The translations under genes and the position numbers were made by a program. Shown here one piece after another: positions 1 through 64,000 of a stretch of DNA of 64,000 nucleotides (position 1 is the stretch's first letter; each line of letters starts with the position of its first letter). This stretch comes from Propionibacteriaceae bacterium (lineage in GTDB: Bacteria > Actinomycetota > Actinomycetes > Propionibacteriales > Propionibacteriaceae), in assembly GCA_031265875.1 (NCBI GenBank), contig JAISCA010000049.1, forward strand, positions 62,001 through 126,000, given 5' to 3'. The notes beneath the pieces were generated by a model, which did no database searches, was not told the origin of the DNA, and saw nothing but the letters and a program-made list of their open reading frames with translations.

Positions 1-373
1 CGAATTGCCCCTGGATGGCGCCGTCCTCGCCGAAAGGGCCGTGCAGGGGGCAGAGCGCCACATCGACCGTGCGTTGGTCGACCAGCCGGTCGCCGACCAG
101 GCGCGCCACCACGACCGACTGACCGCGCCGGTAGATCACGGCGGCGGGCCAGTCGGGATCGACCTGGGGCAGTCGCCGGCCCTCCACCTGGTAAGCCCGG
201 ACGGCCTCCTGATCGGCCAACAGCCAGTCCCCGGTCTTCGAGATGCCGAGGCATAAGGCCTCGAAGCGGTCTGGGTCGAGGGCGCCCAGGACGCCTCCGG
301 CGGTCAAACAAGAAATCTCATGCTCAGACGAGACCCCGCCAAAGACTAATAGAACGCACGGTTTGTTCGCCAT
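1..373 (-). CDS. ddl: D-alanine--D-alanine ligase, N-terminal part (runs off the window)
   Basis: ATP-dependent joining of two D-alanines for peptidoglycan precursors, in the cytoplasm. The visible 124 residues read MANKPCVLLVFGGVSSEHEIS at the start, which is the N-terminal GG-x-SxEHE motif of Ddl (residues 12-21). They end in HGPFGEDGAIQG, matching the family's HGxxGEDGxxQG segment. The ATG at 373 has AAGGAG eight bases upstream. The 3' two thirds lie beyond position 1. It is downstream of leuC, leuD and plsC on the same strand. The actinobacterial order leuCD-(plsC)-gpsA-ddl is familiar, but no gpsA is present between plsC and ddl here. Confidence 0.93.
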   Translation of the reverse strand, partial: MANKPCVLLVFGGVSSEHEISCLTAGGVLGALDPDRFEALCLGISKTGDWLLADQEAVRAYQVEGRRLPQVDPDWPAAVIYRRGQSVVVARLVGDRLVDQRTVDVALCPLHGPFGEDGAIQGQF

Positions 374-493
374 CGCCGCTCCTTGCCGTCGCAGATTCCT
401 TTCAGCCTAGTGGAACCAGACCCACATCCAGGCCCACCTGACAGGGGCGACAGCGGCGCGCCGGGAGCCTCGACCGAAGCCGTCGCGGCGGCC

Positions 494-1279
494 TCAGTCA
501 GTCGGATCCTCCGCTGCCAGGGGCAAGCGGCGGCGGGCCCGGCGGTCGTAGCGCTGGTCCGGGGCCGGCTCCTGGCGCAAGGTCGCCACCAAGCCGGTGA
601 TGGCGTCCATGATACGAGTGGTGGCCAAGGCCAAGGTCTCATGGTCGGGCTGGTCCCGCCGCAGATCGGACAGATCGACCGGATCGCCCAGAGTGGCCTG
701 GAAGGACACCCGTCCGAACTGGGCCCGCCGCAGACGATGGGGCGGATAGACCCGCTGCGAGCCCCACTGACCCATCGGCACGACCGGCGCGCCGGTGGCC
801 AAAGCCAAGCGGGCGGCTCCCGTGCGCCCGGTCATGGGCCACAGGTCCGGGTCCCAGGTCTCGCTGCCCTCGGGATAGACCACGACACAATCGCCCTGTT
901 CCAGGGCCAGGCGTGCCGGTTCCAGCGAGTCGACCGCGCGCAAGGAGCCCCGGTCGACCGGTATGCAACCGGAGGCCTTGAAGATCCAGCGGCTCAGGCG
1001 GTGACGGTTCAGCTCGACCTTGGCCATGAAACGGGGCCAGCGACCGGACCAGATCAGATAGTCGCCCACCGCCACCGGGTCGAAGCGGCTGACGTGGTTG
1101 GGGCAGACGATGACCGGACCCGAGGCGGGCAACTTGTCCTGATTCAGCCAACGCCGATGGCCGAACAGCCCGAGGCCGAGGTGGACGCCCCAGCCCGACA
1201 GCCGGTAGATCGGGTTGACCGGATTGGGGTTGACCGTGGACAAGCGCCAGGCGCGCCGCTTTGGCTGGCTCTCTGTCAC
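494..1279 (-). CDS. plsC: 1-acyl-sn-glycerol-3-phosphate acyltransferase (PlsC family)
   Basis: 261 residues. PlsC enzymes transfer an acyl chain to lysophosphatidic acid at the inner face of the membrane, making phosphatidic acid. The HX4D catalytic motif is visible as NHVSRFD (His62, Asp67), and the substrate-binding PEGS motif as YPEGSETWDP near residue 135. The GTG at 1279 is preferred because GGAGGG lies just upstream; an ATG at 1321 would add 14 Arg-rich residues that are not family-like. It sits 79 bp after leuD and 120 bp before ddl on the same strand, so it may be co-transcribed with them. Substrate specificity cannot be read from sequence. Confidence 0.85.
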   Translation of the reverse strand: MTESQPKRRAWRLSTVNPNPVNPIYRLSGWGVHLGLGLFGHRRWLNQDKLPASGPVIVCPNHVSRFDPVAVGDYLIWSGRWPRFMAKVELNRHRLSRWIFKASGCIPVDRGSLRAVDSLEPARLALEQGDCVVVYPEGSETWDPDLWPMTGRTGAARLALATGAPVVPMGQWGSQRVYPPHRLRRAQFGRVSFQATLGDPVDLSDLRRDQPDHETLALATTRIMDAITGLVATLRQEPAPDQRYDRRARRRLPLAAEDPTD

Positions 1280-1358
1280 CGAACACCCTCCCCTCGGCCG
1301 GCGGACGGACCGCCGGGGCATGACCCGCCCACCCTAGTACGTCGACCGCTCGGACGGC

Positions 1359-1964
1359 TCAGCCAGCGGTCCGGATCGGCCAGGTGGTCGGCTTGAAGCT
1401 GGGCCGGGCGGCTTCGAAGGCGGCGATCTCGGCCTCGTGGGCCAAGGTCAGACTGATGTCGTCCAACCCGTTGAGGAGACGGTAACGGGTGTAGTCGTCG
1501 ATCAAGAAAGGATGGCTGTCGGCCCCGGCGCTGAGCCGACGGGAGGTCAGATCGACGGTGATCTCCAGGCCGGGTCGATCCTCCAGAGCCTGCCACAGGG
1601 CTTCCACCACGGCCTCGTCGACCTGGGCGGTCAAGAGGCCGGCCTTGCCCGCGTTGCCCTTGAAGATGTCGCCGAAACGGGGGCTGATCACGGCCTTGAA
1701 GCCGTAGTCCTGCAGCGCCCAGACCGCGTGCTCGCGGGAGGAGCCGGTGCCGAAGTCTGGACCCGCCACCAGCACCGTGCCCCGGTCGTAGGGCGGCCGG
1801 TTGAGGACGAAGCCCGGGTCCAAGCGCCAAGAATTGAACAGCCCGTCCTCGAAGCCGGTCCGGGTCACCCGCTTGAGGTAGACGGCCGGGATGATTTGGT
1901 CGGTGTCGACATTGCTCCGGCGCAGCGGCACGCCGACCCCGGTGTGGGTCTCGAATCTCTCCAT
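1359..1964 (-). CDS. leuD: 3-isopropylmalate dehydratase small subunit
   Basis: 201 residues, the usual length. LeuD pairs with LeuC to isomerise 2-isopropylmalate to 3-isopropylmalate in leucine synthesis. It opens with [27 protein letters not shown], typical of actinobacterial LeuD, and contains the swivel-domain segment [20 protein letters not shown] around residues 67-86. It begins seven bases after the leuC stop, so the two subunits are surely translated from one message. The pair faces ndgR, whose orthologues regulate leuCD in Streptomyces and Corynebacterium. Confidence 0.96.
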
Positions 1965-1971
1965 GACAGCC

Positions 1972-3375
1972 TCAACTCGACAGATCGGACGGGGTGGCCA
2001 GACGGCCGACCACGGCGGTGGCGGCGGCCACGGCCGGGGAGACCAAGTGGGTGCGCGAGCCCTTGCCCTGGCGGCCTTCGAAGTTACGGTTCGAGGTCGA
2101 GGCCGAGCGTTGGCCCGGGCCCAGCGTGTCGGGGTTCATGCCCAGGCACATCGAGCAACCGGCCTCACGCCACTCCGCACCGGCCGCCAAGAAGACCTGG
2201 TCCAGGCCCTCGCCGATGGCCTGCGAGCGGACCCTGGCCGAGCCCGGCACCACCAGGAGGCGAACTCCGGAGGCCACCCGGCGACCCTTGATGACACTGG
2301 CGGCCAGTCTGAGGTCCTCGATCCGGCCATTGGTGCAAGAGCCCAGGAAGACCGTGTCGACCGTGATCTGGCGCATCGGCGTGCCCGCTTCCAGGGCCAT
2401 GTAGGTCAGAGCCCGCTCGGCGGCGGCCCGCTCGACCGGGTCGGGGAAAGTGGCTGGGTCGGGCACGGCCTGATCCAAGCCGACCCCCTGGCCCGGGTTG
2501 GTGCCCCAGGTCACGAAGGGGGTCAGCTGGCTGGCGTCGATCTCGACCTCGCGGTCGAAGACGGCGTCGGGATCGGACCGCAAGGTCCGCCAATAGGCGC
2601 AGGCCTGTTCCCAGTCCTCCCCCTGGGGGGCGTGGGGCCGCCCCCGCAGATAGTCCAAGGTGGTCTGATCGGGCGCCACCAGACCGGCCCGGGCGCCCCA
2701 TTCGATCGACATATTGCAGATCGTCATGCGCCCTTCCATGGACAGCCGGTCGATGGTGTCGCCCCGGTACTCGGCCACGTAACCGGCCCCGCCGCCGGTG
2801 CCGACGCGGGCGATCAGGCTCAAGACGATGTCTTTGGCCGTGACCTCGTCCGGCGTTCGGCCGGTGATGGTGACGGCCATGGTCTTAGGCCGGGCCTGGG
2901 GCAGGGTCTGGGTGGCCAGGACGTGCTCGACCTCGGAGGTGCCGATGCCGAAAGCCAAAGCCCCGAAAGCGCCGTGGGTCGAGGTGTGGGAATCGCCGCA
3001 GACGATGGTCATACCCGGCTGGGTCAGGCCGAGCTGGGGCCCGACGACGTGGACCACGCCTTGGTCCTTGTCGCCCAAGGAGTGCAGACGGAGACCGAAC
3101 TCGGCCGCGTTGCGCCGCAAGGTGTCGACCTGCAGGCGCGACACCGGGTCGGCGATGGGGGCCAGGATGTCGATGGTGGGGGTGTTGTGGTCCTCCGTGG
3201 CCAAGGTCAGGTCGGGCCGGCGCACCCGGCGGCCAGCCAGGCGGAGACCGTCGAAGGCCTGGGGCGAGGTCACCTCATGGCAGAGCTGGAGGTCGATGTA
3301 GAGCAGGTCGGGTTCTCCCGCGTTGGAACGGACGACGTGGTCGTCCCAGATCTTCTGACTCAGTGTCCTTGCCAT
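1972..3375 (-). CDS. leuC: 3-isopropylmalate dehydratase large subunit
   Basis: 468 residues, aconitase family. The cluster-ligand cysteines for a 4Fe-4S centre are visible in [15 protein letters not shown] and in [11 protein letters not shown]; the [13 protein letters not shown] segment is also diagnostic. The ATG at 3375 ([13 protein letters not shown]) is chosen because GAGGGGG lies a few bases upstream and matches family N-termini; the longer reading frame to 3447 would cover the regulatory region. The gene is divergent from ndgR with 89 bp between start codons, and leuD follows at once. Confidence 0.97.
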
Positions 3376-3464
3376 GGCCCCCTCACAGCCCGATCCCGGT
3401 GCGCACCGCACTAACACGAGAATGCCACTAGACTGCCCATATATCAAGACGATAGTATCAGCAT
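3376..3464. promoter_or_regulatory. Divergent leuCD / ndgR control region
   Basis: These 89 bp must hold both promoters. On the plus strand TAGTAT (3453-3458) ends six bases before the ndgR ATG, with no Shine-Dalgarno sequence, implying a leaderless ndgR mRNA. On the minus strand a possible leuC promoter is TTGATA (3442-3437) and CATTCT (3419-3414) with 17 bp between, followed by a short leader carrying GAGGGGG. The overlap of the two promoters around the 3437-3458 AT-rich stretch suits shared control by NdgR; no operator was verified. Confidence 0.6.
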
Positions 3465-4184
3465 ATGGACACTTCTTCTGGCGTCGGAGTCCTCGACAAA
3501 GCCGCTCTAGTCCTGGGCGCGCTTGAGAACGGCCCCATGACCCTAGCCGGCCTAGTCACTGCGACCGGCCTGGCCCGACCCACCGCCCACCGTCTGGCGG
3601 TGGCCTTGGAGTACCACCGACTGGTCGGACGCGACCTCAACGGCTGCTTCGTGCTCGGTCCCCGCTTAGTCGAATTGGCCCAGGCGGCCGGCGAGGACCG
3701 CCTGTTGGCGACGGCCGGGCCGATCCTGGCCCGCCTGCGCGACATCACCGGCGAATCGGCCCAGCTCTTCCGCCGCCAGGCCGACGTGCGCATCTGCGTG
3801 GCCGCCGCCGAGCGGCCCTCCGGTCTCCGCGACACCGTCCCGGTCGGTTCCCAGTTCACCATGGGGGCCGGCTCGGCGGCCCAGGTCCTGCTGGCCTGGG
3901 ACGACCCCGAACGCATCCACCGGGGCTTGCAGCGGGCCCATTTCAGCGCCGCCGCCCTGGCCGCCGTGCGCCGCCAGGGCTGGGCCGAGTCGGTCGGCGA
4001 ACGCGAGGCGGGCGTGGCCTCGATCTCCTCGCCCGTGCGTTCCCCCTCCGGCAAGGTCATCGCCGCCGTCTCGGTGTCCGGGCCGATCGAGCGGCTGACC
4101 CGCCAGCCCGGTCGTCTGCACGCTCCGGCCGTGATGGCGGCGGCCGACCGGCTGTCCGAGTTGTTACGCCGGGGCGGCGAGTAG
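3465..4184 (+). CDS. ndgR: IclR-family regulator of amino-acid biosynthesis (NdgR/LtbR type)
   Basis: 239 residues: an N-terminal winged helix-turn-helix (about 5-70, with [20 protein letters not shown]) and an IclR effector domain (about 80-235, with [19 protein letters not shown] and [11 protein letters not shown]). The sequence is very close to the Streptomyces NdgR / corynebacterial LtbR group as I remember it, starting at the same residue ([17 protein letters not shown]). These proteins control leucine and other amino-acid genes and are normally divergent from leuCD, as here. No ribosome-binding site precedes the ATG, while a -10 hexamer ends six bases before it, so translation probably starts from a leaderless mRNA. 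It may be autoregulated through the shared intergenic region. Confidence 0.93.
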
Positions 4185-4274
4185 AGCCGTCCGTCCCAGG
4201 GCCGGGGCCAGGCCCGGGGGGCCGACCTTTCGGACCGAATCGACCCAAGCTGGGCCAACGCTGCGGCGGACGGC

Positions 4275-4280
4275 TATCTT
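4275..4280 (+). promoter_or_regulatory. -10 element (TATCTT) for a leaderless DUF6394 gene
   Basis: TATCTT is followed by seven bases and then the ATG at 4288, with no Shine-Dalgarno sequence between. This is the same geometry as at ndgR, pruA and several other genes in the window. No convincing -35 box was found. Confidence 0.5.
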
Positions 4281-4287
4281 AGGTCGT

Positions 4288-4671
4288 ATGAGTCTTGAGA
4301 AGGTCTTCTTTGGCTTCTTCGTGCTGTTCGCGGCCACCCTCAATTTTGGTTTTTTCATCGGCGACGTCTCCAACCCCGACCTGCACAGTCCGGTCGAGTT
4401 GTACGCCGCCCTCATCGTCTCCTTGGCCGCCACCATCATCAAACTGGGCGACCGCACCCAGATCGGGGCCGTCCACCTGGCCACCTCTCTGGTGGCCGAC
4501 ATCCAACTGATCGCCGCCGCCATCGTCCACGCCTGGGCCAACACGGCCGACCGCGACATGACCGCTGGCATCACCTCGACCGTCGTCTCATTGTCTGGCG
4601 GCGCCCTCTTCGCCAACGTCATCTCGGTCGTCTTACTGGTGGTCGAGACCTCCACCTTCAGGCGTCGCTGA
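4288..4671 (+). CDS. DUF6394 small membrane protein
   Basis: 127 residues with about four hydrophobic segments: FFGFFVLFAATLNFGFFI near the N-terminus, LYAALIVSLAATIIKL, ATSLVADIQLIAAAIVHAW, and ALFANVISVVLLVVE near the C-terminus. The sequence resembles the DUF6394 family, which I recall as a partner of two-RCK potassium channels. The stop is four bases before the GTG of the channel gene, so the two are almost certainly one operon and perhaps one complex. The function is not established. The motif KLGDRTQIGAVHLATSLVADIQL looks like the conserved family core. Confidence 0.8.
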   Translation: MSLEKVFFGFFVLFAATLNFGFFIGDVSNPDLHSPVELYAALIVSLAATIIKLGDRTQIGAVHLATSLVADIQLIAAAIVHAWANTADRDMTAGITSTVVSLSGGALFANVISVVLLVVETSTFRRR

Positions 4672-4675
4672 GCCC

Positions 4676-6544
4676 GTGACCGGTCCGTCCGACTCCGCCC
4701 GAGGCGCCGTGCCGTCCTGGCGCCACCGGCGTCGGTCGCGCTCTGGGCGTAGCTCCAGGCTGCGCCTAGGCGATGTCGCCACGCCGACCCAGATCCCCAA
4801 CCAGGCCGTCGTCTTCCTGGTCCTACGCAAGATGCGCGGGCCACTGCTGGCCATCTTGGCCACCATGACCTGCGGCGTGTTGGGACTGTGCCTGATGCCC
4901 GGCCTGCCCCAGCCCGACGGCACGGACGGGCGTCTCAACGCTTTCGAGTCCTTCTACTTCATCACCTCGACCGCCACCACCATCGGCTTGGGCGAGCTGC
5001 CGCACCCCTTCTCCACCGCCCAACGGATGTGGACCATCGCCTCGATCTACCTCTCCGTGGTGGCTTGGGGCTACTCCCTGGGCCGGCTGCTGTCGCTGGC
5101 CCAGGACCCCGGCTTCCAGTCGGTCCGGCGGGCCGCCACCTTCCGCCGCGGCGTCCACCGCCTGAGCGGACCCTTCAGCGTCATCGTCGGTTACGGCTTC
5201 ATCGGCCGCAGCGTGGCCCGCGCCCTCGACTCCCGGGGCCGCCGCATGGTCGTGGTCGATCAAGACCTGACCCCGATCGAACGGCTCACCACCGACCTGT
5301 TGACGACCGACGTGCCGGCCCTGACCGCCGACGCCCGCAATCCCGCCACCCTGGGCATCGCCGGCCTCGACTCCAACCGCTGCGAGGCCGTCTTGGCCCT
5401 GACCGGCGACGACCAAGCCAACCTCCAGATCGTCATGACCTGCCGCCTGTTGCGGCCCGATCTGCCGGTGCTGGCCCGGGCCTCGACCCGCCAGATCGCC
5501 TCTGCCATGGCCAACTTCGCCCCCCACGCCGCCATCAACGTTTTCGACGATTACGGCCAGTTCCTGCTCCTCAGTTTGCACCGCCCCCACACCTACCGCC
5601 TGCTGACCTGGATCATGTCCGAGGCTGGCCAGGAGCTGCCGCCGCTGCCCGCCGCCTTCACCTTGCGCCGCTGGGCGGTGGTGGCGGACGGCCCCTTCGG
5701 CGATGACATCACCGAAGATCTGACCGCCTCCGGGCACGAGGTCGCCCGGCTCTGCCCGGACGATAGCTTCGGCGCCGATCTGACCGGTTTCGACGCTCTG
5801 GTGGCGGGCGCCGAGTCGGACAGCGTCAATCTGGCCTTGGCCGCTCAAGTCCGCCACAGTTGGCCCGACGTCTTCCTGGCCGTGCGCATCACATCGCACA
5901 ACCAGATCCCCCTACTGGAAGCCTTCAAGCCCGACTCGGTCTTCTTCCCTCCCGCCCTGGTCGTCCAGCAGGTCATCTCCCGACTGGCCGTGCCCCATTA
6001 CTGGCGCTTCATATCGACCGTCATGGAAGCGGACGAGACTTGGAGCCGCCACTTGACCGAACAGCTGGTGGCCCGGGTCTCCGACCGTAGCCCGCGGGTA
6101 CGACAGTTACGCCTGTCGATGGTCCAGACCCCGGCCGTCTGCCGTTGGTTGGAGCACCGCCCGTTGGTCCTGGACGACCTCTTCCGCAGCCCCCAAGACC
6201 GCGATTCCCACATCGACGCCCTACCCCTGATGCTGGTCAGAGGCAAACGCTCCATGGTCTTGCCCGACCCTCAGACCGAGCTGAAGCTAGGCGACGAGAT
6301 CGTCATAGCCGGGCGCGAGCACGCCTACGACGATCAGACCGAGGTGATCTACGACGACTCGACTCTGCACTACGTCGTGACTGGGCGGGACATCCCGACC
6401 TCTTGGATCGGCCGCTGGGTCGGCCGCCGCCGGAGCTGGGGCCGCCCCGCCGACCAGACCATAGCCGCCGAGCCGGACCCGGCCGGAGCTGACTCCACCG
6501 CCGCTCCGGACTCGGCCGACGATCGACCGGCCGATCAGCAATAA
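4676..6544 (+). CDS. Two-transmembrane potassium channel with tandem RCK/TrkA-N domains
   Basis: 622 residues. A basic N-terminal tail (1-50) is followed by TM1 (about 56-75), a pore loop with filter T-I-G-L-G-E (102-107) and TM2 (about 115-138). RCK/TrkA-N domain 1 starts at SVIVGYGFIGRSVARAL (about 168) and a second RCK unit at RWAVVADGPFGDD (about 330), then a TrkA-C-like domain with LKLGDEIVIAGRE near 545. It should be a tetrameric ligand-gated cation channel of the plasma membrane. The filter carries Leu where the canonical TVGYG filter has Tyr. Translation starts at a GTG four bases after the DUF6394 stop. Its end overlaps the convergent trpS end by ten bases. Confidence 0.85.
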   Translation: MTGPSDSARGAVPSWRHRRRSRSGRSSRLRLGDVATPTQIPNQAVVFLVLRKMRGPLLAILATMTCGVLGLCLMPGLPQPDGTDGRLNAFESFYFITSTATTIGLGELPHPFSTAQRMWTIASIYLSVVAWGYSLGRLLSLAQDPGFQSVRRAATFRRGVHRLSGPFSVIVGYGFIGRSVARALDSRGRRMVVVDQDLTPIERLTTDLLTTDVPALTADARNPATLGIAGLDSNRCEAVLALTGDDQANLQIVMTCRLLRPDLPVLARASTRQIASAMANFAPHAAINVFDDYGQFLLLSLHRPHTYRLLTWIMSEAGQELPPLPAAFTLRRWAVVADGPFGDDITEDLTASGHEVARLCPDDSFGADLTGFDALVAGAESDSVNLALAAQVRHSWPDVFLAVRITSHNQIPLLEAFKPDSVFFPPALVVQQVISRLAVPHYWRFISTVMEADETWSRHLTEQLVARVSDRSPRVRQLRLSMVQTPAVCRWLEHRPLVLDDLFRSPQDRDSHIDALPLMLVRGKRSMVLPDPQTELKLGDEIVIAGREHAYDDQTEVIYDDSTLHYVVTGRDIPTSWIGRWVGRRRSWGRPADQTIAAEPDPAGADSTAAPDSADDRPADQQ

Positions 6545-7686
6545 ACCATGTGCATGGCCTGACGCACCTCGGTCAAGGTCTGCTCGGCGATCTGATTGGC
6601 TCGCTCGTTGCCGTCACGCAGGACCTGGCGCAAGTAGCCGGGGTCTTGGACCAATTCGGCCCGCCGGGCACGATGCTCCGCGAAGCGTTGATTGACGGCG
6701 TCGATGACGAGGCGCTTGAGCGCCCCGGCCCCGGCCGAACCGATCTCATCCGCGATCTCGACCGGGTCGCGCTCCAGGCAGAGGGCCGCCAGATAGACCA
6801 GGTTGGCCACAGCCGGCCGGTTGACCGGATCGTAGGTGATGTGGCGGTCGGAGTCGGTCACGGCCTTGCGGATCAGTTTGGCCGTGGTGTCGGCGTCCAT
6901 GGCCAACTCGATGACATTGCCGCGCGACTTGCTCATCTTGGCTCCGTCCAGCCCCAAGATGGTGACGCCGCCGACCGACAGCAGAGCCTCGGCCCGAGGG
7001 AAGACCGGCTGCTCGGGGTCGACCCGGCCGTAGTGCTCGTCGAAGCGGCGGGCGATGACGCGGGTCTGCTCCAGATGCGGCAATTGGTCCTTGCCGACCG
7101 GCACCAGGTTGGCCTTGCAGAACAGGATGTCGGCCGCTTGATGGACCGGATAGGTCAGCAGCAGACCCGACATCGGCCGTTCTCCCGTGGCTTCGAGCTC
7201 GGACTTGACGGTCGGATTGCGGCGCAGCTCGGCGTCGGTCACCAAAGACAGGAAGGGCAGCATCAATTGGTTCAGGGCCGGCACCGCCGAGTGGGTGAAG
7301 ATCAGCCCGCGCTCGGGGTCGATCCCGGCCGCCAGATAGTCCGTCACCAAGGACAGCACCCGCTCAGCGATCGGTCCGACTCCGTCCCGGTCCGTGATGA
7401 CTTGGTAATCGGCCACCACGACGATGGTCTCCAAGCCGGACCGTTGCAGCTTGACCCGCTTGGCCAGAGAGCCGAAGTAATGGCCGATGTGGAGGTTGCC
7501 GGTCGGCCGGTCGCCGGTCAGAATCCGGAAACGGCTAGGATCGCGCTCGATCTCAGTCTCGATCTGACGGCTGCGCTCGACCGAACGGGCCAGAGAGGCC
7601 TCCGAGGTCGACCAGGCCAGGGACTCCCCCACATCGGCCGGTGGCGTCGTGGCGGAAGCCTGGGCGGTGGGGTCGGCGACGGTCAT
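6535..7686 (-). CDS. trpS: Tryptophan--tRNA ligase
   Basis: 383 residues. Class I aminoacyl-tRNA synthetase charging tRNA-Trp. The HIGH-type motif is GNLHIGHYFGSL and the KMSKS loop is GAKMSKSRGNVIEL, both in the expected places; YPVHQAADILFCKANLVPVGKDQ is the TrpRS tryptophan-site region. The ATG at 7686 with AGAAGGGA upstream is preferred over the longer frame, which runs through the PHP gene. It overlaps the stop of the upstream PHP gene by four bases (ATGA-like arrangement), so the two are co-translated. The start carries a roughly 45-residue extension before the catalytic core, longer than in many bacterial TrpRS. Confidence 0.96.
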   Translation of the reverse strand: MTVADPTAQASATTPPADVGESLAWSTSEASLARSVERSRQIETEIERDPSRFRILTGDRPTGNLHIGHYFGSLAKRVKLQRSGLETIVVVADYQVITDRDGVGPIAERVLSLVTDYLAAGIDPERGLIFTHSAVPALNQLMLPFLSLVTDAELRRNPTVKSELEATGERPMSGLLLTYPVHQAADILFCKANLVPVGKDQLPHLEQTRVIARRFDEHYGRVDPEQPVFPRAEALLSVGGVTILGLDGAKMSKSRGNVIELAMDADTTAKLIRKAVTDSDRHITYDPVNRPAVANLVYLAALCLERDPVEIADEIGSAGAGALKRLVIDAVNQRFAEHRARRAELVQDPGYLRQVLRDGNERANQIAEQTLTEVRQAMHMVYC

Positions 7687-8546
7687 AGTCGTCCCTTCTG
7701 CTCGGCGAGGCGTTGTCTCAGGACAGCGTACACAGCTGGATCGGTCCGCTCGACGCCCAAGGGATGGCCGCTCTTGCCCCGGCCGTGGTAGTCGCTGGAC
7801 CCGGTCACCGCCAGCCCCAGCCGGTCGGCCCAACGGCGCAGTCGGCGGCGCTGATCCGGACTGTGGTCGACGTGATCCACCTCCAGGCCGAATAGGCCGC
7901 GCTGAGCCAACTCGGTCAGCCAGTCCAGACCGATCCAAGCTTCGGCCCCGCGGGCGAAGGGATGGGCCATGACGGCGCAACCGCCGGCCGCCCGGATCAG
8001 ATCGACCGCCTCGGCCGCCGACGGCGTGTGGCGTTCGTCCTGGAGCGGCCCGCCGTCCCGCAGATAACGGGCGAAGGCCTGATCGCGGTCGGCCACGTAG
8101 CCCCGTGCCACCATGGCGTCGGCCAGATGGGGCCGGCCGATGGCGTCAGCCGCAGCGGCCTGAGCTGTCACCTCGGCTGGATCGAGGGGCAGGCCGAGCC
8201 CGGCCAATTGAGCCAATAGCCGCGGCCAGCGCTCCTGACGGCCCCGCCGGACGCGCTCCAACTCGGCCGTCAGCCCGGGGTCGTCGACCCGACAGCCGTA
8301 ACCCAAGATATGGACGGGATGGCTGTCGGGACCAGCGGGGCCCCAATGGGCCGACAGCTCCAGCCCGGGCAGAAACTCCAAGCCGACGGCGACGGCCGCC
8401 TCGCCGGCCTCGGCCAGACCGGCGAAACTGTCATGATCGGTCAAGGCGATGACGTCCAGGCCTAAGGCCTGGGCTGACTGGACCAACCGCTCGGGCCGGT
8501 CGGTGCCATCGGAAGCGGTCGAATGGACGTGCAAGTCAATCCACAT
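7683..8546 (-). CDS. PHP-domain phosphoesterase (RNase AM / YciV type)
   Basis: 287 residues. Metal-binding PHP motifs are clear: DLHVHSTASDGT at residues 4-15, ALTDHDSFAG near 38-47, and later HPF, and SSDYHGRGKSGHPLG near the end. The closest described function is the E. coli YciV/RNase AM family, a 5'-3' exonuclease or 3',5'-nucleotide bisphosphatase. The ATG at 8546 (MWIDLHVH) has GGAGG six bases upstream and is preferred to the GTG at 8561, which lacks a ribosome site. It overlaps trpS downstream. The exact substrate is not evident. Confidence 0.82.
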   Translation of the reverse strand: MWIDLHVHSTASDGTDRPERLVQSAQALGLDVIALTDHDSFAGLAEAGEAAVAVGLEFLPGLELSAHWGPAGPDSHPVHILGYGCRVDDPGLTAELERVRRGRQERWPRLLAQLAGLGLPLDPAEVTAQAAAADAIGRPHLADAMVARGYVADRDQAFARYLRDGGPLQDERHTPSAAEAVDLIRAAGGCAVMAHPFARGAEAWIGLDWLTELAQRGLFGLEVDHVDHSPDQRRRLRRWADRLGLAVTGSSDYHGRGKSGHPLGVERTDPAVYAVLRQRLAEQKGRL

Positions 8547-8793
8547 CTCAACCTCCGACACCGCCCGCCGGCCGTCCAGCCAGTCTGACTAAGGCCGCTC
8601 TGGCCGGTCCAGCGGCCGGGTCCAGCCTGGCAGCGGGGGTGGACGATTCGGGCATCGCCTCATAATGGCACAGCGGTCCAGCCCGCGGCGGCGGACCGTC
8701 CAAGCGTGTCGAGAGACCGATCTAAACGACTCAATTGGGAATTCTCGCCCGATCAGCTTGGCCCCGACCTGAGCCATCGGACAAAATGGACCC

Positions 8794-9300
8794 GTGCGAC
8801 TGTCATCAAAACTCCGTTTCTTAGATGACGCTGAGCTGGTCTGCGCCATGCTGGTGGCGCCAGACTTCGAGGATCTGATCGCTCAAGAACTGGGAGCGAC
8901 CGAGCATTCCACCATCACCAGCAGCGATCGAATCGCCACCACCTTCTTGTTGCCCGTCTCCAATCCCGCCATGTCCGCCCTGGTGGGAAACCAGATGCGA
9001 CTGGTGGCGGATTTCGTCTGGAACGAGCCCCTGGTCGGGGACCATCGCCGCGGCCTGTTGGTCATGACCGTCGAACGTCTGCCCGTCAAATTGACCGGTC
9101 AGGTCGAACTGAGCCGGCCCGGTCAGGTCACCGAGGTCAGCTACGACTGCGACCTCGAGGTCAAGATCCCCTTCTTGGGCCGCCGGATCGAACGGGCCGC
9201 CGCCGAGACGGTCGCCCAAGTCGTCAACTCCGGGCAACGCTTGGGCCAGACTTGGCTGGCCCAACACGGCGGCTCCGGCCAGGCTCCCGAACAGACTTGA
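8794..9300 (+). CDS. DUF2505 domain protein
   Basis: 168 residues, cytoplasmic, no signal peptide. It looks like the actinobacterial DUF2505 family, an SRPBCC-like (START-fold) ligand-binding fold: alternating strands through GQVELSRPGQVTEVSYDCDLEVKIPFLGRRIERAAAETV, and a C-terminal helix ending GQTWLAQHGG. The GTG at 8794 fits the family N-terminus (MRLSSKLRF...). There is no clear ribosome-binding site; CAAAAT lies six bases upstream, so a leaderless start is possible but weak. Convergent with pruA, 23 bp apart. Function unknown. Confidence 0.72.
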   Translation: MRLSSKLRFLDDAELVCAMLVAPDFEDLIAQELGATEHSTITSSDRIATTFLLPVSNPAMSALVGNQMRLVADFVWNEPLVGDHRRGLLVMTVERLPVKLTGQVELSRPGQVTEVSYDCDLEVKIPFLGRRIERAAAETVAQVVNSGQRLGQTWLAQHGGSGQAPEQT

Positions 9301-9323
9301 GGCGGCCTGGCCGAGCCGAGGCC

Positions 9324-10949
9324 TCAGGCCATGTGCGGGTAGGCGATCGTCCTCGGCGGCAGCAGGGCCTCCTTGATCGAGCGCGGGCTAGTCCAGCGCA
9401 TCATGTTCCAGAGCGAGCCGGCCTTGTCGTTGGTGCCCGAGGCCCTGGCTCCGCCGAAGGGCTGCTGGTTGACGACCGCGCCGGTCGGTTTGTCGTTGAT
9501 GTAGAAATTGCCGGCGGCCTGACGCAGACGAGTGGTCGCCGTCACGATGGCGGCCCGGTCGGTCGCTAGGACGGCTCCGGTCAGGGCGTAAGGGCTGGTC
9601 GAATCGATCAAGTCGATGACGGAGTCCCACTCCGAGTCGGGGTAGACGTAGACCGTCAGCAGCGGCCCGAAGTACTCGGTCGTGAAACCGGCGCTATTGG
9701 GATCGGACGACTTCACGATGGTGGGGCGGATGAACCAGCCCGGATCGTCCCAGCACTGTCCGCCGGCCACGATCTCGGCCGTGGGCGAGGCCTTGGCCTC
9801 CTCGATGGCGGACGACAGCTTGAGGTAAGCCCGCTGATCGATGACGGCGGAGGTGAAATGGGACAGGTCGCGCACGTCGCCGACGGACAGGCCGTTGGTG
9901 ACCTCGACCAACTCGTCCACGATCTTCTCCCAGACCGACTTGGCGACATAGGCCCGGGAGGCCGCCGAGCACTTCTGGCCGGAGTACTCGAAGGCGCCCC
10001 GGACCAAAGCCGTCACCACGCCAGCCGGGTCGGCCGAGGGATGGACCAAGACGAAGTCCTTGCCGCCGGTCTCGCCCACGATCCTGGGGTAGGTGCGGTA
10101 GTGGGCGATATTGGTCCCGACCGTCTGCCAGAGCTGTTGGAAGACCCTAGTCGAGCCGGTGAAATGGATGCCGGCCAAGCGGGGGTCGACCAGGGCGGCC
10201 TCGGAGACGACCGCGCCGTGGCCTGGCGTCAAAGCGATGACGCCGGCGGGCAGGCCGGCTTCGATCAGCGTGTCGAGGAAGACCTGGGCGGCGAAATGCT
10301 GCGTCACGGCCGGCTTCCACAGCGTGACATTGCCCATGATGGCCGGCGCCGTGGGCAGGTTGCCGGCGATGGAGGTGAAATTGAAGGGGGTGACGGCGTA
10401 GACGAAGCCCTCCAGGGGACGGTAGTCGGACCGGTTCCAGGCCCCTGCCACCGACTGGGGCTGGACTTGGTGGATCTGACGGGCGTAGGCCACGTTGAAA
10501 CGCAGGAAATCGGCCAACTCGGCCACGGCGTCGATCTCGGCTTGTTGGATGGTCTTGCCCTGGCCCAGCATGGTGGCGGCGTTCAGCTTGGCCCGGTGCG
10601 GCCCGGCGATGAGATCGGCCGCGCGCAGGAAGATGGCCGCCCGGGAGTCGAAATCGAGCGCGGCCCAGTCCGCGGCGGTGGCGCAGATCTGATCGATGGC
10701 GCCTCTAGCGTCGCTCCGGCTGGATTGGGCCACCCGGCCCAACAGGTGGCGCCGGTCGGACGGCATGACGACGTCGAGCCACTCACTGGTGGCCGAAGCG
10801 GAGGAATGGGTCGAGCCGATCCACTCGACCGGATCGGCGGCGGCGTAGGCCGCCAATTGGGCCTCCAGCTCGGCCCGTTCCGAAGTCCCAGGGGCGTAAC
10901 TGAGGACGGGCTCGTTGCGAGGCGTCGGCACTGCGGTGATGGAATCCAT
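9324..10949 (-). CDS. pruA: 1-pyrroline-5-carboxylate / L-glutamate gamma-semialdehyde dehydrogenase
   Basis: 541 residues. Oxidises L-glutamate gamma-semialdehyde to glutamate in proline catabolism, NAD-dependent. Aldehyde-dehydrogenase signatures are present: the active-site Cys in FEYSGQKCSAASRAYV, the general-base Glu segment GETGGKDFVLVH, and an ITPxNF-like N-terminal cofactor site (YAVTPFNFTSIAGNL). The N-terminus (MDSITAVPTPRNEPVLSYAPGT) is typical of the actinobacterial P5C dehydrogenases. The ATG at 10949 is favoured: TAGATT ends seven bases upstream and there is no Shine-Dalgarno site, so the message appears leaderless. No proline dehydrogenase gene lies beside it. Confidence 0.93.
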   Translation of the reverse strand: MDSITAVPTPRNEPVLSYAPGTSERAELEAQLAAYAAADPVEWIGSTHSSASATSEWLDVVMPSDRRHLLGRVAQSSRSDARGAIDQICATAADWAALDFDSRAAIFLRAADLIAGPHRAKLNAATMLGQGKTIQQAEIDAVAELADFLRFNVAYARQIHQVQPQSVAGAWNRSDYRPLEGFVYAVTPFNFTSIAGNLPTAPAIMGNVTLWKPAVTQHFAAQVFLDTLIEAGLPAGVIALTPGHGAVVSEAALVDPRLAGIHFTGSTRVFQQLWQTVGTNIAHYRTYPRIVGETGGKDFVLVHPSADPAGVVTALVRGAFEYSGQKCSAASRAYVAKSVWEKIVDELVEVTNGLSVGDVRDLSHFTSAVIDQRAYLKLSSAIEEAKASPTAEIVAGGQCWDDPGWFIRPTIVKSSDPNSAGFTTEYFGPLLTVYVYPDSEWDSVIDLIDSTSPYALTGAVLATDRAAIVTATTRLRQAAGNFYINDKPTGAVVNQQPFGGARASGTNDKAGSLWNMMRWTSPRSIKEALLPPRTIAYPHMA

Positions 10950-10956
10950 GACGGAC

Positions 10957-10962
10957 AATCTA
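10957..10962 (-). promoter_or_regulatory. -10 element (TAGATT) for leaderless pruA
   Basis: Read on the minus strand, TAGATT is followed by seven bases and the pruA ATG. No ribosome-binding site lies between. A -35 box is not obvious. Confidence 0.5.
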
Positions 10963-10996
10963 GACCACGAACTATGACGGATCAGCCGAGTCCCGC

Positions 10997-11500
10997 CTAG
11001 GCCAGCGTTCGGACCCCGTCAGGACCGACCACCACGACCAAACCCCGGCTGACCTCGCTGGGGTCGTACCAGAGCAGATCGGCTTGGGCCAGGAAGTCGG
11101 TCAGGCCGGGCCGCAGCCAAGCCTGGTCGAAGTCCAGCCCGGCCAGTTCTGGGGCCAAGCCAGACAAGGCTTCGAGCTGGGCCGGATCGTCGGCGTAGAC
11201 CGCCACCAAGTCGGACCAGGACAGCCGCTCGACCGTGACCTGGCCGCTGTCCGAGGACGGAACCGGTTCAGCGTCGACCGCGGCTGTCACCACCAAGCGC
11301 AGACCATGGCGGATCAGACCGTCCAGGGAGGCGAATAGGACGGCCATCCAGTCCGCCTCCTCGTCTTGGCCGGGGCCGAGATCGGTGGCCTGGCGCAGTT
11401 CCGGACCATCGGCCCAGCCCAGGCAAGGGCCCAGGGTGTGGCCCTGGGCCAAGCCGAGCAAGTCATCCGGCCGCAAGGCTAGCGCCACTGAATCAGGCAC
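10997..11500 (-). CDS. DUF6912 family protein
   Basis: 167 residues, no membrane segments. It resembles the actinobacterial DUF6912 family (Rv3231c-like): an N-terminal LALRPDDLLGLAQG segment, an acidic DEEADWMAVLFASLDGL helix, then LRLVVTAAVDAEPV and a C-terminal region rich in Leu, Asp and Trp. The GTG at 11500 has a perfect AAGGAGG just upstream. In mycobacteria this family sits in the secA1-mtrAB neighbourhood, which agrees with its position here. It is divergent from the Rv3235-like gene. Function unknown. Confidence 0.65.
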   Translation of the reverse strand: MPDSVALALRPDDLLGLAQGHTLGPCLGWADGPELRQATDLGPGQDEEADWMAVLFASLDGLIRHGLRLVVTAAVDAEPVPSSDSGQVTVERLSWSDLVAVYADDPAQLEALSGLAPELAGLDFDQAWLRPGLTDFLAQADLLWYDPSEVSRGLVVVVGPDGVRTLA

Positions 11501-11532
11501 GATCCTCCTTCGCTCGAAGCGGCGGGTTGTGC

Positions 11533-11543
11533 ACAGATTCTGT
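11533..11543. promoter_or_regulatory. Short palindrome between divergent DUF6912 and Rv3235-like genes
   Basis: ACAGATTCTGT is a perfect 5-1-5 inverted repeat located 33 bp from one start codon and 44 bp from the other. It could be an operator; nothing else supports this. Confidence 0.3.
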
Positions 11544-11586
11544 CACGGATCTGGCGTCAGGACCGGCTGACGGCCAGGCTGGAGCC

Positions 11587-12120
11587 ATGTCCCGGCTCGA
11601 TCCAGCGCCCCACTGCCAACCGCTCTCCCCCGCCCTCAGACCACCGGTCTGGGCCTGGCGGCAAGACTGGCGACCCCATTTGACCGCCGCCTCGGCCGTT
11701 TCCTCCCCGCCCTCCGCCGAGCGGGCCGATCCGGTGGAGCCGGCCCCGGCGGCCCCACCGGCCCGGCTCGGACCCCAGGCCGCCATCGGAGTCCAATTGG
11801 CCCGGGCCAGCCTCGAAGTCCTGAACGGCCAGCGGCCCCTGGAGCAATTGGAGGACTGGTTCGACGAGACCGCTCTGGCCGGGCTCAGAGCCCGTATCGG
11901 CCCCTGCCGGCGGGCCGGCGGCGTCAAATTGCTCAATCTGAGGGTGCAGACCCCGCACCCGGGCGCCGCCGAGGTCAGTCTGAGCCTGGGCTGGGGCGGC
12001 CACCGCTTAGCCGGCCTTCTGGCCGTCAACCGCCGAGGCTCAGGCTGGCTTTGCACCGACTGGCGTCTACTGGGCGGACCGGGAGGCGCGGGTGCGATCC
12101 AGCGCGACCGGACCGGCTAG
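11587..12120 (+). CDS. Rv3235-family protein
   Basis: 177 residues. A Pro/Ala-rich N-terminal half of low complexity precedes a conserved C-terminal domain with GVQLARASLEVLNGQRPLEQL, WFDETALAGLRAR and a VQTPHPGAAEVSLSLGWGGHRLAGLLAVNRRGSGWLCTDW segment. This matches the actinobacterial Rv3235 family, found next to secA as here. The ATG at 11587 is chosen (GGAG four bases upstream); the frame opens further upstream only with a TTG. Function unknown. A short hairpin followed by T-rich sequence lies after the stop, overlapping the secA end. Confidence 0.68.
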   Translation: MSRLDPAPHCQPLSPALRPPVWAWRQDWRPHLTAASAVSSPPSAERADPVEPAPAAPPARLGPQAAIGVQLARASLEVLNGQRPLEQLEDWFDETALAGLRARIGPCRRAGGVKLLNLRVQTPHPGAAEVSLSLGWGGHRLAGLLAVNRRGSGWLCTDWRLLGGPGGAGAIQRDRTG

Positions 12121-12150
12121 CCATCGCTGACCGGAGCCGGCTGCCAGGCT

Positions 12151-12173
12151 GCGCCGTCAGCGGCGCTTCTTCT
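12151..12173 (+). terminator. Short hairpin with T-rich tail after the Rv3235-like gene
   Basis: GCGCCG (12151-12156) and CGGCGC (12161-12166) pair around a four-base loop and are followed by TTCTTCTT. It lies 30 bases after the plus-strand stop and overlaps the last codons of the convergent secA. Confidence 0.45.
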
Positions 12174-14970
12174 TGCCCTGGTTGCGCCGACCAGCCGCGC
12201 CGGGCCGATTGGTGCGCAATTCGGCCGAGTCGGTCTTGGCGGCCGGCTGAGCCACGGGCGCGGCCGGGGCGGCCGGAGCCAGAGCCGGCAAACCGGCCGC
12301 GGTCAGTTTCAGCTCCGACCGGGCGGCCGCCGCCTCGGCCGCCAGCGGCGACAGCTGAGGCGCCGAAGTGGTGGCGTCACTGGAGGCGGTCGCAGCGGTG
12401 GTGGCGGTGGCCGGGCTCGGGGCCGGGGAGCCCCGCTTGGCCTTGGCCTTGCGCCCCTTGGCGCTGGGCGGGGCCACCGGCGCGGGCTCGGGCGCGCCCG
12501 CAGCGGTCTTGACTTGGAGCCGGAAGAGGTAGCCCACGACCTCTTCCATGACCGAGTCCATCATGTTGGCGAACATGGCGGCGCCCTCGCGCTGGTACTC
12601 CACCAGCGGATCGCGCGAGGCCATCGAACGCAAGTAGATGCCCTCGCGCAAGTAATCCATCTCGTAGAGGTGCTCGCGCCACTTGCGGTCCAGCACCGTC
12701 AGCAAGACCTGACGCTCGACCTTGCGCATCAAGTCCTCGCCCAGCTCCTCCTGGCGCTTGTCGTAGGCGGTTTGGGCGTCCTCCACGAAGTCGGTCACCA
12801 ACTCCTCGCGCTCCAGTTGACGGTCCTCGTAGTCCTCCAACTTCAGCCCGACTGGGTACAACGTCCGCATGGTGGTCCAAAGCTGGTCGAGTTCCCAATC
12901 CTCGATGAAGCCCTCGGTGGCGCCCTCGGCGTACGAGGTCACGACCTTGGTCACGGTGTCGCGCAACTGCTGCGAGACGTCGGCCCCCTCCAGGACCTTG
13001 CGCCGATCGCCGTAGACGACGAAGCGCTGCCGGTTCATGACGTCGTCGTAGCGCAGGACGTTCTTGCGGGTCTCGAAGTTCTGAGCCTCGACCTGCTCCT
13101 GGGCGTTCTGGATCATGCGGGTGATGCGCTTGTCCTCGATCGGCACGTCGTCGGGCACCTTCAAGGTGCGCATCAGCCAATCCACCATGTCGCCCTTGAA
13201 CAGTCGCATCAGGTGGTCGCCCAGGGAGAGGTAGAAACGGCTCTCGCCGGGATCGCCTTGACGGCCCGAACGACCGCGCAACTGGTTGTCGATGCGGCGC
13301 GACTCATGACGCTCGGAGCCGACCACGTACAGACCGCCGGCCTCGACCACCTGGTCGTGCTCGGCCGCCACTTGGGCCTCGATCTCCTCCACCACCTCGG
13401 ACCAGGCGGCTTGGTACTCGTCCGGCTCGTTGACCGGGTCCAAACCGCGTTCGCGCAAGACCGCGTCGGCCAAGAACTCAGGGTTGCCGCCCAGAATGAT
13501 GTCGGTGCCACGGCCGGCCATGTTGGTGGCCACGGTGACGGCGCCCTTGCGCCCGGCCAAGGCCACGATGGCGGCCTCACGGGCGTGCTGCTTGGCGTTC
13601 AAGACCTGGTGCGGCACACCGGCCCGCTTCAGCCGCCGGGACAGCTCCTCCGACTTCTCGACCGAGGCGGTGCCGATCAGGACTGGTTGACCGTCTTGGT
13701 GGCGTTGGCCGACGTCCTCCACGATGGCGGCGAACTTGGCCTCCTCGGTGCGATAGATGAGGTCGCGCTGGTCGGTCCGGACCATCGGCATGTTGGTCGG
13801 AATGGGCAGCACCCTAAGACCGTAGATCTTCTGGAACTCGGATTCCTCGGTCTTGGCCGTGCCGGTCATACCGGACAGCTTCTGATACATCCGGAAGTAG
13901 TTCTGCAAGGTGATGGTGGCCAAGGTTTGGAACTCGGCCTTGATCGTCACGCCCTCCTTGGCCTCCAAGGCCTGGTGCAGACCCTCGTTATAGCGCCGGC
14001 CCAGCAGGGTGCGTCCGGTGAACTCGTCCACGATCAGGACCTCGCCGTCCGAGACGACGTAGTCCTTGTCGCGGCGGAACAGCTCCTTGGCCTTGATGGC
14101 GTTGTTGAGGTACGAGATCAGCGGCGTGTTGACCGACTCGTACAGGTTCTCGATGCCGAGCCGGTCCTCGACCAGGGCGATGCCGGACTCCAAGATCGAG
14201 ACGGTGCGCTTCTTCTCGTCCACCTCGTAGTCGACCTCGCGGGTCAAGGCCCGAGCGATGCGAGCGAATTCTGGGTACCACTGGGCGTTGTCCTCGGTCG
14301 GGCCCGAGATGATGAGCGGGGTCCTAGCCTCGTCGACCAGGATGGAGTCGACCTCGTCCACGATGGCGAAGTGATGGCCGCGCTGGACGCAGTCGGCCAA
14401 CGTCAATGCCATGTTGTCACGCAGGAAGTCGAAGCCGAATTCGTTGTTGGTGCCGTAGGTGACGTCGGCGGCGTAAGCCGCCCGGCGCTCGGCCGGGGTC
14501 TTGTGAGCCAAGATGACGCCGGTCTCCAAGCCCAAGAAATGGTGGATCCGGCCCATCTGTTCGGACTGGAACTGGGCCAGGTAGTCGTTCACGGTCACGA
14601 CGTGGACGCCTTGGCCGGTCAGACCGTTGAGATAGCTGGGCAGCACCGCCACCAGGGTCTTGCCCTCACCAGTCTTCATCTCGGCGATGGCGCCATTGTG
14701 CAGAGCCGCGCCGCCCATCAGCTGGACGTCGAAGTGGCGCTTGCCCAAGACCCGGCGAGTCGCCTCCCGGACGGTGGCGAAAGCCTCCGGCAAAAGGTCG
14801 TCCAGGTCAGCCCCATTGTCCAGCCGTTGCCGGAAATCGGCCGTCTGGCCGCTCAACTCGGCGTCGTCCATGGCCAGGTAGTCCTCTTCGATCGAAGAGA
14901 CCTGGTTGGCCATGGTCGCCAACCGCCTGATCTGCTTGCCCTCACCGAGGTGGAGGATCTTGTCCAACAT
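12157..14970 (-). CDS. secA: Preprotein translocase ATPase SecA
   Basis: 937 residues; drives protein export through SecYEG. Visible landmarks are the helicase Walker A region [14 protein letters not shown] near residue 90, [19 protein letters not shown] (Walker B/DEVD), [27 protein letters not shown], and [21 protein letters not shown]. The C-terminal tail (last ~110 residues) is Ala/Pro/Lys-rich and ends KKKRR; the Cys-rich zinc motif of E. coli SecA is absent. The ATG at 14970 ([13 protein letters not shown]) is chosen; a GTG two codons earlier (14976) is a possible alternative with a better-placed AGGT. Synteny with hpf and comF is the actinobacterial secA1 arrangement. Confidence 0.97.
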
Positions 14971-15111
14971 GCCCACGGGCGACCTACCTTCTTCCGACCG
15001 CTGCCAGGGACCCATCTTACGGCGCTGGACCGCCCGGCCCAGCCGTCGGCCCGGCGCGGTCAGCGGATCAGCCGGGCCGACGCCGCCTCGGACCGGCCGG
15101 CTCAGTCCGGC

Positions 15112-15732
15112 TCAGTCCTGGTCGGGTGCGGTCACGGTCAGATGGATGACGCCGTAGTCGTAGGCCTTGCGCCGGTAGGCCACCGAGGGCGCTCCGGTGC
15201 TGGCGTCGACGTAGAGGAAGAAATCATGACCGACCAGTTCCATCTCGTCCAGGGCCTGGGCCAGGGTCAACGGGGCCGAGGCGAAGTGCTTCTCCCGCAC
15301 CACCAACGGGCCGTCGCCCTTCACCTCCAAGCCGGCCATGGTCCTAACCGGCACCCGGCCGGGAGCCGGCGTCGGGTCGGGCAGGATCTCATCGATCACG
15401 GGCAGATGGCTGACGGAGCGCAAGTTGTGATGGGAGCGGCGGCGGTCGGCCGCCCTTCTCAGGCGTGACTTGAGCCGGTCGAAGGCCCTCTCAAAGGCCA
15501 AGTTCTTGTCTTCGGCGGCCGCCTCGGCCCGGACCACCGGGCCCTTGCCGATCAAGGTGATCTCGACCCGGACGGCCTGATCGGGTTGCCGATGGTGCTC
15601 GCTGCCGCTGACTAGGACCTCGACCCTGATCAGACGGTCGACCAGCCGCTCCAGACTCGCCAGCCGCCCCTCGACCATCTCACGATAAGCGTCGTTGACG
15701 GCGCAATGACGTCCCTGAACCACAATATCCAT
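15112..15732 (-). CDS. hpf: Long-form ribosome hibernation promoting factor
   Basis: 206 residues. An N-terminal HPF/RaiA beta-alpha-beta domain (MDIVVQGRHCAVNDAYREMVEGRLASLERL..., about 1-105) and a C-terminal dimerisation domain (about 145-203, VVREKHFASAPLTLAQALDEMELVGHDFFLYVDASTG) make this the long form, which pairs 70S ribosomes into inactive 100S dimers. The ATG at 15732 has GGAGG upstream; nine further codons to 15759 are not family-like. It precedes secA on the same strand, 141 bp away. A 10-bp stem hairpin lies in its leader (15771-15796). Confidence 0.93.
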   Translation of the reverse strand: MDIVVQGRHCAVNDAYREMVEGRLASLERLVDRLIRVEVLVSGSEHHRQPDQAVRVEITLIGKGPVVRAEAAAEDKNLAFERAFDRLKSRLRRAADRRRSHHNLRSVSHLPVIDEILPDPTPAPGRVPVRTMAGLEVKGDGPLVVREKHFASAPLTLAQALDEMELVGHDFFLYVDASTGAPSVAYRRKAYDYGVIHLTVTAPDQD

Positions 15733-15770
15733 GTCGTCCTCCTGCTCGACTGCCGGCATCCCGGAACGGT

Positions 15771-15796
15771 TGATCGGCTCATCCGCGAGCCGATCA
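15771..15796 (-). promoter_or_regulatory. Perfect 10-bp hairpin upstream of hpf
   Basis: TGATCGGCTC (15771-15780) and GAGCCGATCA (15787-15796) form a perfect stem with a six-base loop, 38 bp upstream of the hpf ATG. It has no U-tract, so it may be an operator or a leader structure rather than a terminator. Confidence 0.5.
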
Positions 15797-15988
15797 GGGC
15801 TAATCGACGCCCTAACTCCACCGTAGCCAACTCCGCTCCCATACGCCCTCGGACGGGCCGAACCATCCGGCCGTCCGTTCGGGCCGGCCCGAACGAGTCG
15901 GCTCCTGGGACCTGGGAGCGGCTCGGGGCGGCCCTTGTAGCCGGTTCGTCACAGATGTCGACTAGCTGTAACGCCGGTCAGGCCTAAC

Positions 15989-16026
15989 GGAACAGCCCCG
16001 TAACGCCACCCCACCTAAGGCGTAAC
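15989..16026 (+). promoter_or_regulatory. GlnR-like box upstream of amtB-glnK
   Basis: GGAAC (15989), GTAAC (16000), a degenerate CCACC (16011) and GTAAC (16022) are each separated by exactly six bases, giving an 11-bp period. This is the layout of the actinobacterial GlnR box (GTnAC-n6-GaAAC repeated). Another GTAAC lies at 15968. The last half-site is 24 bp before the amtB ATG. GlnR activates amtB under nitrogen limitation in related bacteria; here the assignment is inferred from pattern and target gene. Confidence 0.6.
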
Positions 16027-16049
16027 CGGCCCGCAGCAGACTCCCGGCC

Positions 16050-17426
16050 ATGACAATCCTCGAACTCAACAGTGGCGACACCGCTTGGGTCTTGATCGCG
16101 GCCACCTTGGTCTTCGTCATGACCCCCGGTCTCGCCCTCTTCTACGGCGGCATGGTGCGAGCTTTCAGCGTCCTCAACATGATGATGATGAGCTTCTCCG
16201 TCATGGCCATAGTGGCCGTCCTGTGGGTGCTGTACGGCTACGGCTTGGCTTTCGGCGAGTCGATCGGCGGCGTCATCGGCAATCCGGCCGGCCTGATCGG
16301 TCTGGGCGACGTCTTCGCCCCCGACGCCCAGGGCCAGCCGGTCTTGTACGGTGACAGCCTGCCGGCCATGGCTTTCGTCGCCTTCCAGGCCGCCTTCGCC
16401 ATCATCACAGTGGCGCTGGTCTCCGGGTCGCTGGCCGACCGCATGAAGTTCGGCGCCTGGATGGTTTTCGTCGTCCTGTGGGCCAGCTTGGTCTACTTCC
16501 CAGCCGCCCATTGGGTCTTCTCCTTCGACGGCTGGACGGCCCAGACCGGTGGTTGGATCGCCAATCAGGTGGCCGCCATCGACTACGCCGGTGGCACCGC
16601 CATCCACATCAACGCCGGCACAGCCGGTCTGATCGCGGCCATCATATTGGGCAAACGGATCGGCTTCGGCCAGCGGCCCATGCGTCCACACAACATGACC
16701 TTGGTCATGCTGGGGGCGGCCCTACTCTGGTTCGGCTGGTTCGGTTTCAACGCCGGCTCCGGTCTGGCCGCCGACGGCGCCGCCGGAACCGTCTGGGTCA
16801 ACACCTTGGCCGCCACCGGCGCGGCCAGCCTGGCCTGGATCGTGACCGAGCGCCTGCGCGACGGCCACTACACCTCATTGGGCGCGGCCTCCGGGGCCGT
16901 GGCCGGTTTGGTCGCCATCACGCCCAGTTGCTCCTCAGTCTCTCCCCTGGGGGCGATCCTGATCGGCTTGGTGGCCGGCTGCCTCTGCGCCATGGCAGTG
17001 ACGTTGAAGTTCAAGTTCGGTTACGACGACTCCCTCGACGTGGTCGGCGTCCACCTGGTGGGCGGACTGATCGGCACCCTCATGGTCGGCCTCTTGGCCA
17101 CCGCCCAGGCCCCGGCCGGAATCGACGGTCTGTTCTACGGCGGCGGCCTCGACCAGCTCTGGCGCCAAGCCGTCGGCGCGGTCGCCGTGATGGCCTACTC
17201 GGCCGTCGTCACAGCCGCCATCTGCTTCGCGCTCAAGGCCGTCATGACGGTGCGCGTCTCGCCTGCCGCCGAACTGTCCGGCATCGATCTGGAGGAGCAC
17301 GCCGAGGTCGGCTACGACCTGTCCAACGTCCGCTACACCTCGTACCCCGGCATCAGCCACGCCGTCGTCGTGCCGGCCCTGGCCCCAACCGACGCTGGGA
17401 CCGCCAGTGGGAAGGAATCGAAATGA
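16050..17426 (+). CDS. amtB: Ammonium transporter
   Basis: 458 residues with about eleven transmembrane helices. Typical Amt motifs are present: FYGGMVRAFSVLNMMMM, DYAGGTAIHINAGTAGLIAA with the first pore His, GVHLVGGLIGTLMVG with the second pore His, and GWFGFNAGSGLAADG. It admits ammonium across the plasma membrane. No ribosome-binding site is clear; CAGACT lies seven bases before the ATG, so a leaderless start is possible. The stop overlaps the glnK start (ATGA), the conserved amtB-glnK coupling. A GlnR-like box precedes it. Confidence 0.95.
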   Translation: MTILELNSGDTAWVLIAATLVFVMTPGLALFYGGMVRAFSVLNMMMMSFSVMAIVAVLWVLYGYGLAFGESIGGVIGNPAGLIGLGDVFAPDAQGQPVLYGDSLPAMAFVAFQAAFAIITVALVSGSLADRMKFGAWMVFVVLWASLVYFPAAHWVFSFDGWTAQTGGWIANQVAAIDYAGGTAIHINAGTAGLIAAIILGKRIGFGQRPMRPHNMTLVMLGAALLWFGWFGFNAGSGLAADGAAGTVWVNTLAATGAASLAWIVTERLRDGHYTSLGAASGAVAGLVAITPSCSSVSPLGAILIGLVAGCLCAMAVTLKFKFGYDDSLDVVGVHLVGGLIGTLMVGLLATAQAPAGIDGLFYGGGLDQLWRQAVGAVAVMAYSAVVTAAICFALKAVMTVRVSPAAELSGIDLEEHAEVGYDLSNVRYTSYPGISHAVVVPALAPTDAGTASGKESK

Positions 17427-17761
17427 GACTCATCACCGCCATCGTCCAGCCGGAGCGGCTAGCGGACGTCCAGATCGCCTTGGCCCAGCACGAGGTGGCC
17501 GGGATGACTATCAGCGAATGCACCGGTTACGCCCGCCAGCACGGCCACAACGAGGTCTACCGGGGAGCCGAGTTCACCATCGACTTCGTCCTCAAGGTCA
17601 AATTGGAGATCCTCTGCCGGGACGCCGCCTGCGACCGCATCATCGACGTCATCGTCCAGGCCGCCCGCACCGGCCAGGTCGGCGACGGCAAGGTCTGGGT
17701 GGTGCCGGTCGAGAGCGCCATCCGCATCCGCACCGGCGAACGGGACGGCGCCGCCGTATAG
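17423..17761 (+). CDS. glnK: PII nitrogen regulatory protein
   Basis: 112 residues, full PII length. It senses 2-oxoglutarate and ATP/ADP and plugs AmtB. T-loop GHNEVYRGAEFTIDF, B-loop TGQVGDGKVWV and C-loop RIRTGERDGAAV are intact. Tyr46 is conserved, but residue 51, the Tyr that is uridylylated in enterics and adenylylated in Streptomyces and Corynebacterium, is Phe (codon ttc). In many actinobacteria glnD follows; here a terminator and convergent comF follow instead. AAGGAA upstream serves as ribosome site and the start overlaps amtB by four bases. Confidence 0.95.
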   Translation: MRLITAIVQPERLADVQIALAQHEVAGMTISECTGYARQHGHNEVYRGAEFTIDFVLKVKLEILCRDAACDRIIDVIVQAARTGQVGDGKVWVVPVESAIRIRTGERDGAAV

Positions 17762-17764
17762 AAA

Positions 17765-17815
17765 CCCCAAAAAGTGTCCTCCCTGCGCTGCGCTCCGGTC
17801 CGGTACTTTTTGGGG
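17765..17815. terminator. Bidirectional-looking terminator between glnK and comF
   Basis: CCCCAAAAAGT (17765-17775) is exactly complementary to ACTTTTTGGGG (17805-17815). Transcribed from either strand it gives an 11-bp stem whose A/T part may act with the flank. It sits three bases after the glnK stop and 62 bp before the end of comF on the other strand. Confidence 0.65.
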
Positions 17816-17877
17816 ACCCCGAGAGACCTAGCCCGCCGGAGAAACCGCAGCCCGACTCATCCGTCGAAGTTTTAGCA

Positions 17878-18609
17878 CTAACCATTCGCTGTCTGGGGCC
17901 GGCCCCGCTCTCGGGCCGGCCCCAGGTCGGCCGTGGCGGCCACGGTGGCGGCGCCCCAGACCCGCTGGCCGGCGGCGCGCAGGGCCCGACTGGCCTCGGC
18001 CAGGCTGGCCCCGGTCGTGACGATGTCATCCAGTACCAGACAATGACCGCTCAGCCCGCCGGGCCGGGCCCGCCAGGCCTGATCCAGGTTGGCCCGGCGG
18101 CGGGCGGCGTCCAAACCGGATTGGTCGGCCACGGCCCGGGTCGGAGTCAAGACCGGGCAGACCCGCGTCCTCAGACCGGCGCCAGCCAAGCGACTGGCCG
18201 CCCGCCGGGCCAAGGCCAGACCGAAGTCGAAACCGCGTCGCCGCACGGCGGCGGCGGCCGACGGCACCGGCACCAGGCTGAGCGGCGGCCCCGACCCGGT
18301 CAGGTCCAGCTCCACCGCCAGCCCCTGGACGGCCTGGGCCAAGCGCTCCCCCAGCAGGGCGCATAGCTCCTGGCGGCCGCCGTCCTTGGCCGCCACGATG
18401 ACGGCGGCCAAGGGTCCGGCGTAGAGACCGGCCGACCACAGCGGCAGTCCGGCGCAGGCCAGACGCCAGCCCGGGGCCACCGGGCCGGTGCGAATGGCTT
18501 GACGACAGTCCAGACAGAGCCGCCCGGCCGGGCGACCGCAACCAGGGCAGGCCGCGCCCAAGCAGAGGTCGGCGGCGGCGTCGAGGAAAGGGCCGATGAA
18601 GCGTCGCAC
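17878..18609 (-). CDS. ComF-family phosphoribosyltransferase-like protein
   Basis: 243 residues from the GTG at 18609. An N-terminal Cys-rich segment (CLGAACPGCGRPAGRLCLDCR, two CxxC pairs) probably binds zinc. It is followed by a PRTase fold with the PRPP loop VLDDIVTTGASLAEASRAL near residue 195. ComF proteins are linked to DNA uptake in competent bacteria; in non-competent actinobacteria the role is unknown. The family sits between hpf and lpqB in mycobacteria. A GTG at 18696 is the alternative start. At 18609 CATAGT ends seven bases upstream, which fits a leaderless internal promoter. Confidence 0.8.
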   Translation of the reverse strand: MRRFIGPFLDAAADLCLGAACPGCGRPAGRLCLDCRQAIRTGPVAPGWRLACAGLPLWSAGLYAGPLAAVIVAAKDGGRQELCALLGERLAQAVQGLAVELDLTGSGPPLSLVPVPSAAAAVRRRGFDFGLALARRAASRLAGAGLRTRVCPVLTPTRAVADQSGLDAARRRANLDQAWRARPGGLSGHCLVLDDIVTTGASLAEASRALRAAGQRVWGAATVAATADLGPARERGRPQTANG

Positions 18610-18729
18610 ACCTGGGACTATGGGCCTATCGACCCCGGCCCGACGGCCGACTGAGGCGCCTGTGCATAAGCTCCCGCCAGCCTGTGCGTCGATCACCCGG
18701 CCTGGACTCCCCCGCCCACCGTCCTCGGT

Positions 18730-20472
18730 TCAGCCGCTGTAGGCCACCGCCACCAGGCTCTGGCCGATCGACAACCACTGGTGGGTGTCCTGGTAATGCC
18801 AAGCCCCCCCTTCCTGGTCCAGCACCACCAGCTGGGTGGTTCCGGAGCGGGAAGCCGTGGCCAGACCGATCAGGGGGGCGTCGCTGGGACGGCCCAGCTC
18901 TTGCACGTCGACACCGTCCACGTCGATGAAGTAGGCCTGGCCGATGCCGCTGGGGCGAGCCGCGATGATGGCCAGAGCGGACGAACCGACCCAACTGACG
19001 TCGCTGACGGTCAAGGCGTTGGACTCCCAGAGCGGACGGATGGGCCGCCAACTGGCCAAGTCGACCACTTGACCGGACTGGCGGCGGACCTGGAGCAAAC
19101 CCAGTTCGAGCCGGCCGTCGATCTCCGCCACCACGGCCATTCGCTGACCGTCGGGCGAGAGGCAGAAACTCCGGACCTGCCGGTCGAGCAGGCCGGAGGG
19201 ACTCAGCGAGCGCACCGTCTCGCCTTGGCTCAAGTGGAGCTGGGTGGAAGCGGGCGAACTGGTCATGGCCCAGAGCTGCCCGTCGCTGCCGAATTGAGGC
19301 CGCAACAGACCGCTGCCCTCCATCACTGTCCGATCCGTGCCGGCGTCGACCAACCAGCCCCGAATGACTTGGCCGGCGGTCGCCACCGCCAGCTCTTGGC
19401 CGTCCGCCGACAGCGCCAGCCCGGCGCCGGCCTCGATCGCTCCGAAACGGAGGTCGCTCCCGGCGCTGGGCCGGCCTGGCGGCAGCGCCCCTTCCAAAGG
19501 GACCACGCCCTGAGCGTCCAACCCGTACAGCAGGGCCATCGAACCGGTCTGGACCGAGTCGTAGGACTCGATGCTACGGATGGTCAAGCGCTCGACGATG
19601 GTGCGCTGGGTGGTCTGGCCGACGGTCAAGCTGACCGCCGTGACGCTGGGCATCTGGCGCAAGGTGGCGGCGAACTGGACCGCTAGTAGGGTGGCTTGAT
19701 CGGTCGACAGCTCCAAGGCGGTGTCGTTCAAACGGATGTCGACCAGACCGCTCCCGTCCAGGCTGGGTGGGCCGTTCAGACGCAGGTCGGGCTGGACCGC
19801 GCTGGTGACGATCGGGGCCAGCCAACTGGCCGGACCGGCCAGGACCGCCTCGACGGCGCTGGCCAAACCCCAATCGCCCCGCGGCAGATAGCGCGAGTCC
19901 GGCACCAGGACGCTCCAGCTGTGATCGAAGAAATAGGCGTCGACCCTAACGAAGGTGCTGGTGAAGAGATAGTGCGACAAGGCCAGGCCGGCCGGCGGCC
20001 GGGCGATCCGCCACTCGCCGGCCTCGTTGCGGACCAGGCCGAAGTCATGCTCCCAGCGCGGGTCGGTCGAGCCGGCGAAAGCGCCGTCGACGTCGAGTCG
20101 GCCGATGATGGGCGCCGAGATGGTGACCTGGTTGTCGACCACCCGGGGCACGGCGTCGTCGCCGTAGATCAAGACCTCCGACTCCGGACTCCAGGACTGG
20201 GCGGCTTGATCGGTCAGGTAGAGCCGGGCCGTCACATAATCAGGCTCGAAGGTGGCCATGGCCAAGAGGAAACCATCCACGATGTCGGCCACGCTGGCCC
20301 CTTGGGGCGGCGGCCCCGGGGCGATGGCGACACCGCTGTCGTTCTGCCCCGAACGGCTGCGCGGCTCGGTCATGACCGGCCCGGTCACCGGGATGGCGGC
20401 GCAACCGGTCCAGAGCGACAGCGAGAGCAGAGCCGCCAGCCAGCGCCCGACGCCAGCCCGACCGCTTCTCAT
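18730..20472 (-). CDS. lpqB: Lipoprotein LpqB
   Basis: 580 residues. A signal peptide ends in the lipobox LWTGC (lipidated Cys24), then a GerMN-like region (FVRVDAYFFDHSW..., ALELSTDQATLLAVQFAATLRQM) and a C-terminal beta-propeller-like domain with repeated LxLSADGQELAVAT and FCLSPDGQRMAVVAE strands. LpqB is an outer-leaflet membrane lipoprotein that modulates the MtrAB system. Its ATG overlaps the mtrB stop (ATGA), and the order mtrA-mtrB-lpqB is invariant in actinobacteria. Confidence 0.95.
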   Translation of the reverse strand: MRSGRAGVGRWLAALLSLSLWTGCAAIPVTGPVMTEPRSRSGQNDSGVAIAPGPPPQGASVADIVDGFLLAMATFEPDYVTARLYLTDQAAQSWSPESEVLIYGDDAVPRVVDNQVTISAPIIGRLDVDGAFAGSTDPRWEHDFGLVRNEAGEWRIARPPAGLALSHYLFTSTFVRVDAYFFDHSWSVLVPDSRYLPRGDWGLASAVEAVLAGPASWLAPIVTSAVQPDLRLNGPPSLDGSGLVDIRLNDTALELSTDQATLLAVQFAATLRQMPSVTAVSLTVGQTTQRTIVERLTIRSIESYDSVQTGSMALLYGLDAQGVVPLEGALPPGRPSAGSDLRFGAIEAGAGLALSADGQELAVATAGQVIRGWLVDAGTDRTVMEGSGLLRPQFGSDGQLWAMTSSPASTQLHLSQGETVRSLSPSGLLDRQVRSFCLSPDGQRMAVVAEIDGRLELGLLQVRRQSGQVVDLASWRPIRPLWESNALTVSDVSWVGSSALAIIAARPSGIGQAYFIDVDGVDVQELGRPSDAPLIGLATASRSGTTQLVVLDQEGGAWHYQDTHQWLSIGQSLVAVAYSG

Positions 20473-22070
20473 GGCGTCTCTCTCTGATCCGGCCCGGCCG
20501 ACGACGGCGCCCGCAGATCGGCGTCCTCCGGCACCAGGGGCAAGGGCGAGGCCGTCACCGCCTGATTCGGGCGCCTCGGCAAGGTGACGCGGAACTGGGC
20601 CCCTTGACTGGGCCGGCCCCAAGCGTGGATCGAACCCCGGTGCAAGTGGACGTCCTCCTGTGAGATGGCCAGGCCCAAACCGGTGCCGCCGATATGACGG
20701 GTCCGGGCCGGGTCGGCCCGCCAGAAGCGGCTGAACAGATGCTTGGCCTGATCGGCCGAGAAGCCGACGCCGTGGTCGCGCACGGCGATGGCCACGACCT
20801 CGGAGTCGGCCCTGACCGTGACGTCGATGGGCCGGCCTTCGGAATGCTCGATGGCGTTGGACAACAGGTTGCGCACCAAGCGGGCCACCCGCCGCACATC
20901 GACCTGGGCCAGGCAGGGCCCGTCGTCGTGATGGAAGACCACGTCGGCCCCGGCCGCCCGGCTGAGCTCGGCCAGGGCTGCGATCTCGCCTGTCACCAAT
21001 TCGACCAGATCGGCCTCGTCCAAGCTGAGGACGGCCGCGCCGGCGTCGAAGCGGGAGATCTCCAACAGATCGGCCAAGAGAGACTCGAAACGGTCCAGCT
21101 CTTGGCGCAGCAGGACGACGGCCCGCTGTTCCATCTGGCCCAGGGTTTGGCGGCCGTCGTACAACAGATCGGCCGCCATCCGCACCGTGGTCAAGGGCGT
21201 GCGCAACTCATGCGAGACGTCGGACACGAAACGCTGCTGCAGGCGCGACAGTTCCTCCAATTGCCCGATCCGTAATTGCAACTGGTCGGCCATGTGGTTC
21301 ATGGACCAGGCCAAGCGGGCCAGGTCGTCGGTCCCCCGCACCGGCATCGGCTGGGTCAACTCGCCCGAGGCCAGCCGTTCGGCGGCCTGACGGGCCACCC
21401 GGATCGGCCGCAAGGTCGAGCGGGCCACGACGTAGGCCACCACCGCCATGCCGATGACGACGACGGCGGCGCTCAGTCCCAAAGCGGTGTTGACCACGCG
21501 CAGGGTCTGGGCCTCCTGGGTCATGGGGAAGACGAAATAGACCCGCAGCCTGACCTGGCCGGTCTGACCCACCACGGTCGAACCGACCGCCAAGCCGGGC
21601 GCCGACTCCGAGCCGTCCAGGTAATGCACCCGCGTCGGCATCGCATGGACTTCGGTCGGATCGGCCTCGACGGCTTCCCGTAAGGCCGCTGGGATCGAGC
21701 TGCGGTCGAGTTGGAGTTGGGGCGACAGGGCCGCCACCGGAGTCATGATCCAGATGTAGTAGCGCTGACCGACCAGGCCCCGGGGAATGGCGTCGGCCGC
21801 GATCCGGACCACCACGTCGGAAGAGGTCAACTGTTCCACCCGCGACGAGCTGAGGGCCTGCTCGATCTGGTTGAGGGCGGCGTTGGCGTCGGTCAGGGCG
21901 GCTCCCTGGGCCCGCGTCACGACGCCGCCGGTGACCGAACGGAGCAGGAAGAGACCGGCCACCAAGATGACGACCAAGGTGCCGGCGATGGCCACGGCGA
22001 CCACCCTCAGGGTCAGCGAGGAGAGCCACCAACGCAACGGCGAGGCGCCCGCGACCGACCGGTCCGGCAT
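20469..22070 (-). CDS. mtrB: Sensor histidine kinase MtrB
   Basis: 533 residues. TM1 at about 20-46 and TM2 near 195-215 flank an extracytoplasmic sensor region, followed by HAMP, the H-box VSDVSHELRTPLTTVR, an N-box LVRNLLSNAIEHS and G-boxes DHGVGF and GGTGLGLAIS. MtrB phosphorylates MtrA and links cell-wall growth, division and osmotic stress. It begins three bases after mtrA ends and overlaps lpqB by four bases. Confidence 0.96.
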   Translation of the reverse strand: MPDRSVAGASPLRWWLSSLTLRVVAVAIAGTLVVILVAGLFLLRSVTGGVVTRAQGAALTDANAALNQIEQALSSSRVEQLTSSDVVVRIAADAIPRGLVGQRYYIWIMTPVAALSPQLQLDRSSIPAALREAVEADPTEVHAMPTRVHYLDGSESAPGLAVGSTVVGQTGQVRLRVYFVFPMTQEAQTLRVVNTALGLSAAVVVIGMAVVAYVVARSTLRPIRVARQAAERLASGELTQPMPVRGTDDLARLAWSMNHMADQLQLRIGQLEELSRLQQRFVSDVSHELRTPLTTVRMAADLLYDGRQTLGQMEQRAVVLLRQELDRFESLLADLLEISRFDAGAAVLSLDEADLVELVTGEIAALAELSRAAGADVVFHHDDGPCLAQVDVRRVARLVRNLLSNAIEHSEGRPIDVTVRADSEVVAIAVRDHGVGFSADQAKHLFSRFWRADPARTRHIGGTGLGLAISQEDVHLHRGSIHAWGRPSQGAQFRVTLPRRPNQAVTASPLPLVPEDADLRAPSSAGPDQRETP

Positions 22071-22073
22071 GGC

Positions 22074-22772
22074 TCAGACGCTCCCACCGGCCCGGTAGCC
22101 GACCCCCCGCACCGTCACGACGATCTCGGGATTGTCGGCGTCGCGTTCGATCTTGGCCCGTAGCCGCTGGACGTGGACGTTGACCAGGCGAGTGTCGGCG
22201 GCGTGACGATAGCCCCAGACCTGCTGCAAGAGCTGTTCCCGGCTGAAGACGTGGTCGGGCCGACGGGCCAGGGCCAGCAGGAGATCGAACTCCAGCGGCG
22301 TCAGATTGATCGGTTGGCCGTCCCGGCGCACCTGATGGGCGCCGGCGGCGATCATGATGTCGCCCACCTTGATGGTCTCGGCCTCGCTGGGGACCGGCCG
22401 CCTCAGGCGAGTCTTGATCCGGGCCACCAACTCGCGCGGTTTGAAGGGCTTGGCGATGTAGTCGTCGGCGCCGGCCTCCAAACCGTGCACCACGTCGGCG
22501 GTGTCTGACTTAGCCGTCAGCATGACGATGGGCACGCCCGACTCGGCCCTGATGTCCCGGCAGATGTCGACCCCGTCCCGTCCCGGCAACATCAAGTCGA
22601 GCAGCACTAAGTCCGGTTGACCGACCCGGAAGGCCTCCAGAGCCTGATCGCCGTGGGCGCACCAGATGGTGTCGTAGCCGCCCCGCTTCAGCACCAATTG
22701 CAGCATCTCGGCCAACGAGGCGTCGTCGTCGACGACCAAGACACGGCTGCGTGGGCCGCTCGAATCAGTCAC
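22074..22772 (-). CDS. mtrA: Response regulator MtrA
   Basis: 232 residues. An OmpR-type receiver domain (phospho-acceptor Asp59 in LVLLDLMLPGRDG; TAKS and KPFKPREL follow) is joined to a winged-helix DNA-binding domain (FSREQLLQQVWGYRHAADTRLVNVHVQRLRAKIE). The start is a GTG with GGAAGGA upstream. A possible -10 TAGACT lies 35-40 bases upstream (plus-strand 22807-22812). The mtrA-mtrB-lpqB group is one operon; the gene upstream on the same strand is the giant surface protein, separated by a strong terminator. Confidence 0.97.
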   Translation of the reverse strand: MTDSSGPRSRVLVVDDDASLAEMLQLVLKRGGYDTIWCAHGDQALEAFRVGQPDLVLLDLMLPGRDGVDICRDIRAESGVPIVMLTAKSDTADVVHGLEAGADDYIAKPFKPRELVARIKTRLRRPVPSEAETIKVGDIMIAAGAHQVRRDGQPINLTPLEFDLLLALARRPDHVFSREQLLQQVWGYRHAADTRLVNVHVQRLRAKIERDADNPEIVVTVRGVGYRAGGSV

Positions 22773-22825
22773 GGTCAGGATCCTTCCGGCGCTGGTGATC
22801 GACCCGAGTCTACTGCCCCGGCCCA

Positions 22826-22865
22826 GACCGGGGTTGACTCAATCTATCTTGCGTCAACCCCGGTC
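22826..22865 (-). terminator. 13-bp perfect stem terminator of the giant gene
   Basis: GACCGGGGTTGAC (22826-22838) and GTCAACCCCGGTC (22853-22865) are perfectly complementary with a 14-base loop. It lies 15 bases after the stop of the giant gene and upstream of mtrA. No long U-tract is visible. Confidence 0.7.
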
Positions 22866-22879
22866 CGGTCGACGGTGGG

Positions 22880-25800
22880 TCAGGCGGCGGCTTTGAGCCG
22901 GCGGCGACGCCAGTCGAGCAGACCGAGACCACCGGCCAAGAGCAGGACGGCCAAGCCGGCCCAGGCCGCCGGCAAGGTCGATCCGCCGCTCGGCACGGGC
23001 GGTGGAGGCGGCGGCGGTGGAGGCGGCGGCGTCAGGACGTTCTCCAGCTCGATGGTCAGCCGGTCGCCCGGATCGACCGCGATGGGTTGGTTCAGATCGA
23101 CCGGTTCGACGGGACCGAACTGGTTGACGGCGGTCATGGCGTAGGACCAGGTGTAGCCGGTGGCCTGACCGGCGCTGGACTCGGTCACGACGCAGTACAA
23201 AGCCCGGCTGGACTGGAATTGGAGGCTGGCGCTGGCCTGACCGGGCGGCACTTCGAGGACCTGGTCCACCACCGGGGAGCCGTCGTCGCGATCGGCGCAG
23301 CGCACCGCCAACTGGGCCGGGTCGGGCCTGATCGTCTGATCGGCCGTGGTCAGCTTGGTCAGGCTGACCTGAGCCAACCGGACGTAGTGATTGGTGACCT
23401 GGTAGACCACGTCTTGGCCGGTTGTGACGACGAAGGATTCACCCAGGTCAGCCGCCGGCCCAGGCTGACCGGCCTGGCTGGCGCTCAGGCTGTACGACCA
23501 TTCGACATCCTCACCGGCTCCGTTGTCCGGCTCGGTCACCTGGCAGGTCAGATCTCCTGGAGCCGTCAGATCGAGCGAGGCCGAGGTGGCGCCGGCCGGC
23601 AAGACCACCTCTTGGTTGATCAGGGCCGTACCGGCGGCGGACTCATAGGAGCACTCGACCACCAGTCGGGCTTGGCCGGGCCGCAGGCTGTCGTCGGCCG
23701 TGGCCTGCTTGACCAAGCTGAGGCGGGCCGTCGGCTGCCACTGGTTGACCAGCTCGCAGGCGACCTCGGCCTCATCCACGGTCGGCTCGATGGTGACCGA
23801 GCTGGCGGTCTGAGAACCGGGCACGATCACCGTGCCGGGCGAACAGTTCACCTGCTCCAGCCGCCAAGAGCCCGCCGCCGTGGGCGGCGGCAGAGTCTCG
23901 GCGATGACGTATTGGTAATGCTGGCCGGCGTCGTAGTCGGTGAAGAGGAAACCATCCGGCCAGGGCAAGCCCTGACCGCTGGGCAGGGCCGGGACCGACA
24001 GGTGGGCGGCGTCCAAGCTGGCCTCGGCCCAGTAGACCCGGCCGGTCGGCGTCAGGTCCGAGTTGTCCGTCCCAGCCAACTGGGTCAGGCTGTAGTCGAA
24101 GTCGACCTGTCCGCCGGGGAAGGCGTCGGCTGTCAGCCCGGCCGGATCGATGGTCTTGATCAGGTCGATACTGCCGACCGGCTGGAACCGGTTGACCAGG
24201 GTGCAGTCGGCGTTGTCTTCCGGCGAGAGCGGCTCGCTGCTGGTGGCGGTCCAGACGTCGGCCGAGACCTGGAGGATCTCCATCGCCACCTGGCGGGTGG
24301 CGCCGCCTGAGACCGGGCCGACCTCGCAGCTAGCTTGGACCAGGCTCCACTGGCCATGGGCCAAACCGCTGGAGGCGGTGTCCTCCGTCACCCGCAGGAA
24401 CCCAGCCGGACCACCGGTCTGACTGCTGTGGGAGGCCACCTGAACCGTCGTGGTCTGGGCCACAGGTAGGTTCAGTACGGCCGTGAAGCCGCCGTCCGAG
24501 TAGTCCACGACGAAGTCGAACTCCCCGTCCTCCCCCAGGGCCTGCTTGTGCACCCGCTGGTAAGGCTCCGGCGGAGGCGGCGGCAGGGCGGAGAAGGTGT
24601 TGTCGACCACGATGTCGATGTCGTCGCCGGCTAGGACGGTGAAGGGCTGGTCCAGACCCGGTTGGGAGGTCAAGGGCAGGCCGTGGTTGGTCACCGCCAT
24701 AGTGGGCGGGTCGGCGCTGTAGCCGGCGGCGGCGCCGTCGGCCGGCTCCGTCACCAGACAGGACAGGCTGTCGCCGGGGGCCTGGAAGGACTGGCTGGCG
24801 GCGGCCAGGCCGACGGCGACCGTGACCTGACCGGACAGCCGGGTCTGACCGGACTGGCTACAGGTCAGAGCGACCTGGGCGGGCTGGTCGCGCACGGTCG
24901 GGTCGGCGCTGGTGTGCTTGGTCAACCGCAGGGCGGCCGGTGGCGGCGGCGCCTGATAGGTGTTGTCGACCTCGAAGGCGACCTGGTCGCCCAGACCGAC
25001 CGCGAAGTCCTGTCCTAGATCCGGGCTGGGGCTGACGGCCTGGCCGTTCACGGTCAGGCTGGTCTGGTAGCCGGCGGTGACGCCGCTGGCGGCCCCGGTG
25101 GCGGTCTCGTCGACCCGGCAGGTCAGCGGCGCGAAGGCCTGGAAACCGGTCGAGGTCGAACCGGCGCCCGGCGGCAGGACCAGATCTTGGCTGAAGGCCT
25201 GACCGCTGCCGGACTCGACGCACTGATAGCTCAAGACAGCCGCCCCGGAGCGCAGCGTCAGATCGTCGCTGCCCCGCTTGACGATGGTCAAGCTGCCGCT
25301 CGGGGCCTCGACCCAGCGGTTGGTGAAGGTGCAACTGGCCTCAGGCGATCCCGCCGTCAGCTCCAAGGTGACCGCAGGGCCGGAGCGGGCCACGGTCTGG
25401 CCGCCCTGGCAGGTCACGTCCGCCACCTGCCAACCGCCCACGAAGGTGGCGGCAGGCAAAGACTCGGTGATGACGTACTGGTAGCGGCTCTGCCCGGTCG
25501 TGACCTCGAAACCAGCCGGCCAACTCGCTCCCGGGGTGGCCACCACGCCGCTGTGGGCGGAGGCGTCGACGCTGGCCGCGGCGACGGAGACCTGACCGGT
25601 CGGACTGGATTGACCAGCCAGATCGACGGCGTACTGAGTGACCGAATAGGAGAAATCGGCCGGGAAGGCGTCATAGGCCACCAGACCGGCCGGGTCGACC
25701 GTCTTGACCAATTGGATCTGACCGGCCGGAGTGAACTGATTGGTCACCAGGCAGTCGGCGGCGTCGCCTAGCCCCAGAGGCTGACTGGTCTGGGCCGTCC

Positions 25801-28800
25801 ACTGGTTAGATCCAGCCGGTCCAGGGCTGACCGTCATGGCTTGCTGCCAGACGCTGCCATCGGGCCGGGTGACCTGGCAGGACCCACCGGTCAAGGTCCA
25901 GACGCCGCCGGCGGCGGCCGGGTCCGGGACCGTCTCGGTCAAGCTGATGGAACCGGGCTGGTCGCTCCAGCCCGAGGCCACGGCGACGGCGGCGGCCGGG
26001 CCAGCCGTGACGGAGGCCAGGCTGAGCGGGGTCAAACCGGGCAGGTCGAGGTCGTAGGAGAAGACCCCGGAGCCGCCCAAGGCCAGCTTCCTGATCTGGC
26101 GCTGCGGCAACTGGTCGAAATCATTGCTGACGGCGAAGACGACGCTTTGGCCGGGGACGACCGTGAAAGCCTGACCCAGTTCGACTGGGGAGACCTGACC
26201 GGTCTGGTCGGTCAATTGGGCGCTGACCCTAGGCGCGTAGGCCGGCGCGGCCCCCGAGTCAGGCTCGGTCACCTGACAGGTCAGAGTCTGATCGGACAAG
26301 AAGACCTGGCTGGCCGAGGTTTGGCCGGGCGCGACTGTGACGGCGCCGTCGATCAAGGGCAGGTCAGCCGCGTCGACGCAACTGAGCGCCAACTGGGCCG
26401 GATCGGGCCGAGCCGTCAGGTCGCCCGTGGTGGCCTTGCTGACGGTGACCTGGGCCGGCGGAGTGTAGCCATTGGTGACCGTGAAAGTGACCTGGTCGCC
26501 CAAGGCGACGTCGAAGTCCTCGCCCAAGGCGGGGCTGGGCACGACCGGCTGACCGTTCAAGACCATGTCGACGGTGGCGCTCTGGCCGACCTGGGGACCG
26601 GCTCCGGTGGCCGTCTCGGTCACCTGACAGGTCAGGGCGGCGAAGCTCTGGAAGCCGGTCGAGACGCTGGCCTGACCGGCCGGTAGGACCAGGCTCTGGC
26701 TGAAGGTGACGGGCTGGCCTTGGACGATCTCGGTGCATTGGTAGTCCAAGATGGCCGAGCCCGGTCGCAAACCGGTGTCGACACTGCCGATCTTGACCAG
26801 GCTGAGGCTGGCGACCGGGGCTTCGACCCACTGGTTGGTGAAGGTGCAATCGGTCTCCGGCTGGCTGGCGGTCAGCTCGACCGTCACCGCCGGGCCTGAC
26901 TGCCAGTCCGTGACCGGCTGCGCGCCGGCACAGCTGACCGCTGAGACATGCCAGGCCCCCAGCACCGTCGGAGCCGGCAGGACCTCGCTGATGACGTACT
27001 GGTAACGCCCGCCGCTGGCGGTCGTGACCTCGAAACCGGCCGGCCAACCGCTGTCCGGTTGGACCGGTTGATCGCTCAGATGGTCGGCCGTCATCTCGAC
27101 GCTGGCGCTGGCCGCTAGGCCGGTGGCGCTGGTCTGCCCCGACCCGTCGACGGCGTACTGAGTCACGTTGTAGCTGAATTGGGCCGGCAGGGCGTCGTCT
27201 GGCGCCAGGCCGTCCGGGCTGACGGTCTTGTGCAATTGGATCCGCCCGGCCGGGGTGAACTGGTTGACCAAGAGACAGTCGGCCGCCGCGCCCGCCGGCA
27301 GGTCCTGGCTGGTTAGGGCCGTCCACTGGTTGGAACCGGGCCCAGGCGTCAGCGTCAATTCCAGCGCGCTGACGGCGCCGCTAGCGTCGGTCACCTGGCA
27401 GGAGGCCGTCTGGGCCGTCCAAACGCCACCGGCCACAGCCGGGTCCGGCACGGTCTCGACGATCTGGAGGGGGCCGGCGGCCTGACTCCAATTCGTCGCC
27501 ACCAGACCGGTGGCGCCTGAGGCCAGACTCAGGCCAGTCACACTCTGGGCCTGGCTCTGACCGGGCCAAGCGATCTCGAAGTCGAATTGGCCGGCGCCAC
27601 CCAGGGCTTGCTTCGAGACCTGCCGCCGGGGCAGGTTCTGGAACTGGTTGGCGACGGTGAAGGTCAATTGGTCGCCTCGGGCCACGGCGAAGGCCTGCCC
27701 CAAGCTGATCGGCTGGACGCCGCCTGACCCGTCGCGCAACTCGGCGCTGGCGCTGACGGCGTACGCCTGGCCTTGGCCGCCGCTGGCTTCGGTCACGACG
27801 CAAGACATCGGTTGATCGGCCTGGAACAGGTGCTGGTCCTGGGACAGCCCCGGGGCCACCTCGACCGTGCCGTCGACCAGAGTCTGACCGTCTCCATCTT
27901 GGCAATCGACATTCAAGATGGCCCGTTCCGGCCGGATCGTCTGGTCGGCGCTGGTCAGCTTGACCACCGTCACCTGGGCCGGTGGCGGCGGCGTGTAGTA
28001 GTTGTTCAGTTCGACCCTGATGTCATCGCCTTGGCTGACCGGGAAGTCCCAGTTGAGGTCGAGCGACGCTCCCGGCAGACCGTGGTTGGTCAAGGCCAAG
28101 CGATAGTCCCAGGTCACGCCGCTGGCCGGATCGGCCCCATTGTTCGATTGCAATTCCTGGACCTGGCAGATCAGATCGGTCACGCTGGTGAAGCTGATCG
28201 AAGCGCTGTCCCGCCCTTCCGGCAGGACCAACTCCCGCCGGGTGGCAGCCCCGGAGGCGGCGTCCCGACAGACCAAGTCGACCAGGGCCGGATTCGGCCG
28301 CAGAGCCAGATCCAAGGTGGCGGTCTTGACCAGGCTGAGGCTGGCGGCCGGCACCCAGCGATTGACGAACTGGCAGTCGGCCACCGGGGTGGCGGCGCTC
28401 AATTCGATGACGGCGGTGGCGCCCGTGACCGAGCTGAGAACGGCGCCCGGCTGGCAGGTCACAGCCTCGACCTGCCAGGCCCCGGCCGCGGTCGGAGCCG
28501 GCAGGCTCTCGCTGATCTGGTACTGGTAAGTCGTGGTCTGATCGGAGACTGGGAAACCCTCCGGCCAGGGCAGGCCGCTGGCGCCGGGTTGGATCGGCAC
28601 AGCGGTCAAGCCCAGGCTGGGATCGGGCAGCGCCACCTGGCCGGAGTAGATCCGCCCGGTCGGAGCCAGGGCGCCGCCGCGGGGACCGGACAATTGGGTG
28701 ATGCTGTAGTCGAACTGGGCCGGCAATCCGGCCGCCGGATCGGGCCCGGTCTGATCGGCCGTCTTGGTCAAATTGATCCGGCCGGCCGGCGTGAAGGTGT

Positions 28801-31800
28801 TGACCAGAGTGCAATCAGCTTGCTCGGTCGGAGCCAACTGATCTGGGCTGGTGGCGCTCCAGTGCCTGAGGTCGGCTGAATCTTGCTCGATGGTCAAGTC
28901 CACGGTCCAGCTGGAGCCGCCCGTGATCGAGCGCACCAGGCAGCTGGCCCCGGTCAGACTCCACTGGCCGGTGTCAGACTCCGGCATGATCTCGTCCAAG
29001 CTGATCAGGCCGGACTCTTCGACGATGGCCTCCGGCTGGCTGACGACCACCTCGACCGGTTGGCCGGGAGCGATCTGACCGGTCGTCTGGTCGAACTGCC
29101 AAGGCACGTCAGTCGCGGGGAACTCACCGCTGATCTGGAAGCTGCCCTGAGCCCCCACCGTCTGCTTCAGCACCCGTCGGGTCGGCGCTGGGGCGTAATT
29201 GTTGCCGACGGTGAACTCGACCGACTGGCCCCGGCCGATCTGGAAGGGCTGGCCCAGGTTGAGCCCGACCAAGGCGGGGCCGTCCGGCAACAGACGACCC
29301 GTCACCTGAGCGTAGTTCAAGGCCAGGCCCGGGCCGGTCCCGTCGACCAGCTCGGTCACGACGCAGGAGACCGGCTCGGAGCCGGGATCGAAATCGGCCC
29401 CGGTCGCGGTCTGACCGCTGGGCGGGGCCCAGGTCAAGGAGCCGTCCAGCACGGTCTGGCCCGACTGGTTGGAGCAGACCACACCCAGGACCGGCGCGGT
29501 GGCCGGTTGGTAGGTTCCGATCACGTCCTTGACCAGACGCAGGTGAGTCGGCTCGGGCGTGTAGACGTTGTCCACCGTCACGACCACTTGTTGGCCTTCT
29601 ACGACGGTGAAGCTGGCCGAGAAGGGATCGCTCCCGCTATCGGGCAGGGGGGACTCAACTCCGTCGACGGAGATCCTGGCACTGGCCGAGGCGATGACGC
29701 CGTCACCCGCCCCGGTGGCGCCACCCTGGTCCGGGTCCTCCGTCACGGTGCACTGCAAGGTGGGATAGCCGCTCTGGAAGGAGATCGAGCCCTGCGGCAC
29801 ACCCGCCGCCACGGTCACACTGGTCCCGAACAGGGTGTCATACGGCTGGTCCGCCTGACAGATCAGGACCAGCTCGGCCGCCTCCGGCCGCAAGGAGGTG
29901 TCGGCCGTGGCCGTCTTGACCACAGTCAAGGTGGCGGCCTGGAGCCAGGTGTTGGTGAAGGTGCAATTAGCGCTGGCGATATCTTCAGTCAACTCGATCG
30001 TGACGCTACCGCCATCCAGGTCGGCGTCGCCGACCTGGGCCGAGCCGCAATCCACCCCTGACAGCCGCCACTGACCGGCCGCCGTCGGGGCAGGGGCGGT
30101 CTCGCTGATGACATAGCGGTAGACCGGTCCACCGGTCAGGCTGACGGGGAAGCCCTCCGGCCAGCTCGGGTCGGCCGGGCCGGGGACGGCTTTGGGATCG
30201 TTGGGGTCGGTCGGGCCGGTCTCGGCCCGGGCCGTCCAGCTGCGGCCGGTCGGAGCCAGCTGGTCAGCCGCCGGGCCCGACTGCTGGACGACGGAGAAGC
30301 TGAAATCAGCCTTGCCGCCGGGGTAGGCGTCGTCGGCCAAGCTGGGGTCGTTCAACACCGTGTTCTTGGCGATTTGGATGCGCCCGGCCGGCACGAACTG
30401 ATTGACGATGTGGCAGTCGACACTGTCTTCCCAGGCAAAGACATCGTCTCCGCTATAGATCTGCTCCGGGTAGACACTGGTTTGCTTGAGCAGTTCAACC
30501 ACCGTGGTCGAACCTTCATGCTGGACCTCGCAATAGGCCCGGCTGGCCCGCCAAACACCGCTGGTCGAGCTGGGCAGGGTCTCGGTCAGGCGGACGTCGA
30601 AGGCGGCTGGTGGGGAGTCCGGCCAGTCCTCCTGGTCGATCTGACCGATCAGGGCCTGGCTGCCGTCCGACACCGCCAGGCCGGTCTGGCTGACGGGCAA
30701 CCATTCGCCGTCCTGCCCGACCTCGGCTGTGATGTCGAAGGACCCGTCGGCCCCTTGGGCCTCTTTCCAGAAACGCCAAGGCGTGGCGGAGGGCTGGGGC
30801 CGGACGATGTTGTTGACGGCCACGATCACGTTGTCGCCGGGATTGAGCGAGAAAGGCTGTCCCAAGACCAGCGGCACGACTTCAGTGGTCGATCCGATGA
30901 CACCGCTGAGGCTGGCCTGGGTGACGACCTCGTAGCCTGACTCGACGCCGCTGGCGGGCTCGGTCACGACGCAGGTGACGGGATAGTGGGCCTGGTACTG
31001 AGCGGTGTTGGCGGCCCGCCCGGACGCCACCAGCAGGTCGCCGCCCACGGCCGGGTAGTCGGAAGGGCTGACGCAGTTCAGGTTGAGCTGAGCCGGGGCC
31101 GGCCTGAGAGCGCTGTCGGACACGGTCTGCTTGGTCAAACCGATCTGGACCGTGGGAGCGCTGTAGGTGTTGTCGACCGTGAAGACCACGTCGTCGCCCA
31201 GGGCGACGGTGAAGGGCTCATCCAGTGCAGGTGTCCAACTGACCGGTTGGCCGTGGTTGGTGGCCGACAGGCTGACCCCGGGTGTGACGTAAGCCGGCGC
31301 CCCGGTGGCCTGTTCGGTCACAGTGCAGGTGGTGTCGGCGCCGACCTGGAATTGATCCGAGCCAGTGCTTTGACCTGACTCCACCTCGATGTCCTGAGCG
31401 AAGATGACGGCGGGTTGGCCGGACAGCGTGTACTCACAGCGGTACTCGATGATGGCCGAGCCGGTTCTGAGCGAGCTGTCGTCGGTGGCGTTCTTGACGA
31501 TGGTCAGTTTCGCCCCCGCCACCCACTGATTGGTGAACTGGCAGTCCACCACGGGCTGGGCCGCCGTCGGTTCGACGGTGACCGAGCCGGCCGCCAGGTC
31601 GGTCGCGACCGTCGGGGCGGCGCAACTGATGTCGCCGACCCGCCAGACCCCGGCGGCCTGGCCCGGCGGGGTCTGCTCGGTGATGACGTATTGGTACCGG
31701 GTCTGGGTGGTGCTGACCGGGAATCCGGCCGGCCAAGCCCCCGCGGGCAAGGCTGAGACCTGCTGATGGGCGCTGGGAGTGGTCCGGGCCGAGGCCGTCC

Positions 31801-34800
31801 AAGACTGTCCGGTGGGGGCCAGTTCAGACTCCGGATCGGTCAGGTCTTGGGCCCACTGGACCACGTTGTAGCCGAAGACGGCGCCGCCTTGATAGAAGGC
31901 GTCGTCTGGGACCAGACCGGCCTCGTCCACCGTCTTGGTCAGATCGATCCGCCCGGCCGGGGTGAAAGCGTTGGTCAAGTCACAGCTCACATTGTCGGTC
32001 GGCTCCAGCAGCTGGTCGCCCGAGTCAGCCAGCCAACGGTTGGGTTGCCCAGAGTCTTGAGTCAGGTTCAGAGTCATCTGACGACTAGCCCCGCTGGTCA
32101 TGGCGCTGACCTGGCAGACCGCCGCGGTCAACTGCCAGACGCCCCCGGCCTGAGCCGGGTCGGGCACGGTCTCGCTCAACTGGATGGCGCCAGCCGCGGT
32201 CACCGGCAGTCCGCTCAACTGGACCACGGCCTCCGTGCCGTCGGCTGGGACTTCGACTGTCTGATCGACCTTGTCTTGACCGGGGAATTCGATCTGGAAG
32301 TCGAAGCTGGCCTGAGGTCCGTCCACTCCCTTCCAAACCGAGCGCTCCGGCAGTGGGGCGAAGTCATTGTCGACCGTGGCCACCACGACATCGCCCCGTT
32401 CGACAGTGAAGGGCTGGCCCAGCCCGACTGGGGGATCGGGCGTCCAAGGCTGGCCGTTCTTGGTCAGGCTGAGCCGGGCCGAGGGCTGCCATGGCGCGCT
32501 CTGGCCGGCCGCCGGCTCGTCGATCTGACAGGTCAGGGGCTGGTCGTAGGGCGGGTCGCCGTACTGGTAGGTCTGGGTCAGGCTGGACTCGCCCGCCGGC
32601 ACGCTCAGGGCGTCGTCTATGACGGTGGCCCCAGCGGCCTGACAGGTCAGGCTGAGCTGGGCCGGGTCCGGCCGGATCGAACGGTCGGCGGTGGTGTTCT
32701 TGACCAGACTGAGGCTGGCCGGCGGCGGCGCCGTGTAACTGTTGACGGCGGTGATGACGACCTCGTCGCCCAGATCGATCCCGATGGGCTGGTCCAGTGC
32801 GATGGCCGGACCGGGCTGGCCATGGTTGGTCATGGACAGTGCGACCGACCAGTCGACTCCGGGGTTGGCGCCGCTTTGTTCTTCCGGCTCGGACAACTGA
32901 CAGGTCAAAGGCAGGGTGCTGCCGAACTCGGTGTCGGCCTGGCCCAGACCGGCCGCGACGGTGACGCTATTGCCGAACAAGACATCGCCGTCGCCGTCGA
33001 CCTCGTCCCGGTAGGCGCAGAAGAAGTCGAGTTGGGCCGGGGCGCCCCTCAGATCGGTGTCGGAGCTGGCCTGTTTGACGATGGTGACCAAGGCCAACGG
33101 CAGCCAGCGGTTGGTGAAGGTGCAGCTGACGTCGGGGATGGCGCTGGTCAGCTCGAATTCGACGGTGGTCTGGCCTTGGCTGGAGGCCACCGGCTGACCG
33201 GTGGTCCGGTCGACGCATTGGGCCGAAACGACCTGCCAGTTGCCGCGGGCCGTCGGGGCCGGCGTCGACTCCTCGATGACGTAGTGGTAGCGCGGCGCCC
33301 CGGACGGGTCGGAGACCAGGAAACCATCGGGCCAGGGCGAGGCGGTGGAGTCAGGTTGGGCCGCCACGGCCTGGCCGACCTGGCTCGGAGTGACGGCGGC
33401 GGTCAGACCGTAGGTGGCCAGCACGGCGTTGGCCTGGGGCTGGGGCAGGACCAACTGTTGCAGGACGGTGTACGCGAAATCGGCTTGGACGGTCCCGTCC
33501 TGGGCCGGCTGGAAGGCGTCGGCCACGACTAGGCCATCGGCTAGGACCTGTTTGTTGACGGCGATCTGACCGGCCGGGCTGAAGGTGTTGGTGATTAAAC
33601 AATCAGCATTTTCAGTGGCGGTCAGAGCTCTAGACAGCTGGGCCGTGAAAGAACCGTCCTGCCCCTGACTGATGGTCATGGGCACCGACACCGCCGTGCT
33701 CAGATCGGGGTTCGGCCCATTGGTGACGGCGCAATTGCCCTGGGCCAGGGTCCAAGTCCCGTCGCTGACCGGCACTTGCTCGGTCACACTGATGAGACCG
33801 GCGTGGGCGGCCACGCTACCGGTCCGCTCCCGGACCAGTTGTGAGGTGCCATCGTCGGTCACGGTCACATCGTCGACGTCGATAGGGGCCTCGCCCGGGA
33901 AAGTGACCTCGAAATCGAATTCGCCGTCTGAGCCGATGACCTCCTTCCACAGCCGCCGGAAAGGAAAGTTCGTAGGCTCCGGACCGGGAGCCTGGCGGGC
34001 GTTGGTGTAGGTGCAGACCACGCTCTGACCGGCCCCGGTCAGAGTCACCGTGGTGGGATCGAGGCCGCTGGTGCGGTGGGTGTCGCCGGCGTCGTTGCTG
34101 AAGACGGCCTGACCGCCGCCCGAGGTGGTGCAGACCGGTGAGTCGGGGGTCAGCCAGTCGGCCGTGGTGGGCAGGGTCTCTTGGAAGGACCAGGCGGTGC
34201 CGACGGCCCGCACGAAGCTCTGCGAGACGATCTGGCCCGGCTTGGTCGCGGTCAGAGAGAAGTCGTTAGTGCCGTCGCCGTTGCTGTCGGCGTAGGAGAT
34301 GTCACCGTCGAAACGGAAGACGCCTTGACCGATGGTGTCGGCGGCCAGGACTTTCTGCACGGTGATGGTGCCGGCGTCGACATGGTGGCCGATGGCGTAG
34401 TAATAGCAGTAGACGTGGCGTGAGCCACTGTTGAAAGCCACTTTCTCCACGTTGTCGCCGTTGACGGCGTCGTAGGCGCAGCGCAGGGCGGCGAAGGAGA
34501 GCTCCGGATAGTACCCGGTGGTGTCGACCGGGCGGGGATCGGTCGGTTTGCCGCCTTGGGCCCACAGGCTGCCGCGCTGGGCGGTCGTGGTCTCGCGGTC
34601 CAAGGTCACAGTCACGGCGCCGGGGACGGTGTTGCTGCCGACCGGGCGGCCCTGGCTGTCCAACTGGGGCACCGAGTCGACCGTGGTGACGGTGGCGGTG
34701 GCGCCGGAGACATAACTCAAGTAGTAGCTGGCCACGGTCTTCGAGACCATGCCCGAGCCGATCGTGAACTGGAGTCCCGGCAGGGGGCGGCAGTGGTCGG

Positions 34801-35128
34801 CGCTCATGCCCGCGTTCTCCGGACCCGGTTCGACCGCGTTGCCGGCCTGATATTTCGAATCGGGGCCGAGGTCTTGCAGTGACTCTTGGATGTTGTTCCG
34901 GGCCCGGTTGGCCTGAACGTCCGAGTAGTCGTCGCAGACCACGCCGACGAAGGTGACGGACAAAGATCCGGTGGGCGGTCGCGGGTTGACCTGGGCCGCC
35001 TCGGCTTGGGGCAAGACCGCCGAGGGCCCCAAACCGACCCCGGTCAGAACCAGACCGAGCACCGCCGCTCCCAAAGTCAGCCGCCGCCCGACTCCCCCAG
35101 TCCGCGTCGTCCGTTGCTCCAGACTCAT
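22880..35128 (-). CDS. Giant secreted multi-module surface protein (28 DUF5979/CnaB-like modules)
   Basis: 4082 residues from the ATG at 35128, which has a perfect AAGGAGG seven bases upstream. Residues 1-44 are a signal peptide (cleavage expected after Ala44). A non-repetitive head (45 to about 390) holds several Cys and a prealbumin/SpaA-like segment near its end. Residues about 390-4031 are seven tandem super-repeats of 510-540 residues, each made of four modules A-B-C-D, 28 in total. Each module has Lys in the first strand, Glu in the middle, Asn in the last strand and a Cys pair. A Pro11 run, then LPAAW, a hydrophobic stretch and RRRR end the protein. This is the design of a rigid, isopeptide-stabilised surface stalk such as an adhesin or S-layer-like fibre. 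No sortase or pilus gene is nearby. Ligand unknown. Confidence 0.9.
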   Translation of the reverse strand: MSLEQRTTRTGGVGRRLTLGAAVLGLVLTGVGLGPSAVLPQAEAAQVNPRPPTGSLSVTFVGVVCDDYSDVQANRARNNIQESLQDLGPDSKYQAGNAVEPGPENAGMSADHCRPLPGLQFTIGSGMVSKTVASYYLSYVSGATATVTTVDSVPQLDSQGRPVGSNTVPGAVTVTLDRETTTAQRGSLWAQGGKPTDPRPVDTTGYYPELSFAALRCAYDAVNGDNVEKVAFNSGSRHVYCYYYAIGHHVDAGTITVQKVLAADTIGQGVFRFDGDISYADSNGDGTNDFSLTATKPGQIVSQSFVRAVGTAWSFQETLPTTADWLTPDSPVCTTSGGGQAVFSNDAGDTHRTSGLDPTTVTLTGAGQSVVCTYTNARQAPGPEPTNFPFRRLWKEVIGSDGEFDFEVTFPGEAPIDVDDVTVTDDGTSQLVRERTGSVAAHAGLISVTEQVPVSDGTWTLAQGNCAVTNGPNPDLSTAVSVPMTISQGQDGSFTAQLSRALTATENADCLITNTFSPAGQIAVNKQVLADGLVVADAFQPAQDGTVQADFAYTVLQQLVLPQPQANAVLATYGLTAAVTPSQVGQAVAAQPDSTASPWPDGFLVSDPSGAPRYHYVIEESTPAPTARGNWQVVSAQCVDRTTGQPVASSQGQTTVEFELTSAIPDVSCTFTNRWLPLALVTIVKQASSDTDLRGAPAQLDFFCAYRDEVDGDGDVLFGNSVTVAAGLGQADTEFGSTLPLTCQLSEPEEQSGANPGVDWSVALSMTNHGQPGPAIALDQPIGIDLGDEVVITAVNSYTAPPPASLSLVKNTTADRSIRPDPAQLSLTCQAAGATVIDDALSVPAGESSLTQTYQYGDPPYDQPLTCQIDEPAAGQSAPWQPSARLSLTKNGQPWTPDPPVGLGQPFTVERGDVVVATVDNDFAPLPERSVWKGVDGPQASFDFQIEFPGQDKVDQTVEVPADGTEAVVQLSGLPVTAAGAIQLSETVPDPAQAGGVWQLTAAVCQVSAMTSGASRQMTLNLTQDSGQPNRWLADSGDQLLEPTDNVSCDLTNAFTPAGRIDLTKTVDEAGLVPDDAFYQGGAVFGYNVVQWAQDLTDPESELAPTGQSWTASARTTPSAHQQVSALPAGAWPAGFPVSTTQTRYQYVITEQTPPGQAAGVWRVGDISCAAPTVATDLAAGSVTVEPTAAQPVVDCQFTNQWVAGAKLTIVKNATDDSSLRTGSAIIEYRCEYTLSGQPAVIFAQDIEVESGQSTGSDQFQVGADTTCTVTEQATGAPAYVTPGVSLSATNHGQPVSWTPALDEPFTVALGDDVVFTVDNTYSAPTVQIGLTKQTVSDSALRPAPAQLNLNCVSPSDYPAVGGDLLVASGRAANTAQYQAHYPVTCVVTEPASGVESGYEVVTQASLSGVIGSTTEVVPLVLGQPFSLNPGDNVIVAVNNIVRPQPSATPWRFWKEAQGADGSFDITAEVGQDGEWLPVSQTGLAVSDGSQALIGQIDQEDWPDSPPAAFDVRLTETLPSSTSGVWRASRAYCEVQHEGSTTVVELLKQTSVYPEQIYSGDDVFAWEDSVDCHIVNQFVPAGRIQIAKNTVLNDPSLADDAYPGGKADFSFSVVQQSGPAADQLAPTGRSWTARAETGPTDPNDPKAVPGPADPSWPEGFPVSLTGGPVYRYVISETAPAPTAAGQWRLSGVDCGSAQVGDADLDGGSVTIELTEDIASANCTFTNTWLQAATLTVVKTATADTSLRPEAAELVLICQADQPYDTLFGTSVTVAAGVPQGSISFQSGYPTLQCTVTEDPDQGGATGAGDGVIASASARISVDGVESPLPDSGSDPFSASFTVVEGQQVVVTVDNVYTPEPTHLRLVKDVIGTYQPATAPVLGVVCSNQSGQTVLDGSLTWAPPSGQTATGADFDPGSEPVSCVVTELVDGTGPGLALNYAQVTGRLLPDGPALVGLNLGQPFQIGRGQSVEFTVGNNYAPAPTRRVLKQTVGAQGSFQISGEFPATDVPWQFDQTTGQIAPGQPVEVVVSQPEAIVEESGLISLDEIMPESDTGQWSLTGASCLVRSITGGSSWTVDLTIEQDSADLRHWSATSPDQLAPTEQADCTLVNTFTPAGRINLTKTADQTGPDPAAGLPAQFDYSITQLSGPRGGALAPTGRIYSGQVALPDPSLGLTAVPIQPGASGLPWPEGFPVSDQTTTYQYQISESLPAPTAAGAWQVEAVTCQPGAVLSSVTGATAVIELSAATPVADCQFVNRWVPAASLSLVKTATLDLALRPNPALVDLVCRDAASGAATRRELVLPEGRDSASISFTSVTDLICQVQELQSNNGADPASGVTWDYRLALTNHGLPGASLDLNWDFPVSQGDDIRVELNNYYTPPPPAQVTVVKLTSADQTIRPERAILNVDCQDGDGQTLVDGTVEVAPGLSQDQHLFQADQPMSCVVTEASGGQGQAYAVSASAELRDGSGGVQPISLGQAFAVARGDQLTFTVANQFQNLPRRQVSKQALGGAGQFDFEIAWPGQSQAQSVTGLSLASGATGLVATNWSQAAGPLQIVETVPDPAVAGGVWTAQTASCQVTDASGAVSALELTLTPGPGSNQWTALTSQDLPAGAAADCLLVNQFTPAGRIQLHKTVSPDGLAPDDALPAQFSYNVTQYAVDGSGQTSATGLAASASVEMTADHLSDQPVQPDSGWPAGFEVTTASGGRYQYVISEVLPAPTVLGAWHVSAVSCAGAQPVTDWQSGPAVTVELTASQPETDCTFTNQWVEAPVASLSLVKIGSVDTGLRPGSAILDYQCTEIVQGQPVTFSQSLVLPAGQASVSTGFQSFAALTCQVTETATGAGPQVGQSATVDMVLNGQPVVPSPALGEDFDVALGDQVTFTVTNGYTPPAQVTVSKATTGDLTARPDPAQLALSCVDAADLPLIDGAVTVAPGQTSASQVFLSDQTLTCQVTEPDSGAAPAYAPRVSAQLTDQTGQVSPVELGQAFTVVPGQSVVFAVSNDFDQLPQRQIRKLALGGSGVFSYDLDLPGLTPLSLASVTAGPAAAVAVASGWSDQPGSISLTETVPDPAAAGGVWTLTGGSCQVTRPDGSVWQQAMTVSPGPAGSNQWTAQTSQPLGLGDAADCLVTNQFTPAGQIQLVKTVDPAGLVAYDAFPADFSYSVTQYAVDLAGQSSPTGQVSVAAASVDASAHSGVVATPGASWPAGFEVTTGQSRYQYVITESLPAATFVGGWQVADVTCQGGQTVARSGPAVTLELTAGSPEASCTFTNRWVEAPSGSLTIVKRGSDDLTLRSGAAVLSYQCVESGSGQAFSQDLVLPPGAGSTSTGFQAFAPLTCRVDETATGAASGVTAGYQTSLTVNGQAVSPSPDLGQDFAVGLGDQVAFEVDNTYQAPPPPAALRLTKHTSADPTVRDQPAQVALTCSQSGQTRLSGQVTVAVGLAAASQSFQAPGDSLSCLVTEPADGAAAGYSADPPTMAVTNHGLPLTSQPGLDQPFTVLAGDDIDIVVDNTFSALPPPPPEPYQRVHKQALGEDGEFDFVVDYSDGGFTAVLNLPVAQTTTVQVASHSSQTGGPAGFLRVTEDTASSGLAHGQWSLVQASCEVGPVSGGATRQVAMEILQVSADVWTATSSEPLSPEDNADCTLVNRFQPVGSIDLIKTIDPAGLTADAFPGGQVDFDYSLTQLAGTDNSDLTPTGRVYWAEASLDAAHLSVPALPSGQGLPWPDGFLFTDYDAGQHYQYVIAETLPPPTAAGSWRLEQVNCSPGTVIVPGSQTASSVTIEPTVDEAEVACELVNQWQPTARLSLVKQATADDSLRPGQARLVVECSYESAAGTALINQEVVLPAGATSASLDLTAPGDLTCQVTEPDNGAGEDVEWSYSLSASQAGQPGPAADLGESFVVTTGQDVVYQVTNHYVRLAQVSLTKLTTADQTIRPDPAQLAVRCADRDDGSPVVDQVLEVPPGQASASLQFQSSRALYCVVTESSAGQATGYTWSYAMTAVNQFGPVEPVDLNQPIAVDPGDRLTIELENVLTPPPPPPPPPPPVPSGGSTLPAAWAGLAVLLLAGGLGLLDWRRRRLKAAA
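23035..24568 (-). repeat. Super-repeat 7 of 7
   Basis: Residues about 3521-4031. Modules open QRVHKQALG (A), GSIDLIKTI (B), RLSLVKQAT (C) and QVSLTKLTT (D). It runs into the Pro11 spacer and C-terminal anchor. Confidence 0.85.
24569..26110 (-). repeat. Super-repeat 6 of 7
   Basis: Residues about 3007-3520. Modules open RQIRKLALG (A), GQIQLVKTV (B), SLTIVKRGS (C) and ALRLTKHTS (D). Confidence 0.85.
26111..27635 (-). repeat. Super-repeat 5 of 7
   Basis: Residues about 2499-3006. Modules open RQVSKQALG (A), GRIQLHKTV (B), SLSLVKIGS (C) and QVTVSKATT (D). At protein level it is the closest relative of super-repeat 6 (shared SYxVTQYAVD and PAGxIQLxKTV). Confidence 0.85.
27636..29185 (-). repeat. 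Super-repeat 4 of 7
   Basis: Residues about 1982-2498. Modules open RRVLKQTVG (A), GRINLTKTA (B), SLSLVKTAT (C) and QVTVVKLTS (D). Confidence 0.85.
29186..30795 (-). repeat. Super-repeat 3 of 7
   Basis: Residues about 1445-1981. Modules open WRFWKEAQG (A), GRIQIAKNT (B), TLTVVKTAT (C) and HLRLVKDVI (D); the D module has lost the usual D-xx-xRP motif. Confidence 0.83.
30796..32350 (-). repeat. Super-repeat 2 of 7
   Basis: Residues about 927-1444. Modules open RSVWKGVDG (A), GRIDLTKTV (B), KLTIVKNAT (C) and QIGLTKQTV (D). Confidence 0.85.
32351..33965 (-). repeat. Super-repeat 1 of 7 (modules A-B-C-D)
   Basis: Residues about 389-926 of the giant protein. Module A opens RRLWKEVIGSDGEFDFEV, B opens GQIAVNKQV, C opens LVTIVKQAS, D opens LSLVKNTTADRSIRP. 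Boundaries are approximate. Confidence 0.85.
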
Positions 35129-35180
35129 CTCGACCTCCTTCAGGTCGCCCTCGACCTGTCCCGCCCTGTGACGTGGCCCA

Positions 35181-35211
35181 GCCACGAACGGAGATCGCCA
35201 CGACGGAGATC
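35181..35211. repeat. Tandem 15/16-bp direct repeat in the leader of the giant gene
   Basis: GCCACGAACGGAGATC (35181-35196) is followed at once by GCCACGACGGAGATC (35197-35211), identical but for one base. It lies 53-83 bp upstream of the giant gene ATG, downstream of its likely promoter. Confidence 0.7.
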
Positions 35212-35239
35212 ACGGGGCCAGATCGTCCAGGTCATTGTG

Positions 35240-35245
35240 ATACTA
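35240..35245 (-). promoter_or_regulatory. Possible -10 (TAGTAT) of the giant gene
   Basis: Read on the minus strand, TAGTAT stands in the most AT-rich part of the intergenic region, about 110 bases before the ATG, implying a leader of roughly 105 bases. A -35 match is weak (GTCAAC about 18 bp upstream). Confidence 0.4.
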
Positions 35246-35286
35246 CAACAGAGGCTGCCGAGTTGACCGAGCGGCTTGAGCACAGA

Positions 35287-35320
35287 GATGGATTCCATCC
35301 CCCCAGCCCTGGAATCCATC
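35287..35320. promoter_or_regulatory. Paired palindromes between the giant gene and the isomerase-like gene
   Basis: GATGGATTCCA (35287-35297) and TGGAATCCATC (35310-35320) are perfect inverted copies. Each also contains its own small palindrome (ATGGA-T-TCCAT and TGGA-A-TCCA), with centres 22 bp apart, about two helical turns. This favours an operator bound by two dimers; a hairpin is the alternative. Confidence 0.5.
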
Positions 35321-35408
35321 GTCCCAGCAGTGCCAGACTTGGTCTGAACCGCCCGACCGGCGCCGCCGCTGACCGGGCGCCCGACTCGAACCGAACCAGG
35401 AGGCCAAG

Positions 35409-36122
35409 ATGAGCCCCAGCGGAACACCGACCGACGCCGCCGGCCAGGCCGCTTGGCTGGAGGCCGCCAGCGACCAGTGGGACCAGTTGGTGAACGAGCT
35501 GCGGCCGGTGACCGACTGGTCGGCCCCGGTTCCAACTTGCCCGGGCTGGACCATCGACCATCTGGTGGGACATCTAGCCGGCCTCGGACCCTGGATCGAA
35601 GCCGCTCTGACCGCCGAGGAGCGTCCGGCCTGGCCGGCCCAGCCGCCGCCGGACGACCGGGCGGGCTGGGTCCGCCGGAACGCCGACGCCCTGCTCCAAG
35701 CCTTGCGTGAGCGGCCCTTCGACGCCCCCGCCTGGACGCTCTGGCCGCCTCGCCTGACCGCTTTCTGGCCCCGCCGCTTGACCCATGAATTGGCCATCCA
35801 CCGCTTCGACCTGGCCCAGGCCCTGGCCGGACCCGGCCAGGCGGCGGCTTGGGAGGTCCCCGACTGGCTAGCCCTCGACGGTCTGGACGAGGCCATGTTC
35901 GGCAACTGGCCGCGCCAGATCGCCCGCGGCAGCTCCAGCGCCAGCCCCGGCGCCGTCCAGTTGGTGGCGCAGACCGGGCCGGACACCCCCGCCACCGTCT
36001 TGACCGTGCCGGGGACCGACCCGGCGGCCGACCCCATCGTGGCCGAGGGTTCGCCGCGTCAGTTGTACCTGGCCGTCTGGGGCCGGGGCCAAGACTTCGG
36101 CCTGCCCCGTATGACCTCTTGA
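35409..36122 (+). CDS. Maleylpyruvate isomerase-like (TIGR03083) DinB-fold protein
   Basis: 237 residues. The N-terminal four-helix domain contains CPGWTIDHLVGHLAGLGPW and later RRLTHELAIHRFDLAQAL, supplying the His residues that bind metal in mycothiol-dependent maleylpyruvate isomerases and related DinB-fold thiol-S-transferases. The C-terminal part (about 160-237) is an SCP2-like domain. Strong AGGAGG lies upstream of the ATG. The substrate is not indicated by neighbours; the family is large in actinobacteria and mostly uncharacterised. Divergent from the giant gene. Confidence 0.78.
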   Translation: MSPSGTPTDAAGQAAWLEAASDQWDQLVNELRPVTDWSAPVPTCPGWTIDHLVGHLAGLGPWIEAALTAEERPAWPAQPPPDDRAGWVRRNADALLQALRERPFDAPAWTLWPPRLTAFWPRRLTHELAIHRFDLAQALAGPGQAAAWEVPDWLALDGLDEAMFGNWPRQIARGSSSASPGAVQLVAQTGPDTPATVLTVPGTDPAADPIVAEGSPRQLYLAVWGRGQDFGLPRMTS

Positions 36123-36246
36123 GCCGGAGCGCCCTGAGAACTATGCCACTCTCCATCCGCTCTGACCGTCACGCGCTGGCTCCCGGCCGTTCCCGTCACC
36201 GCTCCGGCGCCTCGATGGCGCCCACCCGCCCTGGTCCGGCTCAGCT

Positions 36247-37251
36247 GTGACCTGGGACGGACTGGCCGATTGTTTAGCGGCCTCGACCGCCGCCTTGGCG
36301 GTGGGCGGCCTGCTCGACCTCTGGTGGGGCGACCCCAGGCGGGGACCCCATCTGGTGGTGGGGCTGGGCCGGCTGATCGGAGCGCTCGACCGGCGCTGGC
36401 GTAGACCCGGCTTGACTCCGCTTCAGGCCCGCCGCCGGGGCCGGGCCCTGGTCGGATCGGTCTGCGCCGTGGCCGGTCTAGGCTCAGCCGGGCTGCTGAC
36501 GGTCTGTTACCTGTTGTCACCGGCGTTGGGAGGCGTCGTCGAGGCCTTGCTGGTCTGGCAGGTCTTGTCCTGCAAGAGCCTGCGCGACCATGCCCTGGCC
36601 GTCCAGACCGCCCTGACCAGCGGCGACCTGGCTCAGGCCCGCCACGCCGTCGGCCAGATAGTGGGCCGTGACACCGACCGTTTGGACGCCGCCGGAGTGG
36701 CCCGGGCCGGGGTCGAGTCGGTGGCGGAGAGCACCACCGACGGCGTCGTGGCGCCACTGTTCTACCTCGCCCTGGGCGGCGCCCCCCTGGCTTGGACGCA
36801 CAAGGCCGTCAACACCATGGACTCCATGATCGGTCACCGCGACCAGCGTTACATCGACTTCGGCCGGGCGGCGGCCCGGTTGGACGACGCGGCCGGTTGG
36901 CTGCCGGCCCGCTGGGCCGCTCGGTTGATGATCCGGGCGGCCGGCCTGATCGGCTTGGACTCGGCCCAGGCCGCCCGCGTCTGGCGGCGCGACGCCAACC
37001 TGCCGGACTCCCCCAACGCCGGCCAGACCGAGGCCGTCTGCGCCGGCGCCCTGGGCCTGGCCTTGGGCGGACCGGCTTGGTACGGCGGCCGGTGGGAGGA
37101 CAAACCGACGCTGGGCCAGGCCGACCGGGCCATCGAGGCGACCGACCTGAGCCGGGCCTGTCGGCTCAGCCTGACCACGGCCGGTCTGGCCGGATTGGCC
37201 GGACTGGTCTGGCGAGCACTGCTCTGGGGAGCGCTCCATGCCCTGGCCTGA
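36247..37251 (+). CDS. cobD: Adenosylcobinamide-phosphate synthase (CobD/CbiB)
   Basis: 334 residues, integral membrane enzyme that attaches the aminopropanol arm in cobalamin synthesis. Family landmarks are GDPRRGPHLVVGLGRLIGALDRR near the N-terminus, SCKSLRDHALAVQTAL, VGRDTDRLDAAGVARAGVESVAESTTDGVVAPLFY (the most conserved block) and KAVNTMDSMIGHRDQRYIDFG. A GTG start at 36247 gives the family N-terminus. It is followed 110 bp later by cobC, which makes the linker substrate. Neither carries a visible B12 riboswitch, unlike the convergent operon. Confidence 0.93.
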   Translation: MTWDGLADCLAASTAALAVGGLLDLWWGDPRRGPHLVVGLGRLIGALDRRWRRPGLTPLQARRRGRALVGSVCAVAGLGSAGLLTVCYLLSPALGGVVEALLVWQVLSCKSLRDHALAVQTALTSGDLAQARHAVGQIVGRDTDRLDAAGVARAGVESVAESTTDGVVAPLFYLALGGAPLAWTHKAVNTMDSMIGHRDQRYIDFGRAAARLDDAAGWLPARWAARLMIRAAGLIGLDSAQAARVWRRDANLPDSPNAGQTEAVCAGALGLALGGPAWYGGRWEDKPTLGQADRAIEATDLSRACRLSLTTAGLAGLAGLVWRALLWGALHALA

Positions 37252-37377
37252 GCCCACGCCTTCGTTCCACCGTCGTCCAGGGAGATCCGCCAGGCCCTGG
37301 CCTGAACACGACCCGCCGACCGTGGGCTCCGCTCGGCCGACCGCGCCCTGTCCGGTGTGCCATGCCCTGGTCTGAGC
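37236..37377. repeat. Three degenerate copies of the cobC 5' end
   Basis: CCATGCCCTGG-Y-CTGAGC occurs at the end of cobD (37236-37253) and at the start of cobC (37360-37377). A mutated copy, CCAGGCCCTGGCCTGAACACG, begins at 37290. All would read MPW(P/S)E if started. Confidence 0.5.
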
Positions 37378-38405
37378 ACGGCGGCGACCACTGGTCGATC
37401 GGCCCGATCGAACTCGACTTCTCGGTCAATCTCAACCCGCTCGGCCTGCCGGCGGCTGTCCGGGCCGCCCTGGTCGATCAGGTCGACCATTTCGCCGCCT
37501 ACCCCGACCCCAAGACTCGGGTCCTGCGCACGGCCCTGGGCCAGTGGCACGGCGTCGACCCCCAGTGGATCGTCTGCGGCAACGGCGCGGCCGACCTGAT
37601 CTACCGCCTGGCCCAAGCCGTCCGGCCGGCTCAGGGATTGGTCTTGGCCCCGACCTTCTCCGAGTACGAGCGGGCCATCCGCCTGGCCGGCGGGAAGGTG
37701 GTCCATCACCAGTTGACGGCGGCTAACGACTTCAGGGTCGGGGCCGACCTGCTCGACCGGGTCCAACCGGGTTGCCAGTTGGCGGTGGTCTGTCAGCCCA
37801 ACAACCCGACCGGCCGACTGGCCGATCCGGACCTGCTGATGGCCTTGGCCCGGCGCTGCCGCAGTGTCGGCGCCCTGCTGCTGGTGGACGAGTGCTTCCT
37901 GCCTTTCAGCGACGGCCCTTCCCTGATCGACCGCTTGGACGACCACCCCAACCTGGTCGTCCTGCGCGCCTTCACCAAGCTCTACGCCATGGCCGGGCTG
38001 CGCCTGGGCTACCTGGTGACGGCCCAACCCGACCTGCTCGACCGGCTCCGGGCCTGGACCCCGCCCTGGACCGTCTCGGCCGCCGCCGAGGCGGCCGGCC
38101 TGGCCGCCCTCGATCTGGGCCCTAGCTGGATCGAAACCACCCGCCGGACCGTGGCCGATCTGCGCCAGTCCCTGACCGCCGGTCTGAGCGCCCTCGGCCT
38201 GACCGTGACGGACAGCCAAGCCAACTACGTCCTAGCCCGCGCCGCCCACCCCTTGGCCCAGTCCCTGGCCGCCCGCGGCCTGCTGGTGCGCGACTGCTCC
38301 AACTTCATCGGCCTGGACTCCCACTACCACCGTTTCGCCGTCCGTCCCGCCGCAGAGCAGGACCGTCTCCTGACCGTCCTAGCCCAGGTCCTGGGCTCTT
38401 CGTAA
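37362..38405 (+). CDS. cobC: CobC/CobD-type PLP enzyme (L-threonine-O-3-phosphate decarboxylase family)
   Basis: 347 residues. Class I/II aminotransferase fold with the N-terminal HGGD motif (SEHGGDHWSIGPIELDFSVNLNPLG) that separates this cobalamin branch from HisC. The PLP lysine lies in FTKLYAMAGLRLGY near residue 210, and PNNPTGRL supplies the cofactor Asn. It produces (R)-1-aminopropan-2-ol phosphate for cobD, directly upstream. The ATG at 37362 is chosen because the HGGD motif must be close to the N-terminus. A HisC function cannot be excluded but is much less likely in this context. Confidence 0.88.
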   Translation: MPWSEHGGDHWSIGPIELDFSVNLNPLGLPAAVRAALVDQVDHFAAYPDPKTRVLRTALGQWHGVDPQWIVCGNGAADLIYRLAQAVRPAQGLVLAPTFSEYERAIRLAGGKVVHHQLTAANDFRVGADLLDRVQPGCQLAVVCQPNNPTGRLADPDLLMALARRCRSVGALLLVDECFLPFSDGPSLIDRLDDHPNLVVLRAFTKLYAMAGLRLGYLVTAQPDLLDRLRAWTPPWTVSAAAEAAGLAALDLGPSWIETTRRTVADLRQSLTAGLSALGLTVTDSQANYVLARAAHPLAQSLAARGLLVRDCSNFIGLDSHYHRFAVRPAAEQDRLLTVLAQVLGSS

Positions 38406-38498
38406 TCAATCACGCGATTGGGCGGTTGCGACTGGTTCTTCGGCCTGTCGCGGGTCGCAGGCCCCCGGTCGGCGGCGGGCACGGACGCGAGCGGCCGG

Positions 38499-39965
38499 TC
38501 AGGTCGAAGCCGTGCCGGCCGGGGGTAGGACGGGCAGACCGGGCGGCGGGCCGTGCTCGATCAGGTCGAGCAGACGGTCGACCTCGCAGTGCCGCTCTAT
38601 GAGGTCGGCCAGTAGTTCCAGGCGGGCTTCGCGGGCGGCGGCGAAGGACACCCCTGAGGCCGGGCGGCCGGGGCGGGCCAGGGCCAATAGTTCGGTCCGG
38701 GCCTGGTCCGACTCCAGCTCGCCGTGGCGCATGGTGCCGAGGACCGCGCCGCTGCGGGCCCCGCCCGGCCAAGGCTGGGCCTCCGGGCCCAGGCTGACGC
38801 GGCCGTGATGGATCTCGTAACCGGGCCGGTGTAAGCGTAGGACCTTGTCCGGCCCGAACTCGGTGCTGAGATCGAGCAGGCCCAGACCGGCGGCGACCCG
38901 CCCGGGAGTGCCCTCGGTTCCGGCCGGATCGGCGATCCGGCGGCCCAGCATCTGGCAGCCGCCGCAGATGCCGAGCAGGGGCCGGCCGGCTTGGGCGTGG
39001 GCCAAGATCGGCCGTTCCAGACCGCGGGCCCGCAGCCAGGCCAGGTCGTCCAAGGTGGCGCGGGTGCCGGGCAGCACCACCAGTTCGGCGTCGCTCAGAT
39101 CGCGCGCTTGGGAGACGAAGCTGACGTCGACGTCCGGCTCCAAGCCGAGGGCGTCGACATCGGTGAAATTGGACACCCGGGGCAGCCGTATCACCGCCAC
39201 CCGCACCGGGTCGTCCCGCTGGCTGCGCCGTCCGGCCAGGTCGAGGCCGTCCTCGGAGTCGAGCCAGATCTCGGGCCGCCAGGGCACGACGCCCAGCACG
39301 GGCCGACCGGTCACCCGGGCGATGGCCTGGTTGGCTGGCTCGAGCAGGCTCTGGTCGCCCCGGAATTGATTGATCAGGAAGGCCGCCATCAACCTCTGGT
39401 CGGCCTCTTCGAGCAGGGCGACGGTGCCGAAGAGAGCGGCGTAGAGCCCGCCCCGGTCGATGTCCCCCACCACTAGGACCGGCAAATCGGCGTGGCGGGC
39501 CAGACCGAGGTTGACGAAATCGCCTGGCCGCAGGTTGATCTCGGTCGGGCTGCCCGCCCCCTCGGCGATGACGACGTCATGGCGGGCGGCCAGGTCGTCG
39601 AAGGCGGCGAAGGCGATCCGGGCCAACTCCTCCCGTCCGCCCAGGAAGTCGCGGGAGCCGACCCGCCCGGCCGGGCGTCCCAACAGCACCAAGTGACTGG
39701 TCGAGTCCCCACCCGGTTTGAGCAGGACCGGATTCATCGCCACCTCTGGTTCGACCTGGGCGGCCAGAGCCTGGATCCACTGGGCCCGCCCGATCTCACC
39801 GGGGCGCCCGGCCTGGTCCAACACCACCATCGAGTTGTTGGACATGTTCTGGGCCTTGAAGGGCGCCACTTTGACGCCGCGCCGGGCCAGCAGCCGGCAC
39901 AGGCCGGTCGTGATGACAGATTTGCCGGCGTCCGAAGTGGCGCCGGCCACCAGCAGTCCGTTCAC
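38499..39965 (-). CDS. cobQ: Cobyric acid synthase
   Basis: 488 residues. ATP- and glutamine-dependent amidation of adenosylcobyrinic acid diamide. The N-terminal dethiobiotin-synthetase-like domain has GATSDAGKSVITTGLCR and MSNNSMV; the C-terminal triad glutaminase domain has the nucleophile in GICGGCQMLGRR and a catalytic His in YEIHHGRVS. A GTG at 39965 forms a GTGA overlap with the stop of the ABC ATPase gene and gives the family N-terminus VNGLLVAGATSDAGKS; an ATG at 39986 would add seven residues. It is the last gene of the riboswitch-controlled uptake operon, so salvage and synthesis share one control. Confidence 0.94.
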   Translation of the reverse strand: MNGLLVAGATSDAGKSVITTGLCRLLARRGVKVAPFKAQNMSNNSMVVLDQAGRPGEIGRAQWIQALAAQVEPEVAMNPVLLKPGGDSTSHLVLLGRPAGRVGSRDFLGGREELARIAFAAFDDLAARHDVVIAEGAGSPTEINLRPGDFVNLGLARHADLPVLVVGDIDRGGLYAALFGTVALLEEADQRLMAAFLINQFRGDQSLLEPANQAIARVTGRPVLGVVPWRPEIWLDSEDGLDLAGRRSQRDDPVRVAVIRLPRVSNFTDVDALGLEPDVDVSFVSQARDLSDAELVVLPGTRATLDDLAWLRARGLERPILAHAQAGRPLLGICGGCQMLGRRIADPAGTEGTPGRVAAGLGLLDLSTEFGPDKVLRLHRPGYEIHHGRVSLGPEAQPWPGGARSGAVLGTMRHGELESDQARTELLALARPGRPASGVSFAAAREARLELLADLIERHCEVDRLLDLIEHGPPPGLPVLPPAGTAST

Positions 39966-40741
39966 GGCGCCTGCACCGGTTGCCATTGCGTCAGCATACG
40001 TTCCATCCAGGCGTAGACGTCCATCTGGTAGACCTGGCTCAGATTCGCGCGGGACAAGGTGTCCCGCACCGGCCCGGCTCCGACCAGGTGGCCCCGGTCC
40101 AGCAACAGGGCCGAAGTACCGTAAGCCTGGGCCAAGCTGAGGTCGTGCACGACCGACAAGACGGCCCGGCCGGGTTCCTTCAACCACAAGCTGATGAGGT
40201 CGAAGACCTGCTCTTGATAGGCCAGATCGAGGTGGTTGGTGGGCTCGTCCAGGATCAACACCTGGGGATCCTGGGCGAATAGCTGGGCCAAGAAGGCACG
40301 TTGCAGTTCACCGCCGGACAGGGTCAGGACGGACTGGCGCCAGATCGGCTCCAATCCGGTCATGGCGACGGCCCGCTCGATGGCGGCCTCGTCCTCGGAG
40401 GTGCTGCCGGCGAAGACGCCGCGCCGATGGCAGTAGCGGCCCAGGCGCACCACCTCCTCCACCGTGAAGGCGTAGCCGACGCCGTGGCGCTGATCCAGCA
40501 CCCCCATCACCCGGGCCAGGGCGGACGGCTTATAGGAACGCAGCGGCCGTCCCAACAGCTCGACCCGGCCGCTGTGCTCAGCGCCGCCGGAGATGGCCGA
40601 GACGATGGTCGACTTGCCGGCTCCGTTCGGCCCCACCACCATCAGCCAGTCGCCCGCGGCGAGGCCGAAACCGACCTGGTCGACGATGGTCAGGTCGCCG
40701 TAACGCACGGTCAGGTCCAAGGCCCGCAACAATTCGGCCAT
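39962..40741 (-). CDS. btuD: ABC transporter ATPase of a BtuCDF-type importer
   Basis: 259 residues. Walker A GPNGAGKST, signature LSGGELQRAFLAQLF, Walker B VLILDEPTNHLDL and switch His in VVHDL are intact. It belongs to the FepC/BtuD group of metal-chelate and cobalamin importers. The ATG shares one base with the permease stop (TGATG), and its stop overlaps cobQ. The cobalamin riboswitch upstream makes cobalamin or a corrinoid the likely substrate, although the fold is shared with siderophore importers. Confidence 0.88.
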   Translation of the reverse strand: MAELLRALDLTVRYGDLTIVDQVGFGLAAGDWLMVVGPNGAGKSTIVSAISGGAEHSGRVELLGRPLRSYKPSALARVMGVLDQRHGVGYAFTVEEVVRLGRYCHRRGVFAGSTSEDEAAIERAVAMTGLEPIWRQSVLTLSGGELQRAFLAQLFAQDPQVLILDEPTNHLDLAYQEQVFDLISLWLKEPGRAVLSVVHDLSLAQAYGTSALLLDRGHLVGAGPVRDTLSRANLSQVYQMDVYAWMERMLTQWQPVQAP

Positions 40742-41790
40742 CAGGCCCCCCGCCGAGCGCGGCTGAAGATGGCCAGGAAGAAGATGGCCCCGATGAAGCT
40801 GGTGACGACGCCGATCGGCAGTTCGCGCGGCGACAGCGCCACCCGCGCCACCAGATCGGCCAACATCAAGAAGGCGGCCCCACCGAACAAGCTGGCCGGC
40901 AGCAAGCGCCGATGGTTGGGCCCGACCAGCAGACGGACCATGTGGGGGGTGACCAAGCCGACGAAGGCGATGGTGCCACCGACCGAGACGCAGACGCCGA
41001 TCAGGGCCGACACCGCCACCAGCACCACGACCTTGACCCGACGCACATCGATGCCGACGTGGCGGGCGTTGTCCTCGCCCACGGCGAAGGCGTTGAGCTC
41101 GTTGGCGCAGGCCCCGATGGCCGTGCCCCCGATCAGCAGGACCACGGCCAAGGCCAAGACGTGGGTGTAATTGGCCCCCGACAGCGATCCCATCAGCCAG
41201 AAGGTGATGGAGTGGATCTTGTCGTTGGCGAAGGTGATCAGAAGAGACACGATGGAGGACACGAACATCGAGAAGATGACGCCGAGCAAGATGATGGTGT
41301 TGGTCGAGAGCGAATTGTCCAGCCGGTAGGCCAGACCCATGATGATGACCAGGGAGACGAAGGCGAAGAGCATGGCCATGACCATGATCGAGCCGAAGGG
41401 CAGGCCCGGCACGGTCAGACCGAAGGCGATGGCCACGACCGCCCCCAGGGCCGCCCCGCCGGACACGCCCAAGGTCGAGCCGTCGGCCAGCGGGTTCTTC
41501 AGCAGACCCTGCATGGCAGCCCCGCCGATGGACAGGCCGGCCCCGATCAGGGCGGCGCACAGGACCCGGGGCAAGCGGGTGGACACGATGATGGAGGCGA
41601 CCATACGGTCCGGCTGGGTCTGACCGGTCAGGGCCCGCCAGAGCGTCTCGAAGGTCTGTCCCAACGGCACCGAGACGCTGCCCCAGGCGATGGCCACGAC
41701 CATCACGCCGAGAGCCAGCACGGGGAAGACGAGTTGACCGGCCCAGCGGACCAGTCCTCGTTCCCCGCGCCGCTCCCGCGCTCGGGCCAT
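40741..41790 (-). CDS. btuC: FecCD-family permease of a BtuCDF-type importer
   Basis: 349 residues, about ten transmembrane helices. Family blocks include RLPRVLCAALIGAGLSIGGAAMQGLLKNPLADGSTLGVSGGAALGAV and GTIAFVGLVTPHMVRLLVGPNHRRLLPAS. It forms the membrane channel of the importer. It begins three bases after the binding-protein stop and overlaps the ATPase gene by one base. Confidence 0.9.
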   Translation of the reverse strand: MARARERRGERGLVRWAGQLVFPVLALGVMVVAIAWGSVSVPLGQTFETLWRALTGQTQPDRMVASIIVSTRLPRVLCAALIGAGLSIGGAAMQGLLKNPLADGSTLGVSGGAALGAVVAIAFGLTVPGLPFGSIMVMAMLFAFVSLVIIMGLAYRLDNSLSTNTIILLGVIFSMFVSSIVSLLITFANDKIHSITFWLMGSLSGANYTHVLALAVVLLIGGTAIGACANELNAFAVGEDNARHVGIDVRRVKVVVLVAVSALIGVCVSVGGTIAFVGLVTPHMVRLLVGPNHRRLLPASLFGGAAFLMLADLVARVALSPRELPIGVVTSFIGAIFFLAIFSRARRGA

Positions 41791-41793
41791 CGC

Positions 41794-42738
41794 TCAGGCG
41801 CCGTAGACGAAGTCGTACAACAGCTGGGCGCCTTCGGCCAATCTGGGGCCGGGACGTGACAGTTCGTCTTGTTGGAGGTTGAGGATGGCGCCATTGGCCA
41901 CAGCCGGCACCTGCTCCCAGCCCGGTCGGCTCAGGATCGACTCGGTCGGGGTGGGGCCCTCGCCGAAATACATCGCCACGGTCAGGATGTAATCGGGCCG
42001 GCGCTCCAGGACCTGTTCCTGGGAGATCTCGGCCCATCCCTGAACGTCGCCGAAGATGTTGTTCAGCTGGAGCAGCTGGCCGACCTCGTTCATGAAGGTG
42101 CCGCCCCCGGCCGCCCACAGACCGTATTCCAACGGCGAGATCTCGTAGTAGATGCTCGGCCTCGGCTCCTTCGCCCGGGCGGCGGCCTTATCCGCCAGAT
42201 CGGCGAAGGTCGCCTTCATGTCGTCCACCACGGCCTGGGCTTGGCTGGCGCGCCCCATGACCTGGCCCAGCAACTCGATCGACCGATAGGTCGAGGCGAT
42301 GTCGTCGGCGTCGGTCACGAAGACCTCGATGCCGGCCTGGCGCAGTTGGTCGTTCTGCTCTTGGGACTGGGCCATCGTGCTCATCACCACCAGATCGGGG
42401 TCTAGGGCGATGATCTGCTCGATGTTGGTGTCATTGCCGGACTGGACGGTCTGCACCTCGAGCACCTCGGCCGGGTAATTGCAGTACTCGCCCCGTCCGA
42501 CCACGGCGCCGCCGGCGCCGATGGCGTACAGGATCTCGGCGTCGGAGGCGGTCAAAGCCACCACCCGCTGGGCCGGGGCGGCCAAGGTCACGGTCTGGCC
42601 GACCATGTCGGTCAAGCTGATGCCGGCGCCGTCGGTCGGCCCGGTCGTCGGATCGATCGTGCCGCTGTCGCCGCAACCGGCCAAGGCGGCGGCTCCGAAT
42701 AGGACCAAGGCCAACCAGGCGCTCAATCGCTGTCTCAT
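41794..42738 (-). CDS. btuF: Corrinoid-type substrate-binding lipoprotein (BtuF-like)
   Basis: 314 residues. Signal peptide with lipobox ALAGC, then a two-lobe class III binding protein: RVVALTASDAEILYAIGAGGAVVGRGEYCNYP in lobe one, IIALDPDLVVMSTMAQSQEQNDQLRQAGIEVFVT, a long connecting helix and QVLERRPDYILTV in lobe two. It is tethered to the membrane outer face and delivers ligand to the permease. The ATG at 42738 has GGAG upstream. The riboswitch directly before it points to cobalamin or cobinamide as ligand. Confidence 0.9.
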   Translation of the reverse strand: MRQRLSAWLALVLFGAAALAGCGDSGTIDPTTGPTDGAGISLTDMVGQTVTLAAPAQRVVALTASDAEILYAIGAGGAVVGRGEYCNYPAEVLEVQTVQSGNDTNIEQIIALDPDLVVMSTMAQSQEQNDQLRQAGIEVFVTDADDIASTYRSIELLGQVMGRASQAQAVVDDMKATFADLADKAAARAKEPRPSIYYEISPLEYGLWAAGGGTFMNEVGQLLQLNNIFGDVQGWAEISQEQVLERRPDYILTVAMYFGEGPTPTESILSRPGWEQVPAVANGAILNLQQDELSRPGPRLAEGAQLLYDFVYGA

Positions 42739-42772
42739 GTGTGCTCCATTTCTTCCGCCGGGCCCAGGCGAC

Positions 42773-42806
42773 AAAAAATGCGGTTCCGCCGCAGCAGACC
42801 GCATTT
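42773..42806 (-). terminator. Riboswitch expression platform: intrinsic terminator
   Basis: On the minus strand AAATGCGGT (42806-42798) pairs with ACCGCATTT (42784-42776) over a 13-base loop and is followed by a T-run (42778-42773). It lies between the riboswitch and the btuF ribosome site, as expected for transcription-terminating control. Confidence 0.85.
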
Positions 42807-42864
42807 CCTGAACTGATCGCCTGTCCTGCCCGGCACCCATACTCGTGAGGTTGTCGCAGGACTA

Positions 42865-43070
42865 GCGCACGTCGGTCTTCTGACTCTCAGATCACTGCCT
42901 AAAGACTCGTCCTTCCCAGCGTGGCTACGCCAGTGGCACGTCGTTTCGTCGACGCGAGTCGAGGCTCCCTGATCACAGCGGCGGTACCGCACAGGTCTCA
43001 CACCTGTTTCCCTCGCCCATCGGCCCGGCGTATCGACCGGGTCGTGGAGCACGTACGCTTCATTCAATTG
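42865..43070 (-). promoter_or_regulatory. Cobalamin riboswitch
   Basis: Read on the minus strand, the conserved parts appear in order: GAGGGAAACAGGTGTGAGACC with GCGGTACCGCCGCTGTGATC (P3-P5 core), GCCACTGGCGTAGCCACGCTGGGAAGG (P6 region) and the B12-box-like AGTCAGAAGACCGAC close to the 3' end. A terminator hairpin follows. High cobalamin should stop transcription of btuFCD-cobQ. A reading frame crosses it (42735-43067) but is not protein-coding. Confidence 0.93.
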
Positions 43071-43078
43071 TGCGGCCC

Positions 43079-43107
43079 AATCTAGACTCGGCCCCAGGCC
43101 CTGTCAA
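43079..43107 (-). promoter_or_regulatory. Consensus promoter of the btuFCD-cobQ operon
   Basis: TTGACA (43107-43102) and TAGATT (43084-43079) are separated by exactly 17 bp on the minus strand. Transcription should begin near 43072, immediately before the riboswitch. It is the best sigma-70-type match noticed in the window. Confidence 0.85.
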
Positions 43108-43273
43108 AGGTCTGGCCCAATATCTGGCCGCGGCTCTGGCCCGATCGAACGGTCGAGCCGGTCTGAAGCCGGAACCGGCCGGTCGACCGTCGGACGGTGT
43201 TGTAGCCTTTAGTGTTCGATCAAGACCTGGGCCCGTCCGCATCAGTCAAGGGCCGGAGAGGTGACTAAAGATC

Positions 43274-44476
43274 ATGGGACTCATCAAAGCTGTCATCGGA
43301 GCCGTCGGCGGGGTCTTGGCTGACTCCTGGCGCGACTACTTCTACTGCGACTCGCTCGACCCGGCCGTCTTGTTGACCAAGGGGGCCAAACGGACCGACC
43401 GGGGATCGAATAAGAAGAGCTCGGCCAACATCATCTCCAACGGGTCGATCATCAACGTCAACCAGGGTCAGTGCGCCATCATCGTCGACAAGGGCCTGAT
43501 CGTGGAACTGTGCGCCGAGCCGGGCGAGTTCGTCTGGGAGGCTTCGAGCGAGCCGAGCCTGTTCTACGGTCCCTTGGCCCAGACCATCCCCGCCACCTTC
43601 CAGCGCCTGGGCCACCGGATCGCCTTCGGCGGCGGCAGCGGCGCCGACCAGCGGGTCTATTACTTCAACACCAAGGAGATCCTGGGCAATAAGTACGGCA
43701 CCGCCAACCCGATCCCCTTCCGGGTGGTCGACCACAACATCGGCCTCGACGTCGACATCGCCATCCGGATCAACGGCGAGTACTCGTACCGCATCGTCGA
43801 CCCGATCCTGTTCTACGCCAACGTCACCGGCAACGTGGCCGAGGAATACCGGCGCGAGCAGATCGACTCCCAGCTCAAGGCCGAGTTGCTGACCGCTCTG
43901 CAGCCGGCTCTGGCCCAGATCTCGGAGCTGGGGATCAGGTATTCCGCCCTGCCCGGCCACACCACCGAATTGGCCCAGGCCCTGAACGACATCCTGTCCC
44001 AGAAGTGGCGCGACAGCCGCGGTCTGCAGGTGGCCTCCTTCGCGGTCAACTCGGCCACCGCCTCGCCCGAGGACGAGGCCATGATCAAGCGCTTGCAGTC
44101 CAGCGCCGTGATGCGCGATCCGACCCTGGCGGCGGCCAACATCGTGGCCGCCCAAGCCGACGCCATGCGGGCGGCGGCCGCCAACGAGGGCGGGGCCATG
44201 ACCGGGTTCATGGGCTTCGGCCTGGCCCAGCAGGCCGGCTCGGTCAATCCGCAGGACCTCTTCGCCTTGGGCCAACAGCAGGCCGCCCAAGCCGCCTCAG
44301 CCGCGCCAGCCGCTCCGCCGGCCCCCGCCGCCGCCCAGCCAGCGGCCGCTCCGGCCGGTGGCCTGGTCTACCGCTGTGACAAGTGCGGCTGGCAGCCGAC
44401 CGAGGCCGGCCCCCTGCCCAACTTCTGCCCTAGCTGCGGCGATCCTTTCAACGCCGCCGACGTGGCCCTGGGCTGA
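43274..44476 (+). CDS. SPFH/virion-core domain protein with C-terminal zinc ribbon (YdjI-like)
   Basis: 400 residues. An SPFH-type core (about 30-290: SIINVNQGQCAIIVDKGLIVELCAEPGEFVWEASSEPSLF, then LDVDIAIRINGEYSYRIVDP) is followed by an Ala/Pro-rich linker and a two-CxxC zinc ribbon at the C-terminus (YRCDKCGW...FCPSCG). It resembles B. subtilis YdjI, which partners a PspA-like protein in membrane-stress response. No PspA homologue is seen here. It forms a three-gene run with the next two genes. Confidence 0.8.
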   Translation: MGLIKAVIGAVGGVLADSWRDYFYCDSLDPAVLLTKGAKRTDRGSNKKSSANIISNGSIINVNQGQCAIIVDKGLIVELCAEPGEFVWEASSEPSLFYGPLAQTIPATFQRLGHRIAFGGGSGADQRVYYFNTKEILGNKYGTANPIPFRVVDHNIGLDVDIAIRINGEYSYRIVDPILFYANVTGNVAEEYRREQIDSQLKAELLTALQPALAQISELGIRYSALPGHTTELAQALNDILSQKWRDSRGLQVASFAVNSATASPEDEAMIKRLQSSAVMRDPTLAAANIVAAQADAMRAAAANEGGAMTGFMGFGLAQQAGSVNPQDLFALGQQQAAQAASAAPAAPPAPAAAQPAAAPAGGLVYRCDKCGWQPTEAGPLPNFCPSCGDPFNAADVALG

Positions 44477-44496
44477 CCGGCCGAGCGCCGCCTGAG

Positions 44497-45603
44497 ATGA
44501 CTGCCAGCGTCCTGGAGTACAAGTGCCCGGCCTGCGGCGGGCAGGTCGCCTTGGACCCCGCCTCGGGCCAGCTCGAGTGCGCCTCCTGCGGCTCCGTCTA
44601 CGCGCCCGACAGCTTCGCCCAGCAGGCCGCTCTGGCGGCCCAGCCGGTGGCTCCGGCTGGGCCTGCTGGGCTGACCGACCAGATCACACCCAGCCAACAA
44701 TGGAGCGACCAAGAGTTGGCTCAGATGCGGGAGTACATCTGTCCCTCCTGCGGCGGCCAGATCCTGGCCGACCTGAACACGGCCGCCACCCACTGCCCCT
44801 ACTGCGACAGCCCCACCGTGCTGTCCCCGCAAATCGAAGGCCTGCTGCGGCCGGACTGGGTGGCCCCGTTCCGGATCTCGAAGGAACAGGCCACGGCCGC
44901 CTTGACCGAACACGTCAAACGTAAACGACTGGCCCCGAAGCTATTCCACGACCAGGCCCGGATCGAGTCGGTGCGCGGCGTCTACGTGCCCTTCTGGCTC
45001 TACGACTGCCAGGTCCAAGCCGAACTCCACTTCGACGCCACCAAGGTGAAGCGCTGGAGCGACTCGCATTACGACTACACCAAGACCGACTACTACCGCC
45101 TGCGACGGGCCGGCCAGATCGCCTACGCCCGGGTCCCGGTCGACGGCGCCTCCAATATGAACGACACCTACATGGAGGCGATCGAACCCTTCGATTACAG
45201 CCAAGTGGTCGATTTCGAGCCGACCTACCTGCTGGGCTACCTGGCTCAGAAGTACGACGTCGACGTTCCCCAGACCCATCCCCGCGCCATCGCCCGGGTC
45301 ACCAACTCGACCGTGGCGGCCTTCCAGAACACCGCCCAGGGTTACACCACCTGCACGCTGGCGGACCGCCAGATGGCTTTCCCGTACCAAGGCGTCCACT
45401 ACGCCTTAATGCCGGTTTGGATGCTGAACACGGTCTACCGCGACAAGACCTACACCTTCGCCATGAACGGCCAAACTGGTCGCTTCATCGGCGTCCTGCC
45501 GGTCTCCTGGGGGCGCTTCTGGGGCTGGCTGAGCGGTCTCTTCGTCGGCTTGGGGCTGCTCTTCTGTGGCCTCGCCCTCGGCTTCCAGGCGGTGGGCGGC
45601 TGA
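44497..45603 (+). CDS. TFIIB-type zinc-ribbon membrane protein (YdjG-like)
   Basis: 368 residues. Two N-terminal zinc ribbons (YKCPACGGQ...CASCG at 8-33; YICPSCGGQ...CPYCDSP at 84-110) precede a domain that begins RPDWVAPFRISKEQATAALTEHVKRKRLAP. A single C-terminal hydrophobic segment FWGWLSGLFVGLGLLFCGLALGF anchors it. This is the arrangement of B. subtilis YdjG. It follows the SPFH gene by 20 bp and shares one base (TGATG) with the TPM gene. Probably part of one membrane-associated complex; the role is inferred. Confidence 0.75.
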   Translation: MTASVLEYKCPACGGQVALDPASGQLECASCGSVYAPDSFAQQAALAAQPVAPAGPAGLTDQITPSQQWSDQELAQMREYICPSCGGQILADLNTAATHCPYCDSPTVLSPQIEGLLRPDWVAPFRISKEQATAALTEHVKRKRLAPKLFHDQARIESVRGVYVPFWLYDCQVQAELHFDATKVKRWSDSHYDYTKTDYYRLRRAGQIAYARVPVDGASNMNDTYMEAIEPFDYSQVVDFEPTYLLGYLAQKYDVDVPQTHPRAIARVTNSTVAAFQNTAQGYTTCTLADRQMAFPYQGVHYALMPVWMLNTVYRDKTYTFAMNGQTGRFIGVLPVSWGRFWGWLSGLFVGLGLLFCGLALGFQAVGG

Positions 45604-46511
45604 TGAGACTCCGTACCTTCGACCAGACTGTGGCGCTCGCCGAAGCCCCGGCCCCGGCCTCGGCCCGGCCGGCCACCCGGTCGCGCTGGCGTTGGCTGAT
45701 CGGTCTCGGCCTGGCCCTGGTCGCCTCGGCCAGCTGGCTGCTGCCCGTCCCGGCTTGGGCGGACGGCCCGGCTCTGGTGGACGAAGCCGGCCTGCTCAGC
45801 TCGACCGAGTTAGCCGAGTTGAGCCAGCGGGTCGAAGAGCTGCGCCAGACCTGGGACTTCGACATCGTCCTCCACACCGTGACCAGCCTCGACGGCGTGG
45901 AGGTGGCCGAGGCCAACGACCTCTTCTACTCCAGCCAAGGCTTCGGCCCCAACGGCATCTCCTTGCTGGTGGCCAGCCAGGACCGTTGGTGGGACATCGG
46001 CGTGCACGGCTCCGGCCATCAGATCTTCGGCTCCTGGGCCCGGGAGTGGATCGGCCAACGCATCGTGCCATCGCTGAGCGCGGGCGACTACGCCGAGGCC
46101 TTCCGCGTCTTCCTGACCGAGGTGGACGACTTCCTGACCCAAGACCAGACCGGCCAGACCGCCGACTCCGGCCAGCGACCGACCGACTCCGGCCGCCAAC
46201 CGAGCGACTCCGGCCGCCCAACGACCGCCAGCGACATCAGGACCACCGTCGGCGTGGCGCTGGTATTGGCCCTGGTCATCGCCTTGATCGTGACCCTGCG
46301 CTGGAAGGCCGCCCTGAACACGGCCCGGCCACGCCATGACGCCAGCGACTACACCGTGCCGGGCAGTTTCCAGCTCGCCATCAGCCAGGACCAATTCCTG
46401 CGCTCGCACACTAGCCAGTCGCGCCGGGCGGAGTCGTCCAACTCCTCCTCCAGGTCCTCCGGCGGCTCCAGCTTCCACTCCAGTTCCAGCCACACCTCGG
46501 GCCGTTTCTAA
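45603..46511 (+). CDS. TPM-domain membrane protein (YdjH-like)
   Basis: 302 residues. TM or signal segment at about 30-50 (WLIGLGLALVASASWLLPVPAWA), an extracytoplasmic TPM domain (LVDEAGLLSSTELAELSQRVEELRQTWDFDIVLHTV ... VASQDRWWDIGVHGSGHQIF), a hydrophilic linker with three repeats of DSGRQP-type sequence (about 185-203), a second TM (TTVGVALVLALVIALIVTL) and a Ser-rich tail rich in HSSSSH. Start codon overlaps the previous stop. Third gene of the YdjI-YdjG-YdjH-like cassette. Confidence 0.78.
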   Translation: MRLRTFDQTVALAEAPAPASARPATRSRWRWLIGLGLALVASASWLLPVPAWADGPALVDEAGLLSSTELAELSQRVEELRQTWDFDIVLHTVTSLDGVEVAEANDLFYSSQGFGPNGISLLVASQDRWWDIGVHGSGHQIFGSWAREWIGQRIVPSLSAGDYAEAFRVFLTEVDDFLTQDQTGQTADSGQRPTDSGRQPSDSGRPTTASDIRTTVGVALVLALVIALIVTLRWKAALNTARPRHDASDYTVPGSFQLAISQDQFLRSHTSQSRRAESSNSSSRSSGGSSFHSSSSHTSGRF

Positions 46512-46530
46512 ACTGCGCTCACAATAGGTA

Positions 46531-46564
46531 CGTCGCTCGCGTTAACCCCCGCCGCCGAGCGACG
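46531..46564 (+). terminator. Inverted repeat after the TPM gene
   Basis: CGTCGCTCG (46531-46539) and CGAGCGACG (46556-46564) pair perfectly with a 16-base loop, 20 bp after the stop. No U-tract follows, so it is only a candidate terminator. Confidence 0.4.
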
Positions 46565-46576
46565 ACTTACGACGTT

Positions 46577-46602
46577 CCGACAGGCCGAAGAGCCAGTCGC
46601 AA
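46577..46602. repeat. 26-bp dispersed repeat, copy 1
   Basis: CCGACAGGCCGAAGAGCCAG followed by TCGCAA. It matches 47861-47886 at 24 of 26 positions and 52273-52298 less well. Copies 1 and 2 flank the RhuM gene. Confidence 0.65.
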
Positions 46603-46676
46603 GCGCTCGCTCGTGCCCCTCCACCATCAGATGGCGGTGGCGACGGATGGCGGTGAGCTCTCAATACGGGAGCACT

Positions 46677-46706
46677 TTTACACGCCACCCATTTACACGC
46701 CACCCA
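46677..46706. repeat. Perfect 15-bp tandem duplication
   Basis: TTTACACGCCACCCA occurs twice head to tail (46677-46691, 46692-46706), about 105 bp upstream of the RhuM ATG. It may be a regulator-binding site or slipped-strand duplication. Confidence 0.6.
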
Positions 46707-46810
46707 AACCCCAGCCCAGACGATAACTCCAGGCTAGCGTCCATCGGCCGGCCGACCCACGGCTGGCTCCTAGCGTCTGTTTGGATAGTCACGATGGAAA
46801 AGGAGCTGTG

Positions 46811-47827
46811 ATGACCTCTGGGGAGATGATCGTCTACCGCGCCCCTGACGGTGGCAGCGCGGTGCAGCTTCATGCCTCGAATGGCACGGTCTGGTTGACG
46901 TACTACCAGATGGCCGATCTGTATGACACGACGAGCGAGAACATCATCCAGATCGTCAAGCGTGTGTTGGCTGACGGTGAAGTGGACGAGTCAACTGCTA
47001 ACTCTGAGTTAGTAGTTCGCCGGGAGGGCGTCCGCCAGGTTCGGAGGGAGATAAAAATCTTCAACCTGGACATGATCCTCGCGGTCGGTTACCGGGTGAC
47101 GACGCCGAGAGCGGTGATGTTCCGCCAGTGGGCGACGACCGTGCTCAAGGAGTACTTGGTCAAGGGCTTCGCACTTGACGACGAACGGCTGAAGAACCCC
47201 GATGGCAGCGACGACTACTTCGAGGAAGTCGTCCGCCGAATCCGGGCTATCCGCGCGTCGGAGAAGCGTTTCTACCAGAAGGCGCGCGACCTGTTCGCCC
47301 AGACGAGCGCCGACTACAGGGCCTCGTCCGACCTCGCCCAGACCTTCTTCGCCACGATCCAGAACAAGTTGCTCTTCGCGGTCACGGGTCACACAGCAGC
47401 CGAGCTGATCTCCGCTCGGATCGACGCGTCGTCGCCGTCGTTCGGGTTGACGAACTGGCCCACTGAGCATCCGCGCAAGCTGGATGCGACGGTGGCGAAA
47501 AACTATCTGACCGAAGGCGAGTTGGCCTCGCTGGACCGCTTGGTCGAACAGTTCCTGGCGTTCGCCGAAGGCCAAGCCGAGCGTCGCTTAGCGACAACGA
47601 TGGAGCAGTGGGTGGCGGTGACGGATCGACTTCTGGCCGCCAACAGCTACCCACTCTTGGACGGGCCTGGAGCCGTCTCCCACGAAGCCATCGAGGCGCT
47701 AGTCGATCAGAGGTGGGCGCCGTTCGCTGAGCGGCGCCGTATCCGCGACAAGCGAGACGCTCTAGAGCTTGAGGCGGACGATCTGACCCGCCTATGGGAA
47801 CTGGAGAGAGACGTCGGGCATGCGTGA
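46811..47827 (+). CDS. RhuM-family protein
   Basis: 338 residues. It matches the RhuM family (first seen in a Salmonella pathogenicity island and common in mobile and defence islands): MIVYRAPDGGSAVQLHASNGTVWLTYYQMADLYDTTSENIIQIVKRVLADGEV, then EIKIFNLDMILAVGYRVTTPRAVMFRQWATTVLKEYLVKGFALDDERL, and a helical C-terminal half. The ATG at 46811 has AAGGAG eight bases upstream. Biochemical function is unknown. Codon use is less GC-biased than in the core genes and repeats flank the gene, so horizontal acquisition is likely. Confidence 0.85.
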   Translation: MTSGEMIVYRAPDGGSAVQLHASNGTVWLTYYQMADLYDTTSENIIQIVKRVLADGEVDESTANSELVVRREGVRQVRREIKIFNLDMILAVGYRVTTPRAVMFRQWATTVLKEYLVKGFALDDERLKNPDGSDDYFEEVVRRIRAIRASEKRFYQKARDLFAQTSADYRASSDLAQTFFATIQNKLLFAVTGHTAAELISARIDASSPSFGLTNWPTEHPRKLDATVAKNYLTEGELASLDRLVEQFLAFAEGQAERRLATTMEQWVAVTDRLLAANSYPLLDGPGAVSHEAIEALVDQRWAPFAERRRIRDKRDALELEADDLTRLWELERDVGHA

Positions 47828-47839
47828 CGGCCCATTGGA

Positions 47840-47859
47840 AGGTGACCGATGACGGATGA
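47840..47859. repeat. 20-bp direct repeat, left copy
   Basis: AGGTGACCGATGACGGATGA, identical to 50457-50476, where it is the ribosome site and first codons of corA. Partial similarity continues about ten bases upstream. Confidence 0.7.
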
Positions 47860-47986
47860 TCCGACACGCCGAAGAGCTAGTCGCAACCGTCCAATCGCGT
47901 GGCCCCCCACCGACCGGTCGGATATGACGGATCGCCACCTGGCCGGTGGCGTGGACTCGTCGCAGGTGGAAGCGAAACCAGACTAG
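47849..47986 (+). CDS. Possible 45-residue ORF starting in the corA-like repeat
   Basis: The left 20-bp repeat carries a ribosome site and ATG that open a 45-codon frame, MTDDPTRRRASRNRPIAWPP onward, ending at a TAG. Nothing in it is recognisable and it crosses the 26-bp repeat. It may be only a remnant of a corA start, not a gene. Confidence 0.2.
   Translation: MTDDPTRRRASRNRPIAWPPTDRSDMTDRHLAGGVDSSQVEAKPD
47861..47886. repeat. 26-bp dispersed repeat, copy 2
   Basis: CCGACACGCCGAAGAGCTAG followed by TCGCAA. Differs from copy 1 at two positions. Confidence 0.65.
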
Positions 47987-48023
47987 GCTCGCCTCAGTTG
48001 CACATTCAGGCGGTTGATTTGCG

Positions 48024-50342
48024 ATGGTGGCACGACGTGGTGGATCACCTAGGCTCCCCACTTGGGTGCAGGCGGCGCTGGCCGGGCTCCTCGGGACACT
48101 GGGCGGCGTCATGTTCGCGCTCAGGCGGGGGCGATCTGGCCCAGTGGAGCCGGTTCCTCCGCATCGGCTGGCCTTTACGGAAGAGGCCGATCCTTCTGGC
48201 AGTCCCGACGACGAGGCTCTGCCCCATCCGCCCGAGTGGAGACCTGACATAGCGCCGCCCCAGGGTAAATCTGACTTGACACCTCTTCCGCCAGCGTCCG
48301 ATGTTCCCGAACCTACGGCGGTCAAGGTTCAAAGACCCGAGTTCTCGATTTTCGGCGACCGGCCGCCAGCGGAAGGGCGTTCGCCCCTGGAGGGGCGCCG
48401 GAAGGTCCTGTTGGTCAGCGTCGTGATCTTCGCGGCGGCCGTCATCGTATTGCTCGTCCTGCCCGCCTCCGCCTGGCCATTCGCCTGGTCGGGCAGGGGT
48501 CCCCGGGGCGACTTGAGCGACCGGGTGATCTGCATCACCTTCGTGCTGGCCGTGATAGTCACAGCCATCGCGGTTGAGATCATCCGGCTCAGGACGGTCA
48601 GAGACGCCATTCTCGGCGTCGGTCAGGAACGTCCCAAGAGCTACCAGAAGATCTTGGGCGCGGGCGTAGTGATACTGACCACTCTCATCGCCGTCTTCGG
48701 CGTGCTGCGCACGGTCGAGACCAACGCCGCCACCGCCGCCAGTCAGATGCGGGCCGACGAAGAAGTGCAACTGAACGAACGCTACGAAGCCGCCGCGTCC
48801 ATGCTGGGCAGCGACTCGGCGGCCGTGCGGGCGGCGGCCATGACCGCGCTGGCCGCCTTGGCCGATGACTGGACCTTGCATGTGACGGACTGGCCGGCCG
48901 CTGAACAGCGCCGGGGCAAGGTCCGTCGTGACGCTGTCATCTCGACCATGACCGCCTATCTGAAGCAATCTATGCCAACCCAACCAGACGACCCTGAGAC
49001 CTCGAGAGAGTCGGCCTGGTTCGAGGAACGGGCCGTCCGGGTGACCTTCTATCAAATCCTGAGGGACCACCTACCATCCGTGGTCGAGGTGCGAGACCGC
49101 GCCGACTCCGCCCAGATCGCCCCTCACACCACCGACGACCCCGTCTGCGACAGCGCCGGCGAGTGGGACGACGTTGTCATCGACGCTGGCGATTGCGTGG
49201 TTAAGACCCGCTTGAAGCCCCCCGCCAGCGGCTTCAATTGGGCCGACCACAATTTCGACTTCGCCAACTCCGAGCTACCCGACCTGGACCTGAGCCGTTC
49301 CGCCTTCGCCTGCTGGAATGGCGATCAAGTCGGTTCGTGCGGCAGCGAGGTCGATTTCAGCTACGCCTTGATCGACGGTGAGACGTGCGACCTGAGCCAC
49401 ACCGTATTCGCCAATGACATGTCGTTCTCTGGGGCCACCTTCACCACTAACGGCGGTGACGTGTCATTCACTAAGACCCAATTCAACACCAACGGCGGTA
49501 ATGTGTCATTCGGTGGCGTCACATTTAACACCAGAGGCGGTTATGTGGCATTTTATAATACTGAATTTAACACTAAAGGGAGCGACGTACCCTATGCTGG
49601 ATGGTATAGTGATCGCAGCAATGTCGTATTCAACTCCATAAAATTCGCTACGCGCGGCGGTTACGTGTCTTTTCACGGAGCAAAATTCACCACCGGTGGT
49701 GGCTATGTGACATTTGGTTTTAACGCATTTAATACAGGCGGCGGGAGCCACTACAGCTGGTCCGCAGACACTCCGTTCGCTGAATTCAACACTGGCGGCG
49801 GTTCTGTGTCATTCGACCGCGCTGTATTCAACGCCGAAGGCGGTGGCGTGTGGTTTAGCGGTTCGCGCTTTACGACTGCAAATCCGAACGTTATGGGTGC
49901 ATACGGAGGCGTTAGCTTCGATCAAGCTCGTTTTGTCAATTCAAATACGTACTTTTCGTTCGCAATTGATGAAAACCTGAACCAATCTAGATCTGCTTAT
50001 TGTAAAGATAGATGTCCGTTTATATCTGGAGCGAGCTTTGATCATATGCCAAGCCTAAGTGGCGCGATTTTCGGGGTAGGGGAATGCGGTCAGCAGACCG
50101 CCTGTATGACCGACTTCAGCGGGGTGACCTTCGGTAACAGCCCAACCAGCGTAGATGGATTACTGGCCGCCGCCACCGCTCACAGTGATAGCTATTTGTA
50201 CAGCAGCGACTACGACCAAACGATGTTGGCCGGCGGGCGCGACATCATCGTCGGCTGGGACGACCAAGGGCAGATCTGCCGCCTGGTCAATGATTCGACC
50301 ACTGACCAACCGGTGGCCGAGCTGCCTGAGGTCTGCTCATGA
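48024..50342 (+). CDS. Membrane-anchored protein with 14-residue solenoid repeats (pentapeptide-repeat relative)
   Basis: 772 residues. One hydrophobic segment near the N-terminus (about 14-34) and three more at about 130-150, 165-185 and 212-230 place it in the membrane. A helical segment QLNERYEAAASMLGSDSAAVRAAAMTALAALADDW is typical of the part preceding pentapeptide repeats in actinobacterial proteins. From about 395 the chain becomes a repeat-rich solenoid: FANSELPDLDLSRSAF, then at 473-615 nine units of F-(N/T)-T-x-G-G-x-V-x-F-x4. The repeat DNA is clearly AT-richer than the rest of the window. The start ATG at 48024 has no good ribosome site. Role unknown; a surface or effector scaffold is possible. 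Confidence 0.7.
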   Translation: MVARRGGSPRLPTWVQAALAGLLGTLGGVMFALRRGRSGPVEPVPPHRLAFTEEADPSGSPDDEALPHPPEWRPDIAPPQGKSDLTPLPPASDVPEPTAVKVQRPEFSIFGDRPPAEGRSPLEGRRKVLLVSVVIFAAAVIVLLVLPASAWPFAWSGRGPRGDLSDRVICITFVLAVIVTAIAVEIIRLRTVRDAILGVGQERPKSYQKILGAGVVILTTLIAVFGVLRTVETNAATAASQMRADEEVQLNERYEAAASMLGSDSAAVRAAAMTALAALADDWTLHVTDWPAAEQRRGKVRRDAVISTMTAYLKQSMPTQPDDPETSRESAWFEERAVRVTFYQILRDHLPSVVEVRDRADSAQIAPHTTDDPVCDSAGEWDDVVIDAGDCVVKTRLKPPASGFNWADHNFDFANSELPDLDLSRSAFACWNGDQVGSCGSEVDFSYALIDGETCDLSHTVFANDMSFSGATFTTNGGDVSFTKTQFNTNGGNVSFGGVTFNTRGGYVAFYNTEFNTKGSDVPYAGWYSDRSNVVFNSIKFATRGGYVSFHGAKFTTGGGYVTFGFNAFNTGGGSHYSWSADTPFAEFNTGGGSVSFDRAVFNAEGGGVWFSGSRFTTANPNVMGAYGGVSFDQARFVNSNTYFSFAIDENLNQSRSAYCKDRCPFISGASFDHMPSLSGAIFGVGECGQQTACMTDFSGVTFGNSPTSVDGLLAAATAHSDSYLYSSDYDQTMLAGGRDIIVGWDDQGQICRLVNDSTTDQPVAELPEVCS
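49440..49868 (+). repeat. 42-bp coding repeats (14-residue units)
   Basis: Units begin with a Phe codon at 49440, 49482, 49524, 49566, 49644, 49686 and onward. Most are 42 bp; two carry insertions (the units at 49566 and 49728). The consensus is F-N-T-x-G-G-x-V-x-F-x-x-x-x. Confidence 0.75.
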
Positions 50343-50414
50343 ACAGTCAATCCCACCGGCTCAGGAGAGCCCTCCCCGACGCAGACTTTCTCGATCCGCC
50401 CTGGGCCCCCTGAC

Positions 50415-50420
50415 TATGCT
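50415..50420 (+). promoter_or_regulatory. Possible corA -10 (TATGCT)
   Basis: TATGCT lies 46 bp before the corA ATG, giving a short leader that contains GGAGGT. No -35 box is clear. It suggests corA has its own promoter independent of the island upstream. Confidence 0.35.
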
Positions 50421-50456
50421 GTCTAAGGCCCCGCCCGACGGCGGCGGACCACTCGG

Positions 50457-50476
50457 AGGTGACCGATGACGGATGA
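50457..50476. repeat. 20-bp direct repeat, right copy
   Basis: Same 20 bases as 47840-47859; here they are the ribosome site and first four codons of corA. The pair encloses the solenoid-repeat gene. Confidence 0.7.
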
Positions 50477-51452
50477 GCTGGTCATGCTGGCCGCGTTGTA
50501 CCAAGACGGCGCCCAGGTGGCCAGTCCGACCACCCTGAGCCAAGTCGTCCAGGCCCGCCGGGACTGGCCCCAGGCTTTGACCTGGCTCAGTTTGGACCGG
50601 CCCAACCCAGCCCAGATCGAGCAGGTGGCCGAGCAATTCCACTTCCACCCCCTGGTGCGTGAGGACATCATCGAGGCCCACCAGCGGCCCAAGGTCGAGC
50701 GTTACGCCGACTGTCTCTTCGTGGTCTTGCACACCGCCGCCTACGTCGAACCGGATGAAGCCGTCGAACTGGCCGAGATCCACCTGATCGGCCGACCCGG
50801 CCTGATCGTCAGCATCCGCCAAGGCGACAGCACCGACCTCGACCTGGTCCGGCGGCGACTGGAGTCCGAGCCGGCTCTCTTGGGTCTGGGGCTGGGCGCC
50901 ATCCTCTACGCCATCGTGGACGCCCAGGTCGACCGCTACCTGCCGGTGTCGGACTCGCTGCGCTGCGCCATCGACGCCTTGGAGGACATCGTCTTCGCCG
51001 GTCATCAGGCCGACCCCCGCCGGGTCTACGCCATCTCCAGCCAACAAGCCGCCTTCTCCCGGCTGCTGCGTTCGACCGAGGAAGTCATCAACGATCTCAA
51101 CACCGACTTCGGCCAGAACTGGTCGTCCACCCCGCTGCGCGACTACTGGCGCGACGTGGCCGACCATCTGACCCGGTTGCTGGAGCGCTCCGAGGCGGCC
51201 CAAACCTCCTTGCGCGACATCCTGTCGGTCAACGCCAGCCTGGCCTCCAACCAGCAGAACGACCAGATGAAGAAGGTCTCGGCCTGGGCCGCCATCTTGT
51301 TCACGCCCAGTCTGATCACAGGCATCTACGGCATGAACTTCTCCCACATGCCCGAGCTGCACTGGGCCCTCGGCTACCCGGCCGCCCTGCTGCTGATGGT
51401 GGGCTCCGCCATCGTCTTGTACATCGTCTTCAAACGCAAGGGTTGGGTCTGA
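50466..51452 (+). CDS. corA: CorA-family magnesium/divalent cation channel
   Basis: 328 residues. A long cytoplasmic N-terminal domain is followed by two C-terminal transmembrane helices with the signature YGMNFSHMPEL between them, the GMN motif of the ion entrance. The gating helix region SDSLRCAIDALEDIVFAG and the conserved FLTDILSVN-like RDILSVNASLASNQQNDQMKKVSAWAAI are present. It ends in a basic KRKGWV tail. The ribosome site GGAGGT is seven bases before the ATG. Confidence 0.93.
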   Translation: MTDELVMLAALYQDGAQVASPTTLSQVVQARRDWPQALTWLSLDRPNPAQIEQVAEQFHFHPLVREDIIEAHQRPKVERYADCLFVVLHTAAYVEPDEAVELAEIHLIGRPGLIVSIRQGDSTDLDLVRRRLESEPALLGLGLGAILYAIVDAQVDRYLPVSDSLRCAIDALEDIVFAGHQADPRRVYAISSQQAAFSRLLRSTEEVINDLNTDFGQNWSSTPLRDYWRDVADHLTRLLERSEAAQTSLRDILSVNASLASNQQNDQMKKVSAWAAILFTPSLITGIYGMNFSHMPELHWALGYPAALLLMVGSAIVLYIVFKRKGWV

Positions 51453-51552
51453 GCCAGCCGGTCCAGGCGGCGCCTGAACCGACCGCCCGACCGACCAGAG
51501 GACGTGACGCCTGCCCCGGCTGCGGCCGACGTCCCGGCTCAGACACGACGGC

Positions 51553-52125
51553 TCAACCGGGGAAGGGGATGTGGCCCAGGCTGAGCAGGGGGACGCCGTT
51601 GAACTCGGTCCGCTCGACTCCCTCGGTCAGGACGCAGGCGATCAGCCCGATCTCGAAGCCGACCCGGCGGGCCAGGTCGAAGAAGGCGCCCATGGTGCCG
51701 CCGGTCGAGACCACGTCGTCCACCACGCAGACCCTCTGACCACGCAGCATCTCGTAGCGATCCTTGCCCAGATAGAACTTCTGGGGGGCCGAGGTCGTGA
51801 TGGAGACGACGTTGAGTTCGATCGGATAGGTCATGTAGACCTTCAACGACTTACGGGCCACGATGTACTGCTGTCCGCCCATCCGCTCGGCCAGGGACTG
51901 GGTCAAGGCGATGGCCTTGGCCTCGGCCGTCAACATGATGTCGAAGTCGACCCCGCTGGCCTCGATCCGCTGGACCAGCAGATCGGCCGCGGTGGCGTTC
52001 CAGGCCGTCCGCCCCATCAGGTCGAAGGCGTAGATGCGCTGACCGTTAGGCATCGTGATGAGCGGTAACTCAGCCGTCTGAGAACCCAGTTGAATCGTCC
52101 AATGATCGGGCCACTCTTGAGCCAT
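51553..52125 (-). CDS. Purine-type phosphoribosyltransferase
   Basis: 190 residues. The PRPP-binding loop VCVVDDVVSTGGTMGAFFDL lies near residue 130, in a fold like adenine phosphoribosyltransferase; FDIMLTAEAKAIALTQSLAERMGG is the corresponding core. It differs from housekeeping Apt in its N-terminal part (WTIQLGSQTAELPLITMPNGQRIYAFDLMG) and has no purine-specific motif I can assign. The ATG at 52125 has GGGAGG upstream; a longer frame to 52410 is not supported. Likely purine or xanthine salvage, or a regulatory relative. Confidence 0.7.
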   Translation of the reverse strand: MAQEWPDHWTIQLGSQTAELPLITMPNGQRIYAFDLMGRTAWNATAADLLVQRIEASGVDFDIMLTAEAKAIALTQSLAERMGGQQYIVARKSLKVYMTYPIELNVVSITTSAPQKFYLGKDRYEMLRGQRVCVVDDVVSTGGTMGAFFDLARRVGFEIGLIACVLTEGVERTEFNGVPLLSLGHIPFPG

Positions 52126-52272
52126 CGTCGCCTCCCTGGGGCTAAAACCGGAGCCAGCGTACCAACTTCGAACCGCCGCTCCACCCCGCCCACCGGTCCG
52201 CTCGCCCAATGGCCTCTGGCCGGAACCGCTCGATCGGCGGACCGCCCGTCGTCGAACGAGAACTTGCGTACG

Positions 52273-52298
52273 CCGACACGCCGAAGCCAGAGCCGTAA
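52273..52298. repeat. 26-bp dispersed repeat, diverged copy 3
   Basis: First 14 bases (CCGACACGCCGAAG) are identical to copy 2; the rest is diverged. Sequence about 20 bp on either side also resembles the flanks of copy 1, so it looks like the same ancestral element. Confidence 0.45.
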
Positions 52299-52372
52299 GT
52301 GCTCCGCCGGTGAGGGGGACAGTCACCGACCGCCTCAGGCGCCCGGGAGCCGACGGCCTGAGCCAACTCCTA

Positions 52373-52387
52373 GTTGGGGGGTTAGCA
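52373..52387. promoter_or_regulatory. Short palindrome upstream of psd
   Basis: CCAACT-CCT-AGTTGG is a perfect 6-bp inverted repeat 22 bp before the psd ATG, next to the presumed promoter region. It may be an operator. Confidence 0.3.
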
Positions 52388-52408
52388 CTGGGGTGACAGA
52401 CTAGGCCC

Positions 52409-53110
52409 ATGGCTCATGACCCACGCCGCCCTCAATCCGGGCCGACCCATCTGATCCAGTCGATCGCCCACGCCATCCCACCGGTCCACCCGGGAGGACG
52501 CGGTCCGATCCTGGCCGGATTGACAGTCGCCTTGTTGGGCGCGCGCTGGCGTCCCCTGCGCTGGGGCGGTCTGCTCTGGGCCGGCGCCATGGCGGCCTTC
52601 TTCCGCCAGCCGGAACGGGTCTCCCCCAGCGATCCGGGGCTGGTCCTGGCTCCGGCCGACGGTGAGATCTGCCTGATCGACCAGGCCACGCCGCCGCCCG
52701 AGCTGGCACTGGGCTCGACCTCCTTGCCCCACGTCAGCGTCTTCTTATCCATCCTGGACGTGCATGTCCAACGCGCCCCCCTGACCGGCACGGTCACCCG
52801 CCTAGAACACACCCCAGGGCGTTTCCTGGCCGCCGACCTGCCCCAGGCCAGCCAAGACAATGAGCGCAACTCGATGGTCCTGACCGACCCGGCCGGGCGG
52901 GAGGTCGGCGTGGTCCAGATCGCCGGCCTGGTGGCCCGCCGCATCGTCTGCCAGGTCGAGACCGGCCAGACGCTCGAGGCCGGCCAGGTCTACGGACTGA
53001 TCCGCTTCGGCTCCCGGGTCGACCTCTACCTGCCGGTCGGATCCCAGGTGGATGTCCTGGTCGGCCAACGGGCCGTCGGCGGTGAGACCGTCATCGGACG
53101 ACTGCCGTGA
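52409..53110 (+). CDS. psd: Phosphatidylserine decarboxylase proenzyme
   Basis: 233 residues, the short archaeal/actinobacterial type. VLAPADGEICLID and HVSVFLSILDVHVQRAPLTGTVTR are family blocks. The self-cleavage site that forms the pyruvoyl group is the Gly-Ser in RFGSRVDLYLP near residue 202. A hydrophobic segment near 35-60 anchors it. It makes phosphatidylethanolamine from the product of pssA, whose GTG overlaps its stop. No ribosome-binding site; CAGACT sits six bases before the ATG. Confidence 0.93.
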   Translation: MAHDPRRPQSGPTHLIQSIAHAIPPVHPGGRGPILAGLTVALLGARWRPLRWGGLLWAGAMAAFFRQPERVSPSDPGLVLAPADGEICLIDQATPPPELALGSTSLPHVSVFLSILDVHVQRAPLTGTVTRLEHTPGRFLAADLPQASQDNERNSMVLTDPAGREVGVVQIAGLVARRIVCQVETGQTLEAGQVYGLIRFGSRVDLYLPVGSQVDVLVGQRAVGGETVIGRLP

Positions 53111-54081
53111 CCGGGGCCTCCCCGGCGCCGACCGTCAGCCGGACTGATCGGCCCCGTTCCAAGGCGGTCTCCCAGTTGCCCAATATCGTCACCTTGATGG
53201 CCTTGGCCTCTGGTTTGACCGCTATCCGCTGCGCCTTCAGCGGCAACGTCAAGCTGGTCTTGATCTTCATGGCGGTGGCCGCCCTGCTGGACGGCTTGGA
53301 CGGCCGACTGGCCCGGGCCTTGGACGCCCAGAGCGCCATGGGAGCGGAATTGGACTCGCTCTGCGACGCCATCGGTTTCGGCGTCGCCCCGGCCTTCATC
53401 ACCTACGCCCTGGCTCTGTCGGCCGATCCCCAGGAACGGGTCGCCCAGGCCCTGTCCAACCCCGGTCTGGTCCAGTTGGCCTGGATCGCCCCCTTGATCT
53501 ACGTCGGCGCCATCGTCTTACGCCTGGCCCGTTTCAACACCCTGTTGGACGAGCCCGACCAGGCCGCCTACGCCAAGGAGTTCTTCGTCGGCGTGCCGGC
53601 CCCGGCGGCGGCCTGGCTAGCCCTGGCTCCGGTGGTCGCCCTGCAAGCCTTCGGCGACGGCTGGTGGTCCTCGCCGCTGGTCTGCTCCCTCTGGCTGATC
53701 GCGATCGGCTGCCTGGCCTTCTCCCGCCTGCCCACCTTCACCTTCAAGACGGTCCATCTGACCCAACGCCAGGTGCCAGCCCTGCTCTTCGGGGCCGTCA
53801 TAGGGTTGGCCGCTCTTTTCACCTTCCCCTACTTGACCATCTTCGCCCTGCTGTTGGCCTATCTGGTCCAGATCCCCTTGGCCTGCCGCAGCCACTATTG
53901 GGTGGTGCGCAACCCTCAAGCTTGGAAGGCCGACGCCCAAGCCCGCCGGCAGATGCGGCGGGAGCGGCGCCTGCACAAGCGGCAAGCCCAGCACCGGCGG
54001 CGCTTGAGCGAGCGGGTGCGCCATCCCTTCGTGGCCCGCAGCGGCGAGCGACGGCCGCCCAAGCGCCGACGCCGGCTCTAG
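53107..54081 (+). CDS. pssA: CDP-diacylglycerol--serine O-phosphatidyltransferase
   Basis: 324 residues. The CDP-alcohol phosphotransferase motif D-G-x2-A-R-x8-G-x3-D-x3-D is read as DGLDGRLARALDAQSAMGAELDSLCD (near residue 60-85). About six to eight membrane helices follow, and the last ~55 residues are strongly basic (RRQMRRERRLHKRQAQHRRR), a long Arg-rich tail probably lying on the membrane surface. The GTG start overlaps psd by four bases, so precursor and product enzymes are co-translated. Confidence 0.94.
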   Translation: MTGASPAPTVSRTDRPRSKAVSQLPNIVTLMALASGLTAIRCAFSGNVKLVLIFMAVAALLDGLDGRLARALDAQSAMGAELDSLCDAIGFGVAPAFITYALALSADPQERVAQALSNPGLVQLAWIAPLIYVGAIVLRLARFNTLLDEPDQAAYAKEFFVGVPAPAAAWLALAPVVALQAFGDGWWSSPLVCSLWLIAIGCLAFSRLPTFTFKTVHLTQRQVPALLFGAVIGLAALFTFPYLTIFALLLAYLVQIPLACRSHYWVVRNPQAWKADAQARRQMRRERRLHKRQAQHRRRLSERVRHPFVARSGERRPPKRRRRL

Positions 54082-54093
54082 TGGGCCCAGCCC

Positions 54094-55023
54094 CTAAAGG
54101 TGGGGAGATGGTTGACCGCCTTTGGCCAACAGAGCGGCGGCCAATTTGACCCCGGCCTCGTCCACCATCTCGTCGTCCACCACGATGGCCCCGACCGCCC
54201 CGCCGGCCTGGCTGGTGGCCTCGGCGTAAGCCGTTTGAATGCGCCGGGCCCGCTCCAGCACCGCCGCCGGCGGCGTGAAGACGGCCCGTCCGGCCTCGAC
54301 CTGGTCGGGGTGCAAGACCCATTTGCCGTCGTAGCCGAGAGCGGCCGAGCGGCGAGCTGAGGCCAGGAAGCCGTCCAAGTCGCGGATGCCGACGAAGGGC
54401 CCGTCGATGGCCTGCAGCCCGTGGGCCCGGGCCGCCAGCAGGATCGTCATCAGGACGTGGTGGAAGGCGTCGGCCGGGTAGCCCTCGGGCTGGGAGCCGA
54501 CGTTGAGGGAGGACATGCCGAGGGAGGCCATGTAGTCGCCCGGGCCGAAGACCAGAGACTCCAGCCGGGGCGAGCTGGCGGCGATGCGCTGGGCCGCCAG
54601 CACGCCGGCGGCGGATTCGATCTGGACCTCCAAACCGATCCGACCCAGGGGCAAGCCGTGGTTGACTTCGATCTGGCCCAGCAAGAGGTCCAGGGCTTTG
54701 ACCTGATCGGGCGATTCGACCTTGGGCAACACCACGGCGTCGATGGCCGCCCCGGCCTGGCCCACCACCTCGACCAAGTCGAGGTAGGTCCAAGGCGTCG
54801 ACCAGTCGTTCACCCGCACCGTCACCAAACCGGCCCGCCAACCGGCCCCCGAAGTCAGGGCCGCCACCACCCGACGGCGGGCCTCGGCCTTGGCGGCCGG
54901 GGCGACGGCGTCCTCCAAATCCAGGAAAACGGCGTCGACCGGCTGGGTGCGGGATTTAGCGATGAAACGGTCGGAGGAGCCGGGCACGGCCAGCACGGTG
55001 CGGCGCGGTTGAACTGAACGCAT
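54094..55023 (-). CDS. HpcH/HpaI aldolase family, citrate lyase beta-like (CitE-like)
   Basis: 309 residues, TIM barrel. RRTVLAVPGSSDRFIAKSRTQPVDAVFLDLEDAVAP is the N-terminal CitE-like block with the metal-binding acidic residues; LEVQIESAAGVLAAQRIAASSPRLESLVFGPGDYMASLG supplies the second metal Glu and Asp, and DGKWVLHPDQVEAGRAVF the C-terminal block. No citrate lyase alpha or gamma genes are near, so a stand-alone malyl-CoA or citramalyl-CoA lyase-type role is more likely than true citrate lyase. TAGAGT ends six bases before the ATG, suggesting a leaderless message. Confidence 0.85.
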   Translation of the reverse strand: MRSVQPRRTVLAVPGSSDRFIAKSRTQPVDAVFLDLEDAVAPAAKAEARRRVVAALTSGAGWRAGLVTVRVNDWSTPWTYLDLVEVVGQAGAAIDAVVLPKVESPDQVKALDLLLGQIEVNHGLPLGRIGLEVQIESAAGVLAAQRIAASSPRLESLVFGPGDYMASLGMSSLNVGSQPEGYPADAFHHVLMTILLAARAHGLQAIDGPFVGIRDLDGFLASARRSAALGYDGKWVLHPDQVEAGRAVFTPPAAVLERARRIQTAYAEATSQAGGAVGAIVVDDEMVDEAGVKLAAALLAKGGQPSPHL

Positions 55024-55029
55024 AACGGA

Positions 55030-55035
55030 ACTCTA
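55030..55035 (-). promoter_or_regulatory. -10 element (TAGAGT) for the leaderless CitE-like gene
   Basis: Minus-strand TAGAGT is followed by six bases and the ATG at 55023. It shares a 61-bp divergent interval with the -10 of the MgtE-like gene. Confidence 0.5.
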
Positions 55036-55072
55036 CGGGCCGATTGAATGTTTGAGACTCGTACAGAGTCGA

Positions 55073-55078
55073 TAGGCT
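55073..55078 (+). promoter_or_regulatory. -10 element (TAGGCT) for the leaderless MgtE-like gene
   Basis: TAGGCT is followed by six bases and the GTG at 55085. A GACTC-n5-GAGTC inverted repeat lies just upstream and may be an operator. Confidence 0.5.
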
Positions 55079-55084
55079 GTCGTT

Positions 55085-56338
55085 GTGAGCCAAGCCTCCA
55101 GCGTCTTTGTCGGCCGTCTGCGCGGATTGCCCGTGGTGGACAGCTCAGGCGACTCGCTCGGCGTGGTGCGGGACGTCGTGGTCCAGATCCGTAACGCCAC
55201 CCGACCGCCTCGGGTCAAGGGCATCGTGATGGAATTGTTCGCCCGCCGCCGGGTCTACGTCCCGATGGAACGGGTCTACGCCCTCGACGCCATCCAGCTG
55301 GTCGTCTCCGGGGTGGTCAACGCCCGCCGCTTCCGCCGCCGCGAGGGCGAGACCCTGGTCATCGAGGACCTGATCGACCGACGGGTGATCCGGCGGGGCG
55401 ACACCGTGCCCTCCCTCATCTACGACATCTCGATGGCCTCGGGCCGGGCTGGCGAGTGGGAGGTCAACCAGGCCGCCATCAGCCCCTTGACCAAATCCAG
55501 GCCGTTCTCCAGTCGCACCTTCACCATCGTGCGCTGGAACGAGCTGCCCGAGCTCAGCCCCGATAGTCGCGACTCGCTCGACTCGGCCCTGGCCGACCTG
55601 CTCGATCTGCGCCCGGCCGACCTGGCCCGGCATCTGCACGACATGGAGGCCTCCCGCCGCTTGGAGGTGGCCCAGGCCTTGGACGACGCCCGTCTGGCCG
55701 AAGCCATCGAGGAGCTGCCGGAGGACGAGCAGATCGCCCTCATCTCCCTCTTGGCCCCCGAGCGCGCGGCCGACGTGCTGGAGGAGATGGACCCGGACGA
55801 CGCGGCCGACTTGGTGGGCGATCTACCGGACGAACAGGCCGAGGAGTTGCTCACCCACATGCGCCCGGAGGACGCCCAAGACGTCCGCGACCTGCTGCTC
55901 TACGGCGAGGACACGGCCGGCGGCATGATGACGCCGGAGCCGGTCATCTTGGCCCCCGACGCCACCGCCGCCGAAGCCTTGGCCTTAGTCCGGGACGAGG
56001 ACCTGCCGCCCGCCCTGGCCGCCATGGTCTTCGTCTGCCGGCCCCCCTTGGACTCCCCCACCGGCAAGTTCCTGGGGGCGGTCCATCTCCAGCGTTTACT
56101 GCGGGAGCCGCCTTCCAGCTTGGTCTCGGGCATGATCGACCCCGATCTCAAGCCGCTGGCGGCTGACGCCGATTTGGCCGCTGTCAGCCGCTACTTCGCC
56201 ACCTACGACATGGTGGCCGCGCCCGTCATCGACCCCTCCGGCCGCCTAGTCGGCGCCGTCACGGTGGACGACGTGCTCGACCACATGCTGCCGGAGGATT
56301 GGCGCGGCATCCAGCTCGACCAACCATCGGAGCGCTGA
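55085..56338 (+). CDS. Soluble MgtE-like protein: PRC-barrel, MgtE N-domain, CBS pair
   Basis: 417 residues with no membrane segments. A PRC-barrel-like N-terminal domain (about 1-115, FVGRLRGLPVVDSSGDSLGVVRDVVVQ) leads to an MgtE N-domain of helical repeats (about 185-280, LADLLDLRPADLARHLHDMEASRRLEVAQALDDARLAEAIEELPEDE) and a CBS pair (about 290-410, GGMMTPEPVILAPDATAAEALALV). It resembles mycobacterial Rv1232c. It lacks the MgtE channel domain, so it cannot itself transport. It is followed by a DUF1003 membrane protein one base after its stop. GTG start; likely leaderless. Confidence 0.82.
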   Translation: MSQASSVFVGRLRGLPVVDSSGDSLGVVRDVVVQIRNATRPPRVKGIVMELFARRRVYVPMERVYALDAIQLVVSGVVNARRFRRREGETLVIEDLIDRRVIRRGDTVPSLIYDISMASGRAGEWEVNQAAISPLTKSRPFSSRTFTIVRWNELPELSPDSRDSLDSALADLLDLRPADLARHLHDMEASRRLEVAQALDDARLAEAIEELPEDEQIALISLLAPERAADVLEEMDPDDAADLVGDLPDEQAEELLTHMRPEDAQDVRDLLLYGEDTAGGMMTPEPVILAPDATAAEALALVRDEDLPPALAAMVFVCRPPLDSPTGKFLGAVHLQRLLREPPSSLVSGMIDPDLKPLAADADLAAVSRYFATYDMVAAPVIDPSGRLVGAVTVDDVLDHMLPEDWRGIQLDQPSER

Positions 56339-56339
56339 C

Positions 56340-56885
56340 ATGGCCCGCCCGCGCAAGCGCGTCGACGACCGGTTGGACAGCCCCGGTCGCCCCCGTATGA
56401 GTTGGCTGCCTCGACCCAAGGCCGACCCCGACCGCTTCGGCCGCTTCGCCGAGGCCTTCGCCCGCTCCATGGGCACGGCCAACTTCCTCTTTTGGATGAC
56501 CCTGTTCGTGGTGGCCTGGATCGCCCTCAACGTCATCGGCCTGTGGGGGCTGAAGTGGGACCCTTACCCCTTCATCCTGCTCAACCTCTTCTTCTCCACC
56601 CAGGCCTCCTACGCCTCCCCCCTCATCCTGCTGGCCACCAACCGGCAGGAGGCGCGCGACCGGATCGCCTTGGAGACCGATCGCAAGCAGGTCGCCCAGT
56701 CCCGCGCCGACATGGAGTTCTTGGCCCGCGAGATCGCTTCCCTGCGCTCCCGCCTGGGCGAGTTGGCCACGCGCGATTTCATCCGCTCGGAGCTGCGCGG
56801 CGAGCTGCACGCCCTGTTGGAGGAATTGGACCAGCGTTCGGATCAGGATGCCGGTATGGTGGTGGACCGTGACCCAGAGCGCTGA
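56340..56885 (+). CDS. DUF1003 membrane protein
   Basis: 181 residues. Two hydrophobic helices (FLFWMTLFVVAWIALNVIGLW and YPFILLNLFFSTQASYASPLILLATN) form the DUF1003 core, followed by a basic, helical, possibly coiled-coil C-terminus (RQEARDRIALETDRKQVAQSRADMEFLAREIASLRS). It begins one base after the MgtE-like stop and overlaps the Mrp start. This three-gene order also occurs in mycobacteria. Function unknown. Confidence 0.85.
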   Translation: MARPRKRVDDRLDSPGRPRMSWLPRPKADPDRFGRFAEAFARSMGTANFLFWMTLFVVAWIALNVIGLWGLKWDPYPFILLNLFFSTQASYASPLILLATNRQEARDRIALETDRKQVAQSRADMEFLAREIASLRSRLGELATRDFIRSELRGELHALLEELDQRSDQDAGMVVDRDPER

Positions 56886-58041
56886 ACACCGCTTGGCCGG
56901 ACCGGTCCGGGCCAGCCTGCACCAAGTCGAGGACCCCGAGCTACGTCGTCCCATCACCGACCTCGGCATGGTCGACGACATCGCCATCGACGATCAGGAC
57001 CGAGTCAAGGTGCGCTTGCTCCTGACCACTGGAGGCTGCCCGCTACGCGAACGTCTGACCACGGACGTGCGCCAGGCGGTGCTGGCCGTGCCCGGTGTCA
57101 GCGCGGTCGAGGTCGAGATCGGCGTCATGAGCCCAGAGCAGCGGCAGGCCCTGCGCGAGCTGCTGTCGGACGGCGGCGGCCAACGTGACATCCCCTTCAC
57201 CCGACCGGACAATCTGACCCGGGTCATCGCCGTCGCCTCCGGCAAGGGCGGCGTGGGCAAGAGTTCGATCACCGCCAATCTGGCCTGCGCCCTGGCCAGC
57301 CTCGGCCTCAAGGTCGGTCTGCTCGACGCCGACGTCTACGGGCACTCGATCCCCGATCTGATGGGGATCGAACCGGGCCAAGGTCCGACCCAGGTCGAGG
57401 GCTTGGACATGATCCTGCCCGTCACCGTGGCCGGCGTCGAGGTCATCTCGATCGGGTTGATGAAACCGGACCGGGACCAGGTGGTGGCCTGGCGCGGCCC
57501 GGTGGTGGACCGTTCCATCGCCCAATTCTTGACCGACGTCTACTGGGGCGACCTCGACTTCCTTTTGATCGATCTGCCGCCCGGCACCGGCGACGTCGCC
57601 ATCGGTTTGGGCCAGAAGCTGCCCAACGCCGAGGTCTTGGTCGTGACCACGCCGCAGGTGGCCGCCACCGAGGTGGCGGAACGGGCCGGCACCATGGCGG
57701 GCATCATGCAGCAGCGTGTCATCGGCGTGATCGAGAACATGAGCTATCTGGAATTGGCCTGTCCCCACTGCGGTCAAGCCCAACGGATCGACCTCTTCGG
57801 GACGGGCGGCGGCCAAGCCGTGGCCGAGCGCCTGACCCAACGTCTGGGCTACGACGTGCCCCTGGTGGCCCAGATCCCGTTGCAAGAAGCCTGGCGGACC
57901 GCCTCCGACCAAGGCGCCCCTCTGGTCGGCCTCGACCCCAGCCAACCGGCCGCCGCCGCCTTGATCGGATTGGCCGAACTGCTGGCCAACCAGCGGCGCG
58001 GCTTGGCCGGCTTCAAGCTCGGCCTGTCCCCCGTCGACTGA
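56869..58041 (+). CDS. mrp: Mrp/NBP35-type iron-sulfur cluster carrier ATPase
   Basis: 390 residues. An N-terminal MIP18-like domain (about 1-100: VEDPELRRPITDLGMVDDIAIDDQDRVKVRLLLTTGGCPLRERLTTDV) precedes a ParA-type ATPase with Walker A ASGKGGVGKSSITANLA, a CPHCGQ motif for cluster binding and DLPPGTGDVAIGLGQ. It scaffolds or carries Fe-S clusters. The GTG at 56869 is chosen; it overlaps the DUF1003 stop by 17 bp and gives the expected N-terminus. Confidence 0.92.
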   Translation: MTQSAEHRLAGPVRASLHQVEDPELRRPITDLGMVDDIAIDDQDRVKVRLLLTTGGCPLRERLTTDVRQAVLAVPGVSAVEVEIGVMSPEQRQALRELLSDGGGQRDIPFTRPDNLTRVIAVASGKGGVGKSSITANLACALASLGLKVGLLDADVYGHSIPDLMGIEPGQGPTQVEGLDMILPVTVAGVEVISIGLMKPDRDQVVAWRGPVVDRSIAQFLTDVYWGDLDFLLIDLPPGTGDVAIGLGQKLPNAEVLVVTTPQVAATEVAERAGTMAGIMQQRVIGVIENMSYLELACPHCGQAQRIDLFGTGGGQAVAERLTQRLGYDVPLVAQIPLQEAWRTASDQGAPLVGLDPSQPAAAALIGLAELLANQRRGLAGFKLGLSPVD

Positions 58042-58060
58042 CCCCAGCTCCCCGCCCGCT

Positions 58061-58080
58061 CGACCGGCCCCAGCCGGTCG
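58061..58080 (+). terminator. Hairpin after mrp
   Basis: CGACCGG (58061-58067) and CCGGTCG (58074-58080) pair with a six-base loop, 20 bp after the mrp stop. GC-rich without a U-tract; a candidate terminator. Confidence 0.4.
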
Positions 58081-58215
58081 GCCCGACCGAACCCGAGCCG
58101 GGGCGCCGATTGACCTGACCCTGAGCCGTCCCTGAGCCGCTCAGAGCGCCTCGTCCGACCGCAGGATGAGAGCGAAACCGTGCTGACGGCCGATTCGCGG
58201 GCGGGCCATCCGACC

Positions 58216-58221
58216 TAGCAT
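58216..58221 (+). promoter_or_regulatory. -10 element (TAGCAT) for the leaderless ABC exporter
   Basis: TAGCAT is followed by seven bases and the ATG at 58229, with no ribosome-binding site. Confidence 0.5.
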
Positions 58222-58228
58222 CGAAGCC

Positions 58229-58987
58229 ATGCTGACTTGTGTCGAACCGAGCACCAACACCGGACAATCCATCAGAGCCATCGCCCTGGCCAAGACCTAC
58301 GGCCAAGGCGACGCCGCCGTCGCCGCCCTGCGCGGAGTCGACGTCGAGTTCCCGGCCGGCCGCTTCAGCGCCATCATGGGGCCGTCGGGCTCGGGCAAGT
58401 CGACCCTGATGCACCTGTTGGCCGGACTGGACCAGCCCAAGGCCGGCCAAGTCTTCCTAGGCGACCGCGAGTTGACCGGTCTGAGCGACAACGACCTGAC
58501 CCGGTTGCGGCGTGATCGCATCGGCTTCGTCTTCCAGAGCTACAACCTGCTGCCCATGTTCACGGCCCGGCAGAACATCATGCTGCCCCTGCGATTGGCC
58601 GGACGGGCCCCGGACCTGGACCTGTTCGACCGCTTGGTGTCCGATCTGGGCTTGGCCCAGCGCCTGGAGCACCGGCCCTCCCAATTGTCCGGCGGCCAAC
58701 AGCAGCGGGTCGCCATCGCGCGGGCTCTCATCACCCGCCCGGCGGTCGTCTTCGCCGACGAGCCGACCGGCAACCTGGACCGGCGCAGCTCGGTCGAAGT
58801 CTTGGCGCTACTGCGCCTGGCGGTCGACCAGTTGGGCCAGACCGTGGTCATGGTGACGCACGACCCGACCGCCGCCACCTGGGCCGACCAAGTCGTCCTA
58901 CTGGCCGACGGCCAGATCGCCGGCCGACTCGACCAGCCCGACCCGACCACCGTCCTGGCCGCCCTGGACCGTCTAGGGCGGAACTGA
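58229..58987 (+). CDS. MacB/LolD-type ABC transporter ATPase
   Basis: 252 residues. Walker A GPSGSGKST, Q-loop FVFQSYNLLPMFTARQNI, signature LSGGQQQRVAIARAL, Walker B VVFADEPTGNLD and switch VVMVTHD are all canonical for the MacB/LolD/FtsE group. It pairs with the FtsX-like permease that follows one base later. Likely an exporter or mechanotransmission complex. Probably translated from a leaderless message. Confidence 0.9.
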   Translation: MLTCVEPSTNTGQSIRAIALAKTYGQGDAAVAALRGVDVEFPAGRFSAIMGPSGSGKSTLMHLLAGLDQPKAGQVFLGDRELTGLSDNDLTRLRRDRIGFVFQSYNLLPMFTARQNIMLPLRLAGRAPDLDLFDRLVSDLGLAQRLEHRPSQLSGGQQQRVAIARALITRPAVVFADEPTGNLDRRSSVEVLALLRLAVDQLGQTVVMVTHDPTAATWADQVVLLADGQIAGRLDQPDPTTVLAALDRLGRN

Positions 58988-58988
58988 C

Positions 58989-61691
58989 ATGCTGCGCTAC
59001 AGCCTGGCCACGATGGCCCGTTCCGGCGGCCGTCTGGCCGCCGGCGGTGTCGCCGTCGCCATCGCCACGGCTTTCATCACGATCGCCCTGCTGGGCAACA
59101 ATGTCGTCTCCCGCACCATCCTCAACTCGCTGTCCGCCCAATACGCTCAGGCCGACCTGGTGGTGCTACGCCAGACCCCGCAGGGGTGGATCGAGTATCT
59201 GCCCCTGTCCGCCCAAGCGGCCGCCCAGGTCCCCGGTGTGGCCGCCAACCACGCCCCGTACCAGCTCTGGCTGGAGCTGGCCGGACCCAGCCGACGGGAG
59301 CTCCTGTCGGCCTCGGTCATGGCCGCCGACCCGGCCTTGGTCAGCGCGCCCCTGGTCTTGGGCCAAGCTCCCCGCGGCGACCGTCAGATCGTCTTGGCCG
59401 CAGACACGGCCGACCGCCTGAGCCTCGGCTTGGGTGACACGGTCGAGGTCTGCCATGCCGTGGTCGCGCCGCCTCAGGCCGAACAGCCGGACCAGACCTC
59501 CTGCCAGGACTTCCAGGTCAGCGGACTGACCGCCACCGACCAGAGCCTGACCGGGCCGGCGTCGGTCTTCCTCTCCCCCGCCGTCGGCGCGGCCATCGCC
59601 GCCGACGAGCGGGTCCAAGACGCCCCTTGGTTCAGTCTCCGACTGGCTCCGGGAGCCGACCCGGCGGCGCTGGCGGACACCGTCGCCGCCGCCGTGGCCC
59701 GCGCCGTCGACCAGATCGAAGCGGACCAGAAGCCTGGTGCCGGCCCCTCCGACGCCGTCATCACGGTCATGACACCGGACCAGGCCGCCACCCAAATGCT
59801 GGACAAACAACTGGGCGACCAGCGAGTCTTGACCGGTCTGCTGCTGGCTTTCGCCGCCATCGCCTTGCTGGTGGCCAGTTTGGTCATCGCCAACACCTTC
59901 CAGGTCCTGATCGCCCAGCGCACCCGTCAACTGGCTCTGCTCCGTTGCGTCGGGGCCGACCCCGGCCAGGTGGCCGGCTCGGTCCTGCTCGAAGCCGGTC
60001 TGACCGGTCTGATCAGCTCCGCCGCCGGCTTCGGCCTGGGCTGCGCCATCGGCCAGGGCGCCCTCGCCCTGGCGGGACGGATCAACCCTCAGCTGCAGTT
60101 GCCGGCCGGGATCGAGCTGACGCCCGTGACCTGGGTGGCCCCGCTGCTGGCCGGACTGCTGGTGACGCTGGCGGCCGGTCTGGCCCCAGCCCGGCTGGCC
60201 ACCCGGGTGCCGCCGGTGGCCGCCCTCGGCCCGCTCCAGCCGGCCGATCCGGCCCGGCCCGGCGGCCGGGGCCGGCTGATCTGGTCGGTCGCGCTCGTCT
60301 TGGTCGGCGCGGTCGGCTTGGGGGTCGCTCTGGCGACCAGTCAGACCACTCCCCAGGCGGCCTCGACCGGGCGTTACTTCGCCCCTCTGTTGACCGGACT
60401 GGCCGGAGCCGCCGTCTTCTTGGTCGGACTGCTGTTGGGCGCCTGCTTCTGGCTGCCCCAGCTGGTGGCCGGCTTGGGCCGCGGGCTGGAGCGGACCGGA
60501 CCGGGCGCCCGTCTGGCCGTGGCCAACACCCGGCGCAATCCCGGCCGCACCACCGCCACCGCCACCGCCCTGCTGGTCGGCGTCGTCCTGGTGGCGGCCA
60601 TGAGCACCGGCGCGGCCTCGCTCAAACGCTCGATCAACGGCTTGCTGGACCAAGAGATGCCGCTCGACCTGGCCCTGATGACGTCAAGCCCGAGCTTCGT
60701 CTCCTCGGATCCGGACCAGCCGATCGACCAGTTCGAACTGACGGTCCCGTCGATCCCGGCCGGCCTGGCCCAGCGGGTGGCCGCACTGGACGGTCTAGTC
60801 GCCAGCGCCAGCCTGCCGGGAACGGCCGTCAGCCTGGCCGGGGCCAGTAGGGCGGCCCAGCTAGTTCTGCTGGGCGTCGACCCTCTCGCCGCCGGCGCCG
60901 TGTTGCGCGACTCGGCGATGCTGAGCGGTCTGGCCGGGGACACCGTCCTGATCGCGCCTTGGCTGGCCCGTCAACAGGACTGGCAGGAGGGCGAGCGCCT
61001 GACCGTCCGCGGAACTAACGGCGACCAGCTCGAACTGCGGGCCCAAGTGGTGTCCTTGAACGGTCTGGGCACGGCCCTGGTGAGCTTGGACAATCTGACC
61101 CAGTTGGCTCCGGCCGCCCCGACCAGCCAGCTCTGGTTCCGCCTAGCCGACCAGGGCGATCCGACGGCGACGCTGGACGACATCCGACGCCTGGTCGACG
61201 ACGCCGGGCTGGACTCGGCCGACCAGCCCACCTTGGACGGCAGCGCGGTCGAACGGGCCCGCTACGATCAGCTGCTCGACACCGTCGCCGCCATCGCCAT
61301 CGGCCTGTTGGCGGTGGCCATCGTGATCGCCTTGATCGGCGTGGCCAACACCTTGTCCCTGGCCGTCATCGAGCGCCGCCGCGAGTCGGCCCTGCTGCGC
61401 GCCCTCGGCCTGACCCGGGGCCAGGCCCGTTGGATGCTGACGGTCGAGGGGATCTTCATGGCCGCCGTGGCCGCCGTCAGCGGCGTCGTCGTCGGCGTCG
61501 GCTTGGCCTGGATCGGTGTCGGCGTCATCTTGGGCACGGCCCGGGGCCAGACCCTCTTGACCATAGACCCGCTCCAACTCGGCTTGACCGTGGCCGGAGC
61601 GATCCTGGCCGGGGCCCTGGCTTCCATCCTGCCGGGGGCTAGCGTGGCCCGCACTCCACCGGCCCAGGCTCTGACCACCGATCAGCTCTGA
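58989..61691 (+). CDS. FtsX-like ABC permease, two FtsX domains
   Basis: 900 residues. TM1 at about 14-37 is followed by a large extracytoplasmic domain, then an FtsX domain (about 280-410, VLTGLLLAFAAIALLVASLVIANTFQVLIAQRTRQLALLRCVGA), a second TM and extracytoplasmic block and a second FtsX domain near the C-terminus (IAIGLLAVAIVIALIGVANTLSLAVIERRRESALLRALGLTRGQ). This is the MacB-like double-domain permease class. The substrate is not indicated; such pairs export lipoproteins, peptides or antibiotics. Ends with RTPPAQALTTDQL. Confidence 0.9.
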   Translation: MLRYSLATMARSGGRLAAGGVAVAIATAFITIALLGNNVVSRTILNSLSAQYAQADLVVLRQTPQGWIEYLPLSAQAAAQVPGVAANHAPYQLWLELAGPSRRELLSASVMAADPALVSAPLVLGQAPRGDRQIVLAADTADRLSLGLGDTVEVCHAVVAPPQAEQPDQTSCQDFQVSGLTATDQSLTGPASVFLSPAVGAAIAADERVQDAPWFSLRLAPGADPAALADTVAAAVARAVDQIEADQKPGAGPSDAVITVMTPDQAATQMLDKQLGDQRVLTGLLLAFAAIALLVASLVIANTFQVLIAQRTRQLALLRCVGADPGQVAGSVLLEAGLTGLISSAAGFGLGCAIGQGALALAGRINPQLQLPAGIELTPVTWVAPLLAGLLVTLAAGLAPARLATRVPPVAALGPLQPADPARPGGRGRLIWSVALVLVGAVGLGVALATSQTTPQAASTGRYFAPLLTGLAGAAVFLVGLLLGACFWLPQLVAGLGRGLERTGPGARLAVANTRRNPGRTTATATALLVGVVLVAAMSTGAASLKRSINGLLDQEMPLDLALMTSSPSFVSSDPDQPIDQFELTVPSIPAGLAQRVAALDGLVASASLPGTAVSLAGASRAAQLVLLGVDPLAAGAVLRDSAMLSGLAGDTVLIAPWLARQQDWQEGERLTVRGTNGDQLELRAQVVSLNGLGTALVSLDNLTQLAPAAPTSQLWFRLADQGDPTATLDDIRRLVDDAGLDSADQPTLDGSAVERARYDQLLDTVAAIAIGLLAVAIVIALIGVANTLSLAVIERRRESALLRALGLTRGQARWMLTVEGIFMAAVAAVSGVVVGVGLAWIGVGVILGTARGQTLLTIDPLQLGLTVAGAILAGALASILPGASVARTPPAQALTTDQL

Positions 61692-61740
61692 GGGGCCGGC
61701 CCTAGCGTCCGGCGTCGGAAGCTCGCCGCCGGGCCCTGGC

Positions 61741-62631
61741 TCACAGACCGGCGGCGTCCAACAAGGCCACGAAACGAGCGGCTTGCGCGGGCGAGGCCGG
61801 CAACAGCGGCGCTCTGAGGCCCCACTCGGGGAAGCCCCGGGCGGCCAAGCCGGCCTTGACCAGCATCACCCCCTGGGTGGCGAAGACACCGGTGTAGACC
61901 GGCAGGAGACGGCGGTACAAGGCCAGGGCCTGGTCCAGCCGACCGGCCAGGAAAGACTCGATCATGGCTTTGCTGGCCGCCCCGCTGAAGTGGGTCGAGG
62001 TGCCGACCACGCCGACCGCGCCGACCGCCAGCAGGGGCAGCACCATGGCGTCGTCGCCGGCGTAGTAGGCCAACCCGGTCTGGGCCATGACCTGGGCCGA
62101 GCTGACGGGCTGGCCCTTGGCGTCCTTGACCGCCACGATCAGGGGGTGGCGGGCCAGCTCGATCAAGCTGGCCGGCTCCATCGCCACCCCTGAACGGTGG
62201 GGGATGTCGTAGATCATGATGGGCCGATCGGTCGCTTCGGCCACCCGCTGGAAATGGGCCACCAGGGCGTCCTGGGGCGGGCGGGAGTAATACGGCGTCA
62301 CCACTAGCAGACCGTCGGCTCCGGCCGTCGCCGCCTGCTGGGCCAATTCGACGGTGTGGGCGGTGTCGAAGGTGCCGACCCCGGCCACGATCCGGGCCCG
62401 CTCCCCGACCGCCGCCTTGACCGTCTCGATCAAGGCCCGCTTCTCGGCCGCCGAGGTGGTCGGGGCCTCACCGGTGGTGCCGTTGACGATGATGGCGTCA
62501 TTGCCCTGCTGGTCCACCAGCCACTGGGCCAAGCGGGCCGCCTGGACCAAATCGACCGCTCCGTCGGCGGTGAAGGGAGTGACCATGGCGGTGGCCAAAC
62601 GGCCGAAGGGAAGGCTGCGCTCAACGTCCAT
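61741..62631 (-). CDS. dapA: 4-hydroxy-tetrahydrodipicolinate synthase
   Basis: 296 residues. Condenses pyruvate with aspartate semialdehyde for lysine and diaminopimelate synthesis. The TIM barrel carries GTTGEAPTTSAAEK, VVTPYYSRPPQDALVAHF and IYDIPHRSG, and the Schiff-base Lys in IVAVKDAKGQP near residue 170. The ATG at 62631 (MDVERSLPFGRLATAMVTPF) is chosen because TACGAT ends seven bases upstream; the ATG at 62640 lies inside that hexamer. Divergent from the methyltransferase gene. Confidence 0.93.
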   Translation of the reverse strand: MDVERSLPFGRLATAMVTPFTADGAVDLVQAARLAQWLVDQQGNDAIIVNGTTGEAPTTSAAEKRALIETVKAAVGERARIVAGVGTFDTAHTVELAQQAATAGADGLLVVTPYYSRPPQDALVAHFQRVAEATDRPIMIYDIPHRSGVAMEPASLIELARHPLIVAVKDAKGQPVSSAQVMAQTGLAYYAGDDAMVLPLLAVGAVGVVGTSTHFSGAASKAMIESFLAGRLDQALALYRRLLPVYTGVFATQGVMLVKAGLAARGFPEWGLRAPLLPASPAQAARFVALLDAAGL

Positions 62632-62638
62632 GACAGCC

Positions 62639-62644
62639 ATCGTA
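62639..62644 (-). promoter_or_regulatory. -10 element (TACGAT) for leaderless dapA
   Basis: Minus-strand TACGAT is followed by seven bases and the ATG at 62631. It lies in a 57-bp divergent interval with the -10 of the methyltransferase gene. Confidence 0.5.
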
Positions 62645-62675
62645 GGGCTTGACCGGCCTCGCGCCTCAGGTCCAC

Positions 62676-62681
62676 TAGGGT
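62676..62681 (+). promoter_or_regulatory. -10 element (TAGGGT) for the leaderless methyltransferase gene
   Basis: TAGGGT is followed by seven bases and the GTG at 62689; a GTG at 62680 overlaps it and is unlikely to be the start. Confidence 0.5.
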
Positions 62682-62688
62682 GTCTGAT

Positions 62689-63354
62689 GTGAGTCGCAGC
62701 AACCAACCGCGGGCCGGGCAGGCGATCGCTTCGGCCTACGCTTCCTGGTCCTACGCCGAAGAGTTCTTCCCTCAGCCGGAGGTCTCCCTGCAGGCCCGGG
62801 CCAACTCCCACCGACTGGGTCTGACCCCGGTCAGTCCGGGCGTGGCCCAGACTCTGACTCTGCTGGCCCGCCTGATCCAGGCCAAGGCCGTGGTCGAGAT
62901 CGGCACCGGGGCCGGCGTCGCCTCCCTGGCTCTGCTGGCCGGCATGGATCCAGGCGGGGTCTTGACCAGCCTCGACTCCGAGGCCGACCATCACCAAATC
63001 GCTCGCGCCGCCGCCGCCCAAGCCGGCTTCCCCCCGCGTCGGCACCGCTTCATCACCGGCCGCGCCCTCGAAGTGCTGCGCCAGTTGATGGACCAGGCCT
63101 ACGACCTGGTCCTGATCGACGCCGAGCCCCTGGAATACCCGGAGTACGTCGAGGAGGCCCTTCGCCTGCTGCGGCCGGGCGGCCTGTTGGCCATCCATCA
63201 CGCCCTGTTGGACGGAGCCGTGGCCGAGGAGACGAACCTGGACGACGAGCCCTTGATCGTGCGTGAGACCTTGGAGGCGGTGCGCGAACTGGAGCAGTTG
63301 ACCTCAGCCCTGCTGCCGGTCGGCGACGGCCTGATGGTGTCGATCAAGCGTTGA
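62689..63354 (+). CDS. Class I SAM-dependent O-methyltransferase
   Basis: 221 residues. It looks like the Rv1220c / catechol-O-methyltransferase-like family: SAM motif VVEIGTGAGVASLALLAGMDPGG, acidic post-motif SLDSEADHHQIARAAAAQAGF, and metal-binding DLVLIDAEPLEYPEYVEEALRLLRPGGLLAIHHALLDG. The GTG at 62689 is chosen from the leaderless pattern. The physiological substrate is unknown. Confidence 0.85.
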   Translation: MSRSNQPRAGQAIASAYASWSYAEEFFPQPEVSLQARANSHRLGLTPVSPGVAQTLTLLARLIQAKAVVEIGTGAGVASLALLAGMDPGGVLTSLDSEADHHQIARAAAAQAGFPPRRHRFITGRALEVLRQLMDQAYDLVLIDAEPLEYPEYVEEALRLLRPGGLLAIHHALLDGAVAEETNLDDEPLIVRETLEAVRELEQLTSALLPVGDGLMVSIKR

Positions 63355-63407
63355 CCCCAGATCCACCGGCTATCCCGCCATCGAGCGGCCTTAGCCCCTA
63401 GCTGGAG

Positions 63408-64000
63408 TCACTGACCCGACACCTCGGTGTTCTTCGGCACCACTGTGACGCCGTTCTCGGACACGTAGAAACCGCGGGCGCGGTCCTGCTCGTGGTTGAC
63501 GCCGACCTCGGCCCCAGGCGCCACTCGGACGTTCTTGTCCAAGATGACCCGCCGGATGACCGCCCCCCGACCGACGTCGCAATTGTTGAACAGGACCGAC
63601 TCCTCGACCCTGGACCACTTGTGGATGTGGCAGTTCGGGCTCAGCACCGAGCGGTCCACGTCGCCGCCGGAGATGATGCAGCCCAGGGCCACGATGGAGT
63701 CCTCGGCCGTGCCCCGCATGACGAACTTGGCCCCCGGCAGCTGAGCCTGATTGCTCCAAATCGGCCAATGGCGATTGTAGAGGTTGAACTCCGGGTCGAT
63801 CGAGACCAGGTCCATGTGGGCCTCGTGGTAGGCGTCGATGGTGCCGACGTCACGCCAATAATTGGCGTCCTTCTCCGTCGCCCCCGGCATGACGTTGCCA
63901 GTGAAGTCGTAAACCTGGGCCTCCCCCTGGCCGACGAAGGCCGGCACGATGTTACCGCCCATGTCGTGCTTGGAGGAGCTGTCGGCGGCGTCGGCCAGGA
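63408..64000 (-). CDS. glgC: Glucose-1-phosphate adenylyltransferase, C-terminal part (runs off the window)
   Basis: 196 residues visible of an enzyme normally near 410. It supplies ADP-glucose for glycogen. LADAADSSSKHDMGGNIVPAFVGQGEAQVYDFTGNVMPG is a conserved block, followed by YWRDVGTIDAYHEAHMDLV and a left-handed beta-helix (SVLSPNCHIHKWSRVEESVLFNNCDVGRGAVIRRVILDKNVRVAPGAEVG). The 5' part lies beyond 64000. It is convergent with the methyltransferase gene across 53 bp that show nothing notable. Confidence 0.93.
   Translation of the reverse strand, partial: LADAADSSSKHDMGGNIVPAFVGQGEAQVYDFTGNVMPGATEKDANYWRDVGTIDAYHEAHMDLVSIDPEFNLYNRHWPIWSNQAQLPGAKFVMRGTAEDSIVALGCIISGGDVDRSVLSPNCHIHKWSRVEESVLFNNCDVGRGAVIRRVILDKNVRVAPGAEVGVNHEQDRARGFYVSENGVTVVPKNTEVSGQ

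Follow-up and report, generated by a model that had tools for sequence, protein, structure and literature searches.

The gene described here, from a gut-type actinobacterium, encodes a 4082-residue surface protein in which seven tandem copies of a four-module block, A-B-C-D, follow one another in an order that is kept in every copy and lies far beyond chance. We read this protein, with a probability of about 0.8, as a single-chain fibrillar adhesin whose braced stalk, grown stepwise to seven quartets, would present a small N-terminal head.

Results

Gene and overall layout

The gene is an intact open reading frame on the minus strand of the window (the whole stretch of 64,000 nucleotides that was analysed), running from an ATG at 35128 to a stop at 22880; a GTG 19 codons upstream of this ATG is a possible alternative start. 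Its product consists of a signal peptide, a head of ~207 residues, a single module h, seven A-B-C-D quartets, a Pro-rich linker and a transmembrane tail (Table 1). The signal peptide contains RR, a hydrophobic stretch and AEAA before QVNP, with a putative cleavage site after residue 45. An earlier note on this DNA had described a surface protein, which is backed by the signal peptide, the C-terminal transmembrane segment with its Arg tail and the SpaA_4/DUF5979 modules. The ~345-residue head of that note did not hold as one unit and resolved into the ~207-residue domain and the isopeptide-type module h. Its count of 28 modules stands for the seven quartets, and module h brings the total to 29.

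Table 1. Features of the giant gene, in positions of the window.
Feature	Position	Strand	Basis
Whole gene, 4082 aa	22880..35128	-	Open reading frame; 4079-aa ortholog in second species
Signal peptide, residues 1-45	34994..35128	-	Sequence; kept in ortholog
Head domain, residues 46-252	34373..34993	-	Aligned homologues from seven genomes
Module h, about residues 253-384	33977..34372	-	SpaA_4 match (own-genome search); h HMM
Quartet 1 (A1 B1 C1 D1)	32360..33976	-	Landmarks, ortholog alignment, leave-one-quartet-out HMMs
Quartet 2	30806..32359	-	Landmarks, ortholog alignment, leave-one-quartet-out HMMs
Quartet 3, most diverged	29195..30805	-	Landmarks, ortholog alignment, leave-one-quartet-out HMMs
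Quartet 4	27641..29194	-	Landmarks, ortholog alignment, leave-one-quartet-out HMMs
Quartet 5	26117..27640	-	Ortholog alignment, HMMs, AlphaFold2 model (mean pLDDT 91.5)
Quartet 6, closest to quartet 5 (54% mean identity)	24593..26116	-	Ortholog alignment, HMMs, quartet tree
Quartet 7	23033..24592	-	Landmarks, ortholog alignment, leave-one-quartet-out HMMs
Pro-rich linker, TM segment, RRRR tail, stop	22880..23032	-	Sequence, GGSTLPAAW + TM

Directly downstream and in the same direction lie mtrA-mtrB-lpqB-comF-like genes (17878-22772, minus); mtrA was the neighbour checked in the second species, where it is also downstream in the same direction. Elsewhere in the window, cobalamin-type genes (CobD-like, aminotransferase, CobQ-like) adjoin an ABC importer that reads from its sequence as iron or B12 type (36247-42840). 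A 772-aa protein whose C-terminal half is repetitive (FNTxGGxVSF-type) is encoded at 48024-50342 on the plus strand, in the stretch of lowest G+C in the window (0.60).

A strict four-module period

Modules were delimited at cysteine and Asn landmarks, which yielded 28 modules of 116-159 residues, and were typed with one profile HMM each for A, B, C and D from which the tested quartet had been left out. Each of the 28 fell into its predicted type, and the order ABCD recurs seven times with no exception, which rules out chance periodicity and bears out the seven tandem quartets of preserved order that had been proposed for the 4082-residue frame. The strongest lag in a BLOSUM self-comparison was 508 residues, with more peaks at 1028/1056 and 1536/1565, in agreement with the suggested period of ~520 residues. 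Quartets measured 1524-1617 bp, as against an estimate of about 1.55 kb, and the seven quoted openings of the A modules are all present in the sequence.

The cysteines follow the same period. Six of the 62 lie in the head region, and the other 56 are distributed as exactly two in each of the 28 modules. The spacing of the pair depends on module type (A 39-44, B 26-31, C 34-39, D 34-38), as does the position of the second cysteine, which stands just before the final Asn in A and B and just before the catalytic Glu in C and D. The four types are thus separable, but they are not all unlike, as the earlier note had supposed: C and D score 34-86 bits on each other's HMMs, whereas the cross-scores of A and B are low (5-17 bits), so that a quartet is made of A, B and two sister modules rather than of four unrelated ones. 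Identity between quartets is 35-54%. For modules A, B and C, quartets 5 and 6 are each other's closest relatives; for D they are not. Exact DNA repeats of at least 25 bases are absent from the gene.

Module chemistry and fold

The HMM search, for which the earlier note had proposed DUF5979 and CnaB models, returned two families above their curated cut-offs. Pfam matched SpaA_4 (PF24514), which A and B resemble, over 12 stretches (2.4e-49; whole-protein score 167 bits, cut-off 27.3) and DUF5979 (PF19407), which C and D resemble, over 11 stretches (2.7e-33; 115 bits, cut-off 25). Both are families of intramolecular isopeptide domains with Lys, Glu and Asn as bond residues, and disulphides are prevalent in SpaA_4 (PMC12617251). 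Stalk domains of this CnaB/transthyretin-like kind have Lys on their first strand, a Glu catalyst and Asn or Asp on their last. The giant protein has the same triads. Among 62 aligned modules (28 of the giant, 28 of its ortholog and six of short forms described below), Lys, Glu and both Cys were invariant in 62/62 and Asn was found in 61, the remaining one having Asp; module h is SpaA-like and likewise has Lys, Glu, Asn and a Cys pair. This conservation indicates that each module probably carries a Lys-Asn isopeptide bond, with Glu as the catalyst. What sets the giant apart from known domains of the two families is the fixed four-module block and the invariant Cys pair in every module.

Structure prediction of one quartet, also proposed beforehand, gave an AlphaFold2 model of quartet 5 with a mean pLDDT of 91.5. 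The solved structures nearest to this model were GAS T-antigens, PitA pilins, the B. anthracis TIE protein and a Mobiluncus adhesin (5u5o/5u6f); the last matched with Z 10.1 and carries disulphide, isopeptide and ester bonds. Z values of about 10 over one or two domains suffice for the fold class, not for a closer relation. A sequence search of the PDB with the quartet profile gave no credible match, its sialidase matches being weak.

An ortholog with the same seven quartets

The ortholog, of 4079 residues and 72% identity, comes from a second species of the genus, and its seven quartets match those of the giant one to one. The ortholog-bearing genome is a MAG, Propionibacteriaceae bacterium isolate Gsp477_bin63; for a sister bin of Gsp477, the lower termite Glyptotermes is given as the source (PMC11707648). 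In the quartet tree, every quartet pairs with its own ortholog (support 100/100), which means that the seven copies predate the split of the two species. Across 28% amino-acid divergence the modules have changed neither in order nor in number, even though the quartets drifted to their present level of identity, a pattern suggestive of selection acting on length or order.

The protein occurs in 2/19 genomes of the genus. A tblastn search of the stretch 5' of mtrA, run on seven more genomes of the genus, turned up neither the giant nor the genes that adjoin it upstream, and in samples of 198 family and 396 phylum genomes the quartet profile detected full quartets in these two species alone. The giant's own genome also encodes two further large surface proteins (L023:7855-14109, 2084 aa; L024:4758-12464, 2568 aa), which have one DUF5979 match each and VPATG/LAQTG-type C-terminal motifs; the 2084-aa protein also has DUF11-type repeats. 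Neither showed a quartet, and they are not copies of the giant.

Periscope-type proteins vary in length through near-identical repeats whose number differs between strains. In the comparison of the two species the giant does not look like this type, since its quartets are 35-54% identical, long exact DNA repeats are missing and the number is seven in both species.

The head domain

An alignment of head homologues from seven genomes contains four invariant Cys, which suggests disulphides, together with a conserved FCY/YCY motif and W-x-QGG. Neither Pfam nor NCBIfam gave a credible match to the head, a profile of the thioester adhesin domain (TED), the hallmark of which is a reactive Cys-Gln thioester, did not match it, and its predicted model was poor (pLDDT 48). 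It is better conserved than the stalk: identity to the ortholog is 85% in the head and 58-84% in the individual stalk modules, and dN/dS (NG86) is about 0.16 in the head against 0.38 in the stalk, values that are affected by synonymous saturation. We infer an adhesive role for the head only from this conservation and from its position. The full-length head was found in the two species only among 294 genomes of the order, and searches of plasmids and of viral contigs returned none. The head defines an unnamed actinobacterial family that is worth naming.

Short relatives and the growth of the stalk

The earlier note had proposed a search for homologues with other quartet numbers, and this search found short forms with a single A-B-C. 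Two genomes from another family of Actinomycetes (G504, 794 aa; G897, 747 aa) encode proteins that share the head (47-49% identity), module h and then one each of A, B and C, an order assigned with the HMMs of the giant's modules. Unlike the giant, these proteins have no D, are unrepeated and end in an LAxTG-like sorting signal (LAFSG or IAATG followed by a transmembrane segment). A protein of genome G980 combines head and h with two modules matching A and B and an LPFTG end. In genome G1078 a different N-terminal domain precedes head and h, which are followed by SpaA-type modules weakly matching A/B and by LPNTG. In genome G841 an h-like module ends a multi-repeat protein (L074), the matched stretch of which contains an in-frame TGA.

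These forms make up an apparent growth series: head-h-A-B (666 aa), head-h-A-B-C (747-794 aa) and head-h-(A-B-C-D)x7 (about 4080 aa). All quartets share a single origin relative to the A-B-C of the short relatives (support 100/99), and this origin and the closeness of quartets 5 and 6 agree with growth by duplication of whole quartets, as had been proposed. The sequences support as the simplest history one in which an ancestor of the form head-h-A-B(-C), at the later stage head-h-A-B-C, would have duplicated C to give C and D, and the whole quartet would then have been amplified, reaching seven copies before the split of the two known species. That quartets 5 and 6 are not closest in D possibly reflects a later local exchange or uneven rates. 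The grouping of C3 with the C modules of the short forms may be long-branch attraction and was set aside. With this series, the idea that domain duplication is how giant adhesins grow can be tested within one family.

Discussion

The sequence has three features of a fibrillar adhesin, namely a secretion signal, a 29-module stalk and a C-terminal transmembrane segment. The signal peptide would direct export of the protein, and the C-terminal segment would tether it to the membrane. Its 29 CnaB/SpaA-type modules, each presumably locked by a disulphide and a spontaneously formed Lys-Asn isopeptide bond, would form a stalk that resists protease and shear and that lifts the head above the cell envelope, where the head would act as the binder and a surface as its presumed ligand. 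The pilin RrgB spans 115 A over three axial positions (PMC3132780), that is ~3.8 nm per module, so 29 modules placed end to end would extend to roughly 110 nm; a fibre of over 100 nm, as first suggested, is therefore plausible.

The residues before the transmembrane segment are GGST-LPAAW in the giant and GGST-LAQIW in the ortholog; an LPxTG/LAxTG motif is absent there from both, and neither matched a sorting-signal family. If these residues nevertheless formed an unusual sortase motif (GGST-L-P/A-x-x-W), the protein would be released or polymerised as a pilin-like or wall-linked subunit rather than stand as a membrane-tethered fibre. LPFTG, LAFSG and IAATG do occupy the same place in short relatives, and the genome has five sortase-domain matches, one of them above the class E cut-off. 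We nevertheless consider the sortase reading unlikely, given that the T-G is kept in neither species and that the open reading frames read around the giant gene include no sortase gene. All short relatives with complete ends have a recognisable sorting motif, by comparison with which that of the giants appears decayed; the C terminus of the giants is most simply read as a plain membrane anchor.

The great size and repetitiveness of the protein, with equal module number in two species, would also suit a structural coat or S-layer-like component, with the stalks packed laterally against each other and a head that is no binder. We regard such a coat as improbable, because the head is the best conserved part and because a protein present in so few genomes of the genus is unlikely to be a general coat protein. 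An origin of the seven ordered quartets in misassembly or in ongoing homologous exchange has a negligible chance. The gene does lie in fragmented assemblies of many contigs, but the lack of long exact repeats and the recovery of seven quartets in two separate assemblies, as fully supported one-to-one pairs, rule out an assembly artefact. Within the preferred reading of a fibrillar adhesin, we also offer a more speculative idea, less likely to be right than wrong by a wide measure: the quartet may have been selected as a mechanical or geometric period, for instance with a constant twist or a hinge every ~15 nm; whole quartets would then be the unit of growth, in a giant fibre that had given up sortase anchoring in favour of simple attachment to the membrane.

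There are good descriptions of large isopeptide stalks in the literature (PMC10619420, PMC12617251). A search of open-licence papers found no report of a four-module period, in line with the statement of the earlier note that the quartet is undescribed. The closest known system is the giant adhesin of Mobiluncus mulieris, with 7651 aa and 51 Ig-like domains (PMC10619420). Like it, the present protein is an actinobacterial single-chain giant with an Ig-like stalk, many isopeptide domains and disulphides. The Mobiluncus adhesin, however, has ester-bond domains and LPxTG, and its number of isopeptide domains differs by about 20 between species (PMC10619420), whereas our protein has CnaB/SpaA-type modules only, no LPxTG, a strict four-module period and equal module number in both species. 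A two-module precedent for the higher-order arrangement is provided by CLIPPER/CLIPPER_2 (DUF11/DUF7507) stalks, in which two isopeptide families often alternate (PMC12617251); those domains have a CnaA-like fold and alternate as two families, in contrast to the period of four types seen here. The stalk chemistry is thus already known, and what is likely new is the strict four-domain period and its probable growth from a three-domain ancestor.

What the first reader, a model, noticed from the sequence alone, without database searches (positions are those of the whole stretch)
23035..33965. All 28 modules carry a Lys/Glu/Asn triad and two Cys
By eye each module has Lys in its first strand (LVKxAT, LTKTV, KQALG), Glu at the centre (VTEP, SETVP, ISExLP) and Asn in the last strand (TVxNxY, CTFTNRW, LVNxF). 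In CnaB domains these three residues form an autocatalytic Lys-Asn isopeptide bond. Each module also has a Cys pair (for example LxCQ...LTCQVTE, or SCQV...ADCLVTN). If both form, every module would be doubly locked by an isopeptide and a disulfide, which is unusual.
Basis: partly seen in the sequence, partly recalled or inferred. Interest (0 to 1): 0.82.

Follow-up and report, generated by a model that had tools for sequence, protein, structure and literature searches.

The report
Giant surface protein with cross-linked domains
An actinobacterium encodes a 4,082-residue surface fibre built from seven copies of a four-domain block, and every domain carries the residues for two internal covalent locks; both kinds of lock are already known in bacterial adhesins, so this is a striking but recognisable example.

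Summary
One minus-strand gene (22880-35128, 4,082 aa) holds seven copies of a four-module block A-B-C-D. All 28 modules carry Lys, Glu, Asn and two Cys at fixed alignment columns (7 of 7 in each type), and a 29th module just outside the given range has them too. A genus-mate ortholog (72% identical) keeps 28/28 Lys, 28/28 Glu, 27/28 Asn (the other is Asp) and 62/62 Cys. In 45 shorter relatives the triad is kept or lost as a unit while the Cys stay. AlphaFold (pLDDT 95) gives four beta-sandwiches with Lys in the first strand and Asn in the last; the best solved matches are isopeptide pilins and the Mobiluncus giant adhesin. So internal Lys-Asn isopeptide bonds plus disulfides are very likely. 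No coordinates were available, so no distance was measured. The claim that a double lock is unusual fails: modules match SpaA_4 and DUF5979, both published isopeptide families, and 41.3% of actinomycetotal isopeptide domains are predicted to have a disulfide (PMC12617251). New detail: two disulfide designs, with one Cys always four residues before either Asn (A, B) or Glu (C, D).

The parts
22880..35128 (-). CDS of the giant surface protein, 4,082 aa from ATG (frame open upstream to 35185)
   Evidence: NG86 dN 0.21, dS 0.55 against the ortholog
34997..35128 (-). signal peptide (basic start, hydrophobic core, A-E-A cleavage-like end)
   Evidence: sequence; read by eye, no predictor run
34376..34996 (-). 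HEAD domain, 207 aa, 4 conserved Cys, no Pfam family (0 of 39 relatives match)
33968..34375 (-).
32354..33967 (-). superunit 1 (modules A 33575-33967, B 33098-33574, C 32723-33097, D 32354-32722)
30788..32353 (-). superunit 2 (A 31958-32353, B 31517-31957, C 31154-31516, D 30788-31153)
29189..30787 (-). superunit 3 (A 30389-30787, B 29939-30388, C 29552-29938, D 29189-29551)
27635..29188 (-). superunit 4 (A 28787-29188, B 28349-28786, C 27983-28348, D 27635-27982)
26111..27634 (-). superunit 5 (A 27251-27634, B 26816-27250, C 26459-26815, D 26111-26458); the one folded by AlphaFold2
24569..26110 (-). superunit 6 (A 25727-26110, B 25301-25726, C 24941-25300, D 24569-24940)
22997..24568 (-). superunit 7 (A 24179-24568, B 23732-24178, C 23378-23731, D 22997-23377; the last part of D's span is the proline linker)
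22883..23038 (-). C-terminal proline linker, hydrophobic membrane segment and RRRR tail; no LPxTG-like motif

Best explanation
The gene encodes a membrane-attached fibrillar surface protein, most likely an adhesin stalk. After export, each of its 29 Ig-like (CnaB-type) modules folds and autocatalytically joins the Lys of its first strand to the Asn of its last strand, with the Glu as proton shuttle, and a thiol oxidase joins its two Cys. The A and B modules (and M0) place the disulfide between a middle strand and the last strand, with the second Cys exactly four residues before the bonded Asn. The C and D modules place it between strands 2 and 5, with the second Cys exactly four residues before the catalytic Glu. 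The result is a long stalk in which every bead is covalently closed at two places, so pulling or proteases cannot easily unravel it, holding an uncatalogued N-terminal HEAD domain away from the cell. The array grew by duplicating a block of an ancestral short protein, HEAD-M0-A-B-C, that is widespread in Actinomycetota. Shown: the sequence pattern, its conservation, the coupled loss, the predicted fold and strand positions. Inferred: bond formation, oxidation, stalk mechanics, adhesion.
For: K/E/N and CC 7 of 7 in each of four types. Ortholog keeps 83 of 84 triad residues, the exception being Asn to Asp, the other residue known to bond with Lys (FimP C-domain); 62 of 62 Cys kept. In 45 other head proteins, of 154 module slots with both Cys, 140 have the full triad (Asn or Asp), 10 have lost all three residues and 4 are partial; loss of Lys and Glu is coupled (Fisher p = 7e-15, not corrected for relatedness). 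Where Lys and Glu are present and Asn is not, the residue is Asp in 16 of 19, against 8 of 33 Asn substitutions at non-triad sites in the ortholog pair. AlphaFold2 of superunit 5: pLDDT 95.2; in all four modules Lys lies in the first strand and Asn in the last. Solved matches: S. pyogenes major pilin 6n0a Z 10.6 (200 aligned, rmsd 8.2, modules C-D) and Mobiluncus adhesin 5u5o Z 10.0 (114 aligned, rmsd 2.9, module B). Pfam SpaA_4 and DUF5979, both listed as isopeptide families in PMC12617251. Own genome has four places matching Thioredoxin_4, the family that I recall as holding DsbA/MdbA-like oxidases.
Against: No bond has been observed; the structure tool gave no coordinates, so no Lys-Asn or Cys-Cys distance was measured. 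A full triad does not guarantee a bond: the FimP N-domain has all three residues and none forms in the crystal (PMC3485203). The one B module listed scores below the SpaA_4 cut-off (20.1 vs 27.3 bits). No VKOR partner was found in the genome. The C-terminus lacks a sortase motif, which 18 of 42 relatives checked have.
Confidence: 0.78

Rival explanations
1. Only some of the modules form the isopeptide bond; in the others the triad is a buried non-covalent Lys-Glu-Asn hydrogen-bond network and the disulfide alone locks the module.
For: FimP N-domain has the triad without a bond in the crystal; 10 of 154 module slots in relatives drop the whole triad but keep both Cys, so the fold tolerates lacking the bond.
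Against: All 28 modules keep all three residues, and the only change in the ortholog is Asn to Asp; a hydrogen-bond network should tolerate more substitutions.
Confidence: 0.2
2. The cysteines are not disulfides but bind metal or remain free.
For: No VKOR hit in the genome.
Against: Exactly two Cys per module in 28 of 28, 62 of 62 conserved in the ortholog; two Cys per domain is a poor metal site; exported protein with Thioredoxin_4 proteins in the genome; disulfides are common in this domain class.
Confidence: 0.05
3. The protein is a structural sheath or length spacer, or a pilin-like building block, and not an adhesin.
For: HEAD resembles N-terminal domains of shaft pilins (2y1v Z 8.6, 133 aligned, rmsd 3.6; 4hss Z 8.6, 107 aligned, rmsd 3.1) and has no known binding domain.
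Against: A single-chain array with a conserved N-terminal domain and a C-terminal membrane segment is the usual fibrillar adhesin layout; no LPxTG motif, which sortase polymerisation would need. HEAD Z values are near those expected for common folds.
Confidence: 0.25

Closest known systems
Mobiluncus mulieris giant adhesin (7,651 aa, 51 Ig-like domains; PDB 5u5o/5u6f; PMC10619420)
   Same: Actinomycetotal single-chain giant, tandem Ig-like domains, isopeptide domain 47I that also has a disulfide linking strands 2 and 5 with Cys6895 four residues before Glu6899, as in modules C and D here.
   Different: Mixes 18 ester-bond and 33 isopeptide domains and ends in LPxTG; here all 29 modules carry an isopeptide triad plus a Cys pair, 28 of them in a strict ABCD x7 order, without LPxTG. 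Profile search with module B finds no PDB chain by sequence.
SpaA_4 (PF24514) and DUF5979 (PF19407) isopeptide domains
   Same: A modules match SpaA_4, C and D match DUF5979; Lys and Asn fall at the domain positions of the published triads.
   Different: The published survey used AlphaFold DB entries, capped at 1,280 aa, so it could not have held this chain; B modules are only weakly covered.
Actinomyces FimP/FimA and Corynebacterium SpaA/SpaD shaft pilins
   Same: CnaB domains with isopeptide bonds, some with a disulfide in the same domain.
   Different: Sortase-polymerised short subunits; here one long chain.
HEAD-M0-A-B-C proteins of Actinomycetota (loci L042-L087)
   Same: Same HEAD and same module order, triad and Cys pairs.
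   Different: 43 complete frames have a median of 774 aa and a maximum of 1,022 aa; only the window protein and its genus-mate ortholog are expanded sevenfold.

Membership tests
CnaB-type intramolecular isopeptide domains (SpaA_4, DUF5979) | sequence match to the curated family | tested here: met
   whole protein SpaA_4 2.3e-49 and DUF5979 2.4e-33; at E<=0.01: A 6/7 SpaA_4, B 6/7 SpaA_4 (listed member below cut-off), C 5/7 and D 6/7 DUF5979
CnaB-type intramolecular isopeptide domains (SpaA_4, DUF5979) | Lys in first strand, catalytic Glu in a middle strand, Asn/Asp in last strand | tested here: met
   7/7 per type; strand positions on a pLDDT 95 model, the Glu of D lying one residue past its strand
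CnaB-type intramolecular isopeptide domains (SpaA_4, DUF5979) | the covalent Lys-Asn bond exists | not testable with these tools
   needs mass spectrometry or a solved structure
CnaB-type intramolecular isopeptide domains (SpaA_4, DUF5979) | Lys, Glu and Asn side chains converge | not testable with these tools
   the prediction tool returned no coordinates
Giant cross-linked adhesins (Mobiluncus type) | single chain with many tandem cross-linkable Ig-like domains | tested here: met
   29 modules in 4,082 aa
Giant cross-linked adhesins (Mobiluncus type) | C-terminal LPxTG-type sortase motif | tested here: not met
   no L[PAS]x[TS]G in the last 80 residues
Giant cross-linked adhesins (Mobiluncus type) | ester-bond domains | not tested
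   Pfam scan of the whole chain lists only SpaA_4 and DUF5979 above cut-off; no ester-domain motif search was run
Thioester (TED/TIE) adhesins | N-terminal thioester domain | tested here: inconclusive
   HEAD matches no Pfam family; best folds are pilin N-terminal domains at Z 8.6; four invariant Cys suggest disulfides instead

The most novel reading that the evidence does not exclude
This is a stalk in which every one of 29 beads is double-locked, using two alternating designs (AB, then CD) whose disulfide is register-locked to the isopeptide: the second Cys sits exactly four residues, an even spacing that puts both on the same face of one strand, before the bonded Asn in A/B or before the catalytic Glu in C/D (28 of 28). 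The pairing may couple the two reactions, the disulfide aligning the strand so that the isopeptide forms, or may place the unfolding-proof regions differently in alternate beads. Relatives that lost the triad but kept the Cys are natural single-lock controls.
Probability: 0.3. Interest if true: 0.6.

Novelty: new member of a known kind. Interest (0 to 1): 0.4.

Why it matters
It extends the few known giant cross-linked adhesins to a Propionibacteriaceae lineage and gives a clean series in which the two locks can be separated: four module types, two disulfide layouts, and natural modules that lost the whole triad but kept the disulfide. That would let one ask what each lock adds to folding, mechanical strength and protease resistance. 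It also points to an uncatalogued HEAD domain shared across Actinomycetota. The basic finding, isopeptide plus disulfide in actinobacterial Ig-like domains, is already in print.

Tried and rejected
Lysine rarity as evidence: rejected, because seven neighbour ORFs also have only 0-3% Lys. Sequence search of the PDB with the whole protein, module B and module C gave no credible relative. Profile comparison supports C with D (probability 99.9) and A with B over the C-terminal half (94.7), but A with C (21) and B with C (2.8) are not supported by sequence; common ancestry of all four rests on fold and on the triad. Attempt to measure distances: no model file is laid in the box. A DNA search for an LPxTG-like pattern was uninformative (3 matches, 4.8 expected). 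A first tally of B modules used the neighbouring Glu and was corrected by one residue. In one search missing letters for B Lys and A Asn reflect local alignments that stop short and were not used as losses. An alignment of all 29 modules together did not bring the Glu into one column. NCBIfam gave no match. VKOR was not found.

Dropped rows: of 51 head loci, L049 (masked) and L088-L091 (fragments) were left out of the tally, and L041 is the ortholog, leaving 45. Of 180 module slots in these, 26 lack both Cys in the alignment, mostly because the module is absent or the contig ends. Several of the 10 triad losses are close pairs (L060/L065, L066/L073), so they are fewer than 10 events. In one search the sortase count used 42 loci, dropping open, masked or fragmentary ones. 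In the structure job 33 rows and in the HEAD job 39 rows were used, all from the window or from related-loci loci.

Papers: PMC12617251, PMC3485203 and PMC10619420 were read as passages, the last also as outline and abstract; PMC9974433 and PMC5478893 were seen only as a search listing with abstract starts. Searches behind the statement that I found no earlier report of this protein. The names mtrA, mtrB and lpqB for the neighbours, and the DsbA/MdbA reading of Thioredoxin_4, are recalled.
Full report
WHAT IS THERE. The range lies in one gene on the minus strand, 22880-35128 from its ATG (frame open to 35185), 4,082 aa. Reading from the N-terminus: a signal peptide (by eye), a 207-aa HEAD, a module M0, then 28 modules in the order A-B-C-D repeated seven times, a proline linker, a hydrophobic segment and an RRRR tail. 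The ortholog in a genus-mate genome has the same layout, 4,079 aa; that genome's contig (73,045 bases) has the same length as GenBank JAIRYW010000033.1, Propionibacteriaceae bacterium Gsp477_bin63, so the window is very likely from that family.

THE OBSERVATION. Lys, Glu, Asn and two Cys are identical in 7 of 7 modules of each of the four types (positions). In the ortholog, 72% identical over 4,062 aligned residues, the triad keeps 28/28 Lys, 28/28 Glu and 27/28 Asn, the exception being Asp in the C module of superunit 4, and 62/62 Cys are kept; other Lys, Glu and Asn are kept 9/13, 52/119 and 38/71.

TWO LOCK DESIGNS. In A and B the second Cys is exactly four residues before the Asn in 14 of 14; in C and D it is exactly four residues before the Glu in 14 of 14, and the first Cys follows the Lys by 19 residues in 13 of 14 and 18 in one. 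M0 is of the A/B design. On the AlphaFold2 model of superunit 5 (508 aa, 33 sequences, mean pLDDT 95.2, pTM 0.79), Lys is in the first strand and Asn in the last strand of every module; Glu is in a middle strand (in D one residue after it); the A/B Cys lie in the strand after the Glu strand and in the last strand; the C/D Cys lie in strands 2 and 5, counting in module C. That is the strand pair of the disulfide in Mobiluncus domain 47I, where the paper names Cys6895 and Glu6899, again four apart (PMC10619420, passages). The tool gave no coordinates, so no distance was measured.

FOLD. The best solved matches of the superunit are S. pyogenes major pilins (6n0a Z 10.6, 200 aligned, rmsd 8.2, C-D) and the Mobiluncus adhesin with disulfide, isopeptide and ester links (5u5o Z 10.0, 114 aligned, rmsd 2.9, B). 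Pfam gives SpaA_4 and DUF5979. PMC12617251 lists both as isopeptide families with triads Lys704/Glu766/Asn814 in a SpaA_4 domain 700-816 and Lys610/Glu680/Asn715 in a DUF5979 domain 606-718 (passages). Assuming no gap near the ends of the Pfam alignments, Lys is the 5th position (modules A and D) and Asn the 3rd from last (SpaA_4, module A) or 4th from last (DUF5979, modules C and D) both there and here.

NATURAL EXPERIMENTS. The HEAD occurs in 6 of 296 genomes of the class, in 2 of 147 of the family, both giants of one genus, and in 51 loci of genome contigs across Actinomycetota. The relatives are short, 43 complete frames with median 774 and maximum 1,022 aa, and run HEAD-M0-A-B-C or a part of it. 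In 45 of them, 154 of 180 module slots have both Cys; 140 have a full triad counting Asp for Asn, 10 have lost all three (9 B, 1 C), 3 lack only Asn/Asp and 1 lacks only Lys. With Lys and Glu present, the residue replacing Asn is Asp in 16 of 19, against 8 of 33 at other Asn sites in the ortholog pair (p = 4e-5; the two sets differ in divergence). Thus the triad behaves as one unit with the chemistry of an isopeptide bond, and the disulfide can stand without it. The tests ignore relatedness; some losses are shared by close relatives.

ORIGIN. Each superunit is 66-77% identical to the ortholog at the same place in the genus mate but 30-53% to the others, and the tree pairs them with support 1.0. 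The seven blocks existed before the two genomes split and have not been homogenised. Full superunits occur in 2 of 57 genomes searched, counting G000 itself; four more had weak partial matches. The gene lies just upstream of a response regulator, a histidine kinase and an LpqB-like gene on the same strand, and the regulator and kinase are next to it in the genus mate too.

MECHANISM AND LIMITS. The best reading is a membrane-attached fibrillar stalk whose beads are each closed by an autocatalytic Lys-Asn bond and a disulfide. The genome has Thioredoxin_4 proteins (4 matches) and five sortase matches, but no VKOR match. The protein lacks a sortase motif, so a membrane anchor is more likely than cell-wall attachment. 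Against: a triad need not react, as in the FimP N-domain. What I have not found in print, in searches, is a chain with both sets of residues in every one of its modules, but those searches cover open-access papers only.

HEAD. AlphaFold2 gives pLDDT 86.4; matches are N-terminal domains of shaft pilins at Z 8.6, close to the level of common folds; Foldseek gives no match below E 0.001. 0 of 39 HEAD sequences match a Pfam family.

Noticed in passing
window 34376-34996: HEAD domain with 22 invariant columns in 39 relatives, including four Cys, matches no Pfam family although it occurs across Actinomycetota.
   Followed up: partly
G000:C66, locus L099 236-18169: The same genome has a second giant ORF of 5,977 aa with a C-terminal membrane segment; none of the A-D module profiles match it.
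   Followed up: partly
window 18730-22772: Response regulator, HAMP histidine kinase and LpqB-like protein directly downstream on the same strand (names mtrA, mtrB, lpqB recalled), the first two conserved beside the giant gene in the genus mate.
   Followed up: partly
L033 781-10611: Another genus mate (G004) has a different 3,276-aa surface ORF with many short Lys...CTATN repeats that also look like CnaB-type modules with Cys pairs (by eye).
   Followed up: no
loci L056, L058, L060, L065, L066, L073, L079, L083, L086: B modules that have lost Lys, Glu and Asn together but keep both Cys: natural single-lock modules.
   Followed up: partly
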